NCBI GenBank assembly: GCA_012862575.1
Contig: BLSF01000046.1
Span: 1-64,000 of the forward strand
Source of the DNA: Parietichytrium sp. I65-24A
Lineage: Eukaryota; Sar; Bigyra; Thraustochytrida; Thraustochytriidae
Reading direction: 5' to 3'
Length of the DNA stretch: 64,000 nucleotides
Shown here: one piece after another, positions 1 through 64,000 of the stretch
How the letters are laid out: every line of letters begins with the position of its first letter
How positions within the stretch are numbered: the stretch's first letter is position 1
Program-made: the position numbers and the translations under genes
The notes under the pieces: generated by a model
The model's database searches: none
Told to the model about the DNA's origin: nothing
Seen by the model: the letters and a program-made list of their open reading frames with translations, nothing else

Positions 1-237
1 CAGATGGCAAAGAAGACTCAGATCGCTCAGAACGCCCTTAACACCTGGAACAGCCATGCGGGAACCCAAGCGGTGACACCCCTCCCGAATCTGGCGGCAT
101 TGGTGACCTGCTGGGCGATATTCACCACGGTGGCGGCCGTCTGCTCCCTAGAGTGGACCCGCCCCTCGACCGCGTGCGAGACCATGCGGGCCAGGGCCGG
201 AGCAACACTGGAAGCGACACGGGAAGCGGAACAGTAG
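1..237 (+). other. GC-rich open block at left edge, unrecognised
   Basis: The first ~240 bases are clearly more GC-rich than the following kilobase, which in this window usually marks coding DNA. A plus-strand frame is open from the left edge to a stop at 235-237, and a minus-strand frame is open over roughly 27-278. Neither translation contains a family I recognise. It may be the terminal exon of a gene lying mostly outside the window. The strand is undecided. Confidence 0.25.
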
Positions 238-1925
238 AGCCAAAATGAGGGAGAAGGGGTGGATGGCATGTCACGCATCTAGCGCACCGAGCGCCTTGAG
301 TAGGAGCTGGCGCTGCACTGGAGGAGGCAGGGGCCTGCGAGAACCCCCGCTCGTGGCTTCCCGTTACGGATATCTTCCGCGAATGTTAAAGACCAGGTGT
401 GCTACTCAAAAACACGTGGTGGTCAGTTCCGATTACTCCCCGGACACGCCCTTCGACAACATAGCAGAGACTTTGCTTAAGTCTACACCATCGCTGACAG
501 GCTCTGACAGCAAAGTCACGAAGCTCCTTTGCTGCGCAGAAACGTCTTGTTCCACCCTGCTCTCCTCTATTCTTTCCCGTCTAACTCTTTGCGCTTGTTA
601 TGTTCTCACAGTCAAGGGGGTGCTGAAATAGCAAATCTTCACCAAAACTTGGCGAGCTACATTTAGTTGCGCCAATCGAAGCTGCGCGCATTTACGAAGC
701 TCTCCCGTCCCCGCCGTCTGTACTGGTATTTTGGTTGCTTGCTGTTCGTGTGTTGGTCGAGCGATTCCGGAAATAGGTGTTTGAGGTCTGAAAGTTGTTC
801 TGGCATCTGGCAATTCTTCCCAAGCTCTTCCATTCAGATGCTGGTTGCCGGTGGCACTTTGTTTGCATTCCTGTCGCAGTTTTAGTCCCAGTTTTTCAAG
901 CTGTCTGACAACTGTGCCTTCTTGCAGTTGCTGGACGCTCATTCGGATTCGCTCGGGGGACATCACAGCTGCCGGCATTGGCAACTTGATTCAGATTTAT
1001 TCAAAAACAGACTATGGAAAATGAAAAGGTTACTACAACCTGAAGTCTTTGAACTCACTACTGCTCGGATCCGTCGCGAACGCGAGGGTGGAGGGGCTGT
1101 GGTTGTATCGAACATAAAAATCGCAAGGCGCAGTTGCGCTGGTGATCCCAGAATTGGTCCCGGTGCCGAAGCTGGTCTTGGTGCCGGAGCTGGCGGTGTC
1201 GCCAGGTTGCTTTGTTTTAAACTGGAATAGAACGCACAGGGTTAGTGTTTGGACATTCGGAGATGAAATAGGAGGCGCCGACGGGATCATTGATCAAAAT
1301 TTTGATGATTGCTGTTTCAACAAAAGTCCGGCTCTATTCGTCATATAGCACGTTTACATGAAGTTGCCTCGCAGGACGAAGAGCACTGAGATCGCCACAA
1401 TCGTGGAGCACATGCCAAACTCCGCTGGTCTAGCGTTTGCGATCGCCAAAAGCATATTGCCGAGAGTTGTCTTCGGCACAATGGCCTTGACTGTCACCTT
1501 GTTCATCTCAGAGTCCTGGTTCTTGAGTCGAGAAGCTTCGTGATAGTATCCTGATGCCCAGGCACCAAACTTGGATGGGCAGGTTAGCAAATCCTGAAGT
1601 TACCCGAATTCGTTGCGACCGCCCAGCTCCAGTTCGTCCAGCGCCAGTCAGGAGCCCCATCAAATAGGTTCTTTTTGCATACTTTTTTTGTTAGTGGAAC
1701 CTGGAGGTGCGCGGTTCTGGAGGAGGATGGACGCGTTGACAATAAAGGTTGAAAATCTAGATAATTTTTTTATTGAAAAAGAAAGAAGTACCGGCGGCGA
1801 CTGCATGAATGCCTTGTCTACCAGCCTGTCAGCCTTGTGTTGATTTTGCTTTGGCTGATTGATTCATCGAGGGGTGGATAAGAGAAATCACTCAAGATTT
1901 AAGCGATGGATTAGCGGTGTGAAGC
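238..1925. other. Spacer without a recognised gene
   Basis: No family is recognisable on either strand. The only mildly protein-like stretch is on the minus strand at 1354-1590. It ends in a hydrophobic segment (ISVLFVL) and a stop, lacks an ATG at its upstream end, and has a possible AG acceptor just upstream, so it could be the last exon of a small membrane protein. I do not call it a gene. Confidence 0.3.
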
Positions 1926-2618
1926 TTAAAGGAACCAAGACGGCACTTGCCACTTTTGGTTGGATCCACTGTGGCAAGTGTAGAGATTCTTGGTGTTGTA
2001 GTTGTAGTCCAAGCATTTCGACGTAGAGTCGTACGATTTGATCTGTTTCGTACTGGAAACATAGTACCACCTTTGGTTCACGCGCCCATGGCAAGCTGAC
2101 ATGTACACGTTGCCGTTCGGGTGATAGTCAAGGCACGCGCCTGCATACCAGTTGCCCTTGATTAAACTACCCTCGGAGTACCATTTTTGTAGGTCAGTCG
2201 TTCTGCACGGGGCGCCGTACACGTTCCACGTGCTCGAGTCGTGCTCCATGCACAAATTCTGCATAAAGTAAGTCCTGATGGAAGTAGTGCAGCCGCTACT
2301 TGAAGATGCTCGCAGGTTGCTGCTGATCTCTGCCAGCAAGGTGTTCTTTCCCTTGGACTCGCCCTCCTCGACCTCCTCTTCTTGTGGCGCGGCTTTGGCA
2401 TTGATCTCCTCAGCCAAGCGGGTCAGCTTGGCATTGCACTTTTCGTTCGACTCTGCAACTTGCGCGCCATGGCACTCCAATTCACACTTGGAGAAGTAAA
2501 ATTCATCATCGGTCCCGCAAAGTGGTGAGTTGAGGTTCACTTCACACTTGTCCCTGCAATCTTCTGCCGCAACATAAGTCAGTGCAAGCCCGAATATCGA
2601 TGCCTTGAAAAGCTTCAT
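1926..2618 (-). CDS. Secreted Kazal-like + ricin-B-type lectin domain protein
   Basis: This is a 230-residue secreted protein with an ATG start at 2618. Residues 1-18 form a signal peptide (MKLFKASIFGLALTYVAA). Residues ~20-62 are a short Kazal-type serine-protease-inhibitor module with the pattern C-x3-C-x8-CGTD-x4-F-x-S-x-C-x3-C. Residues ~65-105 are an acidic, Glu-rich linker. The C-terminal half carries beta-trefoil (ricin B / QxW) repeats, seen as CLDYHPNGNVY...NQRWYY and KCLDYNYNTKNLYTC...NQKWQV, the usual sugar-binding unit. From the families, the Kazal part would bind a protease and the trefoil a glycan; no catalytic toxin chain is present. The pairing suggests an extracellular or wall-associated inhibitor tethered to polysaccharide, which is inference. 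Fewer trefoil repeats are visible than the usual three. Confidence 0.8.
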   Translation of the reverse strand: MKLFKASIFGLALTYVAAEDCRDKCEVNLNSPLCGTDDEFYFSKCELECHGAQVAESNEKCNAKLTRLAEEINAKAAPQEEEVEEGESKGKNTLLAEISSNLRASSSSGCTTSIRTYFMQNLCMEHDSSTWNVYGAPCRTTDLQKWYSEGSLIKGNWYAGACLDYHPNGNVYMSACHGRVNQRWYYVSSTKQIKSYDSTSKCLDYNYNTKNLYTCHSGSNQKWQVPSWFL

Positions 2619-2999
2619 GCTTGTTGTTCGAAAATGCTTTCTTCTCGTTTCTTTCTGTTTCTTTACCTTCTCTTGCGTTTGCGTTTGGTGTTTGCCAGTG
2701 TCTGGACATCTGCATACTCGAGCTCGGCGGACATGGATCTCTGTGTTTTACGAGTCGTTTTGTGGTGAGCAAGCAAAGAGATTGCCATGAGGCAATCCAA
2801 TAGCAGTGCTTAGACTGAATTCCATAGAAAAACCCCAGCGAAACACCCATGCGATGATCTTATTTTAAATGTGTTCTTATTTTTTCCTTTTTCGCGAGAA
2901 TGCGCAGCAGGAGTCGGAGGTTGCCAGAGGCAAAAAGCCCTTACTGGTCCACCCCACCTTTAGACACTGGAACTGCCCCCTAAAAACGCATTTCATCAT

Positions 3000-3390
3000 C
3001 ATGAGGGTCGGTCCTTCGTGAACGGATTGAAGCAGGATAGCATGGTGAAATTCATGGATAATCGTTCACCACTCTGTGAATGGGTTCTTTAGACACCCCC
3101 AAAAGTAAGGAATCCAAAAAGGGTGACGGGGCGTGAACCACATTGGTATTGGTCAGGTTAGAACAACGTAGGGTTGCCTGGACGAGCAACCCGCATCATC
3201 CCCCGCAACATTCATCATGCAAAAAGCCCCAACGAAATGCGAAAGCATTCCCGCCGCAGTCCTTGGTGAACGGATTGCAGCAGGATGCAAGGTGAATTCA
3301 CGGATGGCCATTCACCATTCTGTGAATGGGTTCTTTGAACCCCACAGTAAGAACACCCAGCGAGGGGTGACGGGGCGTAGGCATCACACA
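3000..3390. repeat. Two diverged copies of a ~120-bp repeat
   Basis: The blocks at about 3018-3137 and 3269-3380 share a series of short words in the same order: gaacggatt.(a/c)agcaggat, .ggtgaa(a/t)tca.ggat, cgttcacca or cattcacca, ctgtgaatgggttcttt, then gggtgacggggcgt. They are direct copies about 250 bp apart, separated by unrelated sequence. They carry no open frame and no terminal inverted repeats that I can see. Confidence 0.65.
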
Positions 3391-3575
3391 GTTTCAGTCA
3401 GCGATATAGTTCAAATTTTTTGGATTCATTGTAGAGTACGAAAAATGAAGGTTACGAATCAGTTTAATCTTTTCCTCTTCAACAACAATGGGATATCTAT
3501 AGAGTTGCGCAACAAAGGTTGAGATTCTCCAGTTACTTTTTATAAAGAGATGTTCAAGCTCACTGTACAGTTTTC

Positions 3576-5212
3576 TTATTTCATTTCATCATCGACCTTG
3601 CAACTGGACAGTGCCTCCTTTATCACAAATGACGCTTTGCCAAACTCAGTGATGCGCATTTCAAGCTCTTCATCAATAACGAAACTGCGAAGCGCAACAT
3701 CTACATGCAGAACCCCGCGTGAGTGCACTGTCATAAGTAGTTCCACAGCTTGTTTCACGACGTTCTCACGACCAAGCTGGTGGCAGCGCTCTCTTCCAAT
3801 CAGGCTCGCTAACGACTCGCCTGCGTGCTCAGTTGCGAGACAAAGACCACGATCTGTTTGGCCGAAGAACACCATTCTTGGTATCACCTTCCCTGCAAAC
3901 CGCGGCCCGAGTTTTGCATAAATGTTTGCCTCTGTTTAAAGATCATGGTGAGCCACACCATTCGTGTCAAGAGCATCAGGAAGCGACAATTTCACAAAGC
4001 AGTCATGCCCACCGATGTTCACATGTCCAAAACCAACCCCTTGGCCGTACAGAACACGGACAGCTCGGCCGGGAACGCCATCAATTTGGAAGAGGGTTTC
4101 GAGCTTTTCCTCGGTTATGGATAGGCTGCTGTCCCCTGCCTCGCCTTTCGTCCTTGTACCTCTGACAAGATCCATGCCCGACTTTTTTCGTTTTATTTTC
4201 TCGCGAATTTCATTTGCCTCATTGATTTTCGCTGCCCAAGTGGTGTTCATCTCGAACCAGACTTTTGCTCGTTGCTTCCCTTCATTATCCGAAACTGCCT
4301 GTAGGAGAACAGTTGCAAGCACCTGCAAGAATGTCGGGTTCTCAGTTTCCCCGATCGCCGAGTTGTTCCGCCATGCTGTTTCTCTGTCACCCTCATTCAT
4401 TCCTGGGCACACTACACTACCTTGGACACGTGAATCTCGCCAGGCTCACCAATGCTGACGAAGAACGTTGTGTAATAAGTCGACAGGGCCCCGTAGGAGC
4501 ACTCGTGGAGACGCATATACGAGACTAATGTGTAATGGGACATTTCACAACTCCGTTCCTTCCTCTCACATTCGTCCTGGTCAATCTCTGTCAACGCGAA
4601 GGCGTCCCGTCTTTTGTGCTCTAGAATAAGTACTGCATTTCTATCTGCGCCAACAACCACAGCATCTGGATTGCGCCACTGGGAACTAGCAGGGTCCAAA
4701 CACGGATACTCAGAGTACAGGTTCGTTTCAATATTGCAACTGCTCAGCAGCTCCAAAGTGAATGCAACGCCCCTATTCAACAGCCCCTTCATCGTTTCTT
4801 CTCCAGTGTCAACGATACGCCTTCCTCTCTCATTTTCGTTTTCAAGTTTCACCCCGTCGGGAAACTCCGCACTGGAAAGTTCACTCATAAATTGCAAATC
4901 TTCTGTTCCAGCAAGAAGATCCCAGTTCTCAAAAATGCGTGCTTTGTATTGTGCTGCAGTTGGTGTGGAGCCAGTTGAGTAAGTCGAGTTCCTACCTTGA
5001 ATTTGCACGTCCAAACCAATCCGATCCCAGCCACGATTTCTTCGAACCGCTTTGTCCATAGCCTCTTCCGCAACCTCTTCCCTCACTTCTGCAGCTTCCC
5101 ACGCCCTCCTCTCCTCCCCTTCCCTCTCTTCCGCAGCTTCTGCCCTCGCAGCGTCGAATTTTCGGATTGCCTTGTTTGCGCGCTTTTCCTGCTTTTTTGT
5201 AAGTTCATTCAA
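3576..5212 (-). pseudogene. Crinkler-like PD-(D/E)xK nuclease + protein-kinase pseudogene
   Basis: Three consecutive minus-strand frames read as one broken gene. The first (5212-4412) has an Ala/Glu/Arg-rich coiled coil, then a PD-(D/E)xK nuclease signature: NPDAV followed at normal spacing by LILEHKR. The second (to 3936) follows after a one-base-type frame change near 4412-4430. The third (to 3576) lies in the same frame as the second, separated by a single TAA at about 3934-3936. It holds the kinase C-lobe region, with VLHVDVA in place of HRD and TEFGKA in place of DFG. A nuclease followed by a kinase-like domain is a known architecture of Crinkler (CRN/CR) effectors of oomycetes and relatives. 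There is no ATG at the upstream end, and the usual header domain is absent. One frameshift, one stop and eroded kinase motifs make it a relic. Introns could explain some breaks, but no GT-AG pair fits the first one. Confidence 0.7.
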
Positions 5213-5853
5213 GCAGTGCGACCAGTTTCTCGCGATCTAGCTAGAGAGTTGATGCCCTCTTCGCTCAAGCTTTCAGGTCAGCTATACTCAGCTCCTTGAT
5301 CATCTGCAGTAAGCATCCTTTTTTCTGTTCTTCTGTTTTTCTGTCTGCGTCAGGCTCACTCCTTCTCCCTCTCTCCACTTCCCTCCTCGGTACAATGCCT
5401 CCGCGACTCTTGACTGCCCCTTGTAAAGTGACTTTTTAAAAAAGCGCCTTCCACGTGATGCGAAGCACAACCGACTTGACTGAACAGAAATGCAACCAAA
5501 CTGCCAAGAGTTGTGAATGAACGAGAAGAGATTTTGGTAGCGGCTTTACGCGTTACACAACAAAACAGAACGCCGAGGCTGAGACTCATAGGCTTTTCGA
5601 GAGGGGACGATGCACCTCACTTTTGGCATCATCGAGCTTGATTTCACTGACCAGCTCGGCTTTCGTGAGCAGAGTAATGACGGGAAATCGATCTCATCAA
5701 CTCTAGCTCCCACAAACCAACTTTTCTGGGGTTCTCAAGGGCAATACGCGATACGAGAGTCGGCTACCTCCAGATTTCAGCCCATCGTTAAGCGCAACTG
5801 CATCGGTTGGCAGCACGGCGAATTCTTGGACAATTTTCTCACAGTCCCAGTTC
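5213..5853. other. Spacer, pyrimidine-rich, no gene seen
   Basis: This is the divergent-side spacer upstream of the Crinkler-like relic and downstream of the amidohydrolase-fold gene. It includes a T/C-rich tract around 5310-5400. Short frames on both strands show no recognisable family. Confidence 0.4.
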
Positions 5854-7062
5854 TCACGGAAGCGCGTATAAGTTCCGCGCATTTTCGCGAAGCAGAAGAT
5901 TCCTTTCCGCTGGAGACAAGCCATGCCGCAGCAATATCGTCTTTACAACATTCCAGAAACTTGCATAGGAGAAAACAGGTTCGTCGAACGGATAGTTGGA
6001 GCCAAAGATGACCCTTTGTGTGCCAAATCTGTTTATAATCCAGGAAATAAGGTCACCCCAATCTTGTACGAGAGCCGTCTCGCTCACTGCAAGCCCCCGA
6101 TACCCCAGACCCGAGTACGGGGACCCAAGTCCAGAGACTTTGACGAATATGTTTGCGTGTTTGACCAGCCGCTCCATTTCATCGAGATAGTCATCGCAAG
6201 TGGTGAGGGGACGCCGGCAATAAAATGGCCCCCCCGTATTGGCAATGACGAAGGTGACGTTGGGAAATACTTTGGCTAGTTTTGAGGCGATGGAGAGTTC
6301 GGAATGGAAGACATTGATTTCCACGAGGGAAATCCGAGTCAGGACGTTCTCATTCATTGTCGACAAGAGCTTTTCGAGCTCTCGGATGTGATACCCCTTT
6401 GACGCGTGCCTCGTCCAGCTTTGTACAAATCGAACTTCAGAGAAAGCAGCAGTCCACCGAATGCCTCGAGTGGAGGACAGTCGCAGAGCTTGACTAATGT
6501 ATTCAGTTCTATCCGTCAGACCCATTCCATCTCCTCCAGCACAGACAATCACTCCTTGAGCTCGCGACCCGAGCCATTTGGCTTCGCTGAGATGCAAGAG
6601 CTTACTAGACTCTTGTCCAGCCGGCGCAAGCAGCGAGCCAGACTCTACAGCAATGAGATGCTCCACTTGATGCCCGCGAGCAGCCTCGACAAGTTGCTCC
6701 TTCCCAAGCAAAGGCGCGCCTAAAAAGTGCTGCTGAGTCTGTTCCCCATTGAGAGCTAAAAGCTGAGCGCGAGAGTAACTCGCAAGGCCCACAATCTGAG
6801 CTCGAATTTTCGCGGGCAGCCACCGCAAGAGCTCTAGCGCAACAGACCCTCGTCTCGGCACACTATAAGGGTCTATGAAGTGGACCTCCGTATCTATCAC
6901 CGCCTCCTCCGGGAGAATCAAATCTTCGCCTTCACCGACGCACCACGCCTCCTCCTCTGCCTCATTCCAGAAGAAACTTTCCTTTGAACCGATTCTCCAG
7001 TGCAAAGCTCCGGCAAGTGCCAGCGCCACGAGACCCAACGTCGGCCGCCAGGTCACCACCAT
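5854..7062 (-). CDS. Membrane-anchored amidohydrolase-2-like protein, metal motifs altered
   Basis: From the ATG at 7062 this encodes 402 residues. The frame continues upstream to 7116 only through a GTG. Residues ~5-24 form one hydrophobic helix (TLGLVALALAGALHW), a signal anchor. The rest resembles the amidohydrolase_2 TIM-barrel family: a first strand IDTEVHFIDP, a strand VTFVIANTGGP near the middle, IFVKVSGLG, RVIFGSNYPFDEP, and a closing NARNLYAL. In active members the first strand carries HxH, the middle one a His before G-x-P, and the late one usually GSDxP. Here these are ExH, NTGGP and GSNYP. The fold therefore looks kept while several metal ligands are missing, so activity is doubtful. 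It may be a binding or structural protein. The substrate is unknown. Confidence 0.65.
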   Translation of the reverse strand: MVVTWRPTLGLVALALAGALHWRIGSKESFFWNEAEEEAWCVGEGEDLILPEEAVIDTEVHFIDPYSVPRRGSVALELLRWLPAKIRAQIVGLASYSRAQLLALNGEQTQQHFLGAPLLGKEQLVEAARGHQVEHLIAVESGSLLAPAGQESSKLLHLSEAKWLGSRAQGVIVCAGGDGMGLTDRTEYISQALRLSSTRGIRWTAAFSEVRFVQSWTRHASKGYHIRELEKLLSTMNENVLTRISLVEINVFHSELSIASKLAKVFPNVTFVIANTGGPFYCRRPLTTCDDYLDEMERLVKHANIFVKVSGLGSPYSGLGYRGLAVSETALVQDWGDLISWIINRFGTQRVIFGSNYPFDEPVFSYASFWNVVKTILLRHGLSPAERNLLLRENARNLYALP

Positions 7063-7482
7063 CTTTGTGCGTGGGGATTTCGTCTCAGCGTGGGCGGTGT
7101 GGGCGGAGCTTGTCACAGTGGCGACGGGGACAATACGGGGACCTGATAGTGATAGAGGGCGTGACCGTTACGATTTTTTCTATGGCATCATAGTCATGAT
7201 CATGATGATGATCGTGACCAACGACTAACCTAACTTAAGGACAACTTTAAACGTCTTATTTCGAGGCCTTTGGCCACTGGAGATTCTGGAGATACTGGAG
7301 AGGTCGAAGGAGAACTGCTATGAACGCCAACATTCAAAACGGTTTGGCATTAGCGGCTTTGACTGAGGTGTTCCTTTGCGTTTTCGCGCTGGAGGGAAAT
7401 GTCATGAGTTGTTCTGGCTGTTCATTCTTTATTTTTAAAGTTTTGGCTGTGGAGTACGTAAAAGTTGTCCAAGTCATCAAGG
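7063..7482. other. Spacer between two minus-strand genes
   Basis: This is the upstream region of the amidohydrolase-fold gene and the 3' flank of the RCC1-like gene. It has a short ATGATCATGATGATGATCGTG-type run near 7195-7216. No further gene or clear site is seen. Confidence 0.4.
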
Positions 7483-9264
7483 TCAATTGAAGTTCACAGT
7501 GCTACTGTCCCCGCCAAAGTCGCGTGGGCCCCAGGTGACCACGGTTCCTTCTTTCCACTTCAGCGCAGCAAAAGCATAATCGTTGGTGTAGATTTTTGTG
7601 ACACCGCCCTCAAGCTGGTCTTTCACATCGCTGTAGATAAAGTCGTCGTCTGCCCACTCAGCTTCAGAAAAGCCCCAAGTTTTAACCGAACCATCAGAAT
7701 AGAGCTCAGCAACTCCTGAATTGGTACCTTTCAAAGCCGTGACGTCTGTTCCTGCTGGCGAGACGAGCTTCGCGAGAGCTGCGGCATAAGCAGGCATTCC
7801 CCAGCTAACCACTTTGCCGTCTGCTTTCAGTGCGGCGCAGGCATATGTGGCGCAGAAAACAGAATGGACTCCACTGGAAAGTTCAGAGGAGACAGAGGAA
7901 CTGTCTCCGCCTTTAGCAGAATCGCCCCAGGTGACCAGGGATCCATCCTTTTTCTTTGCTGCCATACTGAAATAACCCGTGTACACGGACTCTACACCAT
8001 CTGCAAGAAAGGAGGACACAGAGGAACTATCTCCTCCCCAGGTTGGGTAACCCCAAGTGACAAGCTGACCATTATCTTTCAATGCTGCACAGGCGCCTTC
8101 TGAAGCAAACAATTCCACCACATTACTCTGGAGAGAATCTTGTACAGTTGAAAAGTACTGGGGAGCAGTCGAGCCCCATGATACAACAGATCCAGCTGTC
8201 AATACTGCTATACCATTCAAGCAACGGGTGACTGTTGCACCTTTGGGGAACACAGTGGTCGGCCAAAGGTGATTGTATATCCCCCAAGTAAGCACTGTCC
8301 CGTCGCTCTTTGTAGCTGCAACGCCAACATCGAAGGTTTGCACCTTGACAACTTTACTGTTCACTTGAGAGCTTACGTCCTGAAACGCAGACCATTGCGA
8401 AGGGTCTCCCCAAATAACTAGCTCTCCGCCAGTCCGAATGGCGGCAAAGTAGCCACGACCAGGCACAATTGATGTTACTCCACTAGCAAGCTTAGTAGCG
8501 ACTGAGGAAGTAAACGGACCGCCATCTCGGTCTCCCCAGACTACAACTGAGCCATCGTTCTTCAGTGCAGCGTATGCATAGTCGTTGGACACGATTGAAA
8601 CGACACCACTCGACAATTTTTCGGTGGGAAGCGGGATCTCGTCAATTCGCTCCGAATAGTCCTCGATGTCACCTGCGTCTCCGGCGGGGCCATATGTCTC
8701 ATCTGGTGTGTATGGTTCGCCTGGGCCGACCCCATTCGGATAACCCCACATCACGACAGAACCATCCGTTCTCAGCGCCGCAAAGCTGAAGATTGTTGAG
8801 ACAACATCTTTCGGAACTGGTTTGATCGTGTAACAGCTGAGGCCATACTTTCCGTTGGAGTTTGCAACTGGCCCGGCTCCAAGCTTTTTATACCCGGAAA
8901 AGGGGCTTGGCAGATCAGCTCTGTCGTAGAGGCACTCACAAATCGCCACCGTTGTAGGGCCGGTCGGACGGTGTTCAAATGCGAAAGCTTTGCCATCGTT
9001 AAGAGAGAGGTCCCTACATTTGTCACAGCAATCTGCGGCGGTTTCGATACCATTGTCAACACTTTTGGTGTTTTTGTACTCCTTCCGGGGGTAAATCTGA
9101 TTCGCGTCGTCGAGGCACTGACCTTTTCCGACGACGTCGTACAGCACCACAGCCGATTGCGCATCCAGCCCCGCATCTAGTGATGCGGTTGCACGAAAGC
9201 CCAAACCATCGATCAGCTCCGCTCCTGCCAAGAGCACAGTCAACGCAGCGAGCAGAACCTTCAT
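7483..9264 (-). CDS. Secreted PAN/apple-like + RCC1-type beta-propeller protein
   Basis: I place the start at the ATG at 9264 because it begins a clean signal peptide (MKVLLAALTVLLAGAELIDG). The frame is open to 9474, but that part looks non-coding. The mature ~570 residues have a Cys-rich N-terminal module (QCLDD...AADCCDKC...CECLYD) resembling PAN/apple domains. At least seven degenerate RCC1-like repeats follow, each centred on a phrase like AALKNDGSVVVWG or AAIRTGGELVIWG. Such repeats build a beta-propeller. Classical RCC1 proteins are nuclear or cytosolic exchange factors, whereas this one is predicted to be secreted and has no membrane anchor, so a Ran-exchange role is unlikely. Adhesion or ligand binding outside the cell is the better guess. 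The protein ends shortly after its last repeat. Confidence 0.8.
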   Translation of the reverse strand: MKVLLAALTVLLAGAELIDGLGFRATASLDAGLDAQSAVVLYDVVGKGQCLDDANQIYPRKEYKNTKSVDNGIETAADCCDKCRDLSLNDGKAFAFEHRPTGPTTVAICECLYDRADLPSPFSGYKKLGAGPVANSNGKYGLSCYTIKPVPKDVVSTIFSFAALRTDGSVVMWGYPNGVGPGEPYTPDETYGPAGDAGDIEDYSERIDEIPLPTEKLSSGVVSIVSNDYAYAALKNDGSVVVWGDRDGGPFTSSVATKLASGVTSIVPGRGYFAAIRTGGELVIWGDPSQWSAFQDVSSQVNSKVVKVQTFDVGVAATKSDGTVLTWGIYNHLWPTTVFPKGATVTRCLNGIAVLTAGSVVSWGSTAPQYFSTVQDSLQSNVVELFASEGACAALKDNGQLVTWGYPTWGGDSSSVSSFLADGVESVYTGYFSMAAKKKDGSLVTWGDSAKGGDSSSVSSELSSGVHSVFCATYACAALKADGKVVSWGMPAYAAALAKLVSPAGTDVTALKGTNSGVAELYSDGSVKTWGFSEAEWADDDFIYSDVKDQLEGGVTKIYTNDYAFAALKWKEGTVVTWGPRDFGGDSSTVNFN

Positions 9265-10101
9265 TTCTACGCGCCTGCTTTTGCTCCTCAGTCTCCACCA
9301 ACCACAGGTCTGGCAGGCACTTTCGTTCAAAACAAGACGGCCCCCCAACCAAGTCTCCCCCCCCTCCTCCCGAGTTTTCCAACACCTAGTGGCCTCGCAG
9401 TCCGAATCGCGATTGGCGTTTGTTAGCTGTGAAAAGACGCAGTCTGTCGCTGCTGTCTCGCCTGCTGCAGACACTCATTCTCAGCACTCTCAGCTCACAT
9501 AAGCTCGCATAGCTCGCGCCACAGATTTGTCTTTCGCAGTCACTCCAAATTACGACCATTACGACCCCACTTTGGCATGAATTAGAGTTTGAAGTACTTG
9601 AATTACTCGGGCAAGATCGCGATCTCGATGTGAAGAGGGTGACTATAGCTAGTATTATATGTGGTACTCCAGCAACTGGGTCCGCCGAACACTTCGTTTT
9701 TTGAAGAGACGGAGCTTTCATAAGGCAATCCTATTGATTGACAGTGAGTACGCCTTCCATGGGCATGGCGCTACTCAAGAGTCTGTGCACCGCGTAAGCC
9801 TGAATTTTGGCTGCGCCACCATGCGCCACCTGTGCTTTTTTGAAGGGCTCGTAGATCAGTCTCTCTTCAGATAAATGTTCAATCAAAAGGACTCTCGCGG
9901 GCACAACATGACGCAACTCTCAAAGATGAACTAAGAAGTACCGGTACCGGTACTGCAAACGCAACAAGGCGCCGCTCTCAAGTCAAGCACGAATAAGACC
10001 GCCGAAGGCCGGCGCACTTTGTTGATTAATAAAATACTGTCGGTTTATCGATTTCACATTGAAGCTGGTACCAGGACTGACTGTAAATGCACTGTCCAGC
10101 T
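9265..10101. other. Spacer with dispersed-repeat pieces
   Basis: No gene is seen. About 9764-9800 holds a module (gcgctactcaagagtctgtgcacc) that recurs near 15450 and 42310-42560. About 9805-9875 matches the 3' tail of the retroelement fragments at 30.5 and 44.45 kb. About 9988-10022 (gaccgccgaaggccggcg) recurs near 42755. Confidence 0.5.
9805..9875 (+). mobile_element. Short retroelement 3'-tail fragment
   Basis: The words ggctgcgccac, cacctgtgctt, tttgaagggctcgtaga and cagtctctct occur here in the same order as in the longer fragments ending near 30535 and 44495. Only the tail is left. It is probably another insertion remnant of the same family. Confidence 0.5.
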
Positions 10102-12309
10102 CTACAGTTCTGTGACGGGCGTCCAGAGTTCTGGGCGGTTTTCGCAGTATTGATCGATACACTCATAATTGCAGCCGTTGTCATTGAAGAAGCACCGAAC
10201 CCCAGGAAATAAGGCTCCAGTGCCTTCCACGTCCCACGCAGGGCATGTCCTTCTCACTCCTTCTGAGTGGGTGTTGAGCTGTACAAGGAGTCGCTGAAAG
10301 CGCTCTTGCCCGATGTCGAGGATATATTTGTCGAGTTTCTCGTTGGCTTCTTTGAAAAGACGATAGTCTCCTTTGTTGAATTCGCCAAACTCCTCCGCAA
10401 AGAAGGCTTGGACAACTCTGGGCTGTTGCTCTATCGGGATGTGCGGCAGCTGGAACGACTGGCCCCGTCGGACATGCTCCGTGCTAACTTTTGCGGGAAG
10501 TCCGAGTACCTCGCCTATGCTGAGTCCCAGCATGAAGCACATGACAAGGAGTGACTCGTTGAATCTCTCTGTGACGCCTAAAAAATCTAGGCGCTGTCGA
10601 GACTCCTCATTCTTCAAGTCCATGAATTCCTCCAAAGCGTCTCTGCATTTCGTCCTGGCGTACTCAATCACCGCCTTGTTGGAGAGGTGCTTTGCCCCAA
10701 TCTCATGAGCATACGTGTAGTATATTTCGGATAAGCAGCGGCGGACTGGATGTCTGACAAATCCGACACGAAATGTGTCACCTTTAAGATGAGTCTGCGC
10801 TTCCCTGATCTTCTCGCCTTTGACGTGCCGTGCGTAAACTTTTGGACTGGGGGCACGAAACGCTGTGGTGAGCTTACAAGTTGCGCAATGGAGTCCTCGC
10901 CGTGCCGCAACCCGTCGGATGATTCCTGCAAACGTAGAGCCGCCAACCTTTGGGCCTTTTACAAAGAATAGATTGAAGCCAAAGCAGCGTTTTGGGGGTG
11001 TTAGGTTTTGCGTCCATTTCGACGACGCCGAGCAATTTTTCTCCGGCAATGTTCGTCCAAGCAGCTGTTTGCCTTCCCATAGCTCTGCAACAGCGTTTTG
11101 ATGCGAAGTCGTCGACTTTAAAGTTTGCTTTCCAACTTTGGGAGTCTGCGTGAAGAATTGCTTCGCATTGGCGCCGACTTCGTTTGCTGGTTCTTCGAGA
11201 TGTGGAACTCTTTTTGATCTGCTGAGCTCCTTGGCGCCCACTTGAGGCGGCAGCGCAACTGTGCTGACTGCATGTGATTTGCCAGATGCTGTCGGGGTGG
11301 CACTGGGTTGGTGAACCCTCGTCACCACCTCGGCAGGAACAAAGGGTTCGTTTTTGGCAGCCGGTTCATGCTTTGAGTCGTTTCGGTGCAAATGCAGTTT
11401 GGTCGTAGCCTTCTCTTTCTTCACTCTGATTGTCGAGAGGTTGTCTCCCTCTTTTGACCAGTCTGGGCCCCCTTCGTCGTCTGCAGCTTCCGTAGGTGGG
11501 TCGCGACTTGGCGCGTCAGACTGTATCCTCTTTTCTCCTGTTAAAGTAACGTCTTTGGTAATCGTCTGGTTCTTGAGCTCCGTTGAGGCGTCCTTATTTC
11601 CATGCGAAAGGACAAGGCTTGACACTGACTCGTTCCTGGGTGTATCTTTCTTCGATTTCGCTTTTGATTTCGGTTTCAGCAGTTTGGTAGCGTTCCGCGG
11701 TTGATTCAAGTCATTTGCGTCTCGGGATTGATGGATGGACACCCCTGAGCGGGTATCCTCTGACAATCGAATGGCAGTTTCACTTTTGTGATAGGCTGGC
11801 TTGGAGCTCTGGGTTGTGTAATTTGCGTGCGTTCTCGTGACTACTTTGACATGTTTCTCGATGCCGGCGCTCGCCTTCTTCGTGCGATCCAGGAAATTAG
11901 TAGCCTTCTTGGCAAGAGTCGCTTCGTTCGCCGTATTATTGGACTTGTGATGATTTCGAGTGGTTTTGACATGACTTTTGTCTGAGCGTTCATGTGAGTC
12001 GCCCAAAGCTTGCGGCACAGCAGTTGTTGTTTTCCTCTTTCTCCGTGTGCTTCTGCTTCTAGGCATGTTGTGAGCCGAGCCACCAGCCGTTCGGCTCTGT
12101 GCTGCATTTCCACCTGTCTCTCCGGAAAGGGCGTTCATACCTGGAAACCATGCAAGGCCCGTCGCGGCATGTGGAAGTTGCATCCCAAATTGCATCCCGA
12201 TGGCATCGAATTTGCATGACACAACCACCAAAGCAGCCATACCAAGCACGATCAAAGCCCTTTTAATGCGCCTGGCTGGAAAATCCTTCTGGGCGTGATA
12301 ATTTGCCAT
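10102..12309 (-). CDS. Type II membrane sulfotransferase (2-O/3-O-type, Golgi)
   Basis: The 735-residue protein starts at the ATG at 12309. Its short basic N-terminus (ARRIKRA) and one hydrophobic helix (residues ~18-32, LIVLGMAALVVVSC) give type II topology. A long Ser/Thr/Lys-rich stem, residues ~60-420, is low-complexity. The catalytic part begins near residue 445 with FVKGPKVGGSTFAG, the 5'-phosphosulfate loop, which matches the K-x-x-G-S-T type of carbohydrate 2-O and galactose 3-O sulfotransferases. FRVGFVRHPVRRCLSE near residue 514 is the 3'-phosphate-binding segment, with Arg and Ser in place. A Cys-rich tail (CFFNDNGCNYECIDQYC) closes the protein. It should transfer sulfate from PAPS to a glycan in the Golgi; the acceptor is unknown. 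The stem is unusually long. A decayed copy of its 5' end lies just upstream. Confidence 0.8.
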   Translation of the reverse strand: MANYHAQKDFPARRIKRALIVLGMAALVVVSCKFDAIGMQFGMQLPHAATGLAWFPGMNALSGETGGNAAQSRTAGGSAHNMPRSRSTRRKRKTTTAVPQALGDSHERSDKSHVKTTRNHHKSNNTANEATLAKKATNFLDRTKKASAGIEKHVKVVTRTHANYTTQSSKPAYHKSETAIRLSEDTRSGVSIHQSRDANDLNQPRNATKLLKPKSKAKSKKDTPRNESVSSLVLSHGNKDASTELKNQTITKDVTLTGEKRIQSDAPSRDPPTEAADDEGGPDWSKEGDNLSTIRVKKEKATTKLHLHRNDSKHEPAAKNEPFVPAEVVTRVHQPSATPTASGKSHAVSTVALPPQVGAKELSRSKRVPHLEEPANEVGANAKQFFTQTPKVGKQTLKSTTSHQNAVAELWEGKQLLGRTLPEKNCSASSKWTQNLTPPKRCFGFNLFFVKGPKVGGSTFAGIIRRVAARRGLHCATCKLTTAFRAPSPKVYARHVKGEKIREAQTHLKGDTFRVGFVRHPVRRCLSEIYYTYAHEIGAKHLSNKAVIEYARTKCRDALEEFMDLKNEESRQRLDFLGVTERFNESLLVMCFMLGLSIGEVLGLPAKVSTEHVRRGQSFQLPHIPIEQQPRVVQAFFAEEFGEFNKGDYRLFKEANEKLDKYILDIGQERFQRLLVQLNTHSEGVRRTCPAWDVEGTGALFPGVRCFFNDNGCNYECIDQYCENRPELWTPVTEL

Positions 12310-12720
12310 GTGGCGCAGCTTGTGTCGGGGACAGTTGCACCTGAACCAGTTTGCCTCCGATCGCGGTAAGATGATCGGGGTGCTCTGCCTCTACCCTTTC
12401 CACAGCAAGCACCGGCGCGAAGTATGACGGCGACGGTGAGACCTGGCCAGACCGAAGAAGCTTTTTGCCCGACCCGACCCGCGACTACCTTGGCGTTCCC
12501 TTGCCTTCTCAATCAACCCGAGCCTGTTAAGAAATTGTTCCAATGCCAAATCCTCTGTATTTTGTAGTAAAGGGAAAATTGGTCCCATGAGGAGTGATAC
12601 GGGTTTTACACCGAGGTCCTAACAAAAATGCCTTTCGTTTGCATCGCCAAAGTTTACGGTATGCCTTTTGCATTTCCAGCATCTGGTAGTACAGTAAGTT
12701 GATGTGCTCCAGTTCTCAAA
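12240..12720 (-). repeat. 5' region of the sulfotransferase gene, duplicated upstream
   Basis: The first ~20 codons and ~400 bp of promoter or 5' UTR sequence of the sulfotransferase gene match 13090-13510 in the same orientation. Shared words in order include tcaaagc..ttttaa.gcgcct, gtgata..ttgcc, ttgtgtcgg, agttgcacct, cgaagtatgac, ttggtcccatg, ggtcctaacaaaaat and tgtgctc. This is the functional copy. Confidence 0.7.
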
Positions 12721-13089
12721 TTCATCGCACACTAAACAGTTTCATCTTGAAAAGCACCATTCGCTTACATCTTTTATTTTGAGATCAAACAGTGTGAGAT
12801 ATATCGCAAAAGAGTGGAAAGGTTCAAATGAAGTAAGAGTTGTCCGGCACAATGAGTCATTGCCAGTCCGGAGTCCTAGTCCCAATTTCCTTCTCTCTCC
12901 AAAGGATCCGATGGTGAAGTGACGGTGTCTAACAATTTTGTCAGCATTTCTCTACAGCACAAGTATCGTACCGGGTCCACAGTGTCCACAGGGCCACACT
13001 CGGGGGGGTGCCTAGCTAGCGTAGAGGCAAATTCGTCCCCTGAAAATCGTGCTTCGAAGTTGTAACAACTGTCCCGGCATGTCCCGGCT

Positions 13090-13510
13090 ACTACGCTTTA
13101 GGCCCAATCAAAGCTTATTTTAAGCGCCTAGCACCCTTCCTTCTGGCCGTGATAGCTTGCCTTGTGTCGGAAATAGTTGCACCTAACCCAGCCGCCTTCG
13201 AACACGATATGACAGTCTTTCGTCAGCGAGTACGGCACGAAGTATGACAGCAACGGTTAGACCTGACGAGACCGAGGAAACGCTTTGCCAAACCTAGCCC
13301 GTGGGAGAAATCCATCAACAAGAGATAGAGGAAACGCTTTGCCAAACCTAGCCCGTGAGAGAAATCCATTAACACTAAAATGGGAATGGGAAGTTTGGTC
13401 CCATGCGGGGTCCACGCTAAGGTCCTAGCAAAAATATTTATAGCCTCTTGCGTTTCCGCACCTAATGCTGGTAGGACATTAGCTTTATGTGCTCTACCAG
13501 TCTTGGTAAG
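13090..13510 (-). pseudogene. Decayed duplicate of the sulfotransferase 5' end and promoter
   Basis: This block is a diverged second copy of 12240-12720, offset by about 865 bp, and covers the promoter side and the first codons only. No sulfotransferase catalytic sequence follows in it. A small internal tandem duplication (gaggaaacgctttgccaaacc at about 13276 and again at about 13330) lies inside. It cannot encode an enzyme, but it could still contribute regulatory sequence to the intact gene downstream. Confidence 0.65.
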
Positions 13511-13933
13511 TTCTTCTTCTCGTCAGTCATTCACAACACAGAATTCAGAATCAGATCATCTGATCCAACTGTAAAGTTCTGAACTATTATCAACTCTGAC
13601 TATCTTTGTTCTGAATCGTATTTAATCCATTCGCGAAAGAACGGAAAGGCTCACGAACTTAGCGAAAGTCGAATGGCTGGTGGGGAATCTGGATTTGGGG
13701 GTTAAAGTACGTCTCAGGTCATCGTAGGGTTTGATATATCACAATAATTAACTTGGTTTTTGTAGTTTAAACCTTCATTGAAGTTCGTTTTGTTCTTTGA
13801 AGAACAAATACGCATTCTTCTGCTCGTGAACCAAAGAAGCTCATTATGTTCGTTTAAATAAGCCACTGTCAATTATTTCATCTCGCCTTTAGCGCTTGCG
13901 CAGAGAGAAACGAAAAATTTGCTATTAAGTATG

Positions 13934-14414
13934 TCACAGTGCGATTGCCTTGAGTGTTTCTGCAGCTACCCACTCCCGAAGTGTGTAGGGATCAAGAGAT
14001 GCCTTCATTCTACGGCCCTGGATGGCAGAACTTGCATTTGCAAGCAAATACACGCCGCAGTCTTCGCCATTTCTTTGCTGAGCAGATTTTCCTGTAGATC
14101 TCGCCCAGCTTCCGTAAATTCCAAGCATCTCGCGGAGGATCACTTCCATCTTCTCCGCATTCTTATCCTCCTCGGAAAGCGAGACATTCAGTGAGTCGAA
14201 TTTACAAGACTCCTGCATGGTTCTGCATGCGGAAATGCAACGTACAGAACTCAGTGGTTTTGATTTTCATTCACGGGAAACAAAATTCTGTTCGGAATCT
14301 CCTTGCCAATTTGTGCCGCTACTGAAGCGGCAATGAAAAAGCTTTGTTCCGCGAATTTCATATCTGGGAGGGCAAAATCAAGTGGGACTGAGCGAATCAC
14401 TTTCCCCGTTCAAA
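13934..14414 (-). pseudogene. Ulp1/SENP-type (C48) cysteine protease pseudogene fragment
   Basis: Read on the minus strand, the block up to the N at 14415 holds the hallmarks of the Ulp1 catalytic domain in the right order. ILFPVNENQNH carries the catalytic His (codon 14254-14256), CKFDSL the Asp, and QQRNGEDCGVYLL the Gln and Cys. The Trp expected right after the His is replaced by TGA (14251-14253), and a frame change near 14219-14230 separates the His part from the Asp/Cys part. The frame ends at a stop at 13934. Ulp1 enzymes remove SUMO-like modifiers, and Ulp1-like domains are also common cargo of DNA transposons, so this may be a transposon relic or a dead host gene. The N-terminal part is lost at the assembly joint. 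Confidence 0.75.
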
Positions 14415-14415
14415 N
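14415..14415. other. Single N: assembly joint
   Basis: The single unresolved base lies immediately upstream of the Ulp1-like fragment. Other single Ns in this window are local mis-joins, so order and distance across this point should not be trusted. Confidence 0.6.
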
Positions 14416-17400
14416 CTAATGCTCGGAGCACCTTCCCTTGCTGACGAGCTTCCTCTCTCGGCTCGAAGTCGCGTTCGTCATGTTCTCGGTGTAGCGATTC
14501 GCGCGATACTCAGCTAAATACTCGGCTCATTCGCGCATGCCCCGCCCCTCCTTGCGCCAGATACTGCAAGAGAGCTCTGTGAGCTTTTGTGCGTTGAAGG
14601 TAGTTTTACCGTGACCTGACACAGTCCATCCAGCCTTGTACAGATTCCAAAAGAAAAATTCTTGGACGTTCAAGATCCGACCAATACTATTTTCGTCAAG
14701 TAATCATTATATTATGGTCTGTCATGCTTATTAGTAGCATAGCAAGAGTTTTTGGAAAATTGTGACCGCCCAATTCAGACTAGATGAGCTTAAAATCTGT
14801 TGTCCTATGTCGTCTGCCTATTTTCAGAAAATTCAGAATTCAGAAAAATAATGGTCACCGCCCAGCCTCAAGGAATTTCGACGAAGTTCCACGAAGTTCT
14901 TCAGAATTTTTCAGAATTCGGCTTAAGACTGTCGTGGAGAATTGAATTATATAATGCGTAAAAAGGTGCGTACATATTAATGAAACCTACATAGAAAAAA
15001 ACTTGCACTAGCACTGTAGTGTCTCCGTGAGGCTATCTACAGACGAGTAGAAATGTGATATTTTGAATACGAAAATACTAATTTCTATATTTCCTTTTAA
15101 AGCGGTGACCGCTTTTCACCATTTCTTACCCATAAGTAGATCCCCGACCGAATGGCTGGGCTGTCCGACACTCGCCGTCAGTCTTCGCTCCAATCTCCTT
15201 TTCATTTTCACGACTCCAAAGGATTCGCTTGTCGCGTTGTCCTAGCGAGTACATTCCTAAGCTCTTCATACCGTTACCATAACCCGGCAACTACGCTCTC
15301 TAAGACAACCATCTACTTGTTTAAACTATAGGGGTCAAGAGCGTCCAATCCTATTGCTTTGAACGCTCAACTCTATGGGTAGAAATTGAAAGGGGTTATG
15401 GTATGTATAATCTATCATTTTGTTAGGTGATTAAGTATGCCTGCCGAAGGCGTGGCGCTACTCGAGAGCCTATGCACCAAGTGAGCATGCCTTAGTCAGG
15501 CGAGAACCTTTTTGGTTGTGCGCCGGAATAGCTCCACAGATATCCACAGATAGACGGGAGACATCAACTTTGCAGTGGAGCTGGAGCGTCTGGAGCGCCA
15601 GCCAACAACGATGCGTGCAAAGCGCGTTTGATTTGGCCCCCGCGCCACGGACCTCACTCTTTGGTCTGCTTTGTTTTAACAGCTTAACATGCTTTAACTC
15701 TTTAAATTTTCAGGATTCACGTTGAGTCTGTAAATGAGGGAAAAGTTGCTGTCTCGTATAATTTCAATGCTCCAGCTACTCTCCAGCTAAAGAGACCCAC
15801 TGTCTAAATTTGAGTTCCGCAGCCTGCGATTAGTTTTTTATTTTTTTATAGTGGAGCCATGAAGACCATGAAGTGCAGCGGAAACAAAACCCTATTGGAA
15901 GGTAGGGTGTAATTGTTCCATGATTGTAAGTGCTGGAGTTCCCGAGAACAGCAACCAGCAGCGGAACTCTTTGACATGACCCGTTCAAAGAGCGGCACTG
16001 CAAAATTACTGCAAGGCACTAAAATGCACTGCATGGCATGCATGGCAGTGCGATCGTAACCACTTCCTCTTAGTTCTCCTTTCGAATTCTCATGGTAATC
16101 GTCGTGATCTGAGAATTTAGACTATTTAGACACACAAAATAAAAGCGCAGACCCCATCGAAAGCGTCGACGCAGAGAGGGCCAGCAGATGACAAATGCGG
16201 CTAACTGCGGTGACAGTGTCTCACTCACGTGTCAACACTCTCAACATTCAATCCATTGTGTTCATGTATCGCCTTGCCATTTCTATTTACTTACCTCGCG
16301 ATGTTTTCCGTCACAGCGACTGACCCATCTCAACTAGTACTTAGCTATCGGAGGCTAATGACCCATTGAACCTAGTGATGCTTGAGTAGAGAGCAGTGGA
16401 GCCAGGTACTAGTACCAAGTCAGCTTTATGCGCGTAACGAACCATTCCGATCGCGCGAGAGGCAACTCATCAGCTCAGCTTTGCATGCCACACTTTGCTT
16501 GTGCCAAACTCCATCGAAATTCGGAAAAGCAGGCACACGAGGGCATCCATCTGCGGAGCCTGCGGAGTCAGTCATGGCCACCCGGGTTGGAGTCGGAAAG
16601 CCGGTCGGAGTGGGCCGAACGCAGCACAGTGTGAAAGTCTCGGCCATTTTTCAAACTTTAGAAATCAGAGTTTAGAGTTCAGCTCTTGCCCGGAACCAAA
16701 TTAACGCCACCGACGAGTGCGAGAAGGTCACCAAGGTCACTCACTCTGTAATCTCTCTACCGTCCCTCGAAGCTCTGTGCTGTGCTCTCTGTGCTTTGCT
16801 TTTGCTTTGCTTTGCATTTACGCAACGGACCGAACAAACAACCCAAATTTTACCGGTGCCGATAGCGCAGCGTGCGGCTAACTGAAGTACAGCGAATTGC
16901 TTTAGCCAAGAGCTTTCGCACGGGGTATGGTACCCAGTAATTGTACGAGGGTTGCGTTTCAAAGCTCACTCTCTGGCTATCGTCCGGTATTTTTCTTGGT
17001 CGTCTCATCTCTCAAAACATCAAAACTGTTCAAACAATAAAAATCAACTTCAAAATCACGGAGTCAATCCGAAATCCAAAATCCAAAATCCAAAATCAAT
17101 GAAAAGAGTACTCCGATAGCACTGTACCAGGGTACTATTGCATGCATAGTGTCAGGTGGCTACAGGTACGAGCACCAGAGTACTAATAAGAGGTGGCAAT
17201 GGTGGGAGTGGCGATTGTCTCATATACTGCAAGAGAGGTAGGAGAGGGGAGAGAAAAAGAGGGCCAATCCGGTGTCAAAGGAGTGTTGAACGTTCGACAG
17301 CTTCGCCCCAAGACAGAGATGCGAAGTCAAAAATCCAAGGTCCAAACTCCACTCGTTCCAGGTATTCTTTCTCCTCCTCACACCCAAACCTACCACGACC

Positions 17401-18238
17401 TCACTGTTAAAAATTTGCTTCCTGCGGGGGGAAGGGGTGGGAAACGAAAGAGGCGAATTTGCGGTGTGCTTGAAGCAGCCATTAGCACCGAGCAGCTCAG
17501 AGCGCTCGTAGCTAGTACTCGTAAAAAGACAAGTTCTTGTGCAAGGACAAAAAACTTCGAAAAGTGCTCGACTAACGGTATAAGAATAAAAACAAATGGA
17601 AAATAAAGCAGCGATCGCTCTTTGTTTCTCTTTGTTTCTCTTGAAATCGCGGTAGGGACAGATTCGCACTCCTGGGAGCTACTACCTCAGGTAGCGACTG
17701 GGCTGGGCTGGTTGGGTTTTTATCGGTGGAAGAGGAAGAGATGGCGGTACGAGTAACGTTGAGAGAGCAAGATGGACTGGGAGTGAGCACATCAGAAAGG
17801 CAAACCTAGCCAGCCCAACGCAGATTTTCCTCCTTGCTTGCCAGATGTAAAAATAGCGGCCGTAGGGAAGTGTAAAATAAAAGATAAATAAAAAAAAGAA
17901 TAAAAAAATGTTGAACTGCAAGCGGGAATATTATGTGTACACGGCGCAGTACTCACTGTGAGTACAGTGCAGGCTGAGGAGTTGTTCACGCCAACGTCCT
18001 TCTAGTAGAGCTACTAGAGCTGCTGTTTTGAGGGAACTTGCTTGGATAAGAATCCTTTCATGCTGTAATACTGGTGCTCCGTGCCCATACTAGTGGATTT
18101 CGTATCTAAGCGAAAGAACGCCAGACTGAAAGCAGTTTGGAATCACCAGCAAACCCCATTCTCAGACGTGCACAAGCAAAAGCATCAGAAAGGCAAAAGT
18201 ATACAGGCCAAGGTTACTCTCAAAGATTGGCAGACGCA
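14416..18238. other. Long gene-poor spacer
   Basis: The spacer is AT-rich, with short frames only and no recognised family. It contains the MITE-like element at 15275-15403, a dispersed module (gcgctactcgagagcctatgcaccaagt) near 15450-15480, and simple repeats near 16790-16815 (tttgc) and 17075-17100 (aaaatcc). Confidence 0.4.
15275..15403. mobile_element. MITE-like 129-bp element with 11-bp terminal inverted repeats
   Basis: The ends taccataaccc (15275-15285) and gggttatggta (15393-15403) are perfect inverted repeats. The interior is itself partly palindromic: ctataggggtcaagagcgt faces acgctcaactctatgggtag. The whole could fold into a long hairpin. I see no clear target-site duplication and no second copy in the window. 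Confidence 0.45.
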
Positions 18239-19324
18239 ATGAGGATTCTCGCTCTCCTAGCTCTGGCCTGCGCGGTTGGGGTGAAGGCAGATACCAATGA
18301 TGATGCCAGCTTTCTTCACGAGCGCTCTGTGTCTCACCGTCGCCTCGCGCACCGCACTCTGCTTTCTGCATGCGAGGCGCGCAACCGCAAATTGGAGGCA
18401 ACTTGTGTCATGCACTCGGAGCTCACCGAAGGACCATACTGGTGGAACCAAACTCAGGTGAGAAGCGACATCCGTGAAGATAAAACTGGGACGGTCCTCA
18501 GCCTGACCATTCAGGCAATCAATGCCACGACTTGTGAGCCTATCCCTGGCATCGGCATTGAGATTTGGCACTGTGACCCATTTGGAAATTACTCACACTA
18601 TCTCAGTGAAACCCAGAGCCTCACGGACGATTCTACATTCTTGCGCGGAATGCAGATCGCCGATGACAATGGGAATGTGACCTTCACCACCAACTTTCCG
18701 GGATACTACACGGAACGCGCTGACCATATTCACGTTAAAGTACACACCGGGGTGAGCGCAACCTCCACTGGGTACGAAGAAGGCACAATCATTCACGTCG
18801 GACAGCTATTCCCTTCGGACGAAATTACCACGTACGTCACCTCCTTCCTGCCATACAACGAAACCACTCAGCCTCGTACATACCTCACCGAGGACATCCA
18901 CTACAACTCTATAGACGACGGCACCAACATTGTCCTGGACATTCGCCCGGCTGAAGAAGGCGGCGACTATGCTGACGGAATGATTGCCTACGCAACTGTC
19001 ATTGTCCTTGAGGGTCACGATGTTGGAGTTGATGATGATGACACCATTGGTGGCGGAGATGGTGGTGGCGCGGGCGGAGATGGTGGTGGCGCGGGCGGAG
19101 ATGGTGGTGGCGCGGGCGGCGAGCCTCCAAACGGAAACGGAACTTTCCCCGGCGCAAGCACCGCACCAACCACTGCAACAACCACTGCACCGACCAACGC
19201 TGTAACCACAAGCGAGGAAGAGTCTACTGATGCACCAACCTTTGCACCAAACGGGGCATCTATCAGTGCGCCTTTTGCTGTTCTTATGGCTGCAAACCTG
19301 ATTGCAATCGTCTTCCAGCTCTAA
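18239..19324 (+). CDS. Secreted intradiol-dioxygenase-like protein, probable GPI anchor
   Basis: The ATG at 18239 opens a signal peptide (MRILALLALACAVGVKA) and gives 361 residues. The frame extends upstream to 18137 without signal-like sequence. The core matches intradiol ring-cleavage dioxygenases: LTEGPYWW, then GIGIEIWHCDPFGNYSHY, then GNVTFTTNFPGYYTERADHIHVKVH. These supply the expected Tyr, Tyr, His, His non-heme iron ligands. Known relatives open catechols between the two hydroxyls; secreted fungal and protist members are thought to act on lignin-type aromatics. After the domain come an acidic patch, three perfect eight-residue GGGAGGDG repeats (24-bp DNA repeat near 19060-19120), and a Thr/Pro/Ala-rich stalk. 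The final hydrophobic tail (PFAVLMAANLIAIVFQL) looks like a GPI-attachment signal. It probably works at the cell surface. Confidence 0.8.
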   Translation: MRILALLALACAVGVKADTNDDASFLHERSVSHRRLAHRTLLSACEARNRKLEATCVMHSELTEGPYWWNQTQVRSDIREDKTGTVLSLTIQAINATTCEPIPGIGIEIWHCDPFGNYSHYLSETQSLTDDSTFLRGMQIADDNGNVTFTTNFPGYYTERADHIHVKVHTGVSATSTGYEEGTIIHVGQLFPSDEITTYVTSFLPYNETTQPRTYLTEDIHYNSIDDGTNIVLDIRPAEEGGDYADGMIAYATVIVLEGHDVGVDDDDTIGGGDGGGAGGDGGGAGGDGGGAGGEPPNGNGTFPGASTAPTTATTTAPTNAVTTSEEESTDAPTFAPNGASISAPFAVLMAANLIAIVFQL

Positions 19325-20422
19325 GCAAATTCAGCGCGCCTTCCCACACCTTGTGAAAGAAAGCGCTGATCTGAAATCAATAGTGATACCCATTTATCAA
19401 AATATCAGCGAGATTGTCAGTGTATCTAGATTCTATATTTCTCAGCTCTATCCTGTGCAGCGGGCCAGTCGCTCAGGTCTTGTTGCCCTTATCAGCGCCA
19501 CAAATCTTCCTCAACGTCGATGTGTTATCTCCCCAATTGTAAATCGCGTCTTCGCGAGGTGATTCATGCTCTTGAATCTGGATTCAAGAGGAGCAGTAAC
19601 GGCGCACGAGCGAGGGTCATTCGTCGAGCGAAACATCGTGCGGTTCTCGACGAGAAGGTAATCCCATTCAGGAGTCCTGCGTATGTGACCTTGCCGGCGC
19701 AGTGAACGTTTACCTGCCATCGGCGGCTATTTCGTGTCCCTCGCCATTGCCAAGTGCTTCCAAAAGAAATCATCAGCTTCATTGAGTTCAAGCGGCCCCC
19801 TGAAGGGCAAGGGGTACTCCCGCAGAACTCCAAAGTCAAAGGGGACGGATGTCGACGAGGCTTGTCGCAGTATTCAGAGGCTGCACTGCTGGTGCTCCGA
19901 GGTTGCGCACATTTAGAATCCAGGCGTGGGAAGGAAGGCGTGCTTGGCAATGTCAATAGAGCTTGCTCAGAATTCCAGATTAGATTCTAGAACTCAGATT
20001 TTTCCCTGACGCTAAACTTTCTAGTGCGGCGGCATGATACTCGTGAGACTGAAGCCAGAGTTGTTTGAAAGGCATCGGAAGTCAAAGGAACACCTGATAT
20101 GAATCTTGCACAAAATGAAGACAAATCTGTGACCTTGTTTGGTTTTGGGGAAGTGAATCCCTTCCTTTCCCCGCTCGATTTAGCAATCCCGCGCCAACCC
20201 TACATACGATCTGAGTATTCTTTTCGTTGGCTTCCAACACAGGAGGTGATCATTAAATTTTATTCGCTTTTCATGACAGTTTATTGTGTATTATTATTGC
20301 GATTCGAAGCAAATTTCATCAGTTCCGGCTCATGCCGTTATCCCCGAAAGGCGTCTGTTGGTTTAAGCCAGAGCCGCTCACAACTCAGCTTTTAATTCTC
20401 TATGCGCCCCCCTCCACGACAT
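19325..20422. other. Spacer between convergent genes
   Basis: This is the 3' flank of both the dioxygenase-like gene (plus) and the ABC transporter (minus). No gene is recognised. Confidence 0.4.
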
Positions 20423-22336
20423 TTAACGATGCGCACGGCCCCAGACGAGCTTGAGAACAAGAACGAAACAAAGTTGGTAGAACAAAGCCCACGCGACGAG
20501 AACCAGCATATCTTGCCAGATCACGACGTCCTCACAGCTGTAGAATTTGAGGATAGCCTCTCCAGAGTTGAGAACCGGGTTGTCGAAACTTTCGATTGAG
20601 CTGAACTCGTTCTTCATGAAGATACGAAAGCTGTACGAGTGAAATGCGATGTAATACCCCCAAATGAACCAGTCGGGAATGTCATTTCTAACGATGAAAA
20701 AACCTTGGCAAAGCATGAAGAAGCCAAAGAGGCCAGCGCCGAGCGCAATTCCAATAATGTAATGCGGGACAAGGCTGGCAATCAGGTTCATGATCGACTC
20801 GGCAACAACGAGAGAGAGGAAGAGGCACGTTGCGTAGACCCAAAATCCATTCATGCCGGAGAGGGGGATGATGCACACGGTGGACATAAGAGCAATGATA
20901 AAGATACCTGGAAGTGCACACAAAAAGTTGCTAACCACGTAAGGGCCGAGCCGGTAGGTTCCGTTGTGATACTCGCGAAGAAAGGTGGCGCGCTCCATGA
21001 TGTAAAAGGGGAGTACTGCCACGCTCATAAAGACGAGAAACGCTCCAACGAAAAAGATAATAGAGACACGGGAGTTGATGTCTGCGGTGGTGAAGCTTTC
21101 TCCGAGGTCCAGGTACATGAGGCCAATCATCAGAGAGAGCATGACGTACATCACGAAGCGGACCCAGTAGATACCCGGGTTGCGGACGTTGTTGAGCAAG
21201 TTTCGCTTACTGAGTGTAAGAAAGTCCACGAGAAGTGGGTAAGATTTGTGCTTCACTTTTTTCTCCTGCACGACCGACTTATTTTGTTCGGCAGTAGTGT
21301 TTTTGACGTCCTCTAAGATCGCAGCTTTCTCCGCGCTCGCTGCGTAGCTAGCCGCGAGAACGATTGGGTCGGCGTGAGTGGAGAATTCCTCAAAGTCAGT
21401 GTTGACGATGGAGATGAGAAAGTCCGCAGGGTTGGAAAACTGCGGGCAAGCAAACCCTTGCTTGGCGAAGAAGTCGATCACACTCGAGCGTGGGCCAGCG
21501 TACAGAGTGTGGCCGCGGCTGAGGAGCATGAACCCGTCAAAAAGGTCCCACACTTCGCTTGAAGGCTGGTGAATGGTCGTCATGACGCTGTGTCCATTGC
21601 GAGCGAGTGAATGCAGGCATTTGACAACCCCGTAGGCTGATGCACTGTCCAAGCCCGAGGTAGGCTCATCCAGAATGAGGACCGAGGGTCTAGATATAAG
21701 CTCAATCGCAATGCTGAGCCTGCGCTTTTGACCACCGGACAAACCTTTACGAAAGATGTCCCCGACGAGGGTGTTTCTGCAGGACCCGAGCCCCATTTGA
21801 TCGATGGCGTCCGTGACAAGGGCCTCAAACTCCTCCGCACCGAGACTCCAGCCGTAGCAGAACCGCGCCGCATAGCAGATTGTCTCGTATGTGCTAAACT
21901 GGCCCATAAGAGTGTCCTCCTGAGCGACGTACGAGACCATATCCTTGCGCATCTTGGGCGTCGGCTTGCGCCCATTCAGAAGCACAGAGCCGCCGACCTT
22001 GGCCTTGCCGACTCTTCCGGAGACCACGTCGCACAGCGATGTCTTGCCACTGCCGCTTGGGCCCATAACCGCTGTGAGCTCTCCAGGCTTGAGAATTCCT
22101 GTGGTGTCCTGCACAATCACCTTGTCTACTTTGCCTTTGCCGGTCTCCGCGTTCTTGACGCGAACCGTGTATGTCAGATTCTCCCAGGTCACCACCACCG
22201 GCGGGCAGCTGCGCACGTTCACCATCGAGGTCACGCTGGTAGGAGCGCCAGCTCCGTGGTCCGATGATGGTGTCTGGGATTCCATATCCATCTTGACATC
22301 CTCCACCTTGACGTCGCTCGCATTCTCCCCGATCAT
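20423..22336 (-). CDS. ABCG-family half transporter
   Basis: This 637-residue protein starts at the ATG at 22336. It has the reverse order typical of the ABCG/White family, with the ATPase first and the membrane domain after. Walker A is GPSGSGKT (residues ~91-98), the signature is LSGGQKRR (~199), and Walker B with D-loop is VLILDEPTSGLDSASA (~220-235), followed by the switch His in TTIHQPSSE. From residue ~370 the ABC2-type membrane region has about six hydrophobic helices, including FVMYVMLSLMIGLMYLDLG and IIFFVGAFLVFMSVAVLPFY. All catalytic motifs are intact. Half transporters must dimerise. Family substrates are lipids, sterols, pigments and drugs; the sequence does not say which. The length is normal for the family and no intron is seen. 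Confidence 0.92.
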   Translation of the reverse strand: MIGENASDVKVEDVKMDMESQTPSSDHGAGAPTSVTSMVNVRSCPPVVVTWENLTYTVRVKNAETGKGKVDKVIVQDTTGILKPGELTAVMGPSGSGKTSLCDVVSGRVGKAKVGGSVLLNGRKPTPKMRKDMVSYVAQEDTLMGQFSTYETICYAARFCYGWSLGAEEFEALVTDAIDQMGLGSCRNTLVGDIFRKGLSGGQKRRLSIAIELISRPSVLILDEPTSGLDSASAYGVVKCLHSLARNGHSVMTTIHQPSSEVWDLFDGFMLLSRGHTLYAGPRSSVIDFFAKQGFACPQFSNPADFLISIVNTDFEEFSTHADPIVLAASYAASAEKAAILEDVKNTTAEQNKSVVQEKKVKHKSYPLLVDFLTLSKRNLLNNVRNPGIYWVRFVMYVMLSLMIGLMYLDLGESFTTADINSRVSIIFFVGAFLVFMSVAVLPFYIMERATFLREYHNGTYRLGPYVVSNFLCALPGIFIIALMSTVCIIPLSGMNGFWVYATCLFLSLVVAESIMNLIASLVPHYIIGIALGAGLFGFFMLCQGFFIVRNDIPDWFIWGYYIAFHSYSFRIFMKNEFSSIESFDNPVLNSGEAILKFYSCEDVVIWQDMLVLVAWALFYQLCFVLVLKLVWGRAHR

Positions 22337-25300
22337 TTTCCCAGCTCTGATTCAATCAAGCAATCAAGCCAACGCGCAAGTCTTGCAGTCCGAATCGATC
22401 CCTCGAGAGACGCGCCAACGAAGTCCAACAGTCGCTCTCGATCGGTTTCGACTTTTCGACTTCCCACTTGTTTGAAAGTTCAAACTGAAGAGGCGCTCGT
22501 GTAAGCCACCAGCATTCGGGGTCTGCCTGCCTTTGGCCTTCCCTTCCCTTCTTCTTTCGCTAGTTCACTCATTCACTCATTGTGTCTCTTCTGATTGACA
22601 GCGAATCGATAGAATCGATGATTGATTGATTGATTAATTCATTGACTTGAGAGTCAATTGACTGTGAATGAAATAACTGTGAATATCTGTGAACGCAACA
22701 TCTTTCCTTTTTCACGCCCACTACTCTCGCTCCATACGACTTGGTGTGCAGGTTGCAGGGGTTGCAGGGCCTCTTCAACCCGCAACTACTCCTATACTCC
22801 CAGCTAGCACAGAGAGGAGAGCGTGCGGAGGGAAGAGAGAAGAGAGTAGAGAGTAGAGAGTAGAGAGAAGAGAGGGAGAGAGGGAGGTAATTTTCAGGGG
22901 GAGAAAGAGTAAGTTAGTTCAAGGGAGAGAGGGAGAGAGAGAGAGCAAGGGAGGGAGAGAGGGTTTTGGGAAAGAGCTTCTTTTTCTTTTCAAGTTGTGG
23001 GACGGGTGAACGATGTGGGCGGGCAGCGACCCATTTTTTGTGCAGAATCAATTGCTTCTGATTACCTTTTTAATTAATTCATTACAATGTGCAATGCATA
23101 ATTCTTTCTTGTCTCTTTTCCTCCTCACGTCTCCCTCTCACACTCTTCTCACAGATCACAGATCACAGATATTCACAGATCACAGAGAGAGGGAGGCACG
23201 GAGCGCAGCGCTCCAGTGAAGAGAGTCGCCCGAATCTGGAGCTTTGAAACTGACAGCGAGAACGCAGCCACACAGCGAGAGAAGGAGAGAGGGAGGGAGA
23301 GGGAGAAGAGAGGAGACACGCGTGTCGCTTTCCTCGGATGCAAAGTCGTTGTTCCTCACTCTCCAATCACAAGTATAAAGTTTTGAAAAGTAAATCGCAA
23401 GTATAAAGTTTTGAAAAAGCAATTCAATAATTTCGATTGTCCAAAAGAGTTAGAAAGATGATAGAAGGCAAGCAGAATTTCAGAACAGAATTCACGTGCA
23501 CAACAATGTAAATAAGTTTATTAGTCTTATTAGCCCCCGACTGGGTCGCTGACTCGCGCTGACTCGTCGATTTGGACTACAGTTTCGCAATTTTTGCTAC
23601 GAGAACGGTTATCGAGACGCTATAGCTCCCTCCGAAAACTCTTTCACACAACGATAGTACTATAATCATAGCGGCGTTTACCGTGCGACTACTGCTGGTC
23701 AGAAAGTGAAACGGTTGGCGTGGGCCCAAGCAGTACCCATTTGAGTAACTGACTGGTAGTGCAGCACGAGTGAGTGAGAGGCAGAAAGAATGAGTCCAAA
23801 TTCCAACTGAACTCTTGCATCTTTTTGCCTTCCAAAATAGAAAGAATAAATGGAACGCGTTTCGATGAAGGTGTGGCTCTAGCTAAACTAGAGTGTGCAA
23901 GAGAGCAGCCGCACAATGTAGTGAGCAAATTTGCAGTTCAAATGCCAAGGAAAGAAGAAAGAATGAAAGGAGAGTAACTGTTTCGTCTCCTCTGTGAGAG
24001 AAGTAGTCAGTCCCCACAGCTTGGCTTTCCCCAAAGATGTAAGTTGATTGGTGCTAAGCAGATGATTTAGCTAGCTACTAGAAAGCAGCACGGCGGAAGA
24101 GGTGAGCTTGGTGAGCTAGCTAGTAGCTAGTCTAGAGAGAGGTGTTCAGGGTTTGGTGGACTTGCTGACTATCAGTGCTCCTTCCTTACCCTAAGCGCGG
24201 CTGGCACTTTGACGTAGGGTTGTCGGGACCAATGAGCCTTCGTCGCACATTGAGTCAGCAGCAGAGACATGTACGCTTTTGCGGTGTTTGTTTTATCTCG
24301 AGAAACGAGTATGTGTACTGAGTACTTTCTCCTTTCAGTCGACTTGCTTCTTGCATTCGATCGCAATAGCTGCCAAGGACCCTAGCTAGAGAATTCATTC
24401 CGCGAGTACAGTACGATTCTGATTTCGGTTCTCGAGGTTTCAGCTCTTGCAAAGTCAGGCGTCGCCTGGAGGTTCTTTCGGAAGGTCCCAAAGATCGTCG
24501 GGAAGAATCTGATCAGCAATGACGTCCGCAAACTTGACAAGACAGTAACAGAACGAAATAAAATAACTCACTCTCCCAATGTTTGCTTGGTTGACTGTAA
24601 ACTAACAGTAAAGTAAATAACTGTCACCGCGAGAGATGTGTCTAAAAAAAATCTGCGAGCTCGACCGTGAGCTCGACCTGATTTTATTTCTCACCGACCA
24701 GCAATCAAGCGAGAAACTTGTCCCAGGTGGCACTCGATTTTTCCAAAAAAAGTGATTCCAACCTTCTCCTCTTCTCCTAACTTTTCGAATCCGCCTTTTC
24801 ACTTTCCTACCTTGCGAATGCGAAACTCCAATCGGTCTTTAATTTAAAAATAAATGCATTTTTTGAAAATAAATAAAACCAACCAAGCATGCTCGAGCCT
24901 TTTCTCCATGCCATTCGAAGCCTTTGCCTCCTTTGCCTTTCGTCAATCTGTACTGGTTCCGGTACCGGTATGTATGTGCCGTACGTGAACTCACGTGGTA
25001 CTGTACTGAGTATTACTGAGTACTCGCAAAATACCACCAGAGCATAACTTACCACAGCTCCTTGCACGTCCTGGCTGCTATCGAAGAGAGGTGTTTCGCG
25101 GACTGTACGGCCAGCGAAAGATCTGCGGTGCTCTTGCGATCTTGAGTGTTTCTTTCTTTCTTTCTTTCTTACTTACTTTCAAGAGTTGAGGAAAGAAAGC
25201 AAGAAAGCATCGTTGCGCATTGGATGCATTGGATGCTTTGCGAAAGAAGGAAGGCTCTGCGAAAGAAGGAAGGCTCTTCAGTCGACAGAGGCCATGGCCG

Positions 25301-28219
25301 AAACATTCCACCAAAAGTACAGCGAGAGGATGAACTTGCTTCCTTGTCTTCACAAGTATTAGCGAGGTTATAGGAATAAGTTCAATCATAAGAACCCGCA
25401 TCACGACTTTGTGGGTTCCCGACACTCGGGTTCTAATATAGCCTCTATTATATTCAAACCGTATCAATCTGCCTAGTGCAAATGAGCTCTCTCGAGCTAG
25501 GAGTTCAGGTAGTGCACTTCTTCGGAGATTATTTATCCCGCGACGAAATGCCCGTGGGGAATGTATTACGTTTTTCTCTGATAAATCCAAGTAGCACCAG
25601 CTCGGCCAGAAGCGTACTCTACTTCTATTTTACAGTTAATTCATTAATTATTCCTGGTACGCTGCACAACTGGGAAGTAACCATGGCCTAGTGAAAGAGG
25701 TATACACTCTGTAGAACCGGTGGAATCCTGCAATCCGTTTATTGAGACAAGTGGCAATCGCTAAAGGTAGGGAGTGGTAGCGTCAGCTATACAGCTGACT
25801 AGTAGTTCTGGAGAGAGATGCAAGATCTCTGACAGTGAGTTTCGTGAAGTAACACTCTCTCTTGTGCGCTATTCTGAATCCTGCAATCAAAAAATTCATT
25901 TAATTTTTCTAAAGCTGCGTTCAGACGCGCCATGAAACACCACCAAACTTCACTCGAAGAGCGGCGTGTTGCGATTGTATCATAGTGCACACGCACCTAC
26001 ACATCATGTGGGGCCTGATTGAGAATTGAGACCGCACGCTGCGACTATTACAAGAACGGATTCTCAGCGAGTTGGCACGCAGGGACGTCCATCCACATTG
26101 GCATTGGCATTGATAAGTCATTTGGCATTGACTGGCATTGGAGTTTCGGCATGTGGCATCATCGTTTCATACCCCTCCATCGCAACGCTTTCCCAATCGC
26201 TGTTTCAGACTTCGAAAATCAGAATTTACAGTTAGATAAATTAGTTCAGACCCAGAAGTCGAGCGCGAAAAGCCCTCTTTTGATTGTGACTTCAAAATTA
26301 ACGTGCAAGTGAAGCATATCTGCAAATGGGCCTACGGGCTAAGGGCATATGCCTGTACATCGCATCAGGGTGAGAGTGAGAGAGGGCCAGGAATTTTGCA
26401 GTGACTGCCACGACCCAACTTATCGATGAGAAAAGTCGAAGACCGGAGAGCGCTTGCAAGAGAAAAAGGAAGGAAAGAAAGGAGAGTAGATGATTGATCG
26501 ATCGATAGACGAATGAGTGGATGGGAGGATGGGAGAACATGTGAGGACGGTCGTCTCATTGTCCGGACAACAAGGGCTGTGAAAGTGTGCAGTGCTCGAA
26601 AAGAATTAAATTTCGGAATGTCAGGACTTCAAAAGTCGGAGCGTAACTCGTAATTGGCTACTATCTCTTCGAAAGCAGGGTACGTACAAGAGCGGAGTTT
26701 CAGACCGCGGAGCCAACTTGCAGGAGCGATGCACGTAAGTGCGCGTCCAGGCGACGTGTTATTATCAGAATTAAAAAACAGTCTCGGAGCATCTCGGAGC
26801 GCGAGCAAGTCGTTATAATTTCCTATTTTACCTCAATGAACATTGAGATTGAACAAAAAGAAACAAGATTTTGTAAGTGATGTATTAATCCCCACCACTG
26901 CTACCGTAGCTGTGTACTGCTCTGCGCCGTACTGGTACGTGCGAGGACCTTCATTCAGCGCAAGTTTTGCGACTTGTTGTCACCTCAGAGTGACTCCACA
27001 GAGCTAGAATTCATGACAGCAAAGATGAACAAATCTTTAACAATTGAATCACAGTGAAAGAGTTAAAACTCTCACAGTCCACCTCACACCAACAGCGACA
27101 TGAAATGACTGTGTATCACAATACGATTGCCATGTGCCCCACTCACCTCTCTCCGAGTCTCTCTTTCTCTCTCTCTCTCTTTTTTTTTTTTTTTTAAAGC
27201 ACCTCTCAACCTCCTCTGAGGTACATCCCATTGCGCGCGCTTCTGTTGACCATATCTCTGCTAACGAGCCCACTCCCTTCTCATAGCTCTGTGGGACGCC
27301 ATGAAATCTCACAGTGAAAGAGAAGCACAAGTTCATTTGTGCTGGAGAAGGTGGAGGGGGAAGAAGGCGTACAGAGAACGGACGGCACGGTGTTTCGTAT
27401 CTCTTTGATCGAATGCCTCATCTGTGGTGTCTCCGTAAGCGAAACACCCTCTCTCTACAAATATAAAGTATTTGCGAGACTGATGGCAAAGTCGAGGGCC
27501 CCGGGTTGCGCAGCCGCTATCTCACAGCCAATCTTTCTATCCGAGTCAAGAGCGCTCACGACTCTCCTCGTACAGTACAATACTCCACCAGATACCTCCC
27601 AGCTCTCTCAGGGTCTCACATGGTCTCACACTCCTCAGGATTCGACGCTGAGTGTGCTGTGAGGAGTGAGCTACGTAAATGGGGTGAGGACTCACTGCGA
27701 TTACCAGAGGTGCTTGTGAAAAGGAAGGAGCATGTGCACTTGGAGAGGTATGCCAGGGGCTTGTTGCTTGCCCGAAATACAACTGGTTGACAAAATGCAT
27801 TAGTCTTGTGCTCGCTGACTCATGAGGATAACTGTGCACATCACTGTTGTTAACTCGCTCTCTCTGACTGGTAACTTTCTGATCTGAGGGCTGGCACATT
27901 GACTGAACCGCGCCGTACCGCAGTGCTTTCACAGGACGATTATTGGGCTTGAGCCCGTGCGCGACAAAGTCCCGCGCCAGACCCTTTTCTTTGTACGCAG
28001 AATATCAAGCTTTACAGCCGAGACTTACCTCAATCACAAGTGTATGCGTCCATCTTTCTTTTCCGGCGCAAAACGCACGTTCTTCCAACGCTCTGACTGA
28101 CCGTTCACTGGCAATCAAACGAGGCACTCTCTCTGTCGAACTGGCAGGGTAGGAGCTCAAAATAAATTCTCGACAAGCTTGCGGCGAAGGGATCGTGTCA
28201 ATACCCAAACTATCAAGCG
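22337..28219. other. 5.9-kb gene-poor region
   Basis: No gene is recognised on either strand. It holds purine-rich tracts (22800-22980, 23280-23320), a TTTC microsatellite (about 25148-25172), a CT run with a T tract (about 27160-27197), and many short tandem words. Its last ~2.2 kb belongs to the aminotransferase duplication: blocks near 26016-26090, 26941-26975 and 27900-28219 recur upstream of the second or third aminotransferase gene. Confidence 0.45.
27900..28219 (+). promoter_or_regulatory. Promoter-side block shared by aminotransferase genes A and D
   Basis: This block matches 36670-37046 upstream of gene D: ttgactgaac, cacaggac, ttgagcccgt, cgacaaag, gaggcact.tct, gcaggagctcaaa, then gaagggatcgtgtcaatacccaaact directly before the ATG. 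Conservation right up to the start codon supports the chosen starts and suggests that both genes share a promoter. Confidence 0.6.
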
Positions 28220-30178
28220 ATGTGGCTCCAGAGTTCAAAAGCTGAGAATAGCCCGACCACGATCCACCAAACGAAGACCTTGAGTGAAAGCAAAGCTTCA
28301 ACAGAGTCAATGGAGAGTGTCTCTTTGTCCTCGTCGGAAGCCGAACTGCAAGCGCAGAAAGTGCAGAAAAGAAATGCAAACGCCGGCCAGGCCAGTGGCT
28401 GGCGTCAAATGCTCGACTTTGACGTCGCCCCAGCACAGAAGGACGTGGGCCAGGCCATCCGCGAAGGCATGATTGGCGATAGAGCGCACTTTCAAACACC
28501 GTTCGGAGAGCGACAGATCGTGTACGCCGACTGGACCGCCAGCGGAAGGGCGCTCACGCAGGTGGAAGAATACGTGCAGAGAAAGGTCTTGCCGTGGTAT
28601 GCCAACTCGCACACTACGACAAGCTGTACCGGCGCACGAACCACTCAGCTGCGTCAAACTGCTCGCGACTACATTCTACAGTGCGTGAACGGGGTCCCAG
28701 AGCAAGACATTGTGTTCTTTGCCGGAAGTGGGTCCACTGCTGCCATCAATAAGCTCGCGCAGCTGGTCAAAGTGGACAACAAGTCCCGGCGCGGCTCGTT
28801 CTTCAAACGGCCAGTCCGGCCACTTGTCATTGTTGGACCTCACGAGCATCACTCCAACTTGCTCCCGTGGCGCGAGTCTGGGGCAAAAGTGGTCATTGTC
28901 TCGGACAACGCCGATGACAACGGGCCAAACATGGCTGAGATCGAACAGCTCTTGAAAAAGCACCACAAGCGAAGGCTGATAGTGGGGACCTTTTCTGCAG
29001 CATCCAACGTGACTGGCGTGATGAGCAACGTGAAAGCGATTGCGAAACTGCTGCACAAGTATGGCGCGCTTGCATTCTTCGACTACGCGTGTGGAGCGCC
29101 GTATCTGAAGATGGACATGAACCCTGGCGAGAAGGACGAGGCGCCGGACGCGATCTTCCTCTCGACCCACAAGTTTATTGGTGGAGTCAACACATCAGGC
29201 GTGCTTGTGTGCAAACGCAGTGTCATTGTGGCAAGCAAGCCGTCGACCCCGAATATTGGCGGCGGCACGGTACTCTGGGTGACGCGAAAGACACACGTCT
29301 ACCTGGACGATGTAATTGAGCGCGAAGAAGGCGGGACCCCGGATATCGTCGGAAATGTTCGCACGGCCCTAATATTTGCAGTGAAAGAGCAATACGGTAT
29401 CGATCGGATTGAGAAGCGTGAGAAAGAGCTGAGCGCACTTATTCGTCGGAGACATGCGCGCGTGCCAAATCTGCACATTCTTGGACCCCCATTGGACAAG
29501 ACCGAGGTACACCGCCTCCCAATCATCTCGTTTCTGGTAAAGCATCCGCAAACCGGCAAGTTCTTGCATCACAACCTAGTTGCAGCATTGTTGAACGACC
29601 TCTACGGAATCAACTCGCGTAGCGGATGCATGTGTGCTGGTCCGATTGCCCAGCGGCTGCTTGGCTTTACGGACGCTGTGGTGAGCAAAGCCAGTGGCTT
29701 GCTCAATAAGGGCGAATTTTACAAGCCCGGGTACACGAGGTTGAGTCTGGCGTACTTTATTTCGGACGAGGAGGCAAATTTCATCTTGGACGCCCTCGAG
29801 CAATTCGCTGAGCATGCTTGGAAGCTGGTTCCTTTGTACAAATTCGACCACAAGACGTCCGAATGGTCTTACTCGCCTCCGAAGGGTGTTGTCGGAAACC
29901 ATCAGACAGTTCCTGACAACGGTAAGCAACTATACTTTCGAACGGTTCTGAAGGCAGCTTTAGACCTTTATAAAGTCGTGGACGAGCTTCTTCGCAACGG
30001 ACAACTCGAGTCGCACGTGCACTCCTCGGTGAGAAGCTTTCCTTCCTTCGTCCTCTATGACCAGGTTTGGTATTTAGTGCCTGAAGACCTTTTCGCAGGC
30101 CCACCTTCGCCAACGTTTGACAACTTTGTGGGCCCGACAAAGTACTGGCCCCGCGTCTTGGCACACAACAAACAGTGA
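28220..30178 (+). CDS. Class-V aminotransferase / cysteine-desulfurase-like protein (copy A)
   Basis: This 652-residue protein has a PLP fold-type I core at ~75-510. The opening is YADWTASGRAL. The cofactor Lys sits in STHKFIGG (K318). FDYACGAP carries the PLP-contacting Asp. SRSGCMCAGP (C470, C472) matches the position of the active-site Cys of SufS-type desulfurases. The N-terminal ~75 residues are Ser/Glu-rich, and a ~150-residue C-terminal extension is absent from bacterial SufS (about 400 residues). The likely chemistry is removing sulfur from cysteine or a related PLP elimination; no targeting peptide is obvious, so a mitochondrial Fe-S role is not supported. The ATG is fixed by comparison with copy D. 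The central ~1.1 kb is almost identical in DNA to copies B and D, which points to recent duplication or gene conversion. Confidence 0.85.
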   Translation: MWLQSSKAENSPTTIHQTKTLSESKASTESMESVSLSSSEAELQAQKVQKRNANAGQASGWRQMLDFDVAPAQKDVGQAIREGMIGDRAHFQTPFGERQIVYADWTASGRALTQVEEYVQRKVLPWYANSHTTTSCTGARTTQLRQTARDYILQCVNGVPEQDIVFFAGSGSTAAINKLAQLVKVDNKSRRGSFFKRPVRPLVIVGPHEHHSNLLPWRESGAKVVIVSDNADDNGPNMAEIEQLLKKHHKRRLIVGTFSAASNVTGVMSNVKAIAKLLHKYGALAFFDYACGAPYLKMDMNPGEKDEAPDAIFLSTHKFIGGVNTSGVLVCKRSVIVASKPSTPNIGGGTVLWVTRKTHVYLDDVIEREEGGTPDIVGNVRTALIFAVKEQYGIDRIEKREKELSALIRRRHARVPNLHILGPPLDKTEVHRLPIISFLVKHPQTGKFLHHNLVAALLNDLYGINSRSGCMCAGPIAQRLLGFTDAVVSKASGLLNKGEFYKPGYTRLSLAYFISDEEANFILDALEQFAEHAWKLVPLYKFDHKTSEWSYSPPKGVVGNHQTVPDNGKQLYFRTVLKAALDLYKVVDELLRNGQLESHVHSSVRSFPSFVLYDQVWYLVPEDLFAGPPSPTFDNFVGPTKYWPRVLAHNKQ

Positions 30179-30237
30179 GGAGCTCGAGCGTCTTTCCGTT
30201 TCCTTGTATGCTAGTCTTTCTAACACTTCTTTCACTT

Positions 30238-30540
30238 CATCAAAGATGAACTAAAGTATCGTGGCCGTGTAAATCCTTTTTCAAGAGTCTCCACAACGAG
30301 CAGTTGCATGCGCCCACATCAACGCGTCTATTGATGGCATCATCAAAGGAGCCCAAAAAGTTGCGCTTCACATGCAATGCTTCCCTGTGGACTACTCCTC
30401 TTGATGGGTGTGTCATACCACTCCATGGACGTCTTTGCCGGCATCCACAATTTGCCTCCGAGCTTGTACATGTCGGCCGCGCCACTTGTGTTTGTTTGAT
30501 GAGTTCGTAGACCGGTTTCTCTACAGATTCCAATGTTTTT
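30238..30540 (+). mobile_element. Retroelement 3' fragment just after aminotransferase A
   Basis: The sequence from tcaaagatgaactaaag onward parallels the C-terminal coding part of the retroelement at 42978-43851, read on that element's coding strand: KDELKHRGRVNP, then VAC.HI.ASIDGIIKGA.K. It then continues into a tail (atccacaatt, tgtcggc.gcgccacttgtg, ctcgtaga, tctcta.aga) shared with 44.3-44.5 kb. It is degenerate and truncated on the 5' side. It lies directly in the 3' flank of gene A. Confidence 0.7.
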
Positions 30541-32480
30541 CAGTCTGAAATGAAAACTTGCTTAAGGCCAACTCAATCAGAACAAGAGCATACAAGAGCG
30601 GCAACCCCAAAGTAGAGAACCCAGTCTTCATGATTTGGCTGGTTCCCAACGCGTTTGGGTTCTCCTCTATGGCCGCACACTACCAGCTAGCTGCATAGCT
30701 CCGCTTTAAGCAAATGTATAAGGAAGTGAGCTTTACTACTCGGTGTAACTATCTACTAGAGAGCACACACCTCGCTTTATTCTCCACGGACAAAGGGTTT
30801 TAAGAGGGGTGTTTTAGCAATTCATTTTGTCTGTTTGCTTCTTTGAATTGTTCCAATTATTCCAACTGTCCGTAACTTTGTCAAAAGTCGCGTCAATGGG
30901 CGTACTAGTACTGATTGCTGTAATCAAAATTCAAAATTCAAATCACAAGCAATCAAATAATTCGCCACGAAAAGACACAACACCAAAATTTCAACTCGAC
31001 TTGGCTTGTGAGAGGAGACGAAAACCATGTGAGCTTTTAAAGTTTAAGATATGTGTTCGTTATTACCGCACACTACGACGTGGCGGGGGGGTGGGGCGAC
31101 TGTTACAAGAACGGATATATAGCAAGTTAGCACGTTGGGAGATGTTGGGAGAGTTGGGTGATGGCGCGCGTGGTGGCGCACCCTCTCTTTTATTCAAAGT
31201 GTTGGCCGACGCGCAAGGTTTCAATTAGAATTGATTATGTAGATTTATTCACAGTCATTTCATTTCGTATTTATTTATTTATTTTCCAAGAGCAGTTGAC
31301 TCATTACTCAATTCGCAAGTTCAAAACTCAAAAGTGCAGAATACATATCATTCGTTTTAGTCATTGAAGTGAGAGTGTGCTGCTTGCTTCTCGTTGGACC
31401 GCAGAGTTCAGAATGAATGAGCGAATGGATAGATGGGTGTTCAGGGCTCGCATTTCAAGTCCCGCACGACTTCTTTCCGTTGAGCCATGCTGAGCCACAG
31501 TAATGGCATTGAAAATCGACGAGTCTTGAGAGTTTGCCTTGCTTCCGTGCTCGTGTTCATGTAGCGCCGTGCATTTGGAGCGCAGTTTTAGCCCAAACTT
31601 CGCGAAAGCCCTCTGAACATCTGCAAATAAGTTCATTAACTGTACATAGTACACAACTTGGGTACTAGAGTACAAGGTACTAGAACTGCCCTGCACATCT
31701 GCACATGGCGGTTGACGTGAGGCTTCACTGCAAGTTTTGAAGCCTTGAAAGCTTGTAGCGACTGCCACGGCCTCGCTCGATGCAACGAATTTGCTGCCGG
31801 TCTAGTTTCCACTGCGAGCTGAGAGTTAGTTGCACGTGACACCCACACCCTCACAGAGCAGAGGTCATAGAGAGCTTGCAAGCGAGGGAAAGAGGACTAA
31901 CTGAGTTCGTAGCTGGTCGATGGCTGAGTGGATAGATGGATGGGTGGATCCTCGCGTTGTCAGTATTCACGAAGTAAGAGATCGCCTGGGTATAATTCAA
32001 TGTCAACAGAGCGCGTAGCCATGGCAGTGAAAGAGTGTAGAATACTTGCAGTCAGAAACACATCCAGGGAGGGAGGGTTCAGAGAAAGGACACGGCCCAC
32101 TGCTTTCAAACTAGCCAGTTGCCAAGCGCATCGCACTGCAAAAGTGGTTGCTCTCTCTCTCTCTCTCTCTCTCTCTTCGAAAATAGAGCTCTTTCAAGAG
32201 CCGATTGAGCAGATTGGCGCCCAAAGTAAGGGGAAGTCTTAGACTACGAAGTCACCTGCAAACGAGACACACCATGGGCCCAATCACTATCGGTTTCGAC
32301 ACCGGTACTCATACAAGCCACGGGAAGAGAGCAGAATATCTTCTACTTTGCACCATTTCCTGAATGCAAAATAGGCATCCACAGACCCTGTTTGGCCACG
32401 CCGAAGCCGCAACTCAAACCCAAAACAAAATATTGACCCCAGCAAGCAGACGCGATCTCTGACAACTAAATAAACAAACC
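30541..32480. other. Spacer, upstream region of aminotransferase B
   Basis: No gene is seen. Near 31059-31140 a block (ttacaagaacgga, agttagcacg) recurs from 26016-26090, so this appears to be a diverged copy of the aminotransferase upstream region. A (CT)n run occupies about 32153-32176. Confidence 0.45.
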
Positions 32481-34556
32481 ATGACGCGAACCGCGGTCCC
32501 AGCCTTGAGGCAACACGCAGAAATGGTGTTTCGCAAGCCTGAAAATGAGCAAGATGATCTTTTATCACGGAGCTCCACAGATACCGATTCACAGTCGGTA
32601 GGCTCGGAAGACTTGGACGGCAGCCTTTACATGAGTTATTCTAGTGGGCCTCTTGCAGAGGAGAACGAAGATAATGCTGCGTCAGATACTGTGATCGAAG
32701 GTGCACGCCCAGCTGAGCCAGTTTCCAACAACTCTCTCGAGCGACAAATCGAGAGCAATAACTGCCTCAATCACAAGACCCCTTCGTGGAGACAGATGCT
32801 CGACTTTGACGTCGCCCCAGCACAGAATGACGTGGGCCAGGCTATCCGCGAAGGTGTGATTGGCGATAGAGCGCACTTTCAAACACCGTTCGGAGAGCGA
32901 CAGATCGTGTACGCCGACTGGACCGCCAGCGGAAGGGCGCTCACGCAGGTGGAAGAATACGTGCAGAGAAAGGTCTTGCCGTGGTATGCCAACTCGCACA
33001 CTACGACAAGCTGTACCGGCGCACGAACCACTCAGCTGCGTCAAACTGCTCGCGACTACATTCTACAGTGCGTGAACGGGGTCCCAGAGCAAGACATTGT
33101 GTTCTTTGCCGGAAGTGGGTCCACTGCTGCCATCAATAAGCTCGCGCAGCTGGTCAAAGTGGACAACAAGTCCCGGCGCGGCTCGTTCTTCAAACGGCCA
33201 GTCCGGCCACTTGTCATTGTTGGACCTCACGAGCATCACTCCAACTTGCTCCCGTGGCGCGAGTCTGGGGCAAAAGTGGTCATTGTCTCGGACAACGCCG
33301 ATGACAACGGGCCAAACATGGCTGAGATCGAACAGCTCTTGAAAAAGCACCACAAGCGAAGGCTGATAGTGGGGACCTTTTCTGCAGCATCTAATGTGAC
33401 TGGCGTGATGAGCAACGTGAAAGCGATTGCGAAACTGCTGCACAAGTATGGCGCGCTTGCATTCTTCGACTACGCGTGTGGAGCGCCGTATCTGAAGATG
33501 GACATGAACCCTGGCGAGAAGGACGAGGCGCCGGACGCGATCTTCCTCTCGACCCACAAGTTTATTGGTGGAGTGAACACATCAGGCGTGCTGGTGTGCA
33601 AACGCAGTGTCATTGTGGCAAGCAAGCCGTCGACCCCGAATATTGGCGGCGGCACGGTGCTCTGGGTGACGCGAAAGACACACGTCTACCTGGACGATGT
33701 AATTGAGCGCGAAGAAGGCGGGACCCCGGATATCGTCGGAAATATTCGCACCGGTCTTACGTTTGCGGTGAAAGAGCAATACGGTATCGATCGGATTGAG
33801 AAGCGTGAGAAAGAGCTGAGCGCACTTATTCGTCAGAGACATGCGCGCATGCCAAATCTGCACATTCTTGGGCCACCATTGGACAAGACCGAGGTACACC
33901 GCCTCCCAATCATCTCGTTTCTGGTAAGGCATCCGCAAACCAGGAAATTTTTGCACCACACCTTTGTATCCACGCTGTTGAACGACCTCTACGGAATCAA
34001 CTCGCGTAGCGGATGCATGTGTGCTGGACCGATCGCCCAGCGTCTCCTTGGTCTTTCCGACGCCTATGTCGCGAAAGTAGCTCCTCTGATCCAGAAGGAA
34101 GGCGAATTTTACAAGCCCGGGTACACGAGGTTGAGTCTGGCGTACTTTATTTCGGACGAGGAGGCGAATTTCATCTTGGACGCCCTTGAGCAAGTTGCCG
34201 AGCATGCTTGGAAGCTGGTTCCTTTGTACAGATTTCACCATTCTTCAGGCCAGTGGCTGTTTTCTAAGCCTGCTGGATTCCAGCTTGATCAGTCTTGTCT
34301 CCGTTTTACGCACAATAATTACTTTCAAGTTGTTCTGAAAGATGCCGCGGAGGTATACAAAGCCGCCGACGGCTACTTAAACGACGGGAGTTTCAAAGCT
34401 CACGTGGCTTCTGGCCAAGCTAGCCTGCCAGCGAACCACCATGCGTCTCTGATCTGCTTTGTGACGCCGGAAGACATCGTTGCGAGCGCGAAAGAGTCTT
34501 TGTACGACAACTTTCTTGATCCTCGCCGCTATTGGCCCAGCGTTGTGGCGCAGTAA
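32481..34556 (+). CDS. Class-V aminotransferase / cysteine-desulfurase-like protein (copy B)
   Basis: This 691-residue paralogue of the genes at 28220 and 37047 has the same PLP core: STHKFIGG with the cofactor Lys, and SRSGCMCAGP with the candidate catalytic Cys. Its first ~110 residues (acidic, Ser-rich, MTRTAVPALRQ...) are unrelated to those of copies A and D. Its last ~150 residues are only moderately similar. In contrast, the DNA from the RQMLDFDVAPAQ segment to the IRTGL.FAVKEQYG segment differs from copy A at only a handful of positions. A conserved block between diverged ends is the signature of gene conversion. The different N-terminus may change location or partners. The ATG is preceded by accaa-cc context and no earlier start is in frame. 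Confidence 0.85.
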   Translation: MTRTAVPALRQHAEMVFRKPENEQDDLLSRSSTDTDSQSVGSEDLDGSLYMSYSSGPLAEENEDNAASDTVIEGARPAEPVSNNSLERQIESNNCLNHKTPSWRQMLDFDVAPAQNDVGQAIREGVIGDRAHFQTPFGERQIVYADWTASGRALTQVEEYVQRKVLPWYANSHTTTSCTGARTTQLRQTARDYILQCVNGVPEQDIVFFAGSGSTAAINKLAQLVKVDNKSRRGSFFKRPVRPLVIVGPHEHHSNLLPWRESGAKVVIVSDNADDNGPNMAEIEQLLKKHHKRRLIVGTFSAASNVTGVMSNVKAIAKLLHKYGALAFFDYACGAPYLKMDMNPGEKDEAPDAIFLSTHKFIGGVNTSGVLVCKRSVIVASKPSTPNIGGGTVLWVTRKTHVYLDDVIEREEGGTPDIVGNIRTGLTFAVKEQYGIDRIEKREKELSALIRQRHARMPNLHILGPPLDKTEVHRLPIISFLVRHPQTRKFLHHTFVSTLLNDLYGINSRSGCMCAGPIAQRLLGLSDAYVAKVAPLIQKEGEFYKPGYTRLSLAYFISDEEANFILDALEQVAEHAWKLVPLYRFHHSSGQWLFSKPAGFQLDQSCLRFTHNNYFQVVLKDAAEVYKAADGYLNDGSFKAHVASGQASLPANHHASLICFVTPEDIVASAKESLYDNFLDPRRYWPSVVAQ

Positions 34557-34649
34557 TTCTGCGAGACGCCGCTCTTCTGTAACTTAAGAAATGCCTTTTC
34601 ATCTGTTTCGCTGCTCGCACATGGCATCTTCTATTCTGAATTCTGAAAA

Positions 34650-35510
34650 AGTACCTTTCTTTCTTTCTTTCTTACTTACTTTCTTACTTTCTTTCTGTCT
34701 TTCTGTCTTTCTGTCTTTCTGTCTTTCTGTCTTTCTGNCGCCGATGACAACGGGCCAAACATGGCCGAGATCGAACAGCTCTTGAAAAAGCACCACAAGC
34801 GAAGGCTGATAGTGGGGACCTTTTCTGCGGCATCCAATGTGACTGGCGTGATGAGCAACGTGAAAGCGATTGCGAAACTGCTGCACAAGTATGGCGCGCT
34901 TGCATTCTTCGACTACGCGTGTGGAGCGCCGTATCTGAAGATGGACATGAACCCTGGCGAGAAGGACGAGGCGCCGGACGCGATCTTCCTCTCGACCCAC
35001 AAGTTTATTGGTGGAGTGAACACATCAGGCGTGCTGGTGTGCAAACGCAATGTCATTGTGGCAAGCAAGCCGTCGACCCCGAATATTGGCGGCGGCACGG
35101 TGCTCTGGGTGACGCGAAAGACACACATCTACTTGGACGATGTAATTGAGCGCGAAGAAGGCGGGACCCCGGATATCGTCGGAAATATTCGCACCGGTCT
35201 TACGTTTGCGGTGAAAGAGCAATACGGTATCGATCGGATTGAGAAGCGTGAGAAAGAGTTGAGCGCACTTATTCGTCAGAGACATGCGCGCATGCCAAAT
35301 CTGCACATTCTTGGGCCCCCATTGGACAAGACCGAGGTACACCGCCTCCCAATCATCTCGTTTCTGGTAAGGCATCCGCAAACCGGCAAGTTCTTGCATC
35401 NTTTCTGTCTTTCTGTCTTTCTGTCTTTCTGTCTTTCTGTCTTTCTGTCTTTCTGTCTTTCTGTCTTTCTGTCTTTCTGTCTTTCTGTCTTTCTGTCTTT
35501 CTGTCTTTCC
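34650..35510. repeat. TTTC / TTTCTGTC microsatellite split by assembly gaps
   Basis: The left part (34650-34737) and right part (35402-35510) are the same 8-bp unit in the same phase and strand. They were probably one continuous tract before the fragment between the Ns was inserted in the assembly. Confidence 0.7.
34739..35400 (+). pseudogene. Internal aminotransferase fragment between two Ns (probable artefact)
   Basis: These 662 bp read without a stop as the middle of the aminotransferase. At every position I compared they match copy D (about 37738-38399) and not A or B. Examples are gcggcatccaatgtgac, aaacgcaatgtc, acacatctacttgg and gagttgagcgc. The fragment begins and ends abruptly at single Ns inside TTTCTGTC repeats. 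A biological fragment would not be expected to match a neighbour this well and stop at both gaps. The most likely explanation is a small contig wrongly placed in a microsatellite gap. It should not be counted as a gene. Confidence 0.75.
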
Positions 35511-37046
35511 TTCTTCAGGAGAAAAGCGCCGCTGATCTTTGATATTTGAGCTTTGATCTTGCTCAGACTTTGCAACTTTGCATGCTCATCTTCTTCTGTA
35601 CCGCAGCAGACGTCTCGGTTACAAGATCGTCGAAATCCACGGAGATTCACACGCAGACGTCTCTCCCGCGTTGGCGACAACCTACTCTTAGCTACTCAGT
35701 AGTTGACTTTATATCTCGCTAATAGCCAGTAATGCTCTTTCTATTCATCCGAGCCAAGTCCTCCGAGGGCGTAAGGGTTGTCAACGTTAACAATAAGACT
35801 ACGGGTCATCGGAGCGCAAATCTCCGGCGGAAAAGCTCCGGGGGGAAAACAACTACCAAGATGATAGTCACTCTTAGGTATTGGTGAGGAGGAGACGAAG
35901 TCGGCTTTTGCTGAACATTTTTGCGGGTCCCTTATTAGTGTCCTACTTATTACCTTAGTACAACTGGGTCGGGTCGTAAGCTTGCTACTGTGGGGTAGAT
36001 CACACTCCTAGGGATGGCCCTATGAAGCCTCGGAGAAGAGAGAGAGAAGGAGAGACGGGCCGGTGGGTTAGTGATAAGGGTAGAGCACAGTTACTCGGCG
36101 AGGACCTGCATTCAGCGCAAGTTTGCAATGAATTTTCTCATCCGTTCATTCTCATGCAATAAAAAAAAAGAAATAAATAAATTAACAGAATTCAGTAAAA
36201 AGAAAACGAAAGCGCTGTAAAATGAATTGATTTATTCCAAGACAAGCAAAGGTGAGTTGTGGTGCCAATTTCAAAGCATCTCTAACTCTTCGTCGCTGAA
36301 GCACTGACGGCACTGTTGTCCACATTTTCCACATTGTCCACGTGCTCCGAACTGATTCTCGCGCGGGATGTGTCACATGCATTCACATATTCACAAGTTC
36401 TGCCTGTCAGTGACTGCGCCAAACTATAAGACTTACAAACTATGCTTCGCTCACTCCGCTCAAAATTTCGCTCGTTCCTAGGGTTCCTAGCTAGATGTTC
36501 CTAGAGTTTCTGGCGAACACTTGAGACACTTGAGCACCTTTCCTCCGAGAGTGACTTTCTTTGCGAATGGGAAGCGCAGTGAATGCGACTAAGTACCGTC
36601 GGGAATTCCTGTGTGTGTAACTATGTGTAACTTGCAGCTTGACTCGCTGACTCTGGCTCCGCTGGATGGTGTGTTTTGACTGAACAATGCCGTATGACGT
36701 ATGGAAGACCACGTGTTGGTTTCACAGGACCACTCTTGGGATCTTGAGCCCGTACACGACAAAGCGCCAGATCCCTTTCATTCAACAAGCCCAGGAAAAC
36801 AAAAACAAAAACGTAACAGTAAGCTCAAATTTCGATAGTGCTGGTGCAAAGAACAGAATTGCACACTTCACTTCCCTCTTCGGGTTGACTGGCTCTCTAA
36901 AGTCAATAATAGATTGGTAGAGCTCCCAGTCTCTTTCAAAACGAGGAACTCTCTTTGGCGAAACTGACGGGCAGGAGCTCAAAGTATCCTTCTCGACAAG
37001 CTTGAGGCGAAGGGATCGTGTCAATACCCAAACTAAATATCGCGCG

Positions 37047-39005
37047 ATGTGGCACCAGAGCTTGAAAGCTGAGAATCGGTCGGCCACGATCCACCAAAAG
37101 AAGGTCCTGATTGAAAACAAAGCTTCGACAGAGTCAATGGAGAGTGTCTCTTTGTCCTCGTCGGAAGCCGAACTGCAAGCGCAGAAAGTGCAGAAAAGAA
37201 ATGTAAACGCCGGCCAGGCCAGTGGCTGGCGTCAAATGCTCGACTTTGACGTCGCCCCAGCACAGAAGGACGTGGGCCAGGCCATCCGCGAAGGCATGGT
37301 TGGCGATAGAGCGCACTTTCAAACACCGTTCGGAGAGCGACAGATCGTGTACGCCGACTGGACCGCCAGCGGAAGGGCGCTCACGCAGGTGGAAGAATAC
37401 GTGCAGAGAAAGGTCTTGCCGTGGTATGCCAACTCGCACACTACGACAAGCTGTACCGGCGCACGAACCACTCAGCTGCGTCAAACTGCTCGCGACTACA
37501 TTCTGCAGTGCGTGAACGGGGTCCCAGAGCAAGACATCGTGTTCTTTGCCGGAAGTGGGTGTACCGCTGCCATCAATAAGCTCGCGCAGCTGGTCAAAGT
37601 GGACAACAAGTCCCGGCGCGGCTCGTTCTTCAAACGGCCAGTCCGGCCACTTGTCATTGTTGGACCTCACGAGCATCACTCCAACTTGCTCCCGTGGCGC
37701 GAGTCTGGGGCAAAAGTGGTCGTTGTCTCGGACAACGCCGATGACAACGGGCCAAACATGGCCGAGATCGAACAGCTCTTGAAAAAGCACCACAAGCGAA
37801 GGCTGATAGTGGGGACCTTTTCTGCGGCATCCAATGTGACTGGCGTGATGAGCAACGTGAAAGCGATTGCGAAACTGCTGCACAAGTATGGCGCGCTTGC
37901 ATTCTTCGACTACGCGTGTGGAGCGCCGTATCTGAAGATGGACATGAACCCTGGCGAGAAGGACGAGGCGCCGGACGCGATCTTCCTCTCGACCCACAAG
38001 TTTATTGGTGGAGTGAACACATCAGGCGTGCTGGTGTGCAAACGCAATGTCATTGTGGCAAGCAAGCCGTCGACCCCGAATATTGGCGGCGGCACGGTGC
38101 TCTGGGTGACGCGAAAGACACACATCTACTTGGACGATGTAATTGAGCGCGAAGAAGGCGGGACCCCGGATATCGTCGGAAATATTCGCACCGGTCTTAC
38201 GTTTGCGGTGAAAGAGCAATACGGTATCGATCGGATTGAGAAGCGTGAGAAAGAGTTGAGCGCACTTATTCGTCAGAGACATGCGCGCATGCCAAATCTG
38301 CACATTCTTGGGCCCCCATTGGACAAGACCGAGGTACACCGCCTCCCAATCATCTCGTTTCTGGTAAGGCATCCGCAAACCGGCAAGTTCTTGCATCACA
38401 ATCTCGTCTCAGCATTGTTGAACGACCTCTACGGAATCAACTCGCGTAGCGGATGCATGTGTGCTGGACCAATTGCTCAGCGGCTGCTTGGCTTCTCTGA
38501 CGCTGTGGTAGACAAGCTCAGTGGCATGCTGAGGAAGGGCGAATTTTACAAGCCCGGGTACACGAGGTTGAGTCTGGCGTACTTTATTTCGGACGAGGAG
38601 GCAAATTTCATCTTGGACGCCCTCGAGCAATTCGCTGAGCATGCTTGGAAGCTGGTTCCTTTGTACAAATTCGACCACAAGACGTCCCAGTGGTCTTACT
38701 CGCCTCCGAAGGGTTTTGCCGAAAACCATTACACCGCACTCGGCAACGGCAAGCACATGTACTTTAGAGCAGCCTTGAAGGCAGCTTTTGATCTATACGA
38801 ATCCGCGAGCGAGCTCCTTCGTGATGGACAGCTCAAGTCACACGTGTACTCCTCGGCCAAAAGCTTACCTGCCTCCGCCCTCACGAATCAGGTTTGGTTC
38901 CTGGTCCCTGAGGATCTCTTCGCAGGTCCATCTTCTTCAAAGTTTGCCAACTTTGTGGACCCGACAAAGTACTGGCCCCGCGTCTTGGCGCACAACAAAC
39001 AGTGA
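37047..39005 (+). CDS. Class-V aminotransferase / cysteine-desulfurase-like protein (copy D)
   Basis: The ATG at 37047 gives 652 residues. The frame is open to 37002, but the start is fixed because the sequence up to and including ATG-TGG is shared with copy A. Domain order and key residues are as in copy A: YADWTASGRAL, the FDYACGAP Asp, the STHKFIGG Lys, and SRSGCMCAGP. N-terminal ESMESVSLSSSEAELQAQ is identical to copy A, while the last ~130 residues have drifted. In the core it carries both A-like and B-like variants (IRTGLTFAVKEQ and RQRHARM as in B, but HHNL rather than the B version). Such a mosaic fits repeated gene conversion within the array. The 3' flank (gagc.tgagcgtctttccgtttccttgtatgcta) is also shared with copy A. 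Confidence 0.85.
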   Translation: MWHQSLKAENRSATIHQKKVLIENKASTESMESVSLSSSEAELQAQKVQKRNVNAGQASGWRQMLDFDVAPAQKDVGQAIREGMVGDRAHFQTPFGERQIVYADWTASGRALTQVEEYVQRKVLPWYANSHTTTSCTGARTTQLRQTARDYILQCVNGVPEQDIVFFAGSGCTAAINKLAQLVKVDNKSRRGSFFKRPVRPLVIVGPHEHHSNLLPWRESGAKVVVVSDNADDNGPNMAEIEQLLKKHHKRRLIVGTFSAASNVTGVMSNVKAIAKLLHKYGALAFFDYACGAPYLKMDMNPGEKDEAPDAIFLSTHKFIGGVNTSGVLVCKRNVIVASKPSTPNIGGGTVLWVTRKTHIYLDDVIEREEGGTPDIVGNIRTGLTFAVKEQYGIDRIEKREKELSALIRQRHARMPNLHILGPPLDKTEVHRLPIISFLVRHPQTGKFLHHNLVSALLNDLYGINSRSGCMCAGPIAQRLLGFSDAVVDKLSGMLRKGEFYKPGYTRLSLAYFISDEEANFILDALEQFAEHAWKLVPLYKFDHKTSQWSYSPPKGFAENHYTALGNGKHMYFRAALKAAFDLYESASELLRDGQLKSHVYSSAKSLPASALTNQVWFLVPEDLFAGPSSSKFANFVDPTKYWPRVLAHNKQ

Positions 39006-39274
39006 CGAGCTTGAGCGTCTTTCCGTTTCCTTGTATGCTAGGCTCTTCATTCAACGCATCGAAGTCTGAACTTTTATAATTTATAACTTTCACGATGGAA
39101 GGAACAATTGAAGAACAATGTAATTGTAAACTTTTTAGTCAGCGAAAACCGAGAACAACTCGTCTTATCTGATCTCATCTGAATCGAACCACTTCTGGTT
39201 GCATCGATACTTTCTCATTCTCATCTCATTCTCACTTCCAACAGGAGAAAAAAAAAGAGGAAAAAAAAGAAAAA
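39006..39274. other. Short spacer between aminotransferase D and 5S copy 1
   Basis: The first ~50 bp are the shared 3' flank of the aminotransferase genes. The last ~30 bp are an A-rich tract that forms the pol III stop for the minus-strand 5S gene. Confidence 0.5.
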
Positions 39275-39388
39275 GCTCGCCACCAGGGCTTCCCACCTAG
39301 TCCCCTACGGTAGTACTGACCTGGCCAGATCGGGCTTGACTTCGGAGTTCGGATGAGTTCCGGTATAGGACCGATTGTAGGAGCGAGC
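39275..39388 (-). rRNA. 5S rRNA: 5S rRNA, copy 1 (full length)
   Basis: Read on the minus strand, the 114 nt start GCTCGC and end GCGAGC, a perfect helix I closing pair. The interior has the eukaryotic 5S pattern CCGGAACTCATCCGAACTCCGAAGTCAAG, then GCCAGGTCAGTACTACCGTAGGGG, then TAGGTGGGAAGCCCTGG. These correspond to the A-box / intermediate element / C-box internal promoter region and the conserved GGTCAGTACT loop. A T-rich run (A-rich on plus, 39249-39274) follows the 3' end and would stop RNA polymerase III. This is the only copy with an intact helix I and no indel, so it is the best candidate for the active gene. Confidence 0.85.
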
Positions 39389-40157
39389 TAAGCTGAAATA
39401 TCGGCAGCTGCAGGACATATTTATAAACAAGTCACTTGATCCCATTAGCAGCACATAAATTTCTCTTAGTGGTGCTCTATCCTATTCAATCCACGATACC
39501 ATTGTTCGTAGTACTGGACATTGGTAGTGATCAGATACTCGATTGGGTAAGGGTCCAAAAGATACTGTTTGGATCTGTTTGGGATCTTTCTCCTTCAACT
39601 CCTTCAATCAAAACATTCAACCCAATGAATTCACATGTCAATCAATCAATGAGACTGGCAACGATGGATTGAAACGATGGTCGACGGCACATGGCGATTG
39701 ACTCTCATGCAACATGCGAGCGCTGCTGCCCATCCAATGCAATGCAATGCAATGCCACGCAATCCACAGAACGACCCGAGTCGGAGTGACCCACTCTGGC
39801 GAGGATGGAATGGATACTCAGTACTCTGTTTGCGCTTCGTCCAGCTTCACTTGTTCAGAGCCCTGGCAAAGCCCTATCGTCCGGTAGAGCTGAGCTGAGC
39901 TTCCGCCATTTGTCTTTCTCTCTTGTCTCCTTCAAGTTCAAGTTTCTCTCAACTGCTCTAAGTGCTCTCTCAAATCCTTTCTTGGTGAGGTCCTATCATA
40001 TCACATGATCAGCAGTCCCCAAACGCCTATCGCTTCGAAGTGTCGGTGAGCCACGCCGAAGCGGAACGGAGTTGTCGTAATCGCTCATACTGACGCTGAT
40101 ACAGATATTGTAAGCCAGACTCGTGCGCGGAGGAGTCGCAGTCGCAGGGCAAGGAGA
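39389..40157. other. Spacer: 5S upstream flank and carboxypeptidase promoter
   Basis: The first ~150 bp are the conserved 5S upstream flank, also seen at 44109-44255 and partly at 43862-43910. The last ~60 bp (gactcgtgcgcggaggagtcgcagtcgcagggca) are the carboxypeptidase leader shared with copy 2. It is divergent between a pol III and a pol II gene. Confidence 0.5.
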
Positions 40158-41848
40158 ATGTGGAGCAAACGGGCAGCGGTGGCTGCTGGGGCGGCGGTGT
40201 TGCTGTTGACGGTCGGCGCGAACGGAGAGTGCCATGATGACTATCACAGCCAGAATGCGTGCAACAGCGCGAGCGGATGCGTGTGGTGCCTCTCGCAGAC
40301 GATTCCAAGTGCGTGCTACACGACCGACCAGGCCAAGCAGCTGCCCGAGGCAGTCTTCGATTGCACCAAGAAGATGCACTTTACTGCCGAGCAGAGGGAT
40401 GCGCGAGGTGAGCTGGAGGTGACGATGGAGCACAACCCGCAGGGACGCGGCCAACTGCGATCCGAGCTGGAGTCGCTCGGCTCCGGACTCGGCGAGGAGG
40501 CTCTCTGCGACGCGGGAGTCAAGCAGCTCGCAGGGTACTTTCGCCTGCACGAGCAGAACAAGCACTACTTTTACTGGTTTTTCGAGTCGCGCAACGATCC
40601 GGCCAACGACCCGGTCATTCTCTGGATGACCGGCGGGCCTGGCTGTTCCAGCGGCATTGCGCTCTTCGCCGAGAACGGACCTTGTTCGGTGAACGAGGAC
40701 GGGACAGACACCATTCCAAATCCATTTAGCTGGAACTCCAACGCATCCATCATGTACATCGACCAGCCGGCCGGAACTGGGTTCTCCTATGGAACCCACG
40801 ACACCGACGAAGTCGGCGTCTCCACGGACATGTACCAGTTCCTCACGGAGTTTTTTGCAAAGAATCCGCAGTATGCTAAGCAGGACTTTTACATTGTAAG
40901 TTTTTGGATCGTGCCACTCGCATTTGTTTCTGGAAGTATCTCCTTCTGCTGTGCAATAGAGCGCGTTCTAACTCTACCTCCTCTTCGGTGATGCTTCTTC
41001 GCTCCCAGTTTGGTGAGAGCTATGCTGGCCACTACGTCCCAGCCACCGCGCACCGCATTTGGCAGAATCAGAAGGACGCCGCAGATACGGAGACCAAGAT
41101 CAACCTCAAGGGCATCGCGATTGGCAATGGCCTCACCGACGTTGTCACTCAAATCCAGTACTACGCAGATATGGCGTACAACAGCGGCACCACCCCTGCG
41201 CGCGTGAGCAAGGCGACTTACTTTTACATGAAGAACGTCGCCACCCCAGCCGCAGTAGCTGCCGCCAAGCTCTGCAACGATAGCGGGTCCTGGTTCGCAT
41301 GTGTCGCTGCAGAGGAGGTTTACGCTCTTGGGCTCATCATGCCATACGCGGTAGGTGGATGGAACCAATACGATGCACGCGAAAAGTGCAAGGTGCCGCC
41401 GATGTGCTACGACTTTACCAACGTTGATAAATTTCTGAACAGTAAGCGTGTGCAGGAGTACCTTGGCGTGTCCAAGCACTGGGCGTCTTGTGACCAATCC
41501 GTGCATTTGGCGCTCATGGGGGACTTTGCCAAGAACTACCAGCAGCAGATTCCTGATCTTCTCGGCGCGGGCATCAAGACTCTCATCTATGCTGGAGACG
41601 CGGACTACATTTGCAATTGGCTCGGCAACAAGGCTTGGGTGCTCAAGTTGGACTGGCCAGGCAAGGACGCTATCAACGCAGCTACTGACGAGCCATTCAT
41701 GGTGGATGGCGTCGAGGCTGGTAAGATCCGCTCTGCAAATGGGCTCTCTTTTCTCCAGGTGTACCACGCCTCGCACATGGCTCCAATGTCCAAGCCCAAG
41801 GAGACTTTGGACATGGTGCGCCGCTTCACCGGCGTCTCCAGCGAATAG
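40158..41848 (+). CDS. Serine carboxypeptidase (S10 family), copy 1, one intron
   Basis: Two exons (40158-40895 and 41009-41848) flank a 113-nt phase-0 intron (GTAAGT...CCCAG) and encode 525 residues. Residues 1-23 are a signal peptide ([12 protein letters not shown]), followed by a Cys-rich pro-region. Catalytic motifs are [10 protein letters not shown] (oxyanion hole), FGESYAGHY (nucleophile Ser, split from FYI by the intron), [15 protein letters not shown] (Asp), and [11 protein letters not shown] (His). The family removes C-terminal residues from peptides at acid pH in vacuoles or lysosomes or after secretion. The protein is about as long as cathepsin A and yeast carboxypeptidase Y. It is half of a tandem pair with the gene at 44765. 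Splicing is needed: exon 1 runs into stop codons soon after the intron start. Confidence 0.92.
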
Positions 41849-42227
41849 CTTGAGCACGTGGCGGTCACTGCTACTACCTCTGCGGCAAAATCATCCAAAG
41901 TTTGGCAAGAGCGAAAATCGAATCATTCTATATATCCCATTCCATTTGTTGTTTGTCGTTCTCCGAATCAAGTACTAGCTTTAGATGACCCCGGTACACG
42001 CCAGCATCGTATGGCTGGTCTGTCAGCATATCATGTCACGAAGCCGCAAGCCAGCCTTTCCACCCCTGTCGAAGTGAACGTGATTCTGTCAAATCAAATG
42101 TATTGGTTCACCCACAGTCAGCTGAGAAGGAAGACAAGTCCATAAAAACAAGAGCACCCAATCCAACCCATCGTAGCCCACTCCCCGACAAAATCCGGAG
42201 TCTCACACGACATCAACAAACCCAGAC

Positions 42228-42288
42228 GTGGTTCTGAAGGCAGCTTTTGACCTGTACAAATTCGCGCAAGAGCTCCTTCGTTATTCGT
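42228..42288 (+). pseudogene. Short fragment of an aminotransferase C-terminus
   Basis: This reads as VVLKAAFDLYKFAQELLRY. The matching parts of copies A and D read TVLKAALDLYKVVDELLRN and AALKAAFDLYESASELLRD. Only ~60 bp remain, 12 kb from the nearest full gene in copy A terms and 3 kb past copy D. It shows that the aminotransferase family once extended, or was copied, into the 5S-carboxypeptidase block. Confidence 0.65.
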
Positions 42289-42299
42289 AAGCCTGCCAG

Positions 42300-42565
42300 G
42301 TGCAAGGCACTACCCAAGAGCCTATGCAAGGTGCCACTCATCGGCCCATGCAAGGCAATAGTCAAGAGCTTATACAAAGCAATAGTCAGGAGCGTACACA
42401 AGGCACTAGTCAGGAGCGTATACAAAGCAATAGTCATGAGCGTATACAAGGCACTAGTCATGAGCGTAAACAATGCACTAGTCAGGAGCTCATACAAAGC
42501 AGTATACATGGCACTAATCGGGAGCCTATACAAGGTGTTAACCAAGAGCCTATGCACCAATTAAG
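42300..42565 (+). repeat. 24-bp minisatellite, about ten diverged units
   Basis: The unit is approximately aaggcactagtcaggagcgtatac. Being a multiple of three, it leaves reading frames open, but codons are not conserved in a protein-like way. Its last unit (caagagcctatgcaccaa) is a dispersed module also seen near 9770 and 15455, so the minisatellite may have grown by expansion of that module. Confidence 0.75.
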
Positions 42566-42867
42566 TCTGTCTTAGGGAAGCGCTAGTTGACCTAGTTGAC
42601 ATAGTTGACCTGTTCTCAGGCTGGAAACAGAACGAGTCAGTCAGCCTGTAGGAGGAAGGAGGAAGGAGGAAGGAGGAAGGAGGAAGGAGGCAGGCAGGCT
42701 CAGTAGGCGCAGGCTCACTCATTGGCCGCGGAGGCAGGCGCAAGTCTCAAGCGCATGAAGGAGACCGCCGAAGGCAGGCGAACTTTGGCTTGCTAGGGGA
42801 AAAAGAGGCGCGCACTTTGCTTGTTATAGGAAAAAGAAAAAAACCAACGGAAAAAATTGCGAAAAAA

Positions 42868-42977
42868 GCTCGCCACCAGGGCTTCCCACCTAGTCCCCTA
42901 CGGTAGTACTGACCTGGCCTGTAATGGCTTAACTTCGGAGTTCGGATGAGTTCCGGTGTATGACATGAAGTGTGAGC
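42868..42977 (-). rRNA. 5S rRNA: 5S rRNA, copy 2, interrupted by a retroelement
   Basis: The minus-strand sequence from GCTCACACTTCATGTCATACACCGG to GCGAGC covers nucleotides ~5 to the 3' end of a 5S gene. The conserved GGTCAGTACT and GTGGGAAGCCC segments are intact and a T6 stop follows. Nucleotides 1-14 lie 874 bp away at 43852-43865, with the retroelement in between. This copy cannot give a normal 5S transcript. The internal pol III promoter is still present, so transcription of the 3' part or of flanking DNA is conceivable. Confidence 0.75.
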
Positions 42978-43851
42978 CAACTCACGAGTATAGCCATCCG
43001 CGGGAGTAGCCCACATGGAGCCTTTGCACCGCGATGCAATTTTTTTAGCTCCTTTGATGATGCCGTCAATTGAGGCCTTGATGTGAACGCACGCAACGGT
43101 TTGCTTCATATAGGAGATTTCTAAGGAAGGATTTACACGACCACGATGCTTGAGTTCATCTTTGACCAAGTCAAAGAAGCGTTCAGCTTCAGGGCCAAAA
43201 CCTCCATGGAGATACCTCGCCATAGGAACCAAGAGAGCATGGGGGATTTTCGCTATTGCAGCATCGTATTTTTGGTGCCTGTCTCTCGCGCGGTCGGCTG
43301 CGGGGCCATCTGGCGAAGGCTGGTGGTGGAGCGTCCGAGTGTTGGCCGACGTAGAGTGTGTCACGGTGGAGAAGTCAACGAATGTGACCTGCTGCGGTTT
43401 GTGGTGCCAACCAGAGATCTTGAGATCGGCGCGGCGGTTGACTGAGCGGATACCCTCGGCACAACGCAAATGCGGTTCGATGGCCGTCTTGAGGTCCGGC
43501 ATTGCATACAAGAGAGCAGACCTCAAAGCGTGAACCGATGCAGTGTGAGCGCCCATGTGTTGGCCCCGGATACAAGAGAGGAGATGATACCCGAGACACT
43601 TGTTAAACGAGGTGTTCACTAGAGGCGTCTTACAACTGCAGGTGTGGACAAGGGGAACCTCAAGATGGAGTTTTGGAAGCCCAAGGTAAAGGCGTAAACC
43701 GTTGACCATGTGATGGTTCTCCAGTGTCAGTTTCGAGGAAAGTGGCAGCGCACGGAGAAAATCAGATGCGGACTTTTTTGTGCCCAATTTAGCCGAGGCA
43801 TGGACGAGCAACACCTTTGATTTGTAGGAAGGAGCATGTCAGAGCTGCGAT
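42978..43851 (-). mobile_element. REL-ENDO non-LTR retrotransposon fragment inserted in 5S
   Basis: The minus-strand frame (open from about 43838; conventional ATG lost) is the C-terminal end of a non-LTR retrotransposon protein. It has a C-x-C...H-x4-C knuckle (CSCKTP...YHLLSC), then the restriction-enzyme-like endonuclease pattern RRADLKISGW...VTFVDFSTV (usual PD...D, here AD...D). The typical tail follows (RHQKY, GGFGPEAERFFDLVKDEL). Elements with this endonuclease (R2, R4/Dong, NeSL, CRE groups) are often site-specific. The fragment is bounded by a 10-bp direct repeat, GCTCACACTT on the minus strand, at 42968-42977 and 43852-43861, which is part of the 5S gene. It is truncated at both ends: reverse transcriptase is missing, and the tail seen at 30.5 and 44.45 kb is also missing. 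The frame runs on into 5S. Confidence 0.8.
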
Positions 43852-43865
43852 AAGTGTGAGCGGGC
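43852..43865 (-). rRNA. 5S rRNA: First 14 nt of 5S copy 2, stranded by the insertion
   Basis: GCCCGCTCACACTT on the minus strand matches nucleotides 1-14 of copy 3 (GCCCGCCCACACTT). It is preceded by the same upstream flank (accacctaatcag.taa). Its last ten bases are the target-site duplication. Confidence 0.7.
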
Positions 43866-44000
43866 TTAACTGATTAGGTGGTAACTGCAGGCGTAATTAT
43901 AACCAAGTTGCCTGAAACCCAGGAGCAATTGCAGGACGCACTTTCGCTTGTCAGGAACGAAAAAAAAGCGGATTGGACAAAATGGAATTCGGAACAAAAA

Positions 44001-44108
44001 GCTCGCCACCAGGGCTTCCCACCTAGTCCCCTACGGTAGTACTGACCTGGCCTGTCATGCTTCGGAGTTCGGATGAGTTCCGGTGTACGACATGAAGTGT
44101 GGGCGGGC
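44001..44108 (-). rRNA. 5S rRNA: 5S rRNA, copy 3 (diverged, probably defective)
   Basis: This 108-nt copy has the same interior and 3' end as copy 1. It lacks six bases between CGAAG and the GGCCAGGTCAGT segment (GCATGACAGG here, against AAGCCCGATCTGG in copy 1). The 5' end GCCCGC pairs with the 3' GCGAGC with one mismatch. A T5 run follows. The deletion falls in the internal promoter / loop A-helix region, so I consider it a pseudogene, although an expressed variant cannot be excluded. Confidence 0.65.
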
Positions 44109-44296
44109 TTAGCTGATTAGGTGGTAATTGTAGGCCGTATTTAATACCAACCACCCGATCCCATTAGCAGTCACATAAACTTCTCTTATTGGTGCTATAT
44201 TCTATCAATCAACGATACCATAATTATTAGTACTGGCATGTAGGTCCCACTTTCGCTACTTTTTTTATTCATTCACACTGTCAACATCTGTCAACA

Positions 44297-44500
44297 ATGA
44301 TCGAGATTGAAACAAGAGCTAAAAAGATTCCACTTCGGTGCAAAGGCTCCATGTGGCTACTCCCGTTGATGGCTATACCCGCGAGATGGATGTTTTCACT
44401 GACATCCACAATTGGCCTACGGGCTTGCACATGTCGGCTGCGCCACTTGTGCTTGTTTGAAGGGCTCGTAGAACAGTCTCTCTATAGATACATTTTTGAG
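44297..44500 (+). mobile_element. Retroelement 3' fragment upstream of carboxypeptidase 2
   Basis: gagctaaaaag, cggtgcaaaggctccatgtgg, ctactcccg.tgatggctatacc match the end of the element at 42978-43851, here in the opposite orientation. The tail (atccacaatt, gtcggctgcgccacttgtgcttgtttgaagggctcgtaga) matches 30.4-30.54 kb and 9.8 kb. It is degenerate and non-coding. Confidence 0.7.
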
Positions 44501-44575
44501 CAAATTTTCAAAACACATCCTCATCGAGTTACCATACTCATTCTCGGTCTCATCCTCATCCTCATCCTCGTACTA

Positions 44576-44729
44576 TGACATACTCAGACTCAGACTCAGA
44601 CTCAGACTCAGACTCAGACTCAGACTCAGACTCAGACTCAGACTCAGACTCAGACTCAGACTCAGACTCAGACTCAGACTCAGACTCAGACTCAGACTCA
44701 GACTCAGACTCAGACTCAGACTCAGACTC
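44576..44729 (+). repeat. GACTCA hexanucleotide microsatellite in the carboxypeptidase 2 leader
   Basis: About 25 perfect GACTCA units end ~35 bp before the ATG of the gene at 44765. At the same place copy 1 has only the single remnant ccagactcgtgcgcgg, so the tract expanded after duplication. It opens Ser-Asp and Leu-Ser frames, which are not genes. Confidence 0.85.
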
Positions 44730-44764
44730 GTGCGCGGAGGAGTCGCAGTCGCAGGGCAGGGAGA

Positions 44765-46455
44765 ATGTGGAGCAAACGGGCAGCGGTGGCTGCTGCGGCG
44801 GCGGTGTTGCTGTTGACGGTCGGCGCGAACGGAGAGTGCCATGATGACTATCACAGCCAGAATGCGTGCAACAGCGCGAGCGGATGCGTGTGGTGCCTCT
44901 CGCAGACGATTCCAAGTGCGTGCTACACGACCGACCAGGCCAAGCAGCTGCCCGAGGCAGTCTTCGATTGCACCAAGAAGATGCACTTTACTGCCGAGCA
45001 GAGGGATGCGCGAGGTGAGCTGGAGGTGACGATGGAGCACAACCCGCAGGGACGCGGCCAACTGCGATCCGAGCTGGAGTCGCTCGGCTCCGGACTCGGC
45101 GAGGAGGCTCTCTGCGACGCGGGAGTCAAGCAGCTCGCAGGGTACTTTCGCCTGCACGAGCAGAACAAGCACTACTTTTACTGGTTTTTCGAGTCGCGCA
45201 ACGACCCGGCCAACGACCCGGTTATCATTTGGATGACCGGCGGGCCTGGCTGTTCCAGCAGCATTGCGCTCTTCGCCGAGAACGGACCTTGTTCGGTGAA
45301 CGATGACGGAACAGACACCATTCCAAACCCATTTAGCTGGAATTCCAACGCATCCATCATGTACATCGACCAGCCGGCCGGAGCTGGATTCTCCTATGGA
45401 ACCCATGACACCGACGAAGTCGGCGTCTCCACGGACATGTACCAGTTCCTCACGGAGTTTTTTGCAAAGAATCCGCAGTATGCTAAGCAGGACTTTTACA
45501 TTGTAAGTTTTTGGATCGTGCCACTCGCATTTGTTTTTGGAAGTATCTCCTTCTGCTGTACAGCAAAGAGCCATCTAACTCTACCTTCTCTTTGGTGATG
45601 CTTCTTCGCTCCCAGTTTGGAGAGAGCTATGCTGGCCACTACGTCCCAACCACCGCGCACCGCATTTGGCAGAATCAGAAGGACGCCGCAGATACGGAGA
45701 CCAAGATCAACCTCAAGGGCATCGCGATTGGCAATGGCCTCACCGACGTTGTCACTCAAATCCAGTACTACGCAGATATGGCGTACAACAGCGGCACCAC
45801 CCCTGCGCGCGTGAGCAAGGCGACTTACCTTTACATGAAGAACGTCGCCACCCCAGCCGCAGTAGCTGCCGTCAAGCTGTGCAACGATGGCGGTTCCTGG
45901 TTCGCATGTGTCGCTGCAGAGGAGGTTTACGCTCTTGGGCTCATCACGCCATTCGCAGCCGGGGGATGGAACCAATACGACGCACGCGAAAAGTGCAAGG
46001 TGCCGCCGATGTGCTACGACTTTACCAACGTTGGCAAGTTTCTGAACAGCAAGCGTGTGAAGGAGTATCTCGGCGTGTCCAAGCACTGGACAACTTGTAA
46101 CCAGTCCGTGCATTTGGCACTTTGGGGGGAAGTCGTCAAGAACTACCAGCAGCAGATTCCCGATCTTCTCGGCGCGGGCATCAAGACTCTCATCTATGCT
46201 GGAGATGCAGACTACAGTTGTAATTGGCTCGGCAACAAGGCATGGGTGCTCAAGTTGGACTGGCCAGGCAAGGACGCTATCAACGCAGCTACTGACGAGC
46301 CATTCATGGTGGATGGCGTCGAGGCTGGCAAGATCCGCTCGGCAAACGGTCTTTCTTTTCTCCAAGTATACAACGCCTCGCACATGGCTCCAATGTCCAA
46401 GCCCAAGGAGACTCTGGACATGGTGCGCCGCTTCACCGGCGTCTCCAGCGAATAG
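44765..46455 (+). CDS. Serine carboxypeptidase (S10 family), copy 2, one intron
   Basis: This is the tandem duplicate of the gene at 40158, with the same architecture: exons 44765-45502 and 45616-46455, a 113-nt phase-0 intron, and 525 residues. The signal peptide, [34 protein letters not shown] and [11 protein letters not shown] are present, so the catalytic Ser, Asp and His are kept. Exon 1 is nearly identical to copy 1; exon 2 has more replacements (for example [10 protein letters not shown] in place of MGDFAKNYQQ). Both introns keep the donor, acceptor and length but differ inside. The promoter side differs strongly because of the GACTCA tract and the retroelement piece, so expression may have diverged. 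Function as for copy 1. Confidence 0.92.
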
Positions 46456-47157
46456 CTTGAGCACGTGGCGGTCACTGCTATTACCTCTGCGGCAACACCA
46501 CCCAAAGCCTGGTAAGAGCGAAAATCGCATCATCTTTTCATTCCGTTTGTTGTTTGTCGTTTTCCGAGTCAAGTACTAGCTTGGAGAGGACGCCGGTTCC
46601 AGCCAACATCGTCTGTCTCAGCGCAAGATCTCCCATGCCAACCATCAAAGAGTATAGCATAGTCAGTCAACATCGCGTCACAAAGCTGCAAGCCAGCCAT
46701 TTTTTTCACGCCCATGAAAGCGAGCGCGAGTCGTATTTCTGCAAGGTTTCTGCACAACTTGAATCGAATGAATCAAATGCATCCATTCACCCATACCCAC
46801 GCCACTCCGCCAAGAATCAATTAAAAAAAAGTACTTCACGAAAACAAGAGCCTCCAACCAAGCATGAACATGCCAATCAATCACAACAACATCCCATCGC
46901 GGCAAAACATTGGCAACGCATGAGGCAACTGCAGAGACAGCAGCAGCGCATATCAGGACATGCATGGATTGCATGGACATGACATGATGTGCATGATGTA
47001 CATCATGTACCTGAAGTACGTGATGTGTCGACCAGGCAACCGCATTCTCGTAACGGCGGGACCCTTCCACGTCACGCAATGCCCACCCTTCTCCAACTCA
47101 CCACATAGTCTACATACATATGTCTACGCATGTCTGTCTTCTACATAGTCACAACGT
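46456..47157. other. Spacer with a 16-bp palindrome before the AAA ATPase gene
   Basis: The first ~410 bp are the carboxypeptidase 3' flank shared with copy 1. At 46991-47006 catgatgtacatcatg is a perfect 16-bp palindrome within a run of ATG/CAT words, 150-400 bp before the possible starts of the ATPase gene. No other gene is seen. Confidence 0.45.
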
Positions 47158-48762
47158 ATGACAACTTCTATCACAACACTCCCAACACCTCGCAACATCT
47201 CACCTATCTCACCACACTGTGGCATCTCGCAAGTCGTCCAGAACAATTCACCTCCACGACCAGGAGGTCCAGCACACTGTAACAGCTCGTTCTCAGAGGC
47301 CCAACCACGACAGCAGCAGCAGCAGCAGCAGCAGACCGACCAATCCCGGGGCGCAGCGGGTCTTGTTCCCGCCGAAAACATGGGCCAGGGCTCTGGCGCC
47401 AGCAGCAGCAGCAGCAGTATGAGCAGCAGCAGTATGAGCAGTGGCGGCAGTATGGGCAGTGCGAAGACGTCCGCGGGAGAGAGCGGGTCGGGCAGCACGG
47501 GGTCGAAGGGCATGTGGCAGGCGCTGGCGGTGGAGCTGGTGTCCATGAGCGCGTCGTACGCGCTGCTGTTCCTGGGCATGCGTTACATAATGCGCGAGAT
47601 GGACCCGAGCCGCAAGCAGAAGGACGCGGCCAAGGCCAGTCGCGAGCGGCTGCGGGCCAAGCTGGCCGCGAGCGGACGCGGGTACTTTAACATGGACGAG
47701 TACGAGAGCGTGATCGCGGGGGATCTGATCTACCCGGAGGACATCGACGTGGACTTTGCGATGATCGGCGGGCTGGAGCAGGTGAAGAACGAGGTGTTCG
47801 ACATCGTGGCGCTGCCGCTGCGCAGGCCGGACCTGTTCGCGGGCAAGAGCCGGCTGCTGGCGCCGCCGAAAGGCATCTTGCTGTACGGGCCGCCTGGCAC
47901 GGGCAAGACGATGATGGCCAAGGCGATCGCGAAGGAGTCTGGCGCGGCGTTCATCAACCTGCAGATGAGCACGACGATGAACAAGTGGTTTGGCGAGTCG
48001 CAAAAGCTCGTGCGCGCCACATTCTCGCTGGCGTGGAAGCTGAGCCCGTGCGTGCTCTTCATTGACGAGATTGACTCGTTCCTGCGCGAGCGCACGTCCG
48101 ACGACCACGCCGCGCAGGGCAACATGAAGGCCGAATTCATGGCGCTCTGGGACGGCTTGGTCTCCCACAGCGCCGCCAACGGCAGCGGCGGCAGGCCCTA
48201 CGGCGTCATCGTCATTGGCGCCACCAACCGCCCGTACGACGTGGACCAGGCCATTCTGCGCCGCATGCCGCGCCAGTTCAAGCTGTCGCTCCCAGACGCG
48301 CGCCAGCGACTCGAGATACTCAAAATCTTTTTGGAGGGCGAGACGCTGGACGCCACACTGGCCAGCAGCTTGGCCGACCTCGCCGAACAGCTGGTGGGCT
48401 ACAGTGGCAGCGACATCAAGGAGCTGTGCCAGGCCGCGGCCATGCGCCCGTTCCGCGAATTCGCGCAGCTCTGTCGCGCCGAGCACTCCTTTCAGACAGA
48501 CAGAACCATGCGCAAGCTGTCGCTGCGGGACTTTGCGCTGGCGATGGAGGAGGTCAAGGCCACGGGCCAAGCCGCGTATGAGTACCACGGTGAGACTCAG
48601 GGCCGCACCGGGATGGGACTCAATACAGACGCCATAGACACTCAGGCAGCAGCTGCCCTTCTGCGGGCCCTACTCGCCGTGCCGAACGGCGGCAGCAATG
48701 GAAGCAATGGCAGCAACGGTCACGGGCCAAAGGACGAAAACAACACCAGTGACATTGACTGA
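47158..48762 (+). CDS. MSP1: Msp1/ATAD1-type membrane AAA ATPase
   Basis: The longest ATG frame (47158) gives 534 residues. A second in-frame ATG at 47380 (MGQGSG) may be the true start, because the first 74 residues are low-complexity with a CAG-encoded Gln run. One transmembrane helix lies at ~119-140 (ELVSMSASYALLFLGMRY). A linker and one AAA domain follow: Walker A GPPGTGKT (~244-251), Walker B LFIDEIDSF (~300), sensor GATNRP, and ILRRMPRQF, the Msp1-type arginine-finger region. The order of one N-terminal helix and a single AAA domain is that of Msp1/ATAD1, which extracts mislocalised tail-anchored proteins from the outer mitochondrial and peroxisomal membranes. The Asn/Gly/Ser-rich C-tail is unusual. 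All ATPase residues are intact. Confidence 0.88.
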   Translation: MTTSITTLPTPRNISPISPHCGISQVVQNNSPPRPGGPAHCNSSFSEAQPRQQQQQQQQTDQSRGAAGLVPAENMGQGSGASSSSSSMSSSSMSSGGSMGSAKTSAGESGSGSTGSKGMWQALAVELVSMSASYALLFLGMRYIMREMDPSRKQKDAAKASRERLRAKLAASGRGYFNMDEYESVIAGDLIYPEDIDVDFAMIGGLEQVKNEVFDIVALPLRRPDLFAGKSRLLAPPKGILLYGPPGTGKTMMAKAIAKESGAAFINLQMSTTMNKWFGESQKLVRATFSLAWKLSPCVLFIDEIDSFLRERTSDDHAAQGNMKAEFMALWDGLVSHSAANGSGGRPYGVIVIGATNRPYDVDQAILRRMPRQFKLSLPDARQRLEILKIFLEGETLDATLASSLADLAEQLVGYSGSDIKELCQAAAMRPFREFAQLCRAEHSFQTDRTMRKLSLRDFALAMEEVKATGQAAYEYHGETQGRTGMGLNTDAIDTQAAAALLRALLAVPNGGSNGSNGSNGHGPKDENNTSDID

Positions 48763-49628
48763 TTCCCGCATTGAAAGTTAGGATCTGCTCTCTCTCTCTC
48801 TCTCCTGGCCAAGTCCCCCTCGGCTTTACAGTTAGTACTTGTGAACGCGGACGATGGAGTGAGTGGATCAATGCATGATTTGCTGTCTTGAACGTTTGAA
48901 TGAGTTATGAAGAACAACAAGGACAACCCGAAGAAGAGAGTGGGTTCTCTATCATTCGGATTCTACATGTTGGCGGACACCACAGAAGAGCGCGCAACCT
49001 ACGTGTGACATACGCCAGCAGCAGCTTTATTCGTTTGTGTTTGTTTGCTTATTTGTCTATCTTTCTCTGCCCGCCAGTGTCCTATTGTCTGCATCGTGTA
49101 ATAGAACGAGTTTTTCTTTTGAATGTTAAATGGCGCATTGGTCTCGCTCCAAAAGACAAAGATCCATCCGCCGTCTTTCTCGCAAACTTCCGCGATCAGG
49201 GTTTTCACAAAAGCATTCCAACTTTCAAAACATTCGTCCGATCTCACGCCTCAAAAATCGCGCTTCTCTTCGCGGAGGGCAGATCCTCCTCCTTCCCTGC
49301 CAGGCCGGCTTTTTTTCTTGCTACACAAGATCGAATTTGTCCTCGCAGAGGGAATGGAAATGAATAAATGTCAATGTCGTTTCTAATGCCGTTTTTAGTC
49401 TCTATCTATCTGAGAGACGTTCCAACAAAGCCTCTCTTCTAGAGCTAGATCTGCATCATCAGCATGCTTCGTCAGAGGTTGTTGATTGAAACTCTTTTGA
49501 TTGTAAGAGAGATTTTAATTTTAAAAAACTTTTCGAAAATAAAGTAAATGCACAGGATCCCCGTGTAATGCACACAGGACACACACACACAAAATCCTCT
49601 ATGTTTCAAGGCTGTTCATTTTTTTCAT
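48763..49628. other. Spacer between convergent genes
   Basis: It has a CT microsatellite (about 48787-48805) and an ACAC run (49572-49590). No gene is seen. Confidence 0.4.
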
Positions 49629-52600
49629 TCAGGAAGCAGTATTACTGTAACGGTAGTGAGCCTCGCCTTTGGCTAACTTGGAGAAGTGGCCATTGTAGTC
49701 AATCCGCAACAGCAGGTTGGAGTTGATTCTGGTCAGAAGCGCGAACAAGAAGGTTGAGTCGCGAGAAAACGACGTGCCTAGCTCCGAAAAGGAAATGTCG
49801 AGCTCCGCAAAGGCACTGGTCTTTTCCGCGCCATCTGCCATGACATCATACCGCGAGAATTTGTTGACGAGGCTGCAGAAACGCAGACATCGGCGCAACA
49901 CCGTGTCGACGGTGCTGCGGATGACCTTGTTGTGCAGGAACGATCGTGTGATCAAGTTCTCCATGAACTTGGCGTGCGCCTGCGCCACGACGCTAAAGTC
50001 CTGCGCGGACCGTATGCGCTCTACGAGGTCCTTCTGCAGCGAGTCAATGACGTCCACCTGCAAGTGGAATTGAAGATTGCTGACCAAATACGCCATGGAA
50101 GAGCGCAAGCGCCAGAGGATCATGAGCCGCTTCTTTTGGGCGGGGTCGTTCGCCAATCGCTTGAACCGCGTCTGGTTCAGCACGGCCCACGCCCCTTTTA
50201 GTGCAACCTCCACGCGCTCCAAGCAGAGCAAGAACCGGAACATCATACCGTACTGGTCGATGGCCAGTTGCGTGAGGACCAGGTGCAGCGGCCACTCTAC
50301 CTCCATTTCCAAGGTCAGCAGCGCGCGCCACGGGTCGTGCTCGTCGGACCTTTCCCCTGCTACTTCGGAAACAAAGTGCCACCCGCAGAAATCGACGGTA
50401 CCAGTGGTGTCTTGGTTGCTCTTCCGATGGTACCTGTTGTTGTTGTTGTTGTTGTTGCTGTCAGTGGTATCGACCATGGAGGCCAGGACGCCGACCCAGC
50501 CGCGCCCGCTGCCGGTCTCCAGGTGCAGCTTGTTGCCGATCTCAATCTGGTGCTTGAGAGAGGTCACGACGTTGCGGTCGACGTCCAAAAGGCTCATTTC
50601 CACAACGTAGTGCACACGGTCTTCTCCTTCGATCCGGTACTCGATTTGCATGGAATTATATATAAACATGTCATTGTCATCGTCATCGTTATCGTCCTCC
50701 GGCCTGGCCTGGCTGTCGGCACCTCGAACCGACACGCGCTCGCCGGCGCACAGCCTTTCCTCGGCGCAGTGTATGCACAGACGTGCGGTGGCAAAGAGCT
50801 CGGAGAACTCCACCACGAAGGCGAGCGAGTTCTTGGGCCACATGTACCCCCCGTCCGTGTCGATACCCAGTGCTGTTGGGCCCACGGCGACATCGTGCTG
50901 CAGGACAAACGCCACCCAGCGCGTGGACTCCGTCTCGAGCGTAACCGACCGTGCGTGTCGAAACGAGATCTCGGTGGCCCAGCCCTTCTCCAGCACGCTC
51001 TTCTTGGCGTGCCAGAACCCTCCGCCGGGGTTCACGCCCACGCTAACCATGCCGTCCTCAAGGGCCGTTTCGCCGACGAGAACGAGGTCGGACACGTTGC
51101 TCTTATCGTGGTGATTGCCAGCGCCAGCGCCAGCCCCAGCCCCAGCGCCTGCGGCTGTGGCGGAGAGCTTTGACATACTGCCCACCGACGCGAACGAGCC
51201 CTTGCGCTCGATCCTGCGGCCCGAGATGGAGTGCAGGCTGCTGCTTGGCAAAGTATTCCCCTGCGCCGGAGCACCAGCCGCGAAAGAAGAAGAAGAAAAA
51301 GAAGAAGAGGATATGGCTCGCCGTCTCCGTGCGCGAAACGGTGACTGCGCGCCAAAGCCGTTGGCAAAGTCGATGACGGCGCGATTGAGTACGAGGCGGA
51401 GCTTTCCGAAGCGCGAGACGGCGAACTCTGGCCAGTGGTCGATGCCACTCTGTACGGACGCTTCTCGCCACGGCCCGCTGTTCACCGCTGCCTCTGCCTG
51501 CGCAAGCGTGGGGCGTGGCGGCGCGGCGAAGAGTTCCTGCGCCACGGAGATGAACGCCGTGTAGAACTCGCCCCGTCCCAGGAGGAAGAAGTCTCGCACA
51601 AAATTGAGGTGCTCCACCAGCTGCGCCTCGCGGACCACCAGGTCCTGCAGACGCTGCGCCACGTGCAAGTAGTACCTGCGAATCGCGCGTCCCACCACAT
51701 GCATATCGACATTCGGGTTCCGTCGTGCCTCGCCGATGGCTGCTGATAACGCCAAGTACGGCTCCTGGTCGGCTAGGTCCTGGTCCACGGCGCAGGAATC
51801 TCCGTCTCTATTCCCGCCGCCTGAAACAGCAACTGCTGACATTTGATTGCCGTCTCGATTCTGATCGATGTTGACATCAGCAACAGCATCAACAGCAACA
51901 GCATCAACATTAACATCAACATCAACATCAACATCAGCATGATCTCCACGATGTATTAGATGATGATGATCAAAAGACCCTCTTCCGCCAGAGTCACTCG
52001 TACACCGTTCTCCACGCGCTCGCGCGTACCTTTGCAAGACCCTCACAGCTTTCCCCGCGAACAGCACCATCTCCGCCAGCTGGTCATCCACCATCCTCTC
52101 CGGCGGCAGCATCTCCTTGCGCAGTCTGAACCTCGCCTTCCACTCGTACTCTGGCAGCTCCCCTGCTAACACTGCTGTTCCCGCTGTTCCCGCTGTTCCC
52201 GCTGGCCCTGCTGGTGCTGCGCGCACGGCGTGGGGACGCTCCTGTACGAAGAACCAGTCCCCGCAGGTGAAAGTGTCCCCGCCGAGGACCAGCATGCCGT
52301 GTCCCATCCACGCTTCCACGGCGCCCCACATGGCCCGCGCGCCCGCGCACAGCACGCGCTGCAGCATGGCGCGCACTGCGGGGACCCCCGTGCGCGCCAG
52401 CAGCCGCTCCACCGCGCGCAGCTGCTGCCCGCCGCGCAGTCCGCGGACACTTTCGCATACGCGCACCGCCGCCGCGAGGACCGTCTCCGCCTGCGCCTGC
52501 CCCACCGCGTACTGGATCTCCGCCAGCGCGGACCCCTCCCCGCCCACACTACTGCCGCTACCGCTACTGCTACTGCTACTGCCGCTGCGGGAGGAGAGCA

Positions 52601-52913
52601 GCGACGCCTCCAGCGCGCGGACGCTGTCCACGTGCCAGTCCGCGACCTCGCGTATGCCTGCGCGGACACCCACAGCTGTGGGGTCCTCGTGGGTTAGGTC
52701 ACCCTGAGCGTGAGCGTGAGGGTGAGGGGGGGAGGAATGGGTTCCGGAACGTTCCGCGAACGCGCGCACGGCGAGGTAGAGGTGGCCGATGCGCGCGAGA
52801 CGGCGGATGGCGGCGGCCTCGGAGGGGGAGGCGAGGCCGGGAGGGACGTCTCCGGGCGAATCGCGAGAGAAGAGGCCCTGCCCGACGAGAGAGAACAGCA
52901 CTTCGTGAAGCAT
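49629..52913 (-). CDS. GCP4: Gamma-tubulin complex component 4 with inserted lectin-like domain
   Basis: This 1094-residue protein has its ATG at 52913 and opens MLHEVLFSLVG, like other GCP4 N-termini. The C-terminal ~245 residues are clearly GCP4 GRIP2: WPLHLVLTQLAIDQYGMMF, WRLRSSMAYLVSNLQFHLQ, and a final LLLRIDYNGHFSK. GCP4 sits in the gamma-tubulin ring complex that nucleates microtubules. Animal GCP4 has about 670 residues; the extra length comes from low-complexity insertions (an Asp/Val-rich run near 325-350 from an ACATCA repeat, and an Ala-Gly run) and from a domain at ~605-815. That domain contains SFRHARSVTLE, WVAFVLQHD, LGIDTDGGYMW and SLAFVVEFSELF, and resembles concanavalin-A/L-type-lectin folds. 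No intron is seen. Confidence 0.87.
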   Translation of the reverse strand: MLHEVLFSLVGQGLFSRDSPGDVPPGLASPSEAAAIRRLARIGHLYLAVRAFAERSGTHSSPPHPHAHAQGDLTHEDPTAVGVRAGIREVADWHVDSVRALEASLLSSRSGSSSSSSGSGSSVGGEGSALAEIQYAVGQAQAETVLAAAVRVCESVRGLRGGQQLRAVERLLARTGVPAVRAMLQRVLCAGARAMWGAVEAWMGHGMLVLGGDTFTCGDWFFVQERPHAVRAAPAGPAGTAGTAGTAVLAGELPEYEWKARFRLRKEMLPPERMVDDQLAEMVLFAGKAVRVLQRYARARGERCTSDSGGRGSFDHHHLIHRGDHADVDVDVDVNVDAVAVDAVADVNIDQNRDGNQMSAVAVSGGGNRDGDSCAVDQDLADQEPYLALSAAIGEARRNPNVDMHVVGRAIRRYYLHVAQRLQDLVVREAQLVEHLNFVRDFFLLGRGEFYTAFISVAQELFAAPPRPTLAQAEAAVNSGPWREASVQSGIDHWPEFAVSRFGKLRLVLNRAVIDFANGFGAQSPFRARRRRAISSSSFSSSSFAAGAPAQGNTLPSSSLHSISGRRIERKGSFASVGSMSKLSATAAGAGAGAGAGAGNHHDKSNVSDLVLVGETALEDGMVSVGVNPGGGFWHAKKSVLEKGWATEISFRHARSVTLETESTRWVAFVLQHDVAVGPTALGIDTDGGYMWPKNSLAFVVEFSELFATARLCIHCAEERLCAGERVSVRGADSQARPEDDNDDDDNDMFIYNSMQIEYRIEGEDRVHYVVEMSLLDVDRNVVTSLKHQIEIGNKLHLETGSGRGWVGVLASMVDTTDSNNNNNNNRYHRKSNQDTTGTVDFCGWHFVSEVAGERSDEHDPWRALLTLEMEVEWPLHLVLTQLAIDQYGMMFRFLLCLERVEVALKGAWAVLNQTRFKRLANDPAQKKRLMILWRLRSSMAYLVSNLQFHLQVDVIDSLQKDLVERIRSAQDFSVVAQAHAKFMENLITRSFLHNKVIRSTVDTVLRRCLRFCSLVNKFSRYDVMADGAEKTSAFAELDISFSELGTSFSRDSTFLFALLTRINSNLLLRIDYNGHFSKLAKGEAHYRYSNTAS

Positions 52914-52995
52914 GGCGCCTCTCCTCTCCTCACCCTCTCTCTCTTCTTCTTCTTCTTCTTCTTCTTCTTCTTCTTCTTCTTCTTCTTCTTCTTCT

Positions 52996-53049
<54 letters not shown>

Positions 53050-53166
53050 NGGCCTCGGAGGGGGAGGCGAGGCCGGGAGGGACGTCTCCGGGCGAATCGC
53101 GAGAGAAGAGGCCCTGCCCGACGAGAGAGAACAGCACTTCGTGAAGCATGGCGCCTCTCCTCTCCT
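52815..53166. repeat. False 116-bp duplication across an N (assembly joint)
   Basis: Bases 52815-52930 (the first codons of GCP4 and its ATG) reappear without difference at 53051-53166, directly after the N at 53050. The end of the first copy runs into (TTC)n and (TC)n tracts, and the second into other TC/TTTC tracts. This is how two overlapping contig ends look when a microsatellite prevents their merging. Only one copy is expected in the genome. Confidence 0.85.
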
Positions 53167-53286
53167 CTCCTCTCCTCTCCTTTCTTTCTTTCTTTCTTTC
53201 TTTCTTTTTTTCTTTCTTTCTCTCTTTCAAATCCCTCTCCGCATTCAAATCTTCTTCTTCACAATCTCTCTCTCTCTCTCTTTCTC

Positions 53287-53319
<33 letters not shown>

Positions 53320-55901
53320 TTTGCTGTGGGGTACTCGAAGAGTGCCAGGAGAGGCGGGACGGGGGGGAAGAGGTGGGGGAACAGAGAACGCTTCGCTGGG
53401 TCGTGTGCCGTGTCCCCGCGTGTTGGTCGCGGACGCTTTCTTAGTAGTGGACTGATTGATTGATTGATTATTGCTGAGATAGAAGATGTTTTCTCGTTCA
53501 GTTTTTTCCCCTCGCGCTGCGGAACGCATTTCTGGATCTCTACTCGTGAGTAATGGAACATTAGTGGTGCAGAGGTTTGAATTTTGCAAAAAATTATTTT
53601 TCAGAATCTTGTGAATTGTGAAAAACAAGAACTGAAAACAAAACAAAACAAAACAAAACAACAAATGAGAACAAAACAGCAACTGAGAACAAACAACATC
53701 TGAAAACAAAACAACATCTGAAAACAAAACGAAACACGATGGAGAAAGCAGATTCAGAAATGAAAACCGAAAGGGTGAATGGGAACGAGTGTGTTCTTCA
53801 TTTCTTGACGGCGAACTTTAAAAGTGGAGCCACCAAGTGCAGCGTGAACAAACCCTATCGGAAGGTGAGGTGAACTTAACAAGTGAGACGGCGCTGGAAT
53901 CACTGGCAGTCAGGCACCAGACGCTGACAAATGAAAGACTGCAACAATTAATGTCTCAACATCCATATCGACAGTCTTTGATCAGAATTTAGAAAGGCTT
54001 CGCGGCTTTGTTTCCAAAATCAAAATCAAAATTCAAATTTTACTAGCTAGCTAACTAGTTGTTTGACCATTAAGGGCACGCGAGTACAGACGTTACGTAT
54101 GTCACCATTTCTGAAGCATGTCTATTTAACTATCAGGTAAGGTGCCAAATCACCGTCAATATGCCGGTCTTTGTGGATGCACAAATTCCAAGTGCTCCGG
54201 ATGTCGGAGGTGCATAAACTAGCTACTAGTTTCCACCCTAAGAGTCAACCAGATGTCCAGAGAGTCCAGAGAGACATTCGAGACAGTTGATTTTGAGTTT
54301 TCGAAAGCCCCTCTAGTATTCTAGATCGCACGAGAGGAGTGTATTCACAGTCAGTGTAATGGGAAACTTTAGCGTGTGCGGTACTGAGTACTCTGAGTAC
54401 TCTCGCCAGAACGCTCCAAAATGGAAGCAGCAAAGTTGAGCTCGAAAAAAAAAATGGAATTTGGAAAAAGTACTGCATTGATTTCCTGCAAGATCCTGGA
54501 ATTTCAACTAACTGCTATTCTTACATTAACTACGCTACCACGATTTCTACCTTCCCCTTACTATCCCCTTAACACCGCTAACCATCCCTTCTACCCGGCT
54601 GACTACCAGCACTCTTATCCACCACACGCTCATCGTAATCACGGTATACATTAACTGCACTCTAAGACAAGGAGAAAGCAAGAAAAATTAAGAAGAAAAG
54701 GAGGGAAAGAAAATGCGAACTATCTTTCCCGCTTAGCACCTCCTAACCGCACCTTACCGCCATCTCCTGAGAGACGTTGTCAGTCTTGTCAGGCCTCTCC
54801 TCACAACAGTCCAAAACAAGACAGCGGGCGCAGCGCGTACTCGAGCCTACAACCCCGTAGCACATTCAGCTAAGAGTGGGAGGAGGAAGGGGAGGCGTCC
54901 TCGCGCACCCGCGTGGAACGTTCCGCGAACGTGCTCCGGTTGCTCCGGTTGTTCCAGTTGCTCCAGTTGCTCTGGAGCTCAGCGCGAGGAGCGTGCGCCT
55001 TATATATTCATACATATTTGCATATAGAAAGGGAAAGGGAAGGCAAGCGGGAGCTGGTGGAGCTTGACGAGTGGAAGAGATACTCACAGTCAGTACGTGA
55101 AGTAGTTGTTCGTGTTCGCGCCAGTCGATATTGCCACGCGCTTCACTCACGTCCGAAGGCCTCGGCGAATGAGCTCTTGCTGTTGATTCATTCATTGATT
55201 CGTTCAGTGATTCGTTCATTGATTCATTCATTGATTCATTGAACATTGATTCGTTCATTGATTCGTTCATTGATTCGTTCATTGATTCATTCATTGATTC
55301 ATTCATTGAATCACTCATTGATTCGTTCATTGATTCATTCACTGACAGTGATTCGTTCATTGAAAGGTCTGGGCAGTGGGCAGGCAGGACGGGACGGGAC
55401 AGGCAGCTGGGAACGCCTTTCTTTTTTACTTATTCTACAAGCTCGGAAAAAGACTGGAATCGTTTGAGATTCGGATACTTTGAAGACAAGATATTGGGGA
55501 AGGAAGGAAGGAAGAAAGGAACGCAGGAAGGAGGAAAGGAAGGCGCTGCGGCTCGGAGCTTATCGGGTGTGGAAATCTTCGTATTGCGGAATTCAGTAGG
55601 TTGAGCCGAAGGCCGAAACAATCTTCCTCCAAGTGCTCGCTGAGAGATTTTCAAGACAGGTAGGCCAGGCCGTATTGACGATATTGACGATATTGGCGGA
55701 ATCGGGAGCATCGAAAAACATATCGTGCTTGCTCTCAAGAAGACATTTGGAACCCGCGAGTCCCAGTTTCTTCTGGATCCTCTGCGTTCGATTGCGACCG
55801 CATTACTGGCGGCAGCTTTGAAGAGGCAAGTGCAGATTCCCGAACAAGTCACTGGCGTGGTGGTCTAGTAGATTGAGCGAGCCGCTCGGCCGGAAACAAC
55901 G
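53167..55901. other. Spacer rich in simple repeats
   Basis: It holds TTTC/TC tracts (53167-53325), an AAAAC-type run (53637-53735), long AT-rich non-coding sequence, and the 12-bp minisatellite at 55185-55355. No gene is recognised; frames in the repeats are artefacts. Confidence 0.5.
55185..55355 (+). repeat. 12-bp ATTGATTCRTTC minisatellite
   Basis: About a dozen units of attgattcattc / attgattcgttc fill this stretch with few interruptions. The minus strand would read as repeated Asn-Glu-Ser-Met, but there is no other sign of coding. Smaller related ATTG runs occur at 59875-59900 and 63625-63700. Confidence 0.8.
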
Positions 55902-57602
55902 ATGGGAGAGCACGAGAAGGAGAGCCGCTCGCCGGACAAGGCTGACAAGCTGGACTTGAGCGAAATGGCGGCCGCGAACGACCCTGCGGCGGAGTTTGAC
56001 GCGGAAAAGGAGCGGCTCCTGCTCGGCATCAACCCTTTTGGCTACGAGAGCCCGCCCAACTCGTGGGAGCTCTTCAAGATGGTCTTCTTGACCGTGAGCC
56101 TGGTGGCCGTGGTCCGGGTGGTGCTATTTGCGCTGCTGTTTCTCGTGATTGTGATCATGGCCTCACTCGCCACGGTCGGCATCAACCCGCGCGACACCAA
56201 AAAGCGCCCCCTCGCCTGGTATAGGAGGATGTTCATGCTCCCCGTGCAGTGGTGCTGCCGGGCGGCGCTTTTCGTGATCGGGTTTTACCACATTGAAGTA
56301 GTCGGCAAGCCGTCCAAGGACGCCGCATTCGTTGTACCAAACCACTGCAGCCTCATTGACGCCGTGGTCATGTACTGGCTCTGCCGACCGGCGGCTGTGG
56401 CGAAGGCTGAGCTCTTCAAAATCCCGGTGTTCGGCAGAGTCATGCACGCGCTGCAGGTCATTCCCGTGAAGAGGGAGACTCGCGAAGGCAGAGACGAGAC
56501 GCTTGCCACCATCAAGCTCTTCTCCGAGTCGAGGCTCAAGGAAAAAGGACCGCGCTTTCCCCCGGTGCTCATATTTCCTCAAGGGACTACGACGAACAAC
56601 AATGTGCTGACTATGTTCCAGCGCGGCGCCTTCATCGCGGGACTGCCTGTCCAGCCGGTGGTGCTGGACTACCGACGAAACAAGCAGTTTAGCCCCGCAT
56701 ACGTAGTGACCAGAAAGAAGGACTACTTCTTTCGCCGGCACTTTACGCAGTTCATCATGCACCTCAAGGTCACATTCCTGCCGGTGCACTACCCTACGGA
56801 CGCAGAAAAAGAGGATCCCACCTTGTTTGCGAACAACGTGCGAAGCGAAATCGCCAAAGCGCTCGGCAACGCTTTCACTACAGAGCACTCTTTCGAGGAC
56901 GCCAAGCTGTACAAACAGGCACTTGACCTCAAGGAAGAAAAACATGTCATTCACCTCCTTGAGACGCCGCGCGCTCCGCACACCGTCAACATGGGCACCT
57001 TTCAGCTCAAGGACGTGAAAGACATTTTTGGACAGGCAAGGAGCTACGGCTTGCAGGAAGTCAAGGAAGCCCTAAAGCTGTTCCAGCGGATGGACACCAA
57101 CGGGGACGGCACGATTGATTTTAAGGAGTTTTGCGCCGCGCTGGGCCTCAACCCTGACGTCGATCATGCGCGCCTTATTTTCGACTTTTTCGACCGCGAC
57201 CACACCGGCGCGATCGATTTTAAAGAGCTTGTCATTTCCATGGCCATCTGCTGTCCGGACGCCTCCTACTCCATGGACGAGCGCGCAAAGTTTGCGTTCA
57301 ACTTGTACGACGAAAATCGCGACGGCTTTATTGCGGAAACCGAGCTGCGGGACCTCCTCCTATTCTCACGTGGTGGCTCTTTCAGGGGCCAAGATAGCAT
57401 AGCCGACAAGATCCGAGAGTTTGTTTCCAAGGCTGAAGAGAAGGGCGCGAAACGAAGCGAGGCTGGCGAGGTCCTCATCTCATGGCCTATCTTTCGCGAA
57501 TTAATCCAGGACGATCCCAACTTTGTTCAGAGCGCTATACTCCAATTCCAGTCGGACGCCTTCCCAATGTCGCTTGACCAGCTTTCCAAAAAAGACAAGT
57601 AG
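55902..57602 (+). CDS. Lysophospholipid acyltransferase with EF-hands (LPCAT-like)
   Basis: This 566-residue protein has its ATG at 55902. A hydrophobic segment at ~60-95 (LVAVVRVVLFALLFLVIVIMA) anchors it in the membrane. The PlsC acyltransferase block has motif I NHCSLID (H148, D153), a VIPVKRE segment, and motif III FPQGTTTN near residue 225. Three EF-hand loops follow: DTNGDGTIDFKE (~397), DRDHTGAIDFKE (~432) and DENRDGFIAETE (~470). This order is that of animal LPCAT1/2, ER or lipid-droplet enzymes that re-acylate lysophosphatidylcholine. The first EF loop has all calcium-ligand positions, so calcium control is plausible. Motif III has Gln where LPCATs have Glu (FPEGT), an unusual change at a substrate-contact position. 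The C-terminus (SKKDK) resembles a dilysine ER-retrieval signal. Confidence 0.87.
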   Translation: MGEHEKESRSPDKADKLDLSEMAAANDPAAEFDAEKERLLLGINPFGYESPPNSWELFKMVFLTVSLVAVVRVVLFALLFLVIVIMASLATVGINPRDTKKRPLAWYRRMFMLPVQWCCRAALFVIGFYHIEVVGKPSKDAAFVVPNHCSLIDAVVMYWLCRPAAVAKAELFKIPVFGRVMHALQVIPVKRETREGRDETLATIKLFSESRLKEKGPRFPPVLIFPQGTTTNNNVLTMFQRGAFIAGLPVQPVVLDYRRNKQFSPAYVVTRKKDYFFRRHFTQFIMHLKVTFLPVHYPTDAEKEDPTLFANNVRSEIAKALGNAFTTEHSFEDAKLYKQALDLKEEKHVIHLLETPRAPHTVNMGTFQLKDVKDIFGQARSYGLQEVKEALKLFQRMDTNGDGTIDFKEFCAALGLNPDVDHARLIFDFFDRDHTGAIDFKELVISMAICCPDASYSMDERAKFAFNLYDENRDGFIAETELRDLLLFSRGGSFRGQDSIADKIREFVSKAEEKGAKRSEAGEVLISWPIFRELIQDDPNFVQSAILQFQSDAFPMSLDQLSKKDK

Positions 57603-58210
57603 AACACCACCCGGCCTACCTGGCGCCGCCTTGTATGCCTCTTAGTAGAATGAATGAACATGCCCCGAATGAAATATAGCTTTTTTAATCGACTAAAGTG
57701 CACGTGGGAGTTCCCTCCGCAGGCCGCGCCTCTCCTCTGATGAGTTGGAGCAAGTGTTTCCATATTTCGTCAAAACCCGGATTTAGAGTGAAGAACGCGC
57801 GCAGGTTTGTGGAGAAAAAAATACTCCAATTGTTGGGGCTTCTTCTCCTCCTCCGTAAAGACAGAGTCTTTTCACTTCGCATTGCTTTTATTATTGGTTT
57901 GTGAACTGAAAAAGTGCTCCAATTGTTGGGGCTTCTTCTCCTCTTCTGTAAAGGCAGAACCTTTTCAAAAGAGAGGATAGCTTTTCACTCGATTATATGG
58001 GGATGAAGTATCAGTGAGAAGGTGAAATAATTAACTTCAACTTTCTAAAGCTATGGCAAAGAGACAATCTTGCTTGCTCTTGAGCGGGACACAACACAAA
58101 TAAACGCTTACGCACCACAACTTTCGTTCAATATCTCCACGCCTCGCCTCCGACCGTACTGCAACCTCCGGACCAAACAACGCCACGATTCAAGATAAAA
58201 ATAAATAGAC
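57603..58210. other. Spacer between convergent genes
   Basis: A ~45-bp direct repeat (ctccaattgttggggcttcttctcctc at 57826 and 57919) is present. Otherwise nothing is recognised. Confidence 0.45.
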
Positions 58211-59539
58211 TCACAAGCTCATTGGTCGGACAGAAAAGCGCTCCTTAGAGTCTTCCATTGTGCTGTCCTCGTTTGGCCCAGGCGTGGAGCTCACATTGCG
58301 TAAACTCGGGGAAAAAGACCCGTTCCCACGCGCGAGTCCAGCGCCACTTTCGCTTCGCATCTTGCGGATCCTTGAAAACTGCATCTGGAAGCTGTCGTAG
58401 ACAAATTTCTGCACTGCGGCGACCGTACAAAGCACGAAAATTGAAATCAGGTCGTTCAGAATGTACAAGCTGCAGGCCGTGGACCCCACTGGACACACCT
58501 GCTTCCAACCTTGCACCAGGGAGCTGATCGAGTAGATGAGCATGTCAATGAGCAGTAGTGAGAGGCTGATAATGACCGCCCTGGACGTAAATCTGACCTT
58601 GCTAAGGAGAGACATGTACTTGTTCTTGGCCAGCTTGCGCTTCTTCGCCATGCTGAGCTTCTCCAGTGACTTTGATCGAGTCGCCTGTAGTACGCGAGAA
58701 ATCGAGCCACGTGGCTGCGGGGTGTCTGTGTTGTTCGAGGATGACATGAACGAAGCTCTGGAAGAATCCGGTTGCGCATCCTCTGTGACAGCCTCCCCCA
58801 TCATGGACAGCAGAGAGCCCATTCGGTACTGCGCATAGGCGTAGGACAGAATGATCGCAATAACGAACGGGACAGCGCAAATGACTGCAATCTCGGTTTT
58901 TCCCTGTGAACTCCCCGCGGCGATTGCGCAGCAGAACAAGAAGCCGAAGACGTAGACCTTTTTCCGGTGGTCCGCGAATGCTCCGCTTTTCGACGCCGGC
59001 AAGAACTTGGTGGACTTGGCTACGATATCGATCCACGATACGGAAACACTTATGCAGCTGAGCGTCGTGCACAGTACTGAAATGGAGATTGAGACTTTCT
59101 CCAGCGGCAGGAGCTTGTGTAGCTTCTCCTCCGTAGTAAACAGGATGAGGTCGTTCTGTCTTGGCGTAAAGAGCACGGCGACCGTCACAGAGCGCCACAG
59201 AACGAGCCCGATTAAAGCGATCGTTGTGAAGAAGAGCGTGGCGTTCGCATTGTTCCACTTTTTCGTGTGATTCAGAGACACTATAGCCTTGATGATCTTC
59301 ACATTGTAGCCTAGCGCCACCGTGGCTGCACCGCCAACAAAGACTGCAAACGCCGCCATGAGCGCCGCTTGAGGAGTGATGTCTGTGCAAGTTCCCCCGC
59401 TCCATCCCCAGTACGTGGAGCATGCGCATGTGGAGTTGACGCCTTCCGGCAGCCAGTCGACCTGGGAGCGTTCAAAGCACAAGAGCGTGCCAGGGCAGTC
59501 TCCGTCCCGCTCGCACTGCACTTGTTCGAGGAAGTCCAT
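58211..59539 (-). CDS. Seven-helix membrane protein with cysteine-rich N-terminus
   Basis: The first ATG (59539) gives 442 residues; ten more codons upstream begin only with GTG. The N-terminal ~55 residues contain CERDGDCPGTLLCF and STCACSTYWGWSGGTC, an EGF-like spacing, and should face outside. Seven hydrophobic helices follow: about residues 57-81, 100-121, 147-168, 192-210, 214-236, 324-346 and 362-383. An ~85-residue Ser-rich loop lies between helices 5 and 6, and the tail is Ser-rich with basic patches. This topology is that of a G-protein-coupled receptor, but I see none of the diagnostic motifs of the large classes (no DRY, no NPxxY). I do not assign a family; a receptor role is inference. 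There is no cleavable signal peptide, so the first helix probably acts as the insertion signal. Confidence 0.75.
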   Translation of the reverse strand: MDFLEQVQCERDGDCPGTLLCFERSQVDWLPEGVNSTCACSTYWGWSGGTCTDITPQAALMAAFAVFVGGAATVALGYNVKIIKAIVSLNHTKKWNNANATLFFTTIALIGLVLWRSVTVAVLFTPRQNDLILFTTEEKLHKLLPLEKVSISISVLCTTLSCISVSVSWIDIVAKSTKFLPASKSGAFADHRKKVYVFGFLFCCAIAAGSSQGKTEIAVICAVPFVIAIILSYAYAQYRMGSLLSMMGEAVTEDAQPDSSRASFMSSSNNTDTPQPRGSISRVLQATRSKSLEKLSMAKKRKLAKNKYMSLLSKVRFTSRAVIISLSLLLIDMLIYSISSLVQGWKQVCPVGSTACSLYILNDLISIFVLCTVAAVQKFVYDSFQMQFSRIRKMRSESGAGLARGNGSFSPSLRNVSSTPGPNEDSTMEDSKERFSVRPMSL

Positions 59540-62500
59540 CGCGCGCGAAAGTGCCCCTGCACCACACACGCGCCCGGAGCGAGAGCTCGTTCAGATCAGC
59601 CCTTGCGAACTATCCACGACCACCCCGAACGCTAAAATTAAAACCACACTGTCCTCTGAAGAACAATTTCAATCACCTGACCGCCTCCAAAACTCGACCG
59701 CACTGCGTCGTACTGTAGCAGTCGGCGTCCGCGCTCGACCAACTTGTACCAATTGAGCAACCAATTGAGCAACCCAATCCCAGTCGCAGTGGCAATCTGT
59801 GTCAGCCAAAGTAAGAATTTGACGCTCACGCTGGGCGATCCACCGCCGCAGACCGACGGATGGACTGATTGACTGATTGATTGATTGATTGATTGATTGA
59901 CTGTGAGCACTGTATCGACAGCGAGTACACCCACAGAGAGATTAAGTTACTGACAAAGAGTACTCGTGCGCGTAAGCCACTCTGTGCTCTGTGCTCGGTG
60001 CTCGGTGCAGTACTCACAGTCAGTACAAGTACACTCTGTAGCCGCTGCGTTCTCGGCACTCAAGTTCGAGTCGCTTTCTTTTACTTTCACTTTTTCCTTT
60101 TTGTTTCTCTTCTGTTTTGTTTTTGTCTATTTATTTATCTTATCTGTCGTTCTGCTCACTTGTTCACTTTGCCAACCACAAACACTTTTTCCTTTTTGTT
60201 TCACCTTTTCAATCAAACAATGTTCATTGATTGACTGTGAATGTTGGGAAAGTCATCATGATCCCAGTCAGTTCCACGCACCCAACCCAGCTCTTACCTG
60301 GTCCAGCTAGCTGCGATGTAGTGTTCCGCCAAGCAAACAATGGATGGCAAAAAATTCGAAACAATTTCTCATAGTCAATCAAAGGAAGATTCCTTTCCTT
60401 TGCTCATGCGCTAGCATTTTCTGTATTCACGACTAATACTCTCGATGACAGGCTCGCTCATGCTACTGCGCTAGTAGGTTAGTAGGTAGACCTCTAAGCT
60501 CAGCTCGCCAGCAGGCTGACCTTTGCGTACAAGCGGCCTAGCCGTATCTAGGCACTTTTCGTAATCTCACAGTCGCACACAAGCCGCACTACTGGCTACT
60601 CTAGCGCACGCTACTCCAAGTGCGCTAGGAGTGGAAGGTAGAGCTAGTGCTTCCCATCATCGTTTCGCACACTTTGGCCGTTTGGAACTGTCAAAGAAAG
60701 ATTCGATAAAAAAACTTGTGCTCATCAAAGTCAATCAATCATTGATCAAAATGACTTGGAACGTACTGATTAACAATGGACTGTCGTACTTGAAATGCAT
60801 GCTCACTGTCATAAGTTATGATTAGCTTACTCACTGTCAATGTCAATGTCAGTGCCTGTCAGCACCACCATCAACTCGCACGGCCGTGCACAGTGCTCAG
60901 TGGTAGCTAGAGCTAGATAGTAGTGCAATAGTACCAATGCTAGTGCTTTACTGTAGAGCTTGGTAGAAGGTTTTGGGACTGGCGGAGACTGGGCGTTGCG
61001 ACGCCTAGGCGGTGATTACGCTTAGCGGTAGTCTTGTACTGTCCCTGAGAGCAATTCCGGCATACCAAAACTTTTGTTCTTGTTTTTTGATCGATTGATT
61101 GTTTGTTGAAGAACGTTTGAAAAGAAAGGTTTGAACATTGTTTGAACGAATGAATCGATCAGTCAACCAATGCGCACTGCAATCGAGCACTTAGTGCCCA
61201 GCACTACACGATGGAAGCCTTAGGGATTTTTTCTTAACGTAAAAATCGTGTCAGACGCTGAGCCCAACCCCAGCGTATCCCAGGGTGTGCACCAGCACTG
61301 CTACTGTGAGGGATAATGCTGCCGTAGGACTGAAAGGCCAGCCTGAAACTGACTCAAAAGTTGACCGTTCCTTGAGGTTCATTCTGTTCGCTCTACCCTT
61401 CCCTTTCCCGCTTCAATCATTTCTTTCTCCCTTCGCAGCGGAAACTGGCAATATCTCATCCTCGACGCTTTTTCACATACTTTTTCTTTCTTTCGATTGT
61501 TCAGACAGTTCAGACTGTAAAAAATGAGACACGTGTGAGTCCAGATGTTGCTAACCTCCACTCCAAAGGAACTTGATTGCCATGAAGTGGTGGACTGCAC
61601 TGTGGCACGGGAGCATCGCAACGCACACGCTCGGCTCGGTCCATGCGTGGACGAACTAGTTCACTTGTCGTGGAGCCGGAAGAGGGCAAAACAAAACAAC
61701 ACAAAACGAAACAAAATTACTTTGAGTTTGGCGATCCTGAGGCAGCTGCAAGCTGTTCATACGCAAAAAGACCGACTTAATCGAATGTGAGTAATATAAC
61801 ATTTCATGATCGCTCGCATCTTTTATCGGATGAGATCTTGGAAGAGGCCGCACGCTGGACACGATCCACACGATCCACGCGATCCACACGTGCGACTCCG
61901 CGCAACGGCGGGTCGGAATTTGAGCCTTCATCAGAAACGCATGACTATATATTCAATACTGCAAAAGTATTTTCAAACTCGCTGCTCCAGCACACGCGAA
62001 TGAAAGGAGCTTTTTGAGCCCGGCACTAGGGAAGAGGTGAAGCCGTTCAACAAGAAATGGATTATACTCTGGAGCATCCAAATCAAACTCGCCTTAAGGG
62101 ACCGGCCGGACGTCGCCAGTCCTCAGCATGGACGGCTATCGGGACAATGCTTTGCCGGCCAGCTGGAACGAGGCGATCCTTTCTGTTACCGCGCCATCCG
62201 TCACGAGTCGCGTCGGGCACGACATCGCCTTCTATACTGAGACGCAAAAAAGAAGCGGTCTTCTCCAACATCTGGGGCAATCTGAGGCAACAGCAGCAAG
62301 CGAGCAAGGGTATTCCTATTTTGCAAACACGAGAGTGGGAGACATGTCTATGGTAAAGATCGCTGCCCAGCGCCATTCGGATTCATGTGCGACTGATCAC
62401 ATTTTTGAATGCCGAGCTCGTATGCTTGCGTTGTTCTTTCCATAAACGGCGATCTCCATTCCTGTATTGTCCGTGACCCAGTACCCAGATAGCCGCTGGA

Positions 62501-63723
62501 GATCACGCTTGTATTCTATTTCAGCAGGTGCAGCGAGAAGGACAATCCAAGCATGCGCCACCTCTGTCGCATCACAAACGGGTTGCTTTTGCCTGTGCCG
62601 TGGGCGTCCGCCCACCGCTCTCCTTTCCCTATTTGTTTGCTGTTCTGCCCTTCCGTTCTTCCTTACGTCTTTCTCCACTGACGATCCCAATGTCATTTCA
62701 TCTTTACGATGATCAAATGTTGTTATCACGCTCTAACATAAAACGCTAATGAAACGGGGGTACGCGCGGCACACACAGTCAGTACTCGAGTGGAGGTGTT
62801 GCTTTGCACGCTCAGTTCTACGGAGAGGAGTAGAGCTGCAGTAAGACAAGAAGGCACTTGGTCGCACTGGGCAAGAATAAGCTTTCCTATAATTACTACT
62901 GTAAGAAGTGTAGTTTTAATGAGTTGATGTTCAGTCAAATTTTGATTGAACATGTGAAGAAAAAGAAAGCACTTTGGCTTATTATTGCATTCATCGGTTC
63001 TTTCTTGAACCATCTTTAACTTAGCTTAATTGAAAAAAAAGAAAGAAATCATGAACCAAAAACACGAATCATAGCAATGCAATGCCGGGACGCCGTGCGG
63101 AACAATATTTACAAATATGTTTCATCTATATCACAATATCATAGTATCCACAAATACGCACCCTCTCTGCGTGTGGCCGCGGCAGCCACCCAAACACTAA
63201 CAGTGCGCTAGTCCCTCATAGCCCTTCTTCTCACCAACAGAAAAGCGTCCTCGCGCACATCGCAGAATACCTCCCTCACCCCGCGGACAAAGAGGACCCT
63301 TCCTTCTCCCAGCAGCGAGGACGAAATCCCCCCCCCCAAAAAACAAGAAGAAGAAAGCAGCGCCGCGCGCCCCGTACCCCCCATCGCCCTTTTCCAAGTC
63401 CACTCCCCGCGACACAGTACGCGAGGTGTACGCGAGGTGTACGCGCACCAGGAACAGAAGGAACAATTCGCCGAGGGCTACTGGCCGCGTGGAGGATTGG
63501 GTAACACGTACTTTTGTATGCTTGTTGACACGTACAAATTTGCAATTTCGCAGTGTCGCAGTGTCGCAGTTTGGTGGTCGGAGATATAGATATAGATATC
63601 TATATATTAAATTCGTGTCGGAGCATTGATTGATTGATTGATTCATTGATTGATTGATCGATTGGAGCATTGGAGCATTGATTGATTGGAGTATTGATCG
63701 ATTTGATTGTCGATTATCGAAAG
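59540..63723. other. 4.2-kb gene-poor region
   Basis: No family is recognised on either strand. The tracts seen are ATTG runs (59868-59900), pyrimidine-rich tracts (60070-60200), a TCCACACGATCCACGCG-type tandem word (61860-61890), ATAGAT (63584-63606), and ATTG/GGAGCATT runs (63625-63700). Somewhat GC-richer stretches at 62080-62360 and 62500-62620 carry short overlapping frames that I cannot assign. Confidence 0.4.
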
Positions 63724-64000
63724 ATGCAGCGCGCGGCAGCAATAAGAAGGATGGGCGAGAGCTCGAAGTTTGCGTCTCGCAGGAGTGGCATGTATGCGGG
63801 ACAAAGTGCTCGTGGTCTCGCAGGAATTAATACCGCGAAGAAGAAGCAGCAAAAGTTGGCCAATACCTCGGATGTCGCACATGGCGATGTGTCCGCCAAT
63901 CAGTGGGGTGCGCAGTTTCTCAAGGTGGACGACACTCGCTCGGGAGCCCTTCACGGAGAGGAGCTCGAGAAGTCCAAGGTCGTGGCCGCAGAGTACAACC
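63724..64000 (+). CDS. 5' end of an unidentified gene running off the right edge
   Basis: From an ATG at 63724 the frame stays open for 92 codons to the window end. Base composition turns GC-rich, as in the other genes here. The start is basic and Arg/Ser/Ala-rich without acidic residues for its first ten positions (MQRAAAIRRMGESSKFASRR), which could be a mitochondrial targeting peptide. It is followed by a Lys/Gln patch (AKKKQQKL) and a mixed, soluble-looking sequence (GAQFLKVDDTRSG, HGEELEKSKVVAAEYN). I do not recognise the family. The gene is 3'-truncated by the window. Confidence 0.6.
   Translation, partial: MQRAAAIRRMGESSKFASRRSGMYAGQSARGLAGINTAKKKQQKLANTSDVAHGDVSANQWGAQFLKVDDTRSGALHGEELEKSKVVAAEYN

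What the first reader, a model, noticed from the sequence alone, without database searches (positions are those of the whole stretch)
42868..43865. A REL-ENDO retrotransposon fragment inserted in a 5S rRNA gene with a 10-bp target duplication
On the minus strand, 5S nucleotides 1-14 (43865-43852), the retroelement (43851-42978) and 5S nucleotides ~5 to the end (42977-42868) follow one another. The ten bases GCTCACACTT are present on both sides. Site-specific non-LTR elements with restriction-like endonucleases are best known from large-subunit rDNA, spliced-leader and other repeated RNA genes. A REL-ENDO element hitting a protist 5S gene at about position 14 would be a notable target. Structure is seen directly; specificity is inference from one insertion.
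Basis: partly seen in the sequence, partly recalled or inferred. Interest (0 to 1): 0.85.

Follow-up and report, generated by a model that had tools for sequence, protein, structure and literature searches.

The report
Retrotransposon piece inside 5S rRNA gene
A piece of an R2-like jumping gene sits inside a 5S ribosomal RNA gene of a protist, and several other copies of the same jumping gene in that genome sit in 5S genes at almost exactly this spot, which suggests an apparently unrecorded 5S-seeking member of a known class.

Summary
At 43851-42978 (-) an 874-base retroelement fragment interrupts a 5S gene after nt 16 (A1 = first base of AAGCCCG); nt 7-16 (GCTCACACTT) is repeated beyond it, and a neighbouring 5S gene shows the uninterrupted site. 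The insert encodes, stop-free, the C-terminal zinc knuckle and restriction-like endonuclease of a non-LTR element; its modelled fold matches the R2 endonuclease best. But the insert is internal: it lacks the element's 3' end as well as its 5' end and lies in 5S sense orientation, so it is not a normal target-primed insertion. 5S specificity of the family shows elsewhere: 8 of 71 examined 3' ends lie antisense in 5S, all joined at nt 15; 2 lie in sense orientation; 61 are outside recognisable 5S. The antisense copies are absent from a 38-row clade of the tail tree (0 of 38 against 8 of 33). Best reading: a restriction-endonuclease LINE, part of which targets 5S at nt 15; the window copy is an aberrant insertion at that site. 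Clade, host species and direction of change (the tree is unrooted) are not settled.

The parts
43852..43867 (-). 5S rRNA gene nt 1-16, upstream side of the insertion; nt 7-16 (43861-43852) is the first copy of the 10-bp repeat
   Evidence: sequence; family D7; alignment with the uninterrupted neighbour gene
42978..43851 (-). internal fragment of a restriction-endonuclease-type non-LTR retrotransposon, in 5S sense orientation, lacking both its 5' and 3' ends
   Evidence: other copies continue past both boundaries
42978..43838 (-). stop-free frame of 287 codons encoding the C-terminal zinc knuckle and restriction-like endonuclease
   Evidence: 287 residues, no stop
43572..43640 (-). zinc-knuckle residues C-x-C ... 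H-x3-C (CSC at 43640-43632, YHLLSC at 43589-43572)
   Evidence: invariant C67 C69 H85 C89 among four sequences; coordinates; low model confidence here
43371..43436 (-). PD-(D/E)xK-like endonuclease core (RRADL ... VTFVDF)
   Evidence: invariant D138, D155; coordinates; fold
42865..42977 (-). 5S rRNA gene nt 7-119, downstream side; nt 7-16 (42977-42968) is the second copy of the 10-bp repeat
43998..44110 (-). neighbouring 5S gene, uninterrupted at this place (paralogous empty site)

Best explanation
The insert is a fragment of a non-LTR retrotransposon with an R2-type restriction-like endonuclease. Part of the family targets the 5S rRNA gene: the endonuclease nicks the sense strand after nt 15, the freed 3' end primes reverse transcription of the element's RNA from its 3' end, and the copy, usually 5'-truncated, ends up antisense to the 5S gene (shown: the uniform junctions; inferred: the reaction). 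The window copy marks the same cut (sense strand open after nt 16, one base off). Here the second strand was cut ten bases away and the gap was filled with an internal stretch of element sequence in the opposite orientation, giving the 10-bp repeat (shown: structure; inferred: that the family's own enzyme made the cut, and that either internal priming from the other strand or capture of cDNA during repair filled it). Most copies, above all a 38-row clade, lie outside 5S; that this is a later loss of the target is inferred, since the tree is unrooted.
Against: 61 of 71 3' ends are outside recognisable 5S. The window copy lacks the 3' end from which target-primed synthesis normally starts. Two 3' sides are weak alone: C14 (10 of 15) and C4 (under 10 of 15); both rest on their 5' sides. 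In C150 and C30 roughly 100 bases between the tail and the 5S piece were not matched by the element queries. C14 and C94 start close together in the element (577 and 584). Bias: the C129 and C23 tails came only from loci fetched in the 5S search, C4:883 and C151 were first seen there, and the query carried about 11 bases of 5S. The C1 reverse transcriptase alone finds no PDB chain and falls 1 bit short of Pfam's cut-off (27.5 bits), so the R2 hit leans on its distant relatives. Model confidence is modest (mean pLDDT 56). The 33/38 split was chosen after seeing the tree.
Confidence: 0.7

Rival explanations
1. The family has no 5S specificity. It inserts at many sites, and 5S loci (dispersed, repeated, tolerant of damage) simply keep more copies.
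For: 61 of 71 3' ends are elsewhere. Several copies lie in 5S spacers or upstream of intact 5S genes rather than at nt 15: C77, C45, C151, C35.
Against: Retention does not explain one nucleotide and one orientation in eight copies, nor 3 of 41 ends in 0.01% of the genome. No shared alternative site was seen at the other copies, but the Rfam scans behind this also missed 5S fragments known to be in four of the scanned loci, so they are insensitive to fragments.
Confidence: 0.13
2. The window insert was not made by this element's enzyme: a double-strand break in the 5S gene, with ten-base 3' overhangs filled in, was repaired by capturing a piece of element DNA or cDNA.
For: Both ends are truncated and the 3' end is missing; by eye no clear microhomology beyond about one base; a 10-bp repeat fits filled-in staggered ends.
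Against: The break falls within one base of the cut used by eight other copies, a coincidence unless the enzyme made it. Repair after an enzyme-made cut is already part of the best explanation.
Confidence: 0.3
3. A 5S-derived SINE (SINE3-like): a 5S head fused to a LINE tail, so that 5S next to the element is part of the mobile unit.
For: 5S sequence adjoins element tails at several loci; such SINEs are known in vertebrates (PMC3747384, passages seen).
Against: A SINE has a 5S head upstream of a LINE tail in the same orientation. Here 5S lies on both sides, mostly antisense, with the 5S upstream region conserved in the window.
Confidence: 0.02
4. Assembly chimera.
For: The assembly is scaffolded and has joins near some copies (an N 64 bases or so from the C129 junction; the C1 copy holds an N and runs to a scaffold end).
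Against: No N in 42000-45000; an exact 10-bp repeat and several loci in the same register are not expected from misassembly.
Confidence: 0.03

Closest known systems
R2 (28S rDNA-specific, RLE-encoding non-LTR retrotransposons of animals)
   Same: Endonuclease fold of the window fragment matches R2 best; the reverse transcriptase profile hits R2 first; one sharp 3' junction with variable 5' ends; target is an rRNA gene
   Different: Target is 5S, mostly antisense; host is a protist; 12-16% identity to R2 chains in the structural alignments
Utopia (U2 snRNA-specific RLE elements, incl. oomycetes; PMC4640811: passages and one section read)
   Same: RLE-encoding, present in stramenopiles, targets a multicopy small-RNA gene, precise 3' and variable 5' junctions, some families with weakened specificity; reptile families make 20-bp target repeats
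   Different: Target is 5S; no U2 found at 53 loci scanned, with a scan insensitive to fragments; N-terminal domains not available to compare; no tree
Mutsu (zebrafish 5S-specific non-LTR element; named in PMC11202950 and PMC3706591, passages seen)
   Same: Non-LTR retrotransposon that inserts in 5S rRNA genes
   Different: Mutsu is about 5.5 kb with two ORFs (PMC11202950); that it belongs to the Tx1 clade with an apurinic-type endonuclease is my recollection; here the endonuclease is restriction-like
Dada-5S (fish DNA transposon; PMC8869645, passages seen)
   Same: Targets 5S rRNA genes
   Different: DNA transposon, no reverse transcriptase

Membership tests
RLE-encoding non-LTR retrotransposons (R2/R4/NeSL/CRE/HERO group) | reverse transcriptase of non-LTR type | tested here: met
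   C1 copy of the same family: RVT_1 E 1.4e-6, though 1 bit under the cut-off; profile with P0001-P0004 hits R2 then other LINE-type RTs; the single sequence finds no PDB chain. The window fragment itself has no RT
RLE-encoding non-LTR retrotransposons (R2/R4/NeSL/CRE/HERO group) | C-terminal zinc knuckle and PD-(D/E)xK restriction-like endonuclease | tested here: met
RLE-encoding non-LTR retrotransposons (R2/R4/NeSL/CRE/HERO group) | copies share a 3' end and vary at the 5' end | tested here: met
   most of the 71 tails share the end type, with differing 5' starts; a few tails are broken; the window copy itself is an exception
R2 clade | insertion in 28S rRNA genes | tested here: inconclusive
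   5S is the target seen; no 28S hit at 53 loci scanned with Rfam at gathering scores, a scan that misses fragments
R2 clade | RT grouping with R2 in a tree | not tested
   no named NeSL, R4, CRE or HERO reference sequences at hand
Utopia | junction with U2 snRNA genes | tested here: inconclusive
   no U2 at 53 loci, but the same scan missed 5S fragments known to be in L020, L064, L092 and L104
5S-specific element (by behaviour) | many independent copies join 5S at the same nucleotide | tested here: met
   8 antisense copies at nt 15, but 61 of 71 3' ends are elsewhere
Mutsu (5S-specific, zebrafish) | apurinic-type endonuclease (recalled) | tested here: not met
   the fragment models as a restriction-like endonuclease; the N-terminal part of the element was not available

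The most novel reading that the evidence does not exclude
The first RLE-encoding LINE known to target the 5S rRNA gene, in a labyrinthulomycete-like protist: one part of the family inserts antisense at nt 15, another clade occasionally inserts at about the same place in the opposite orientation (C40, C129, and probably the window copy), and the rest lie elsewhere. Within one genome this would catch a site-specific retrotransposon reversing its orientation and losing, or gaining, its target.
Probability: 0.4. Interest if true: 0.75.

Novelty: new variant of a known kind. Interest (0 to 1): 0.6.

Why it matters
RLE elements are reported for 28S, 18S, U2, tRNA-Pro, spliced-leader and microsatellite targets (PMC4640811, PMC5035012; passages); in the papers I saw, insertion inside 5S genes is reported for Mutsu and for Dada-5S. 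An RLE-based route to 5S would show convergence on one target, as Keno and Utopia did on U2 (PMC4640811). Copies in 5S and outside it, in one small genome, make the gain or loss of specificity testable. R2-type enzymes are also being developed for gene insertion (PMC12222951, abstract start seen), so a naturally different target is of practical interest.

Tried and rejected
A tree of the reverse transcriptase against R2, R4, NeSL and CRE was not built: the protein searches gave 4 and 9 distant relatives, only one of them named. Host: the best named relatives of a window ABC transporter are Mucochytrium quahogii (56%) and Hondaea fermentalgiana (55%), behind an unnamed one at 59%, so a labyrinthulomycete is an inference from one protein; an 18S search did not complete. 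A PDB profile search with A3 was spoilt by an AAA domain in P0007. Pfam alone did not see the endonuclease. The reverse transcriptase as a single sequence found no PDB chain. Hidden other targets: Rfam on 53 loci and ARAGORN on 56 loci gave only two tRNA-Ser genes on either side of the C16 copy, but Rfam at gathering scores also missed 5S fragments known to be in four of these loci, so this says little. A 5S-derived SINE was rejected on the two-sided antisense junctions. Print: the searches showed no RLE element of 5S genes; the lists were capped (15 of 21, 12 of 2,603, 15 of 1,135), most papers were seen only as listings, the paper on Mutsu types in zebrafish is not held, and Repbase was not available.

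Full report
What is there. On the minus strand of the window a 5S rRNA gene begins at 43867 (AAGCCCGCTCACACTT, nt 1-16), is interrupted by 874 bases (43851-42978) and resumes at nt 7 (GCTCACACTTCATG...), so that nt 7-16 stands on both sides. Rfam finds the downstream part as 5S (42865-42983, 75.2 bits) and two further 5S genes in the window, at 39272-39390 and 43998-44110. The neighbour at 44110-43998 is uninterrupted at this place. With the insert and one repeat copy removed, the occupied gene aligns to it across the junction and for about 40 bases upstream of the gene, so this is a 5S gene that was hit, not a stray 5S fragment (family D7). There are no N bases in 42000-45000.

The insert is internal. 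Thirty-nine DNA matches exist in the 42.5-Mb genome (a lower bound). Copies that pass the insert's last base go on for about 120 bases, through the end of the frame, to a shared type of 3' end...CTCGTAGATC..CTCTATAGATAAATTTT..TTTTC. The window insert stops short of this, and its 5' edge also lies inside the frame. Its last 240 bases, which C1 does not cover, are nearest C77 (90%), C11 (89%), C91 and C19 (88%).

Is there 5S specificity? I examined 71 element 3' ends with flanks. Eight lie antisense in 5S: C54, C150, C30, C4:883, C14, C143:1166, C143:1820 and C43:254. Written in 5S orientation, all eight left flanks end, by eye, at the same base, nt 15, where the element starts. For C143:1166 the 29-base flank GTACCCCTACTCCCAAGCCCGCTCAGACT is the same as that of the uninterrupted 5S gene on C45, where an N stands just before it. 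Five of the eight (C54, C150, C30, C4, C14) have 5S on the other side as well; in C150 and C30 roughly 100 bases in between were not matched by the element queries. Two more copies, not among the 71 because their tail is broken or missing (C94; C143:3933, with only a 17-base BLAST match), show 5S on their 5' side. Two copies with a 3' end lie in sense orientation: C40, with 5S on both sides, and C129, with 5S on the 3' side.

How much is chance? In a test without gaps, 6 of 71 3' flanks match the 15-base target at 12 or more positions, with 0.14 expected from 100 shuffles of each flank. C14 (10 of 15) and C4 (under 10) are not significant by their 3' side alone, and at 10 or more matches 14 were seen against 10.6 expected, so weak matches mean nothing. 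5S places found by DNA search (34) make up about 0.01% of the genome; 10 of 71 ends there has a binomial probability of 3e-29. That set is biased: the C129 and C23 tails came only from loci fetched in the 5S search, C4:883 and C151 were first seen there, and the query carried about 11 bases of 5S. Nor are the 71 all independent: C10 (two), C22 with C82, C107 (two) and C119 (two) share their flanks. In the set, whose query holds no 5S, 3 of 41 ends (C40, C143:1735, C14) join 5S against 0.004 expected. 5' starts mostly differ (415 in C54, 577 in C14, 584 in C94, 541 in C143:3933, tail only in C4, C30, C150), which speaks for separate insertions, though C14 and C94 are close.

The other side of the ledger. 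Sixty-one of 71 3' ends are not in recognisable 5S. Scans of 53 loci with Rfam and of 56 loci for tRNAs showed only two tRNA-Ser genes around C16; these scans also missed 5S fragments known to be in L020, L064, L092 and L104, so they cannot exclude fragments of U2 or other RNA genes. A tree of the tails puts the eight antisense 5S copies among 33 rows outside, and none among 38 rows inside, one clade (94/95 support; Fisher p 0.0013). The split was chosen after seeing the tree, many inner branches are weak, and the tree is unrooted: that the 38-row clade is the younger one is my inference from its smaller divergence. The two sense copies are in that clade, C40 at its base and C129 in the subgroup with C11, C77 and C91, which are also among the window copy's nearest matches.

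How it most likely works. For the antisense copies the sense strand of the 5S gene is nicked after nt 15, its 3' end primes reverse transcription of the element RNA from its 3' end, and 5' junctions fall at various places, by eye from about nt 11 to past nt 22. This resembles R2 and Utopia (for Utopia: PMC4640811, section on insertion sites read). In the window copy the sense strand is open one base further on (after nt 16), and the duplication of nt 7-16 implies that the other strand was cut ten bases upstream, leaving 3' overhangs. The filler is sense-oriented and lacks the element's 3' end, so synthesis did not start in the normal way. Either the other strand's 3' end primed inside the RNA, or the cut was repaired by capturing a cDNA or DNA piece. 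That the family's own enzyme made the cut is inferred from the shared position. No activity was measured.

Known or new? The papers seen report insertion in 5S genes for the zebrafish element Mutsu (PMC11202950, PMC3706591; passages) and for the DNA transposon Dada-5S (PMC8869645; passages); elements inserting near 5S genes are also known (TRE5, Ty1, Tj1; PMC5911963, passages). RLE elements are reported for 28S, 18S, U2, tRNA-Pro, spliced-leader and microsatellite targets (PMC4640811, PMC5035012; passages). My searches showed no RLE element of 5S genes (three of the lists capped), but Repbase and subscription journals were out of reach. I rate this a new variant of a known kind: same machinery class, new target, partial specificity, clade unsettled. 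The host is probably a labyrinthulomycete, from the nearest named relatives of one window protein.

Noticed in passing
window 9822-9886 (+), 30222-30528 (+), 44316-44508 (+): Three more pieces of the same element family lie in the window; none has 5S at its 3' end. The one at 44316-44508 is about 200 bases upstream of the 5S gene at 44110, on the opposite strand.
   Followed up: partly
window 42865-42983: The truncated 5S gene keeps nt 7-119, hence the internal promoter region (recalled), and the insert's last bases (GAGTTG) stand in for nt 1-6; Rfam still scores it 75 bits, so it may still be transcribed.
   Followed up: no
C77:115786-116502, C45:208943-211429, C151:20769-21153, C35:180109-180613: Element pieces also sit in 5S spacers or just upstream of 5S genes, not at nt 15.
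   Followed up: partly
C150:2040-2160 and C143 near 1450-1546: The stretch between element tail and 5S in C150 resembles, by eye, the 5' flank of a C143 copy (GAAGCCACGAAGTG...AACAAACCCTATCGGAA), perhaps a second repeat.
   Followed up: no
L009 (C16) 1220-1303 and 1972-2053: The C16 copy of the element lies between two tRNA-Ser genes.
   Followed up: no
window 40050-41848 and 44579-46455: Two similar copies of a serine-carboxypeptidase-like gene (name recalled) flank the 5S pair; the second starts behind an array of CAGACT units at about 44580-44740.
   Followed up: no
window 28166-30178, 32463-34556, 36921-39005: Three very similar long ORFs of one family (recalled as class-V aminotransferase-like) in tandem.
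   Followed up: no
G000:C11:65169-65615: A second reverse transcriptase in the genome, RVT_1 over the cut-off in a 964-codon open frame.
   Followed up: no
5S genes of G000: The 5S genes are dispersed and, by eye, differ most in their first 25 or so bases, so the retrotransposon's target region is among the fastest-changing parts of the gene.
   Followed up: no
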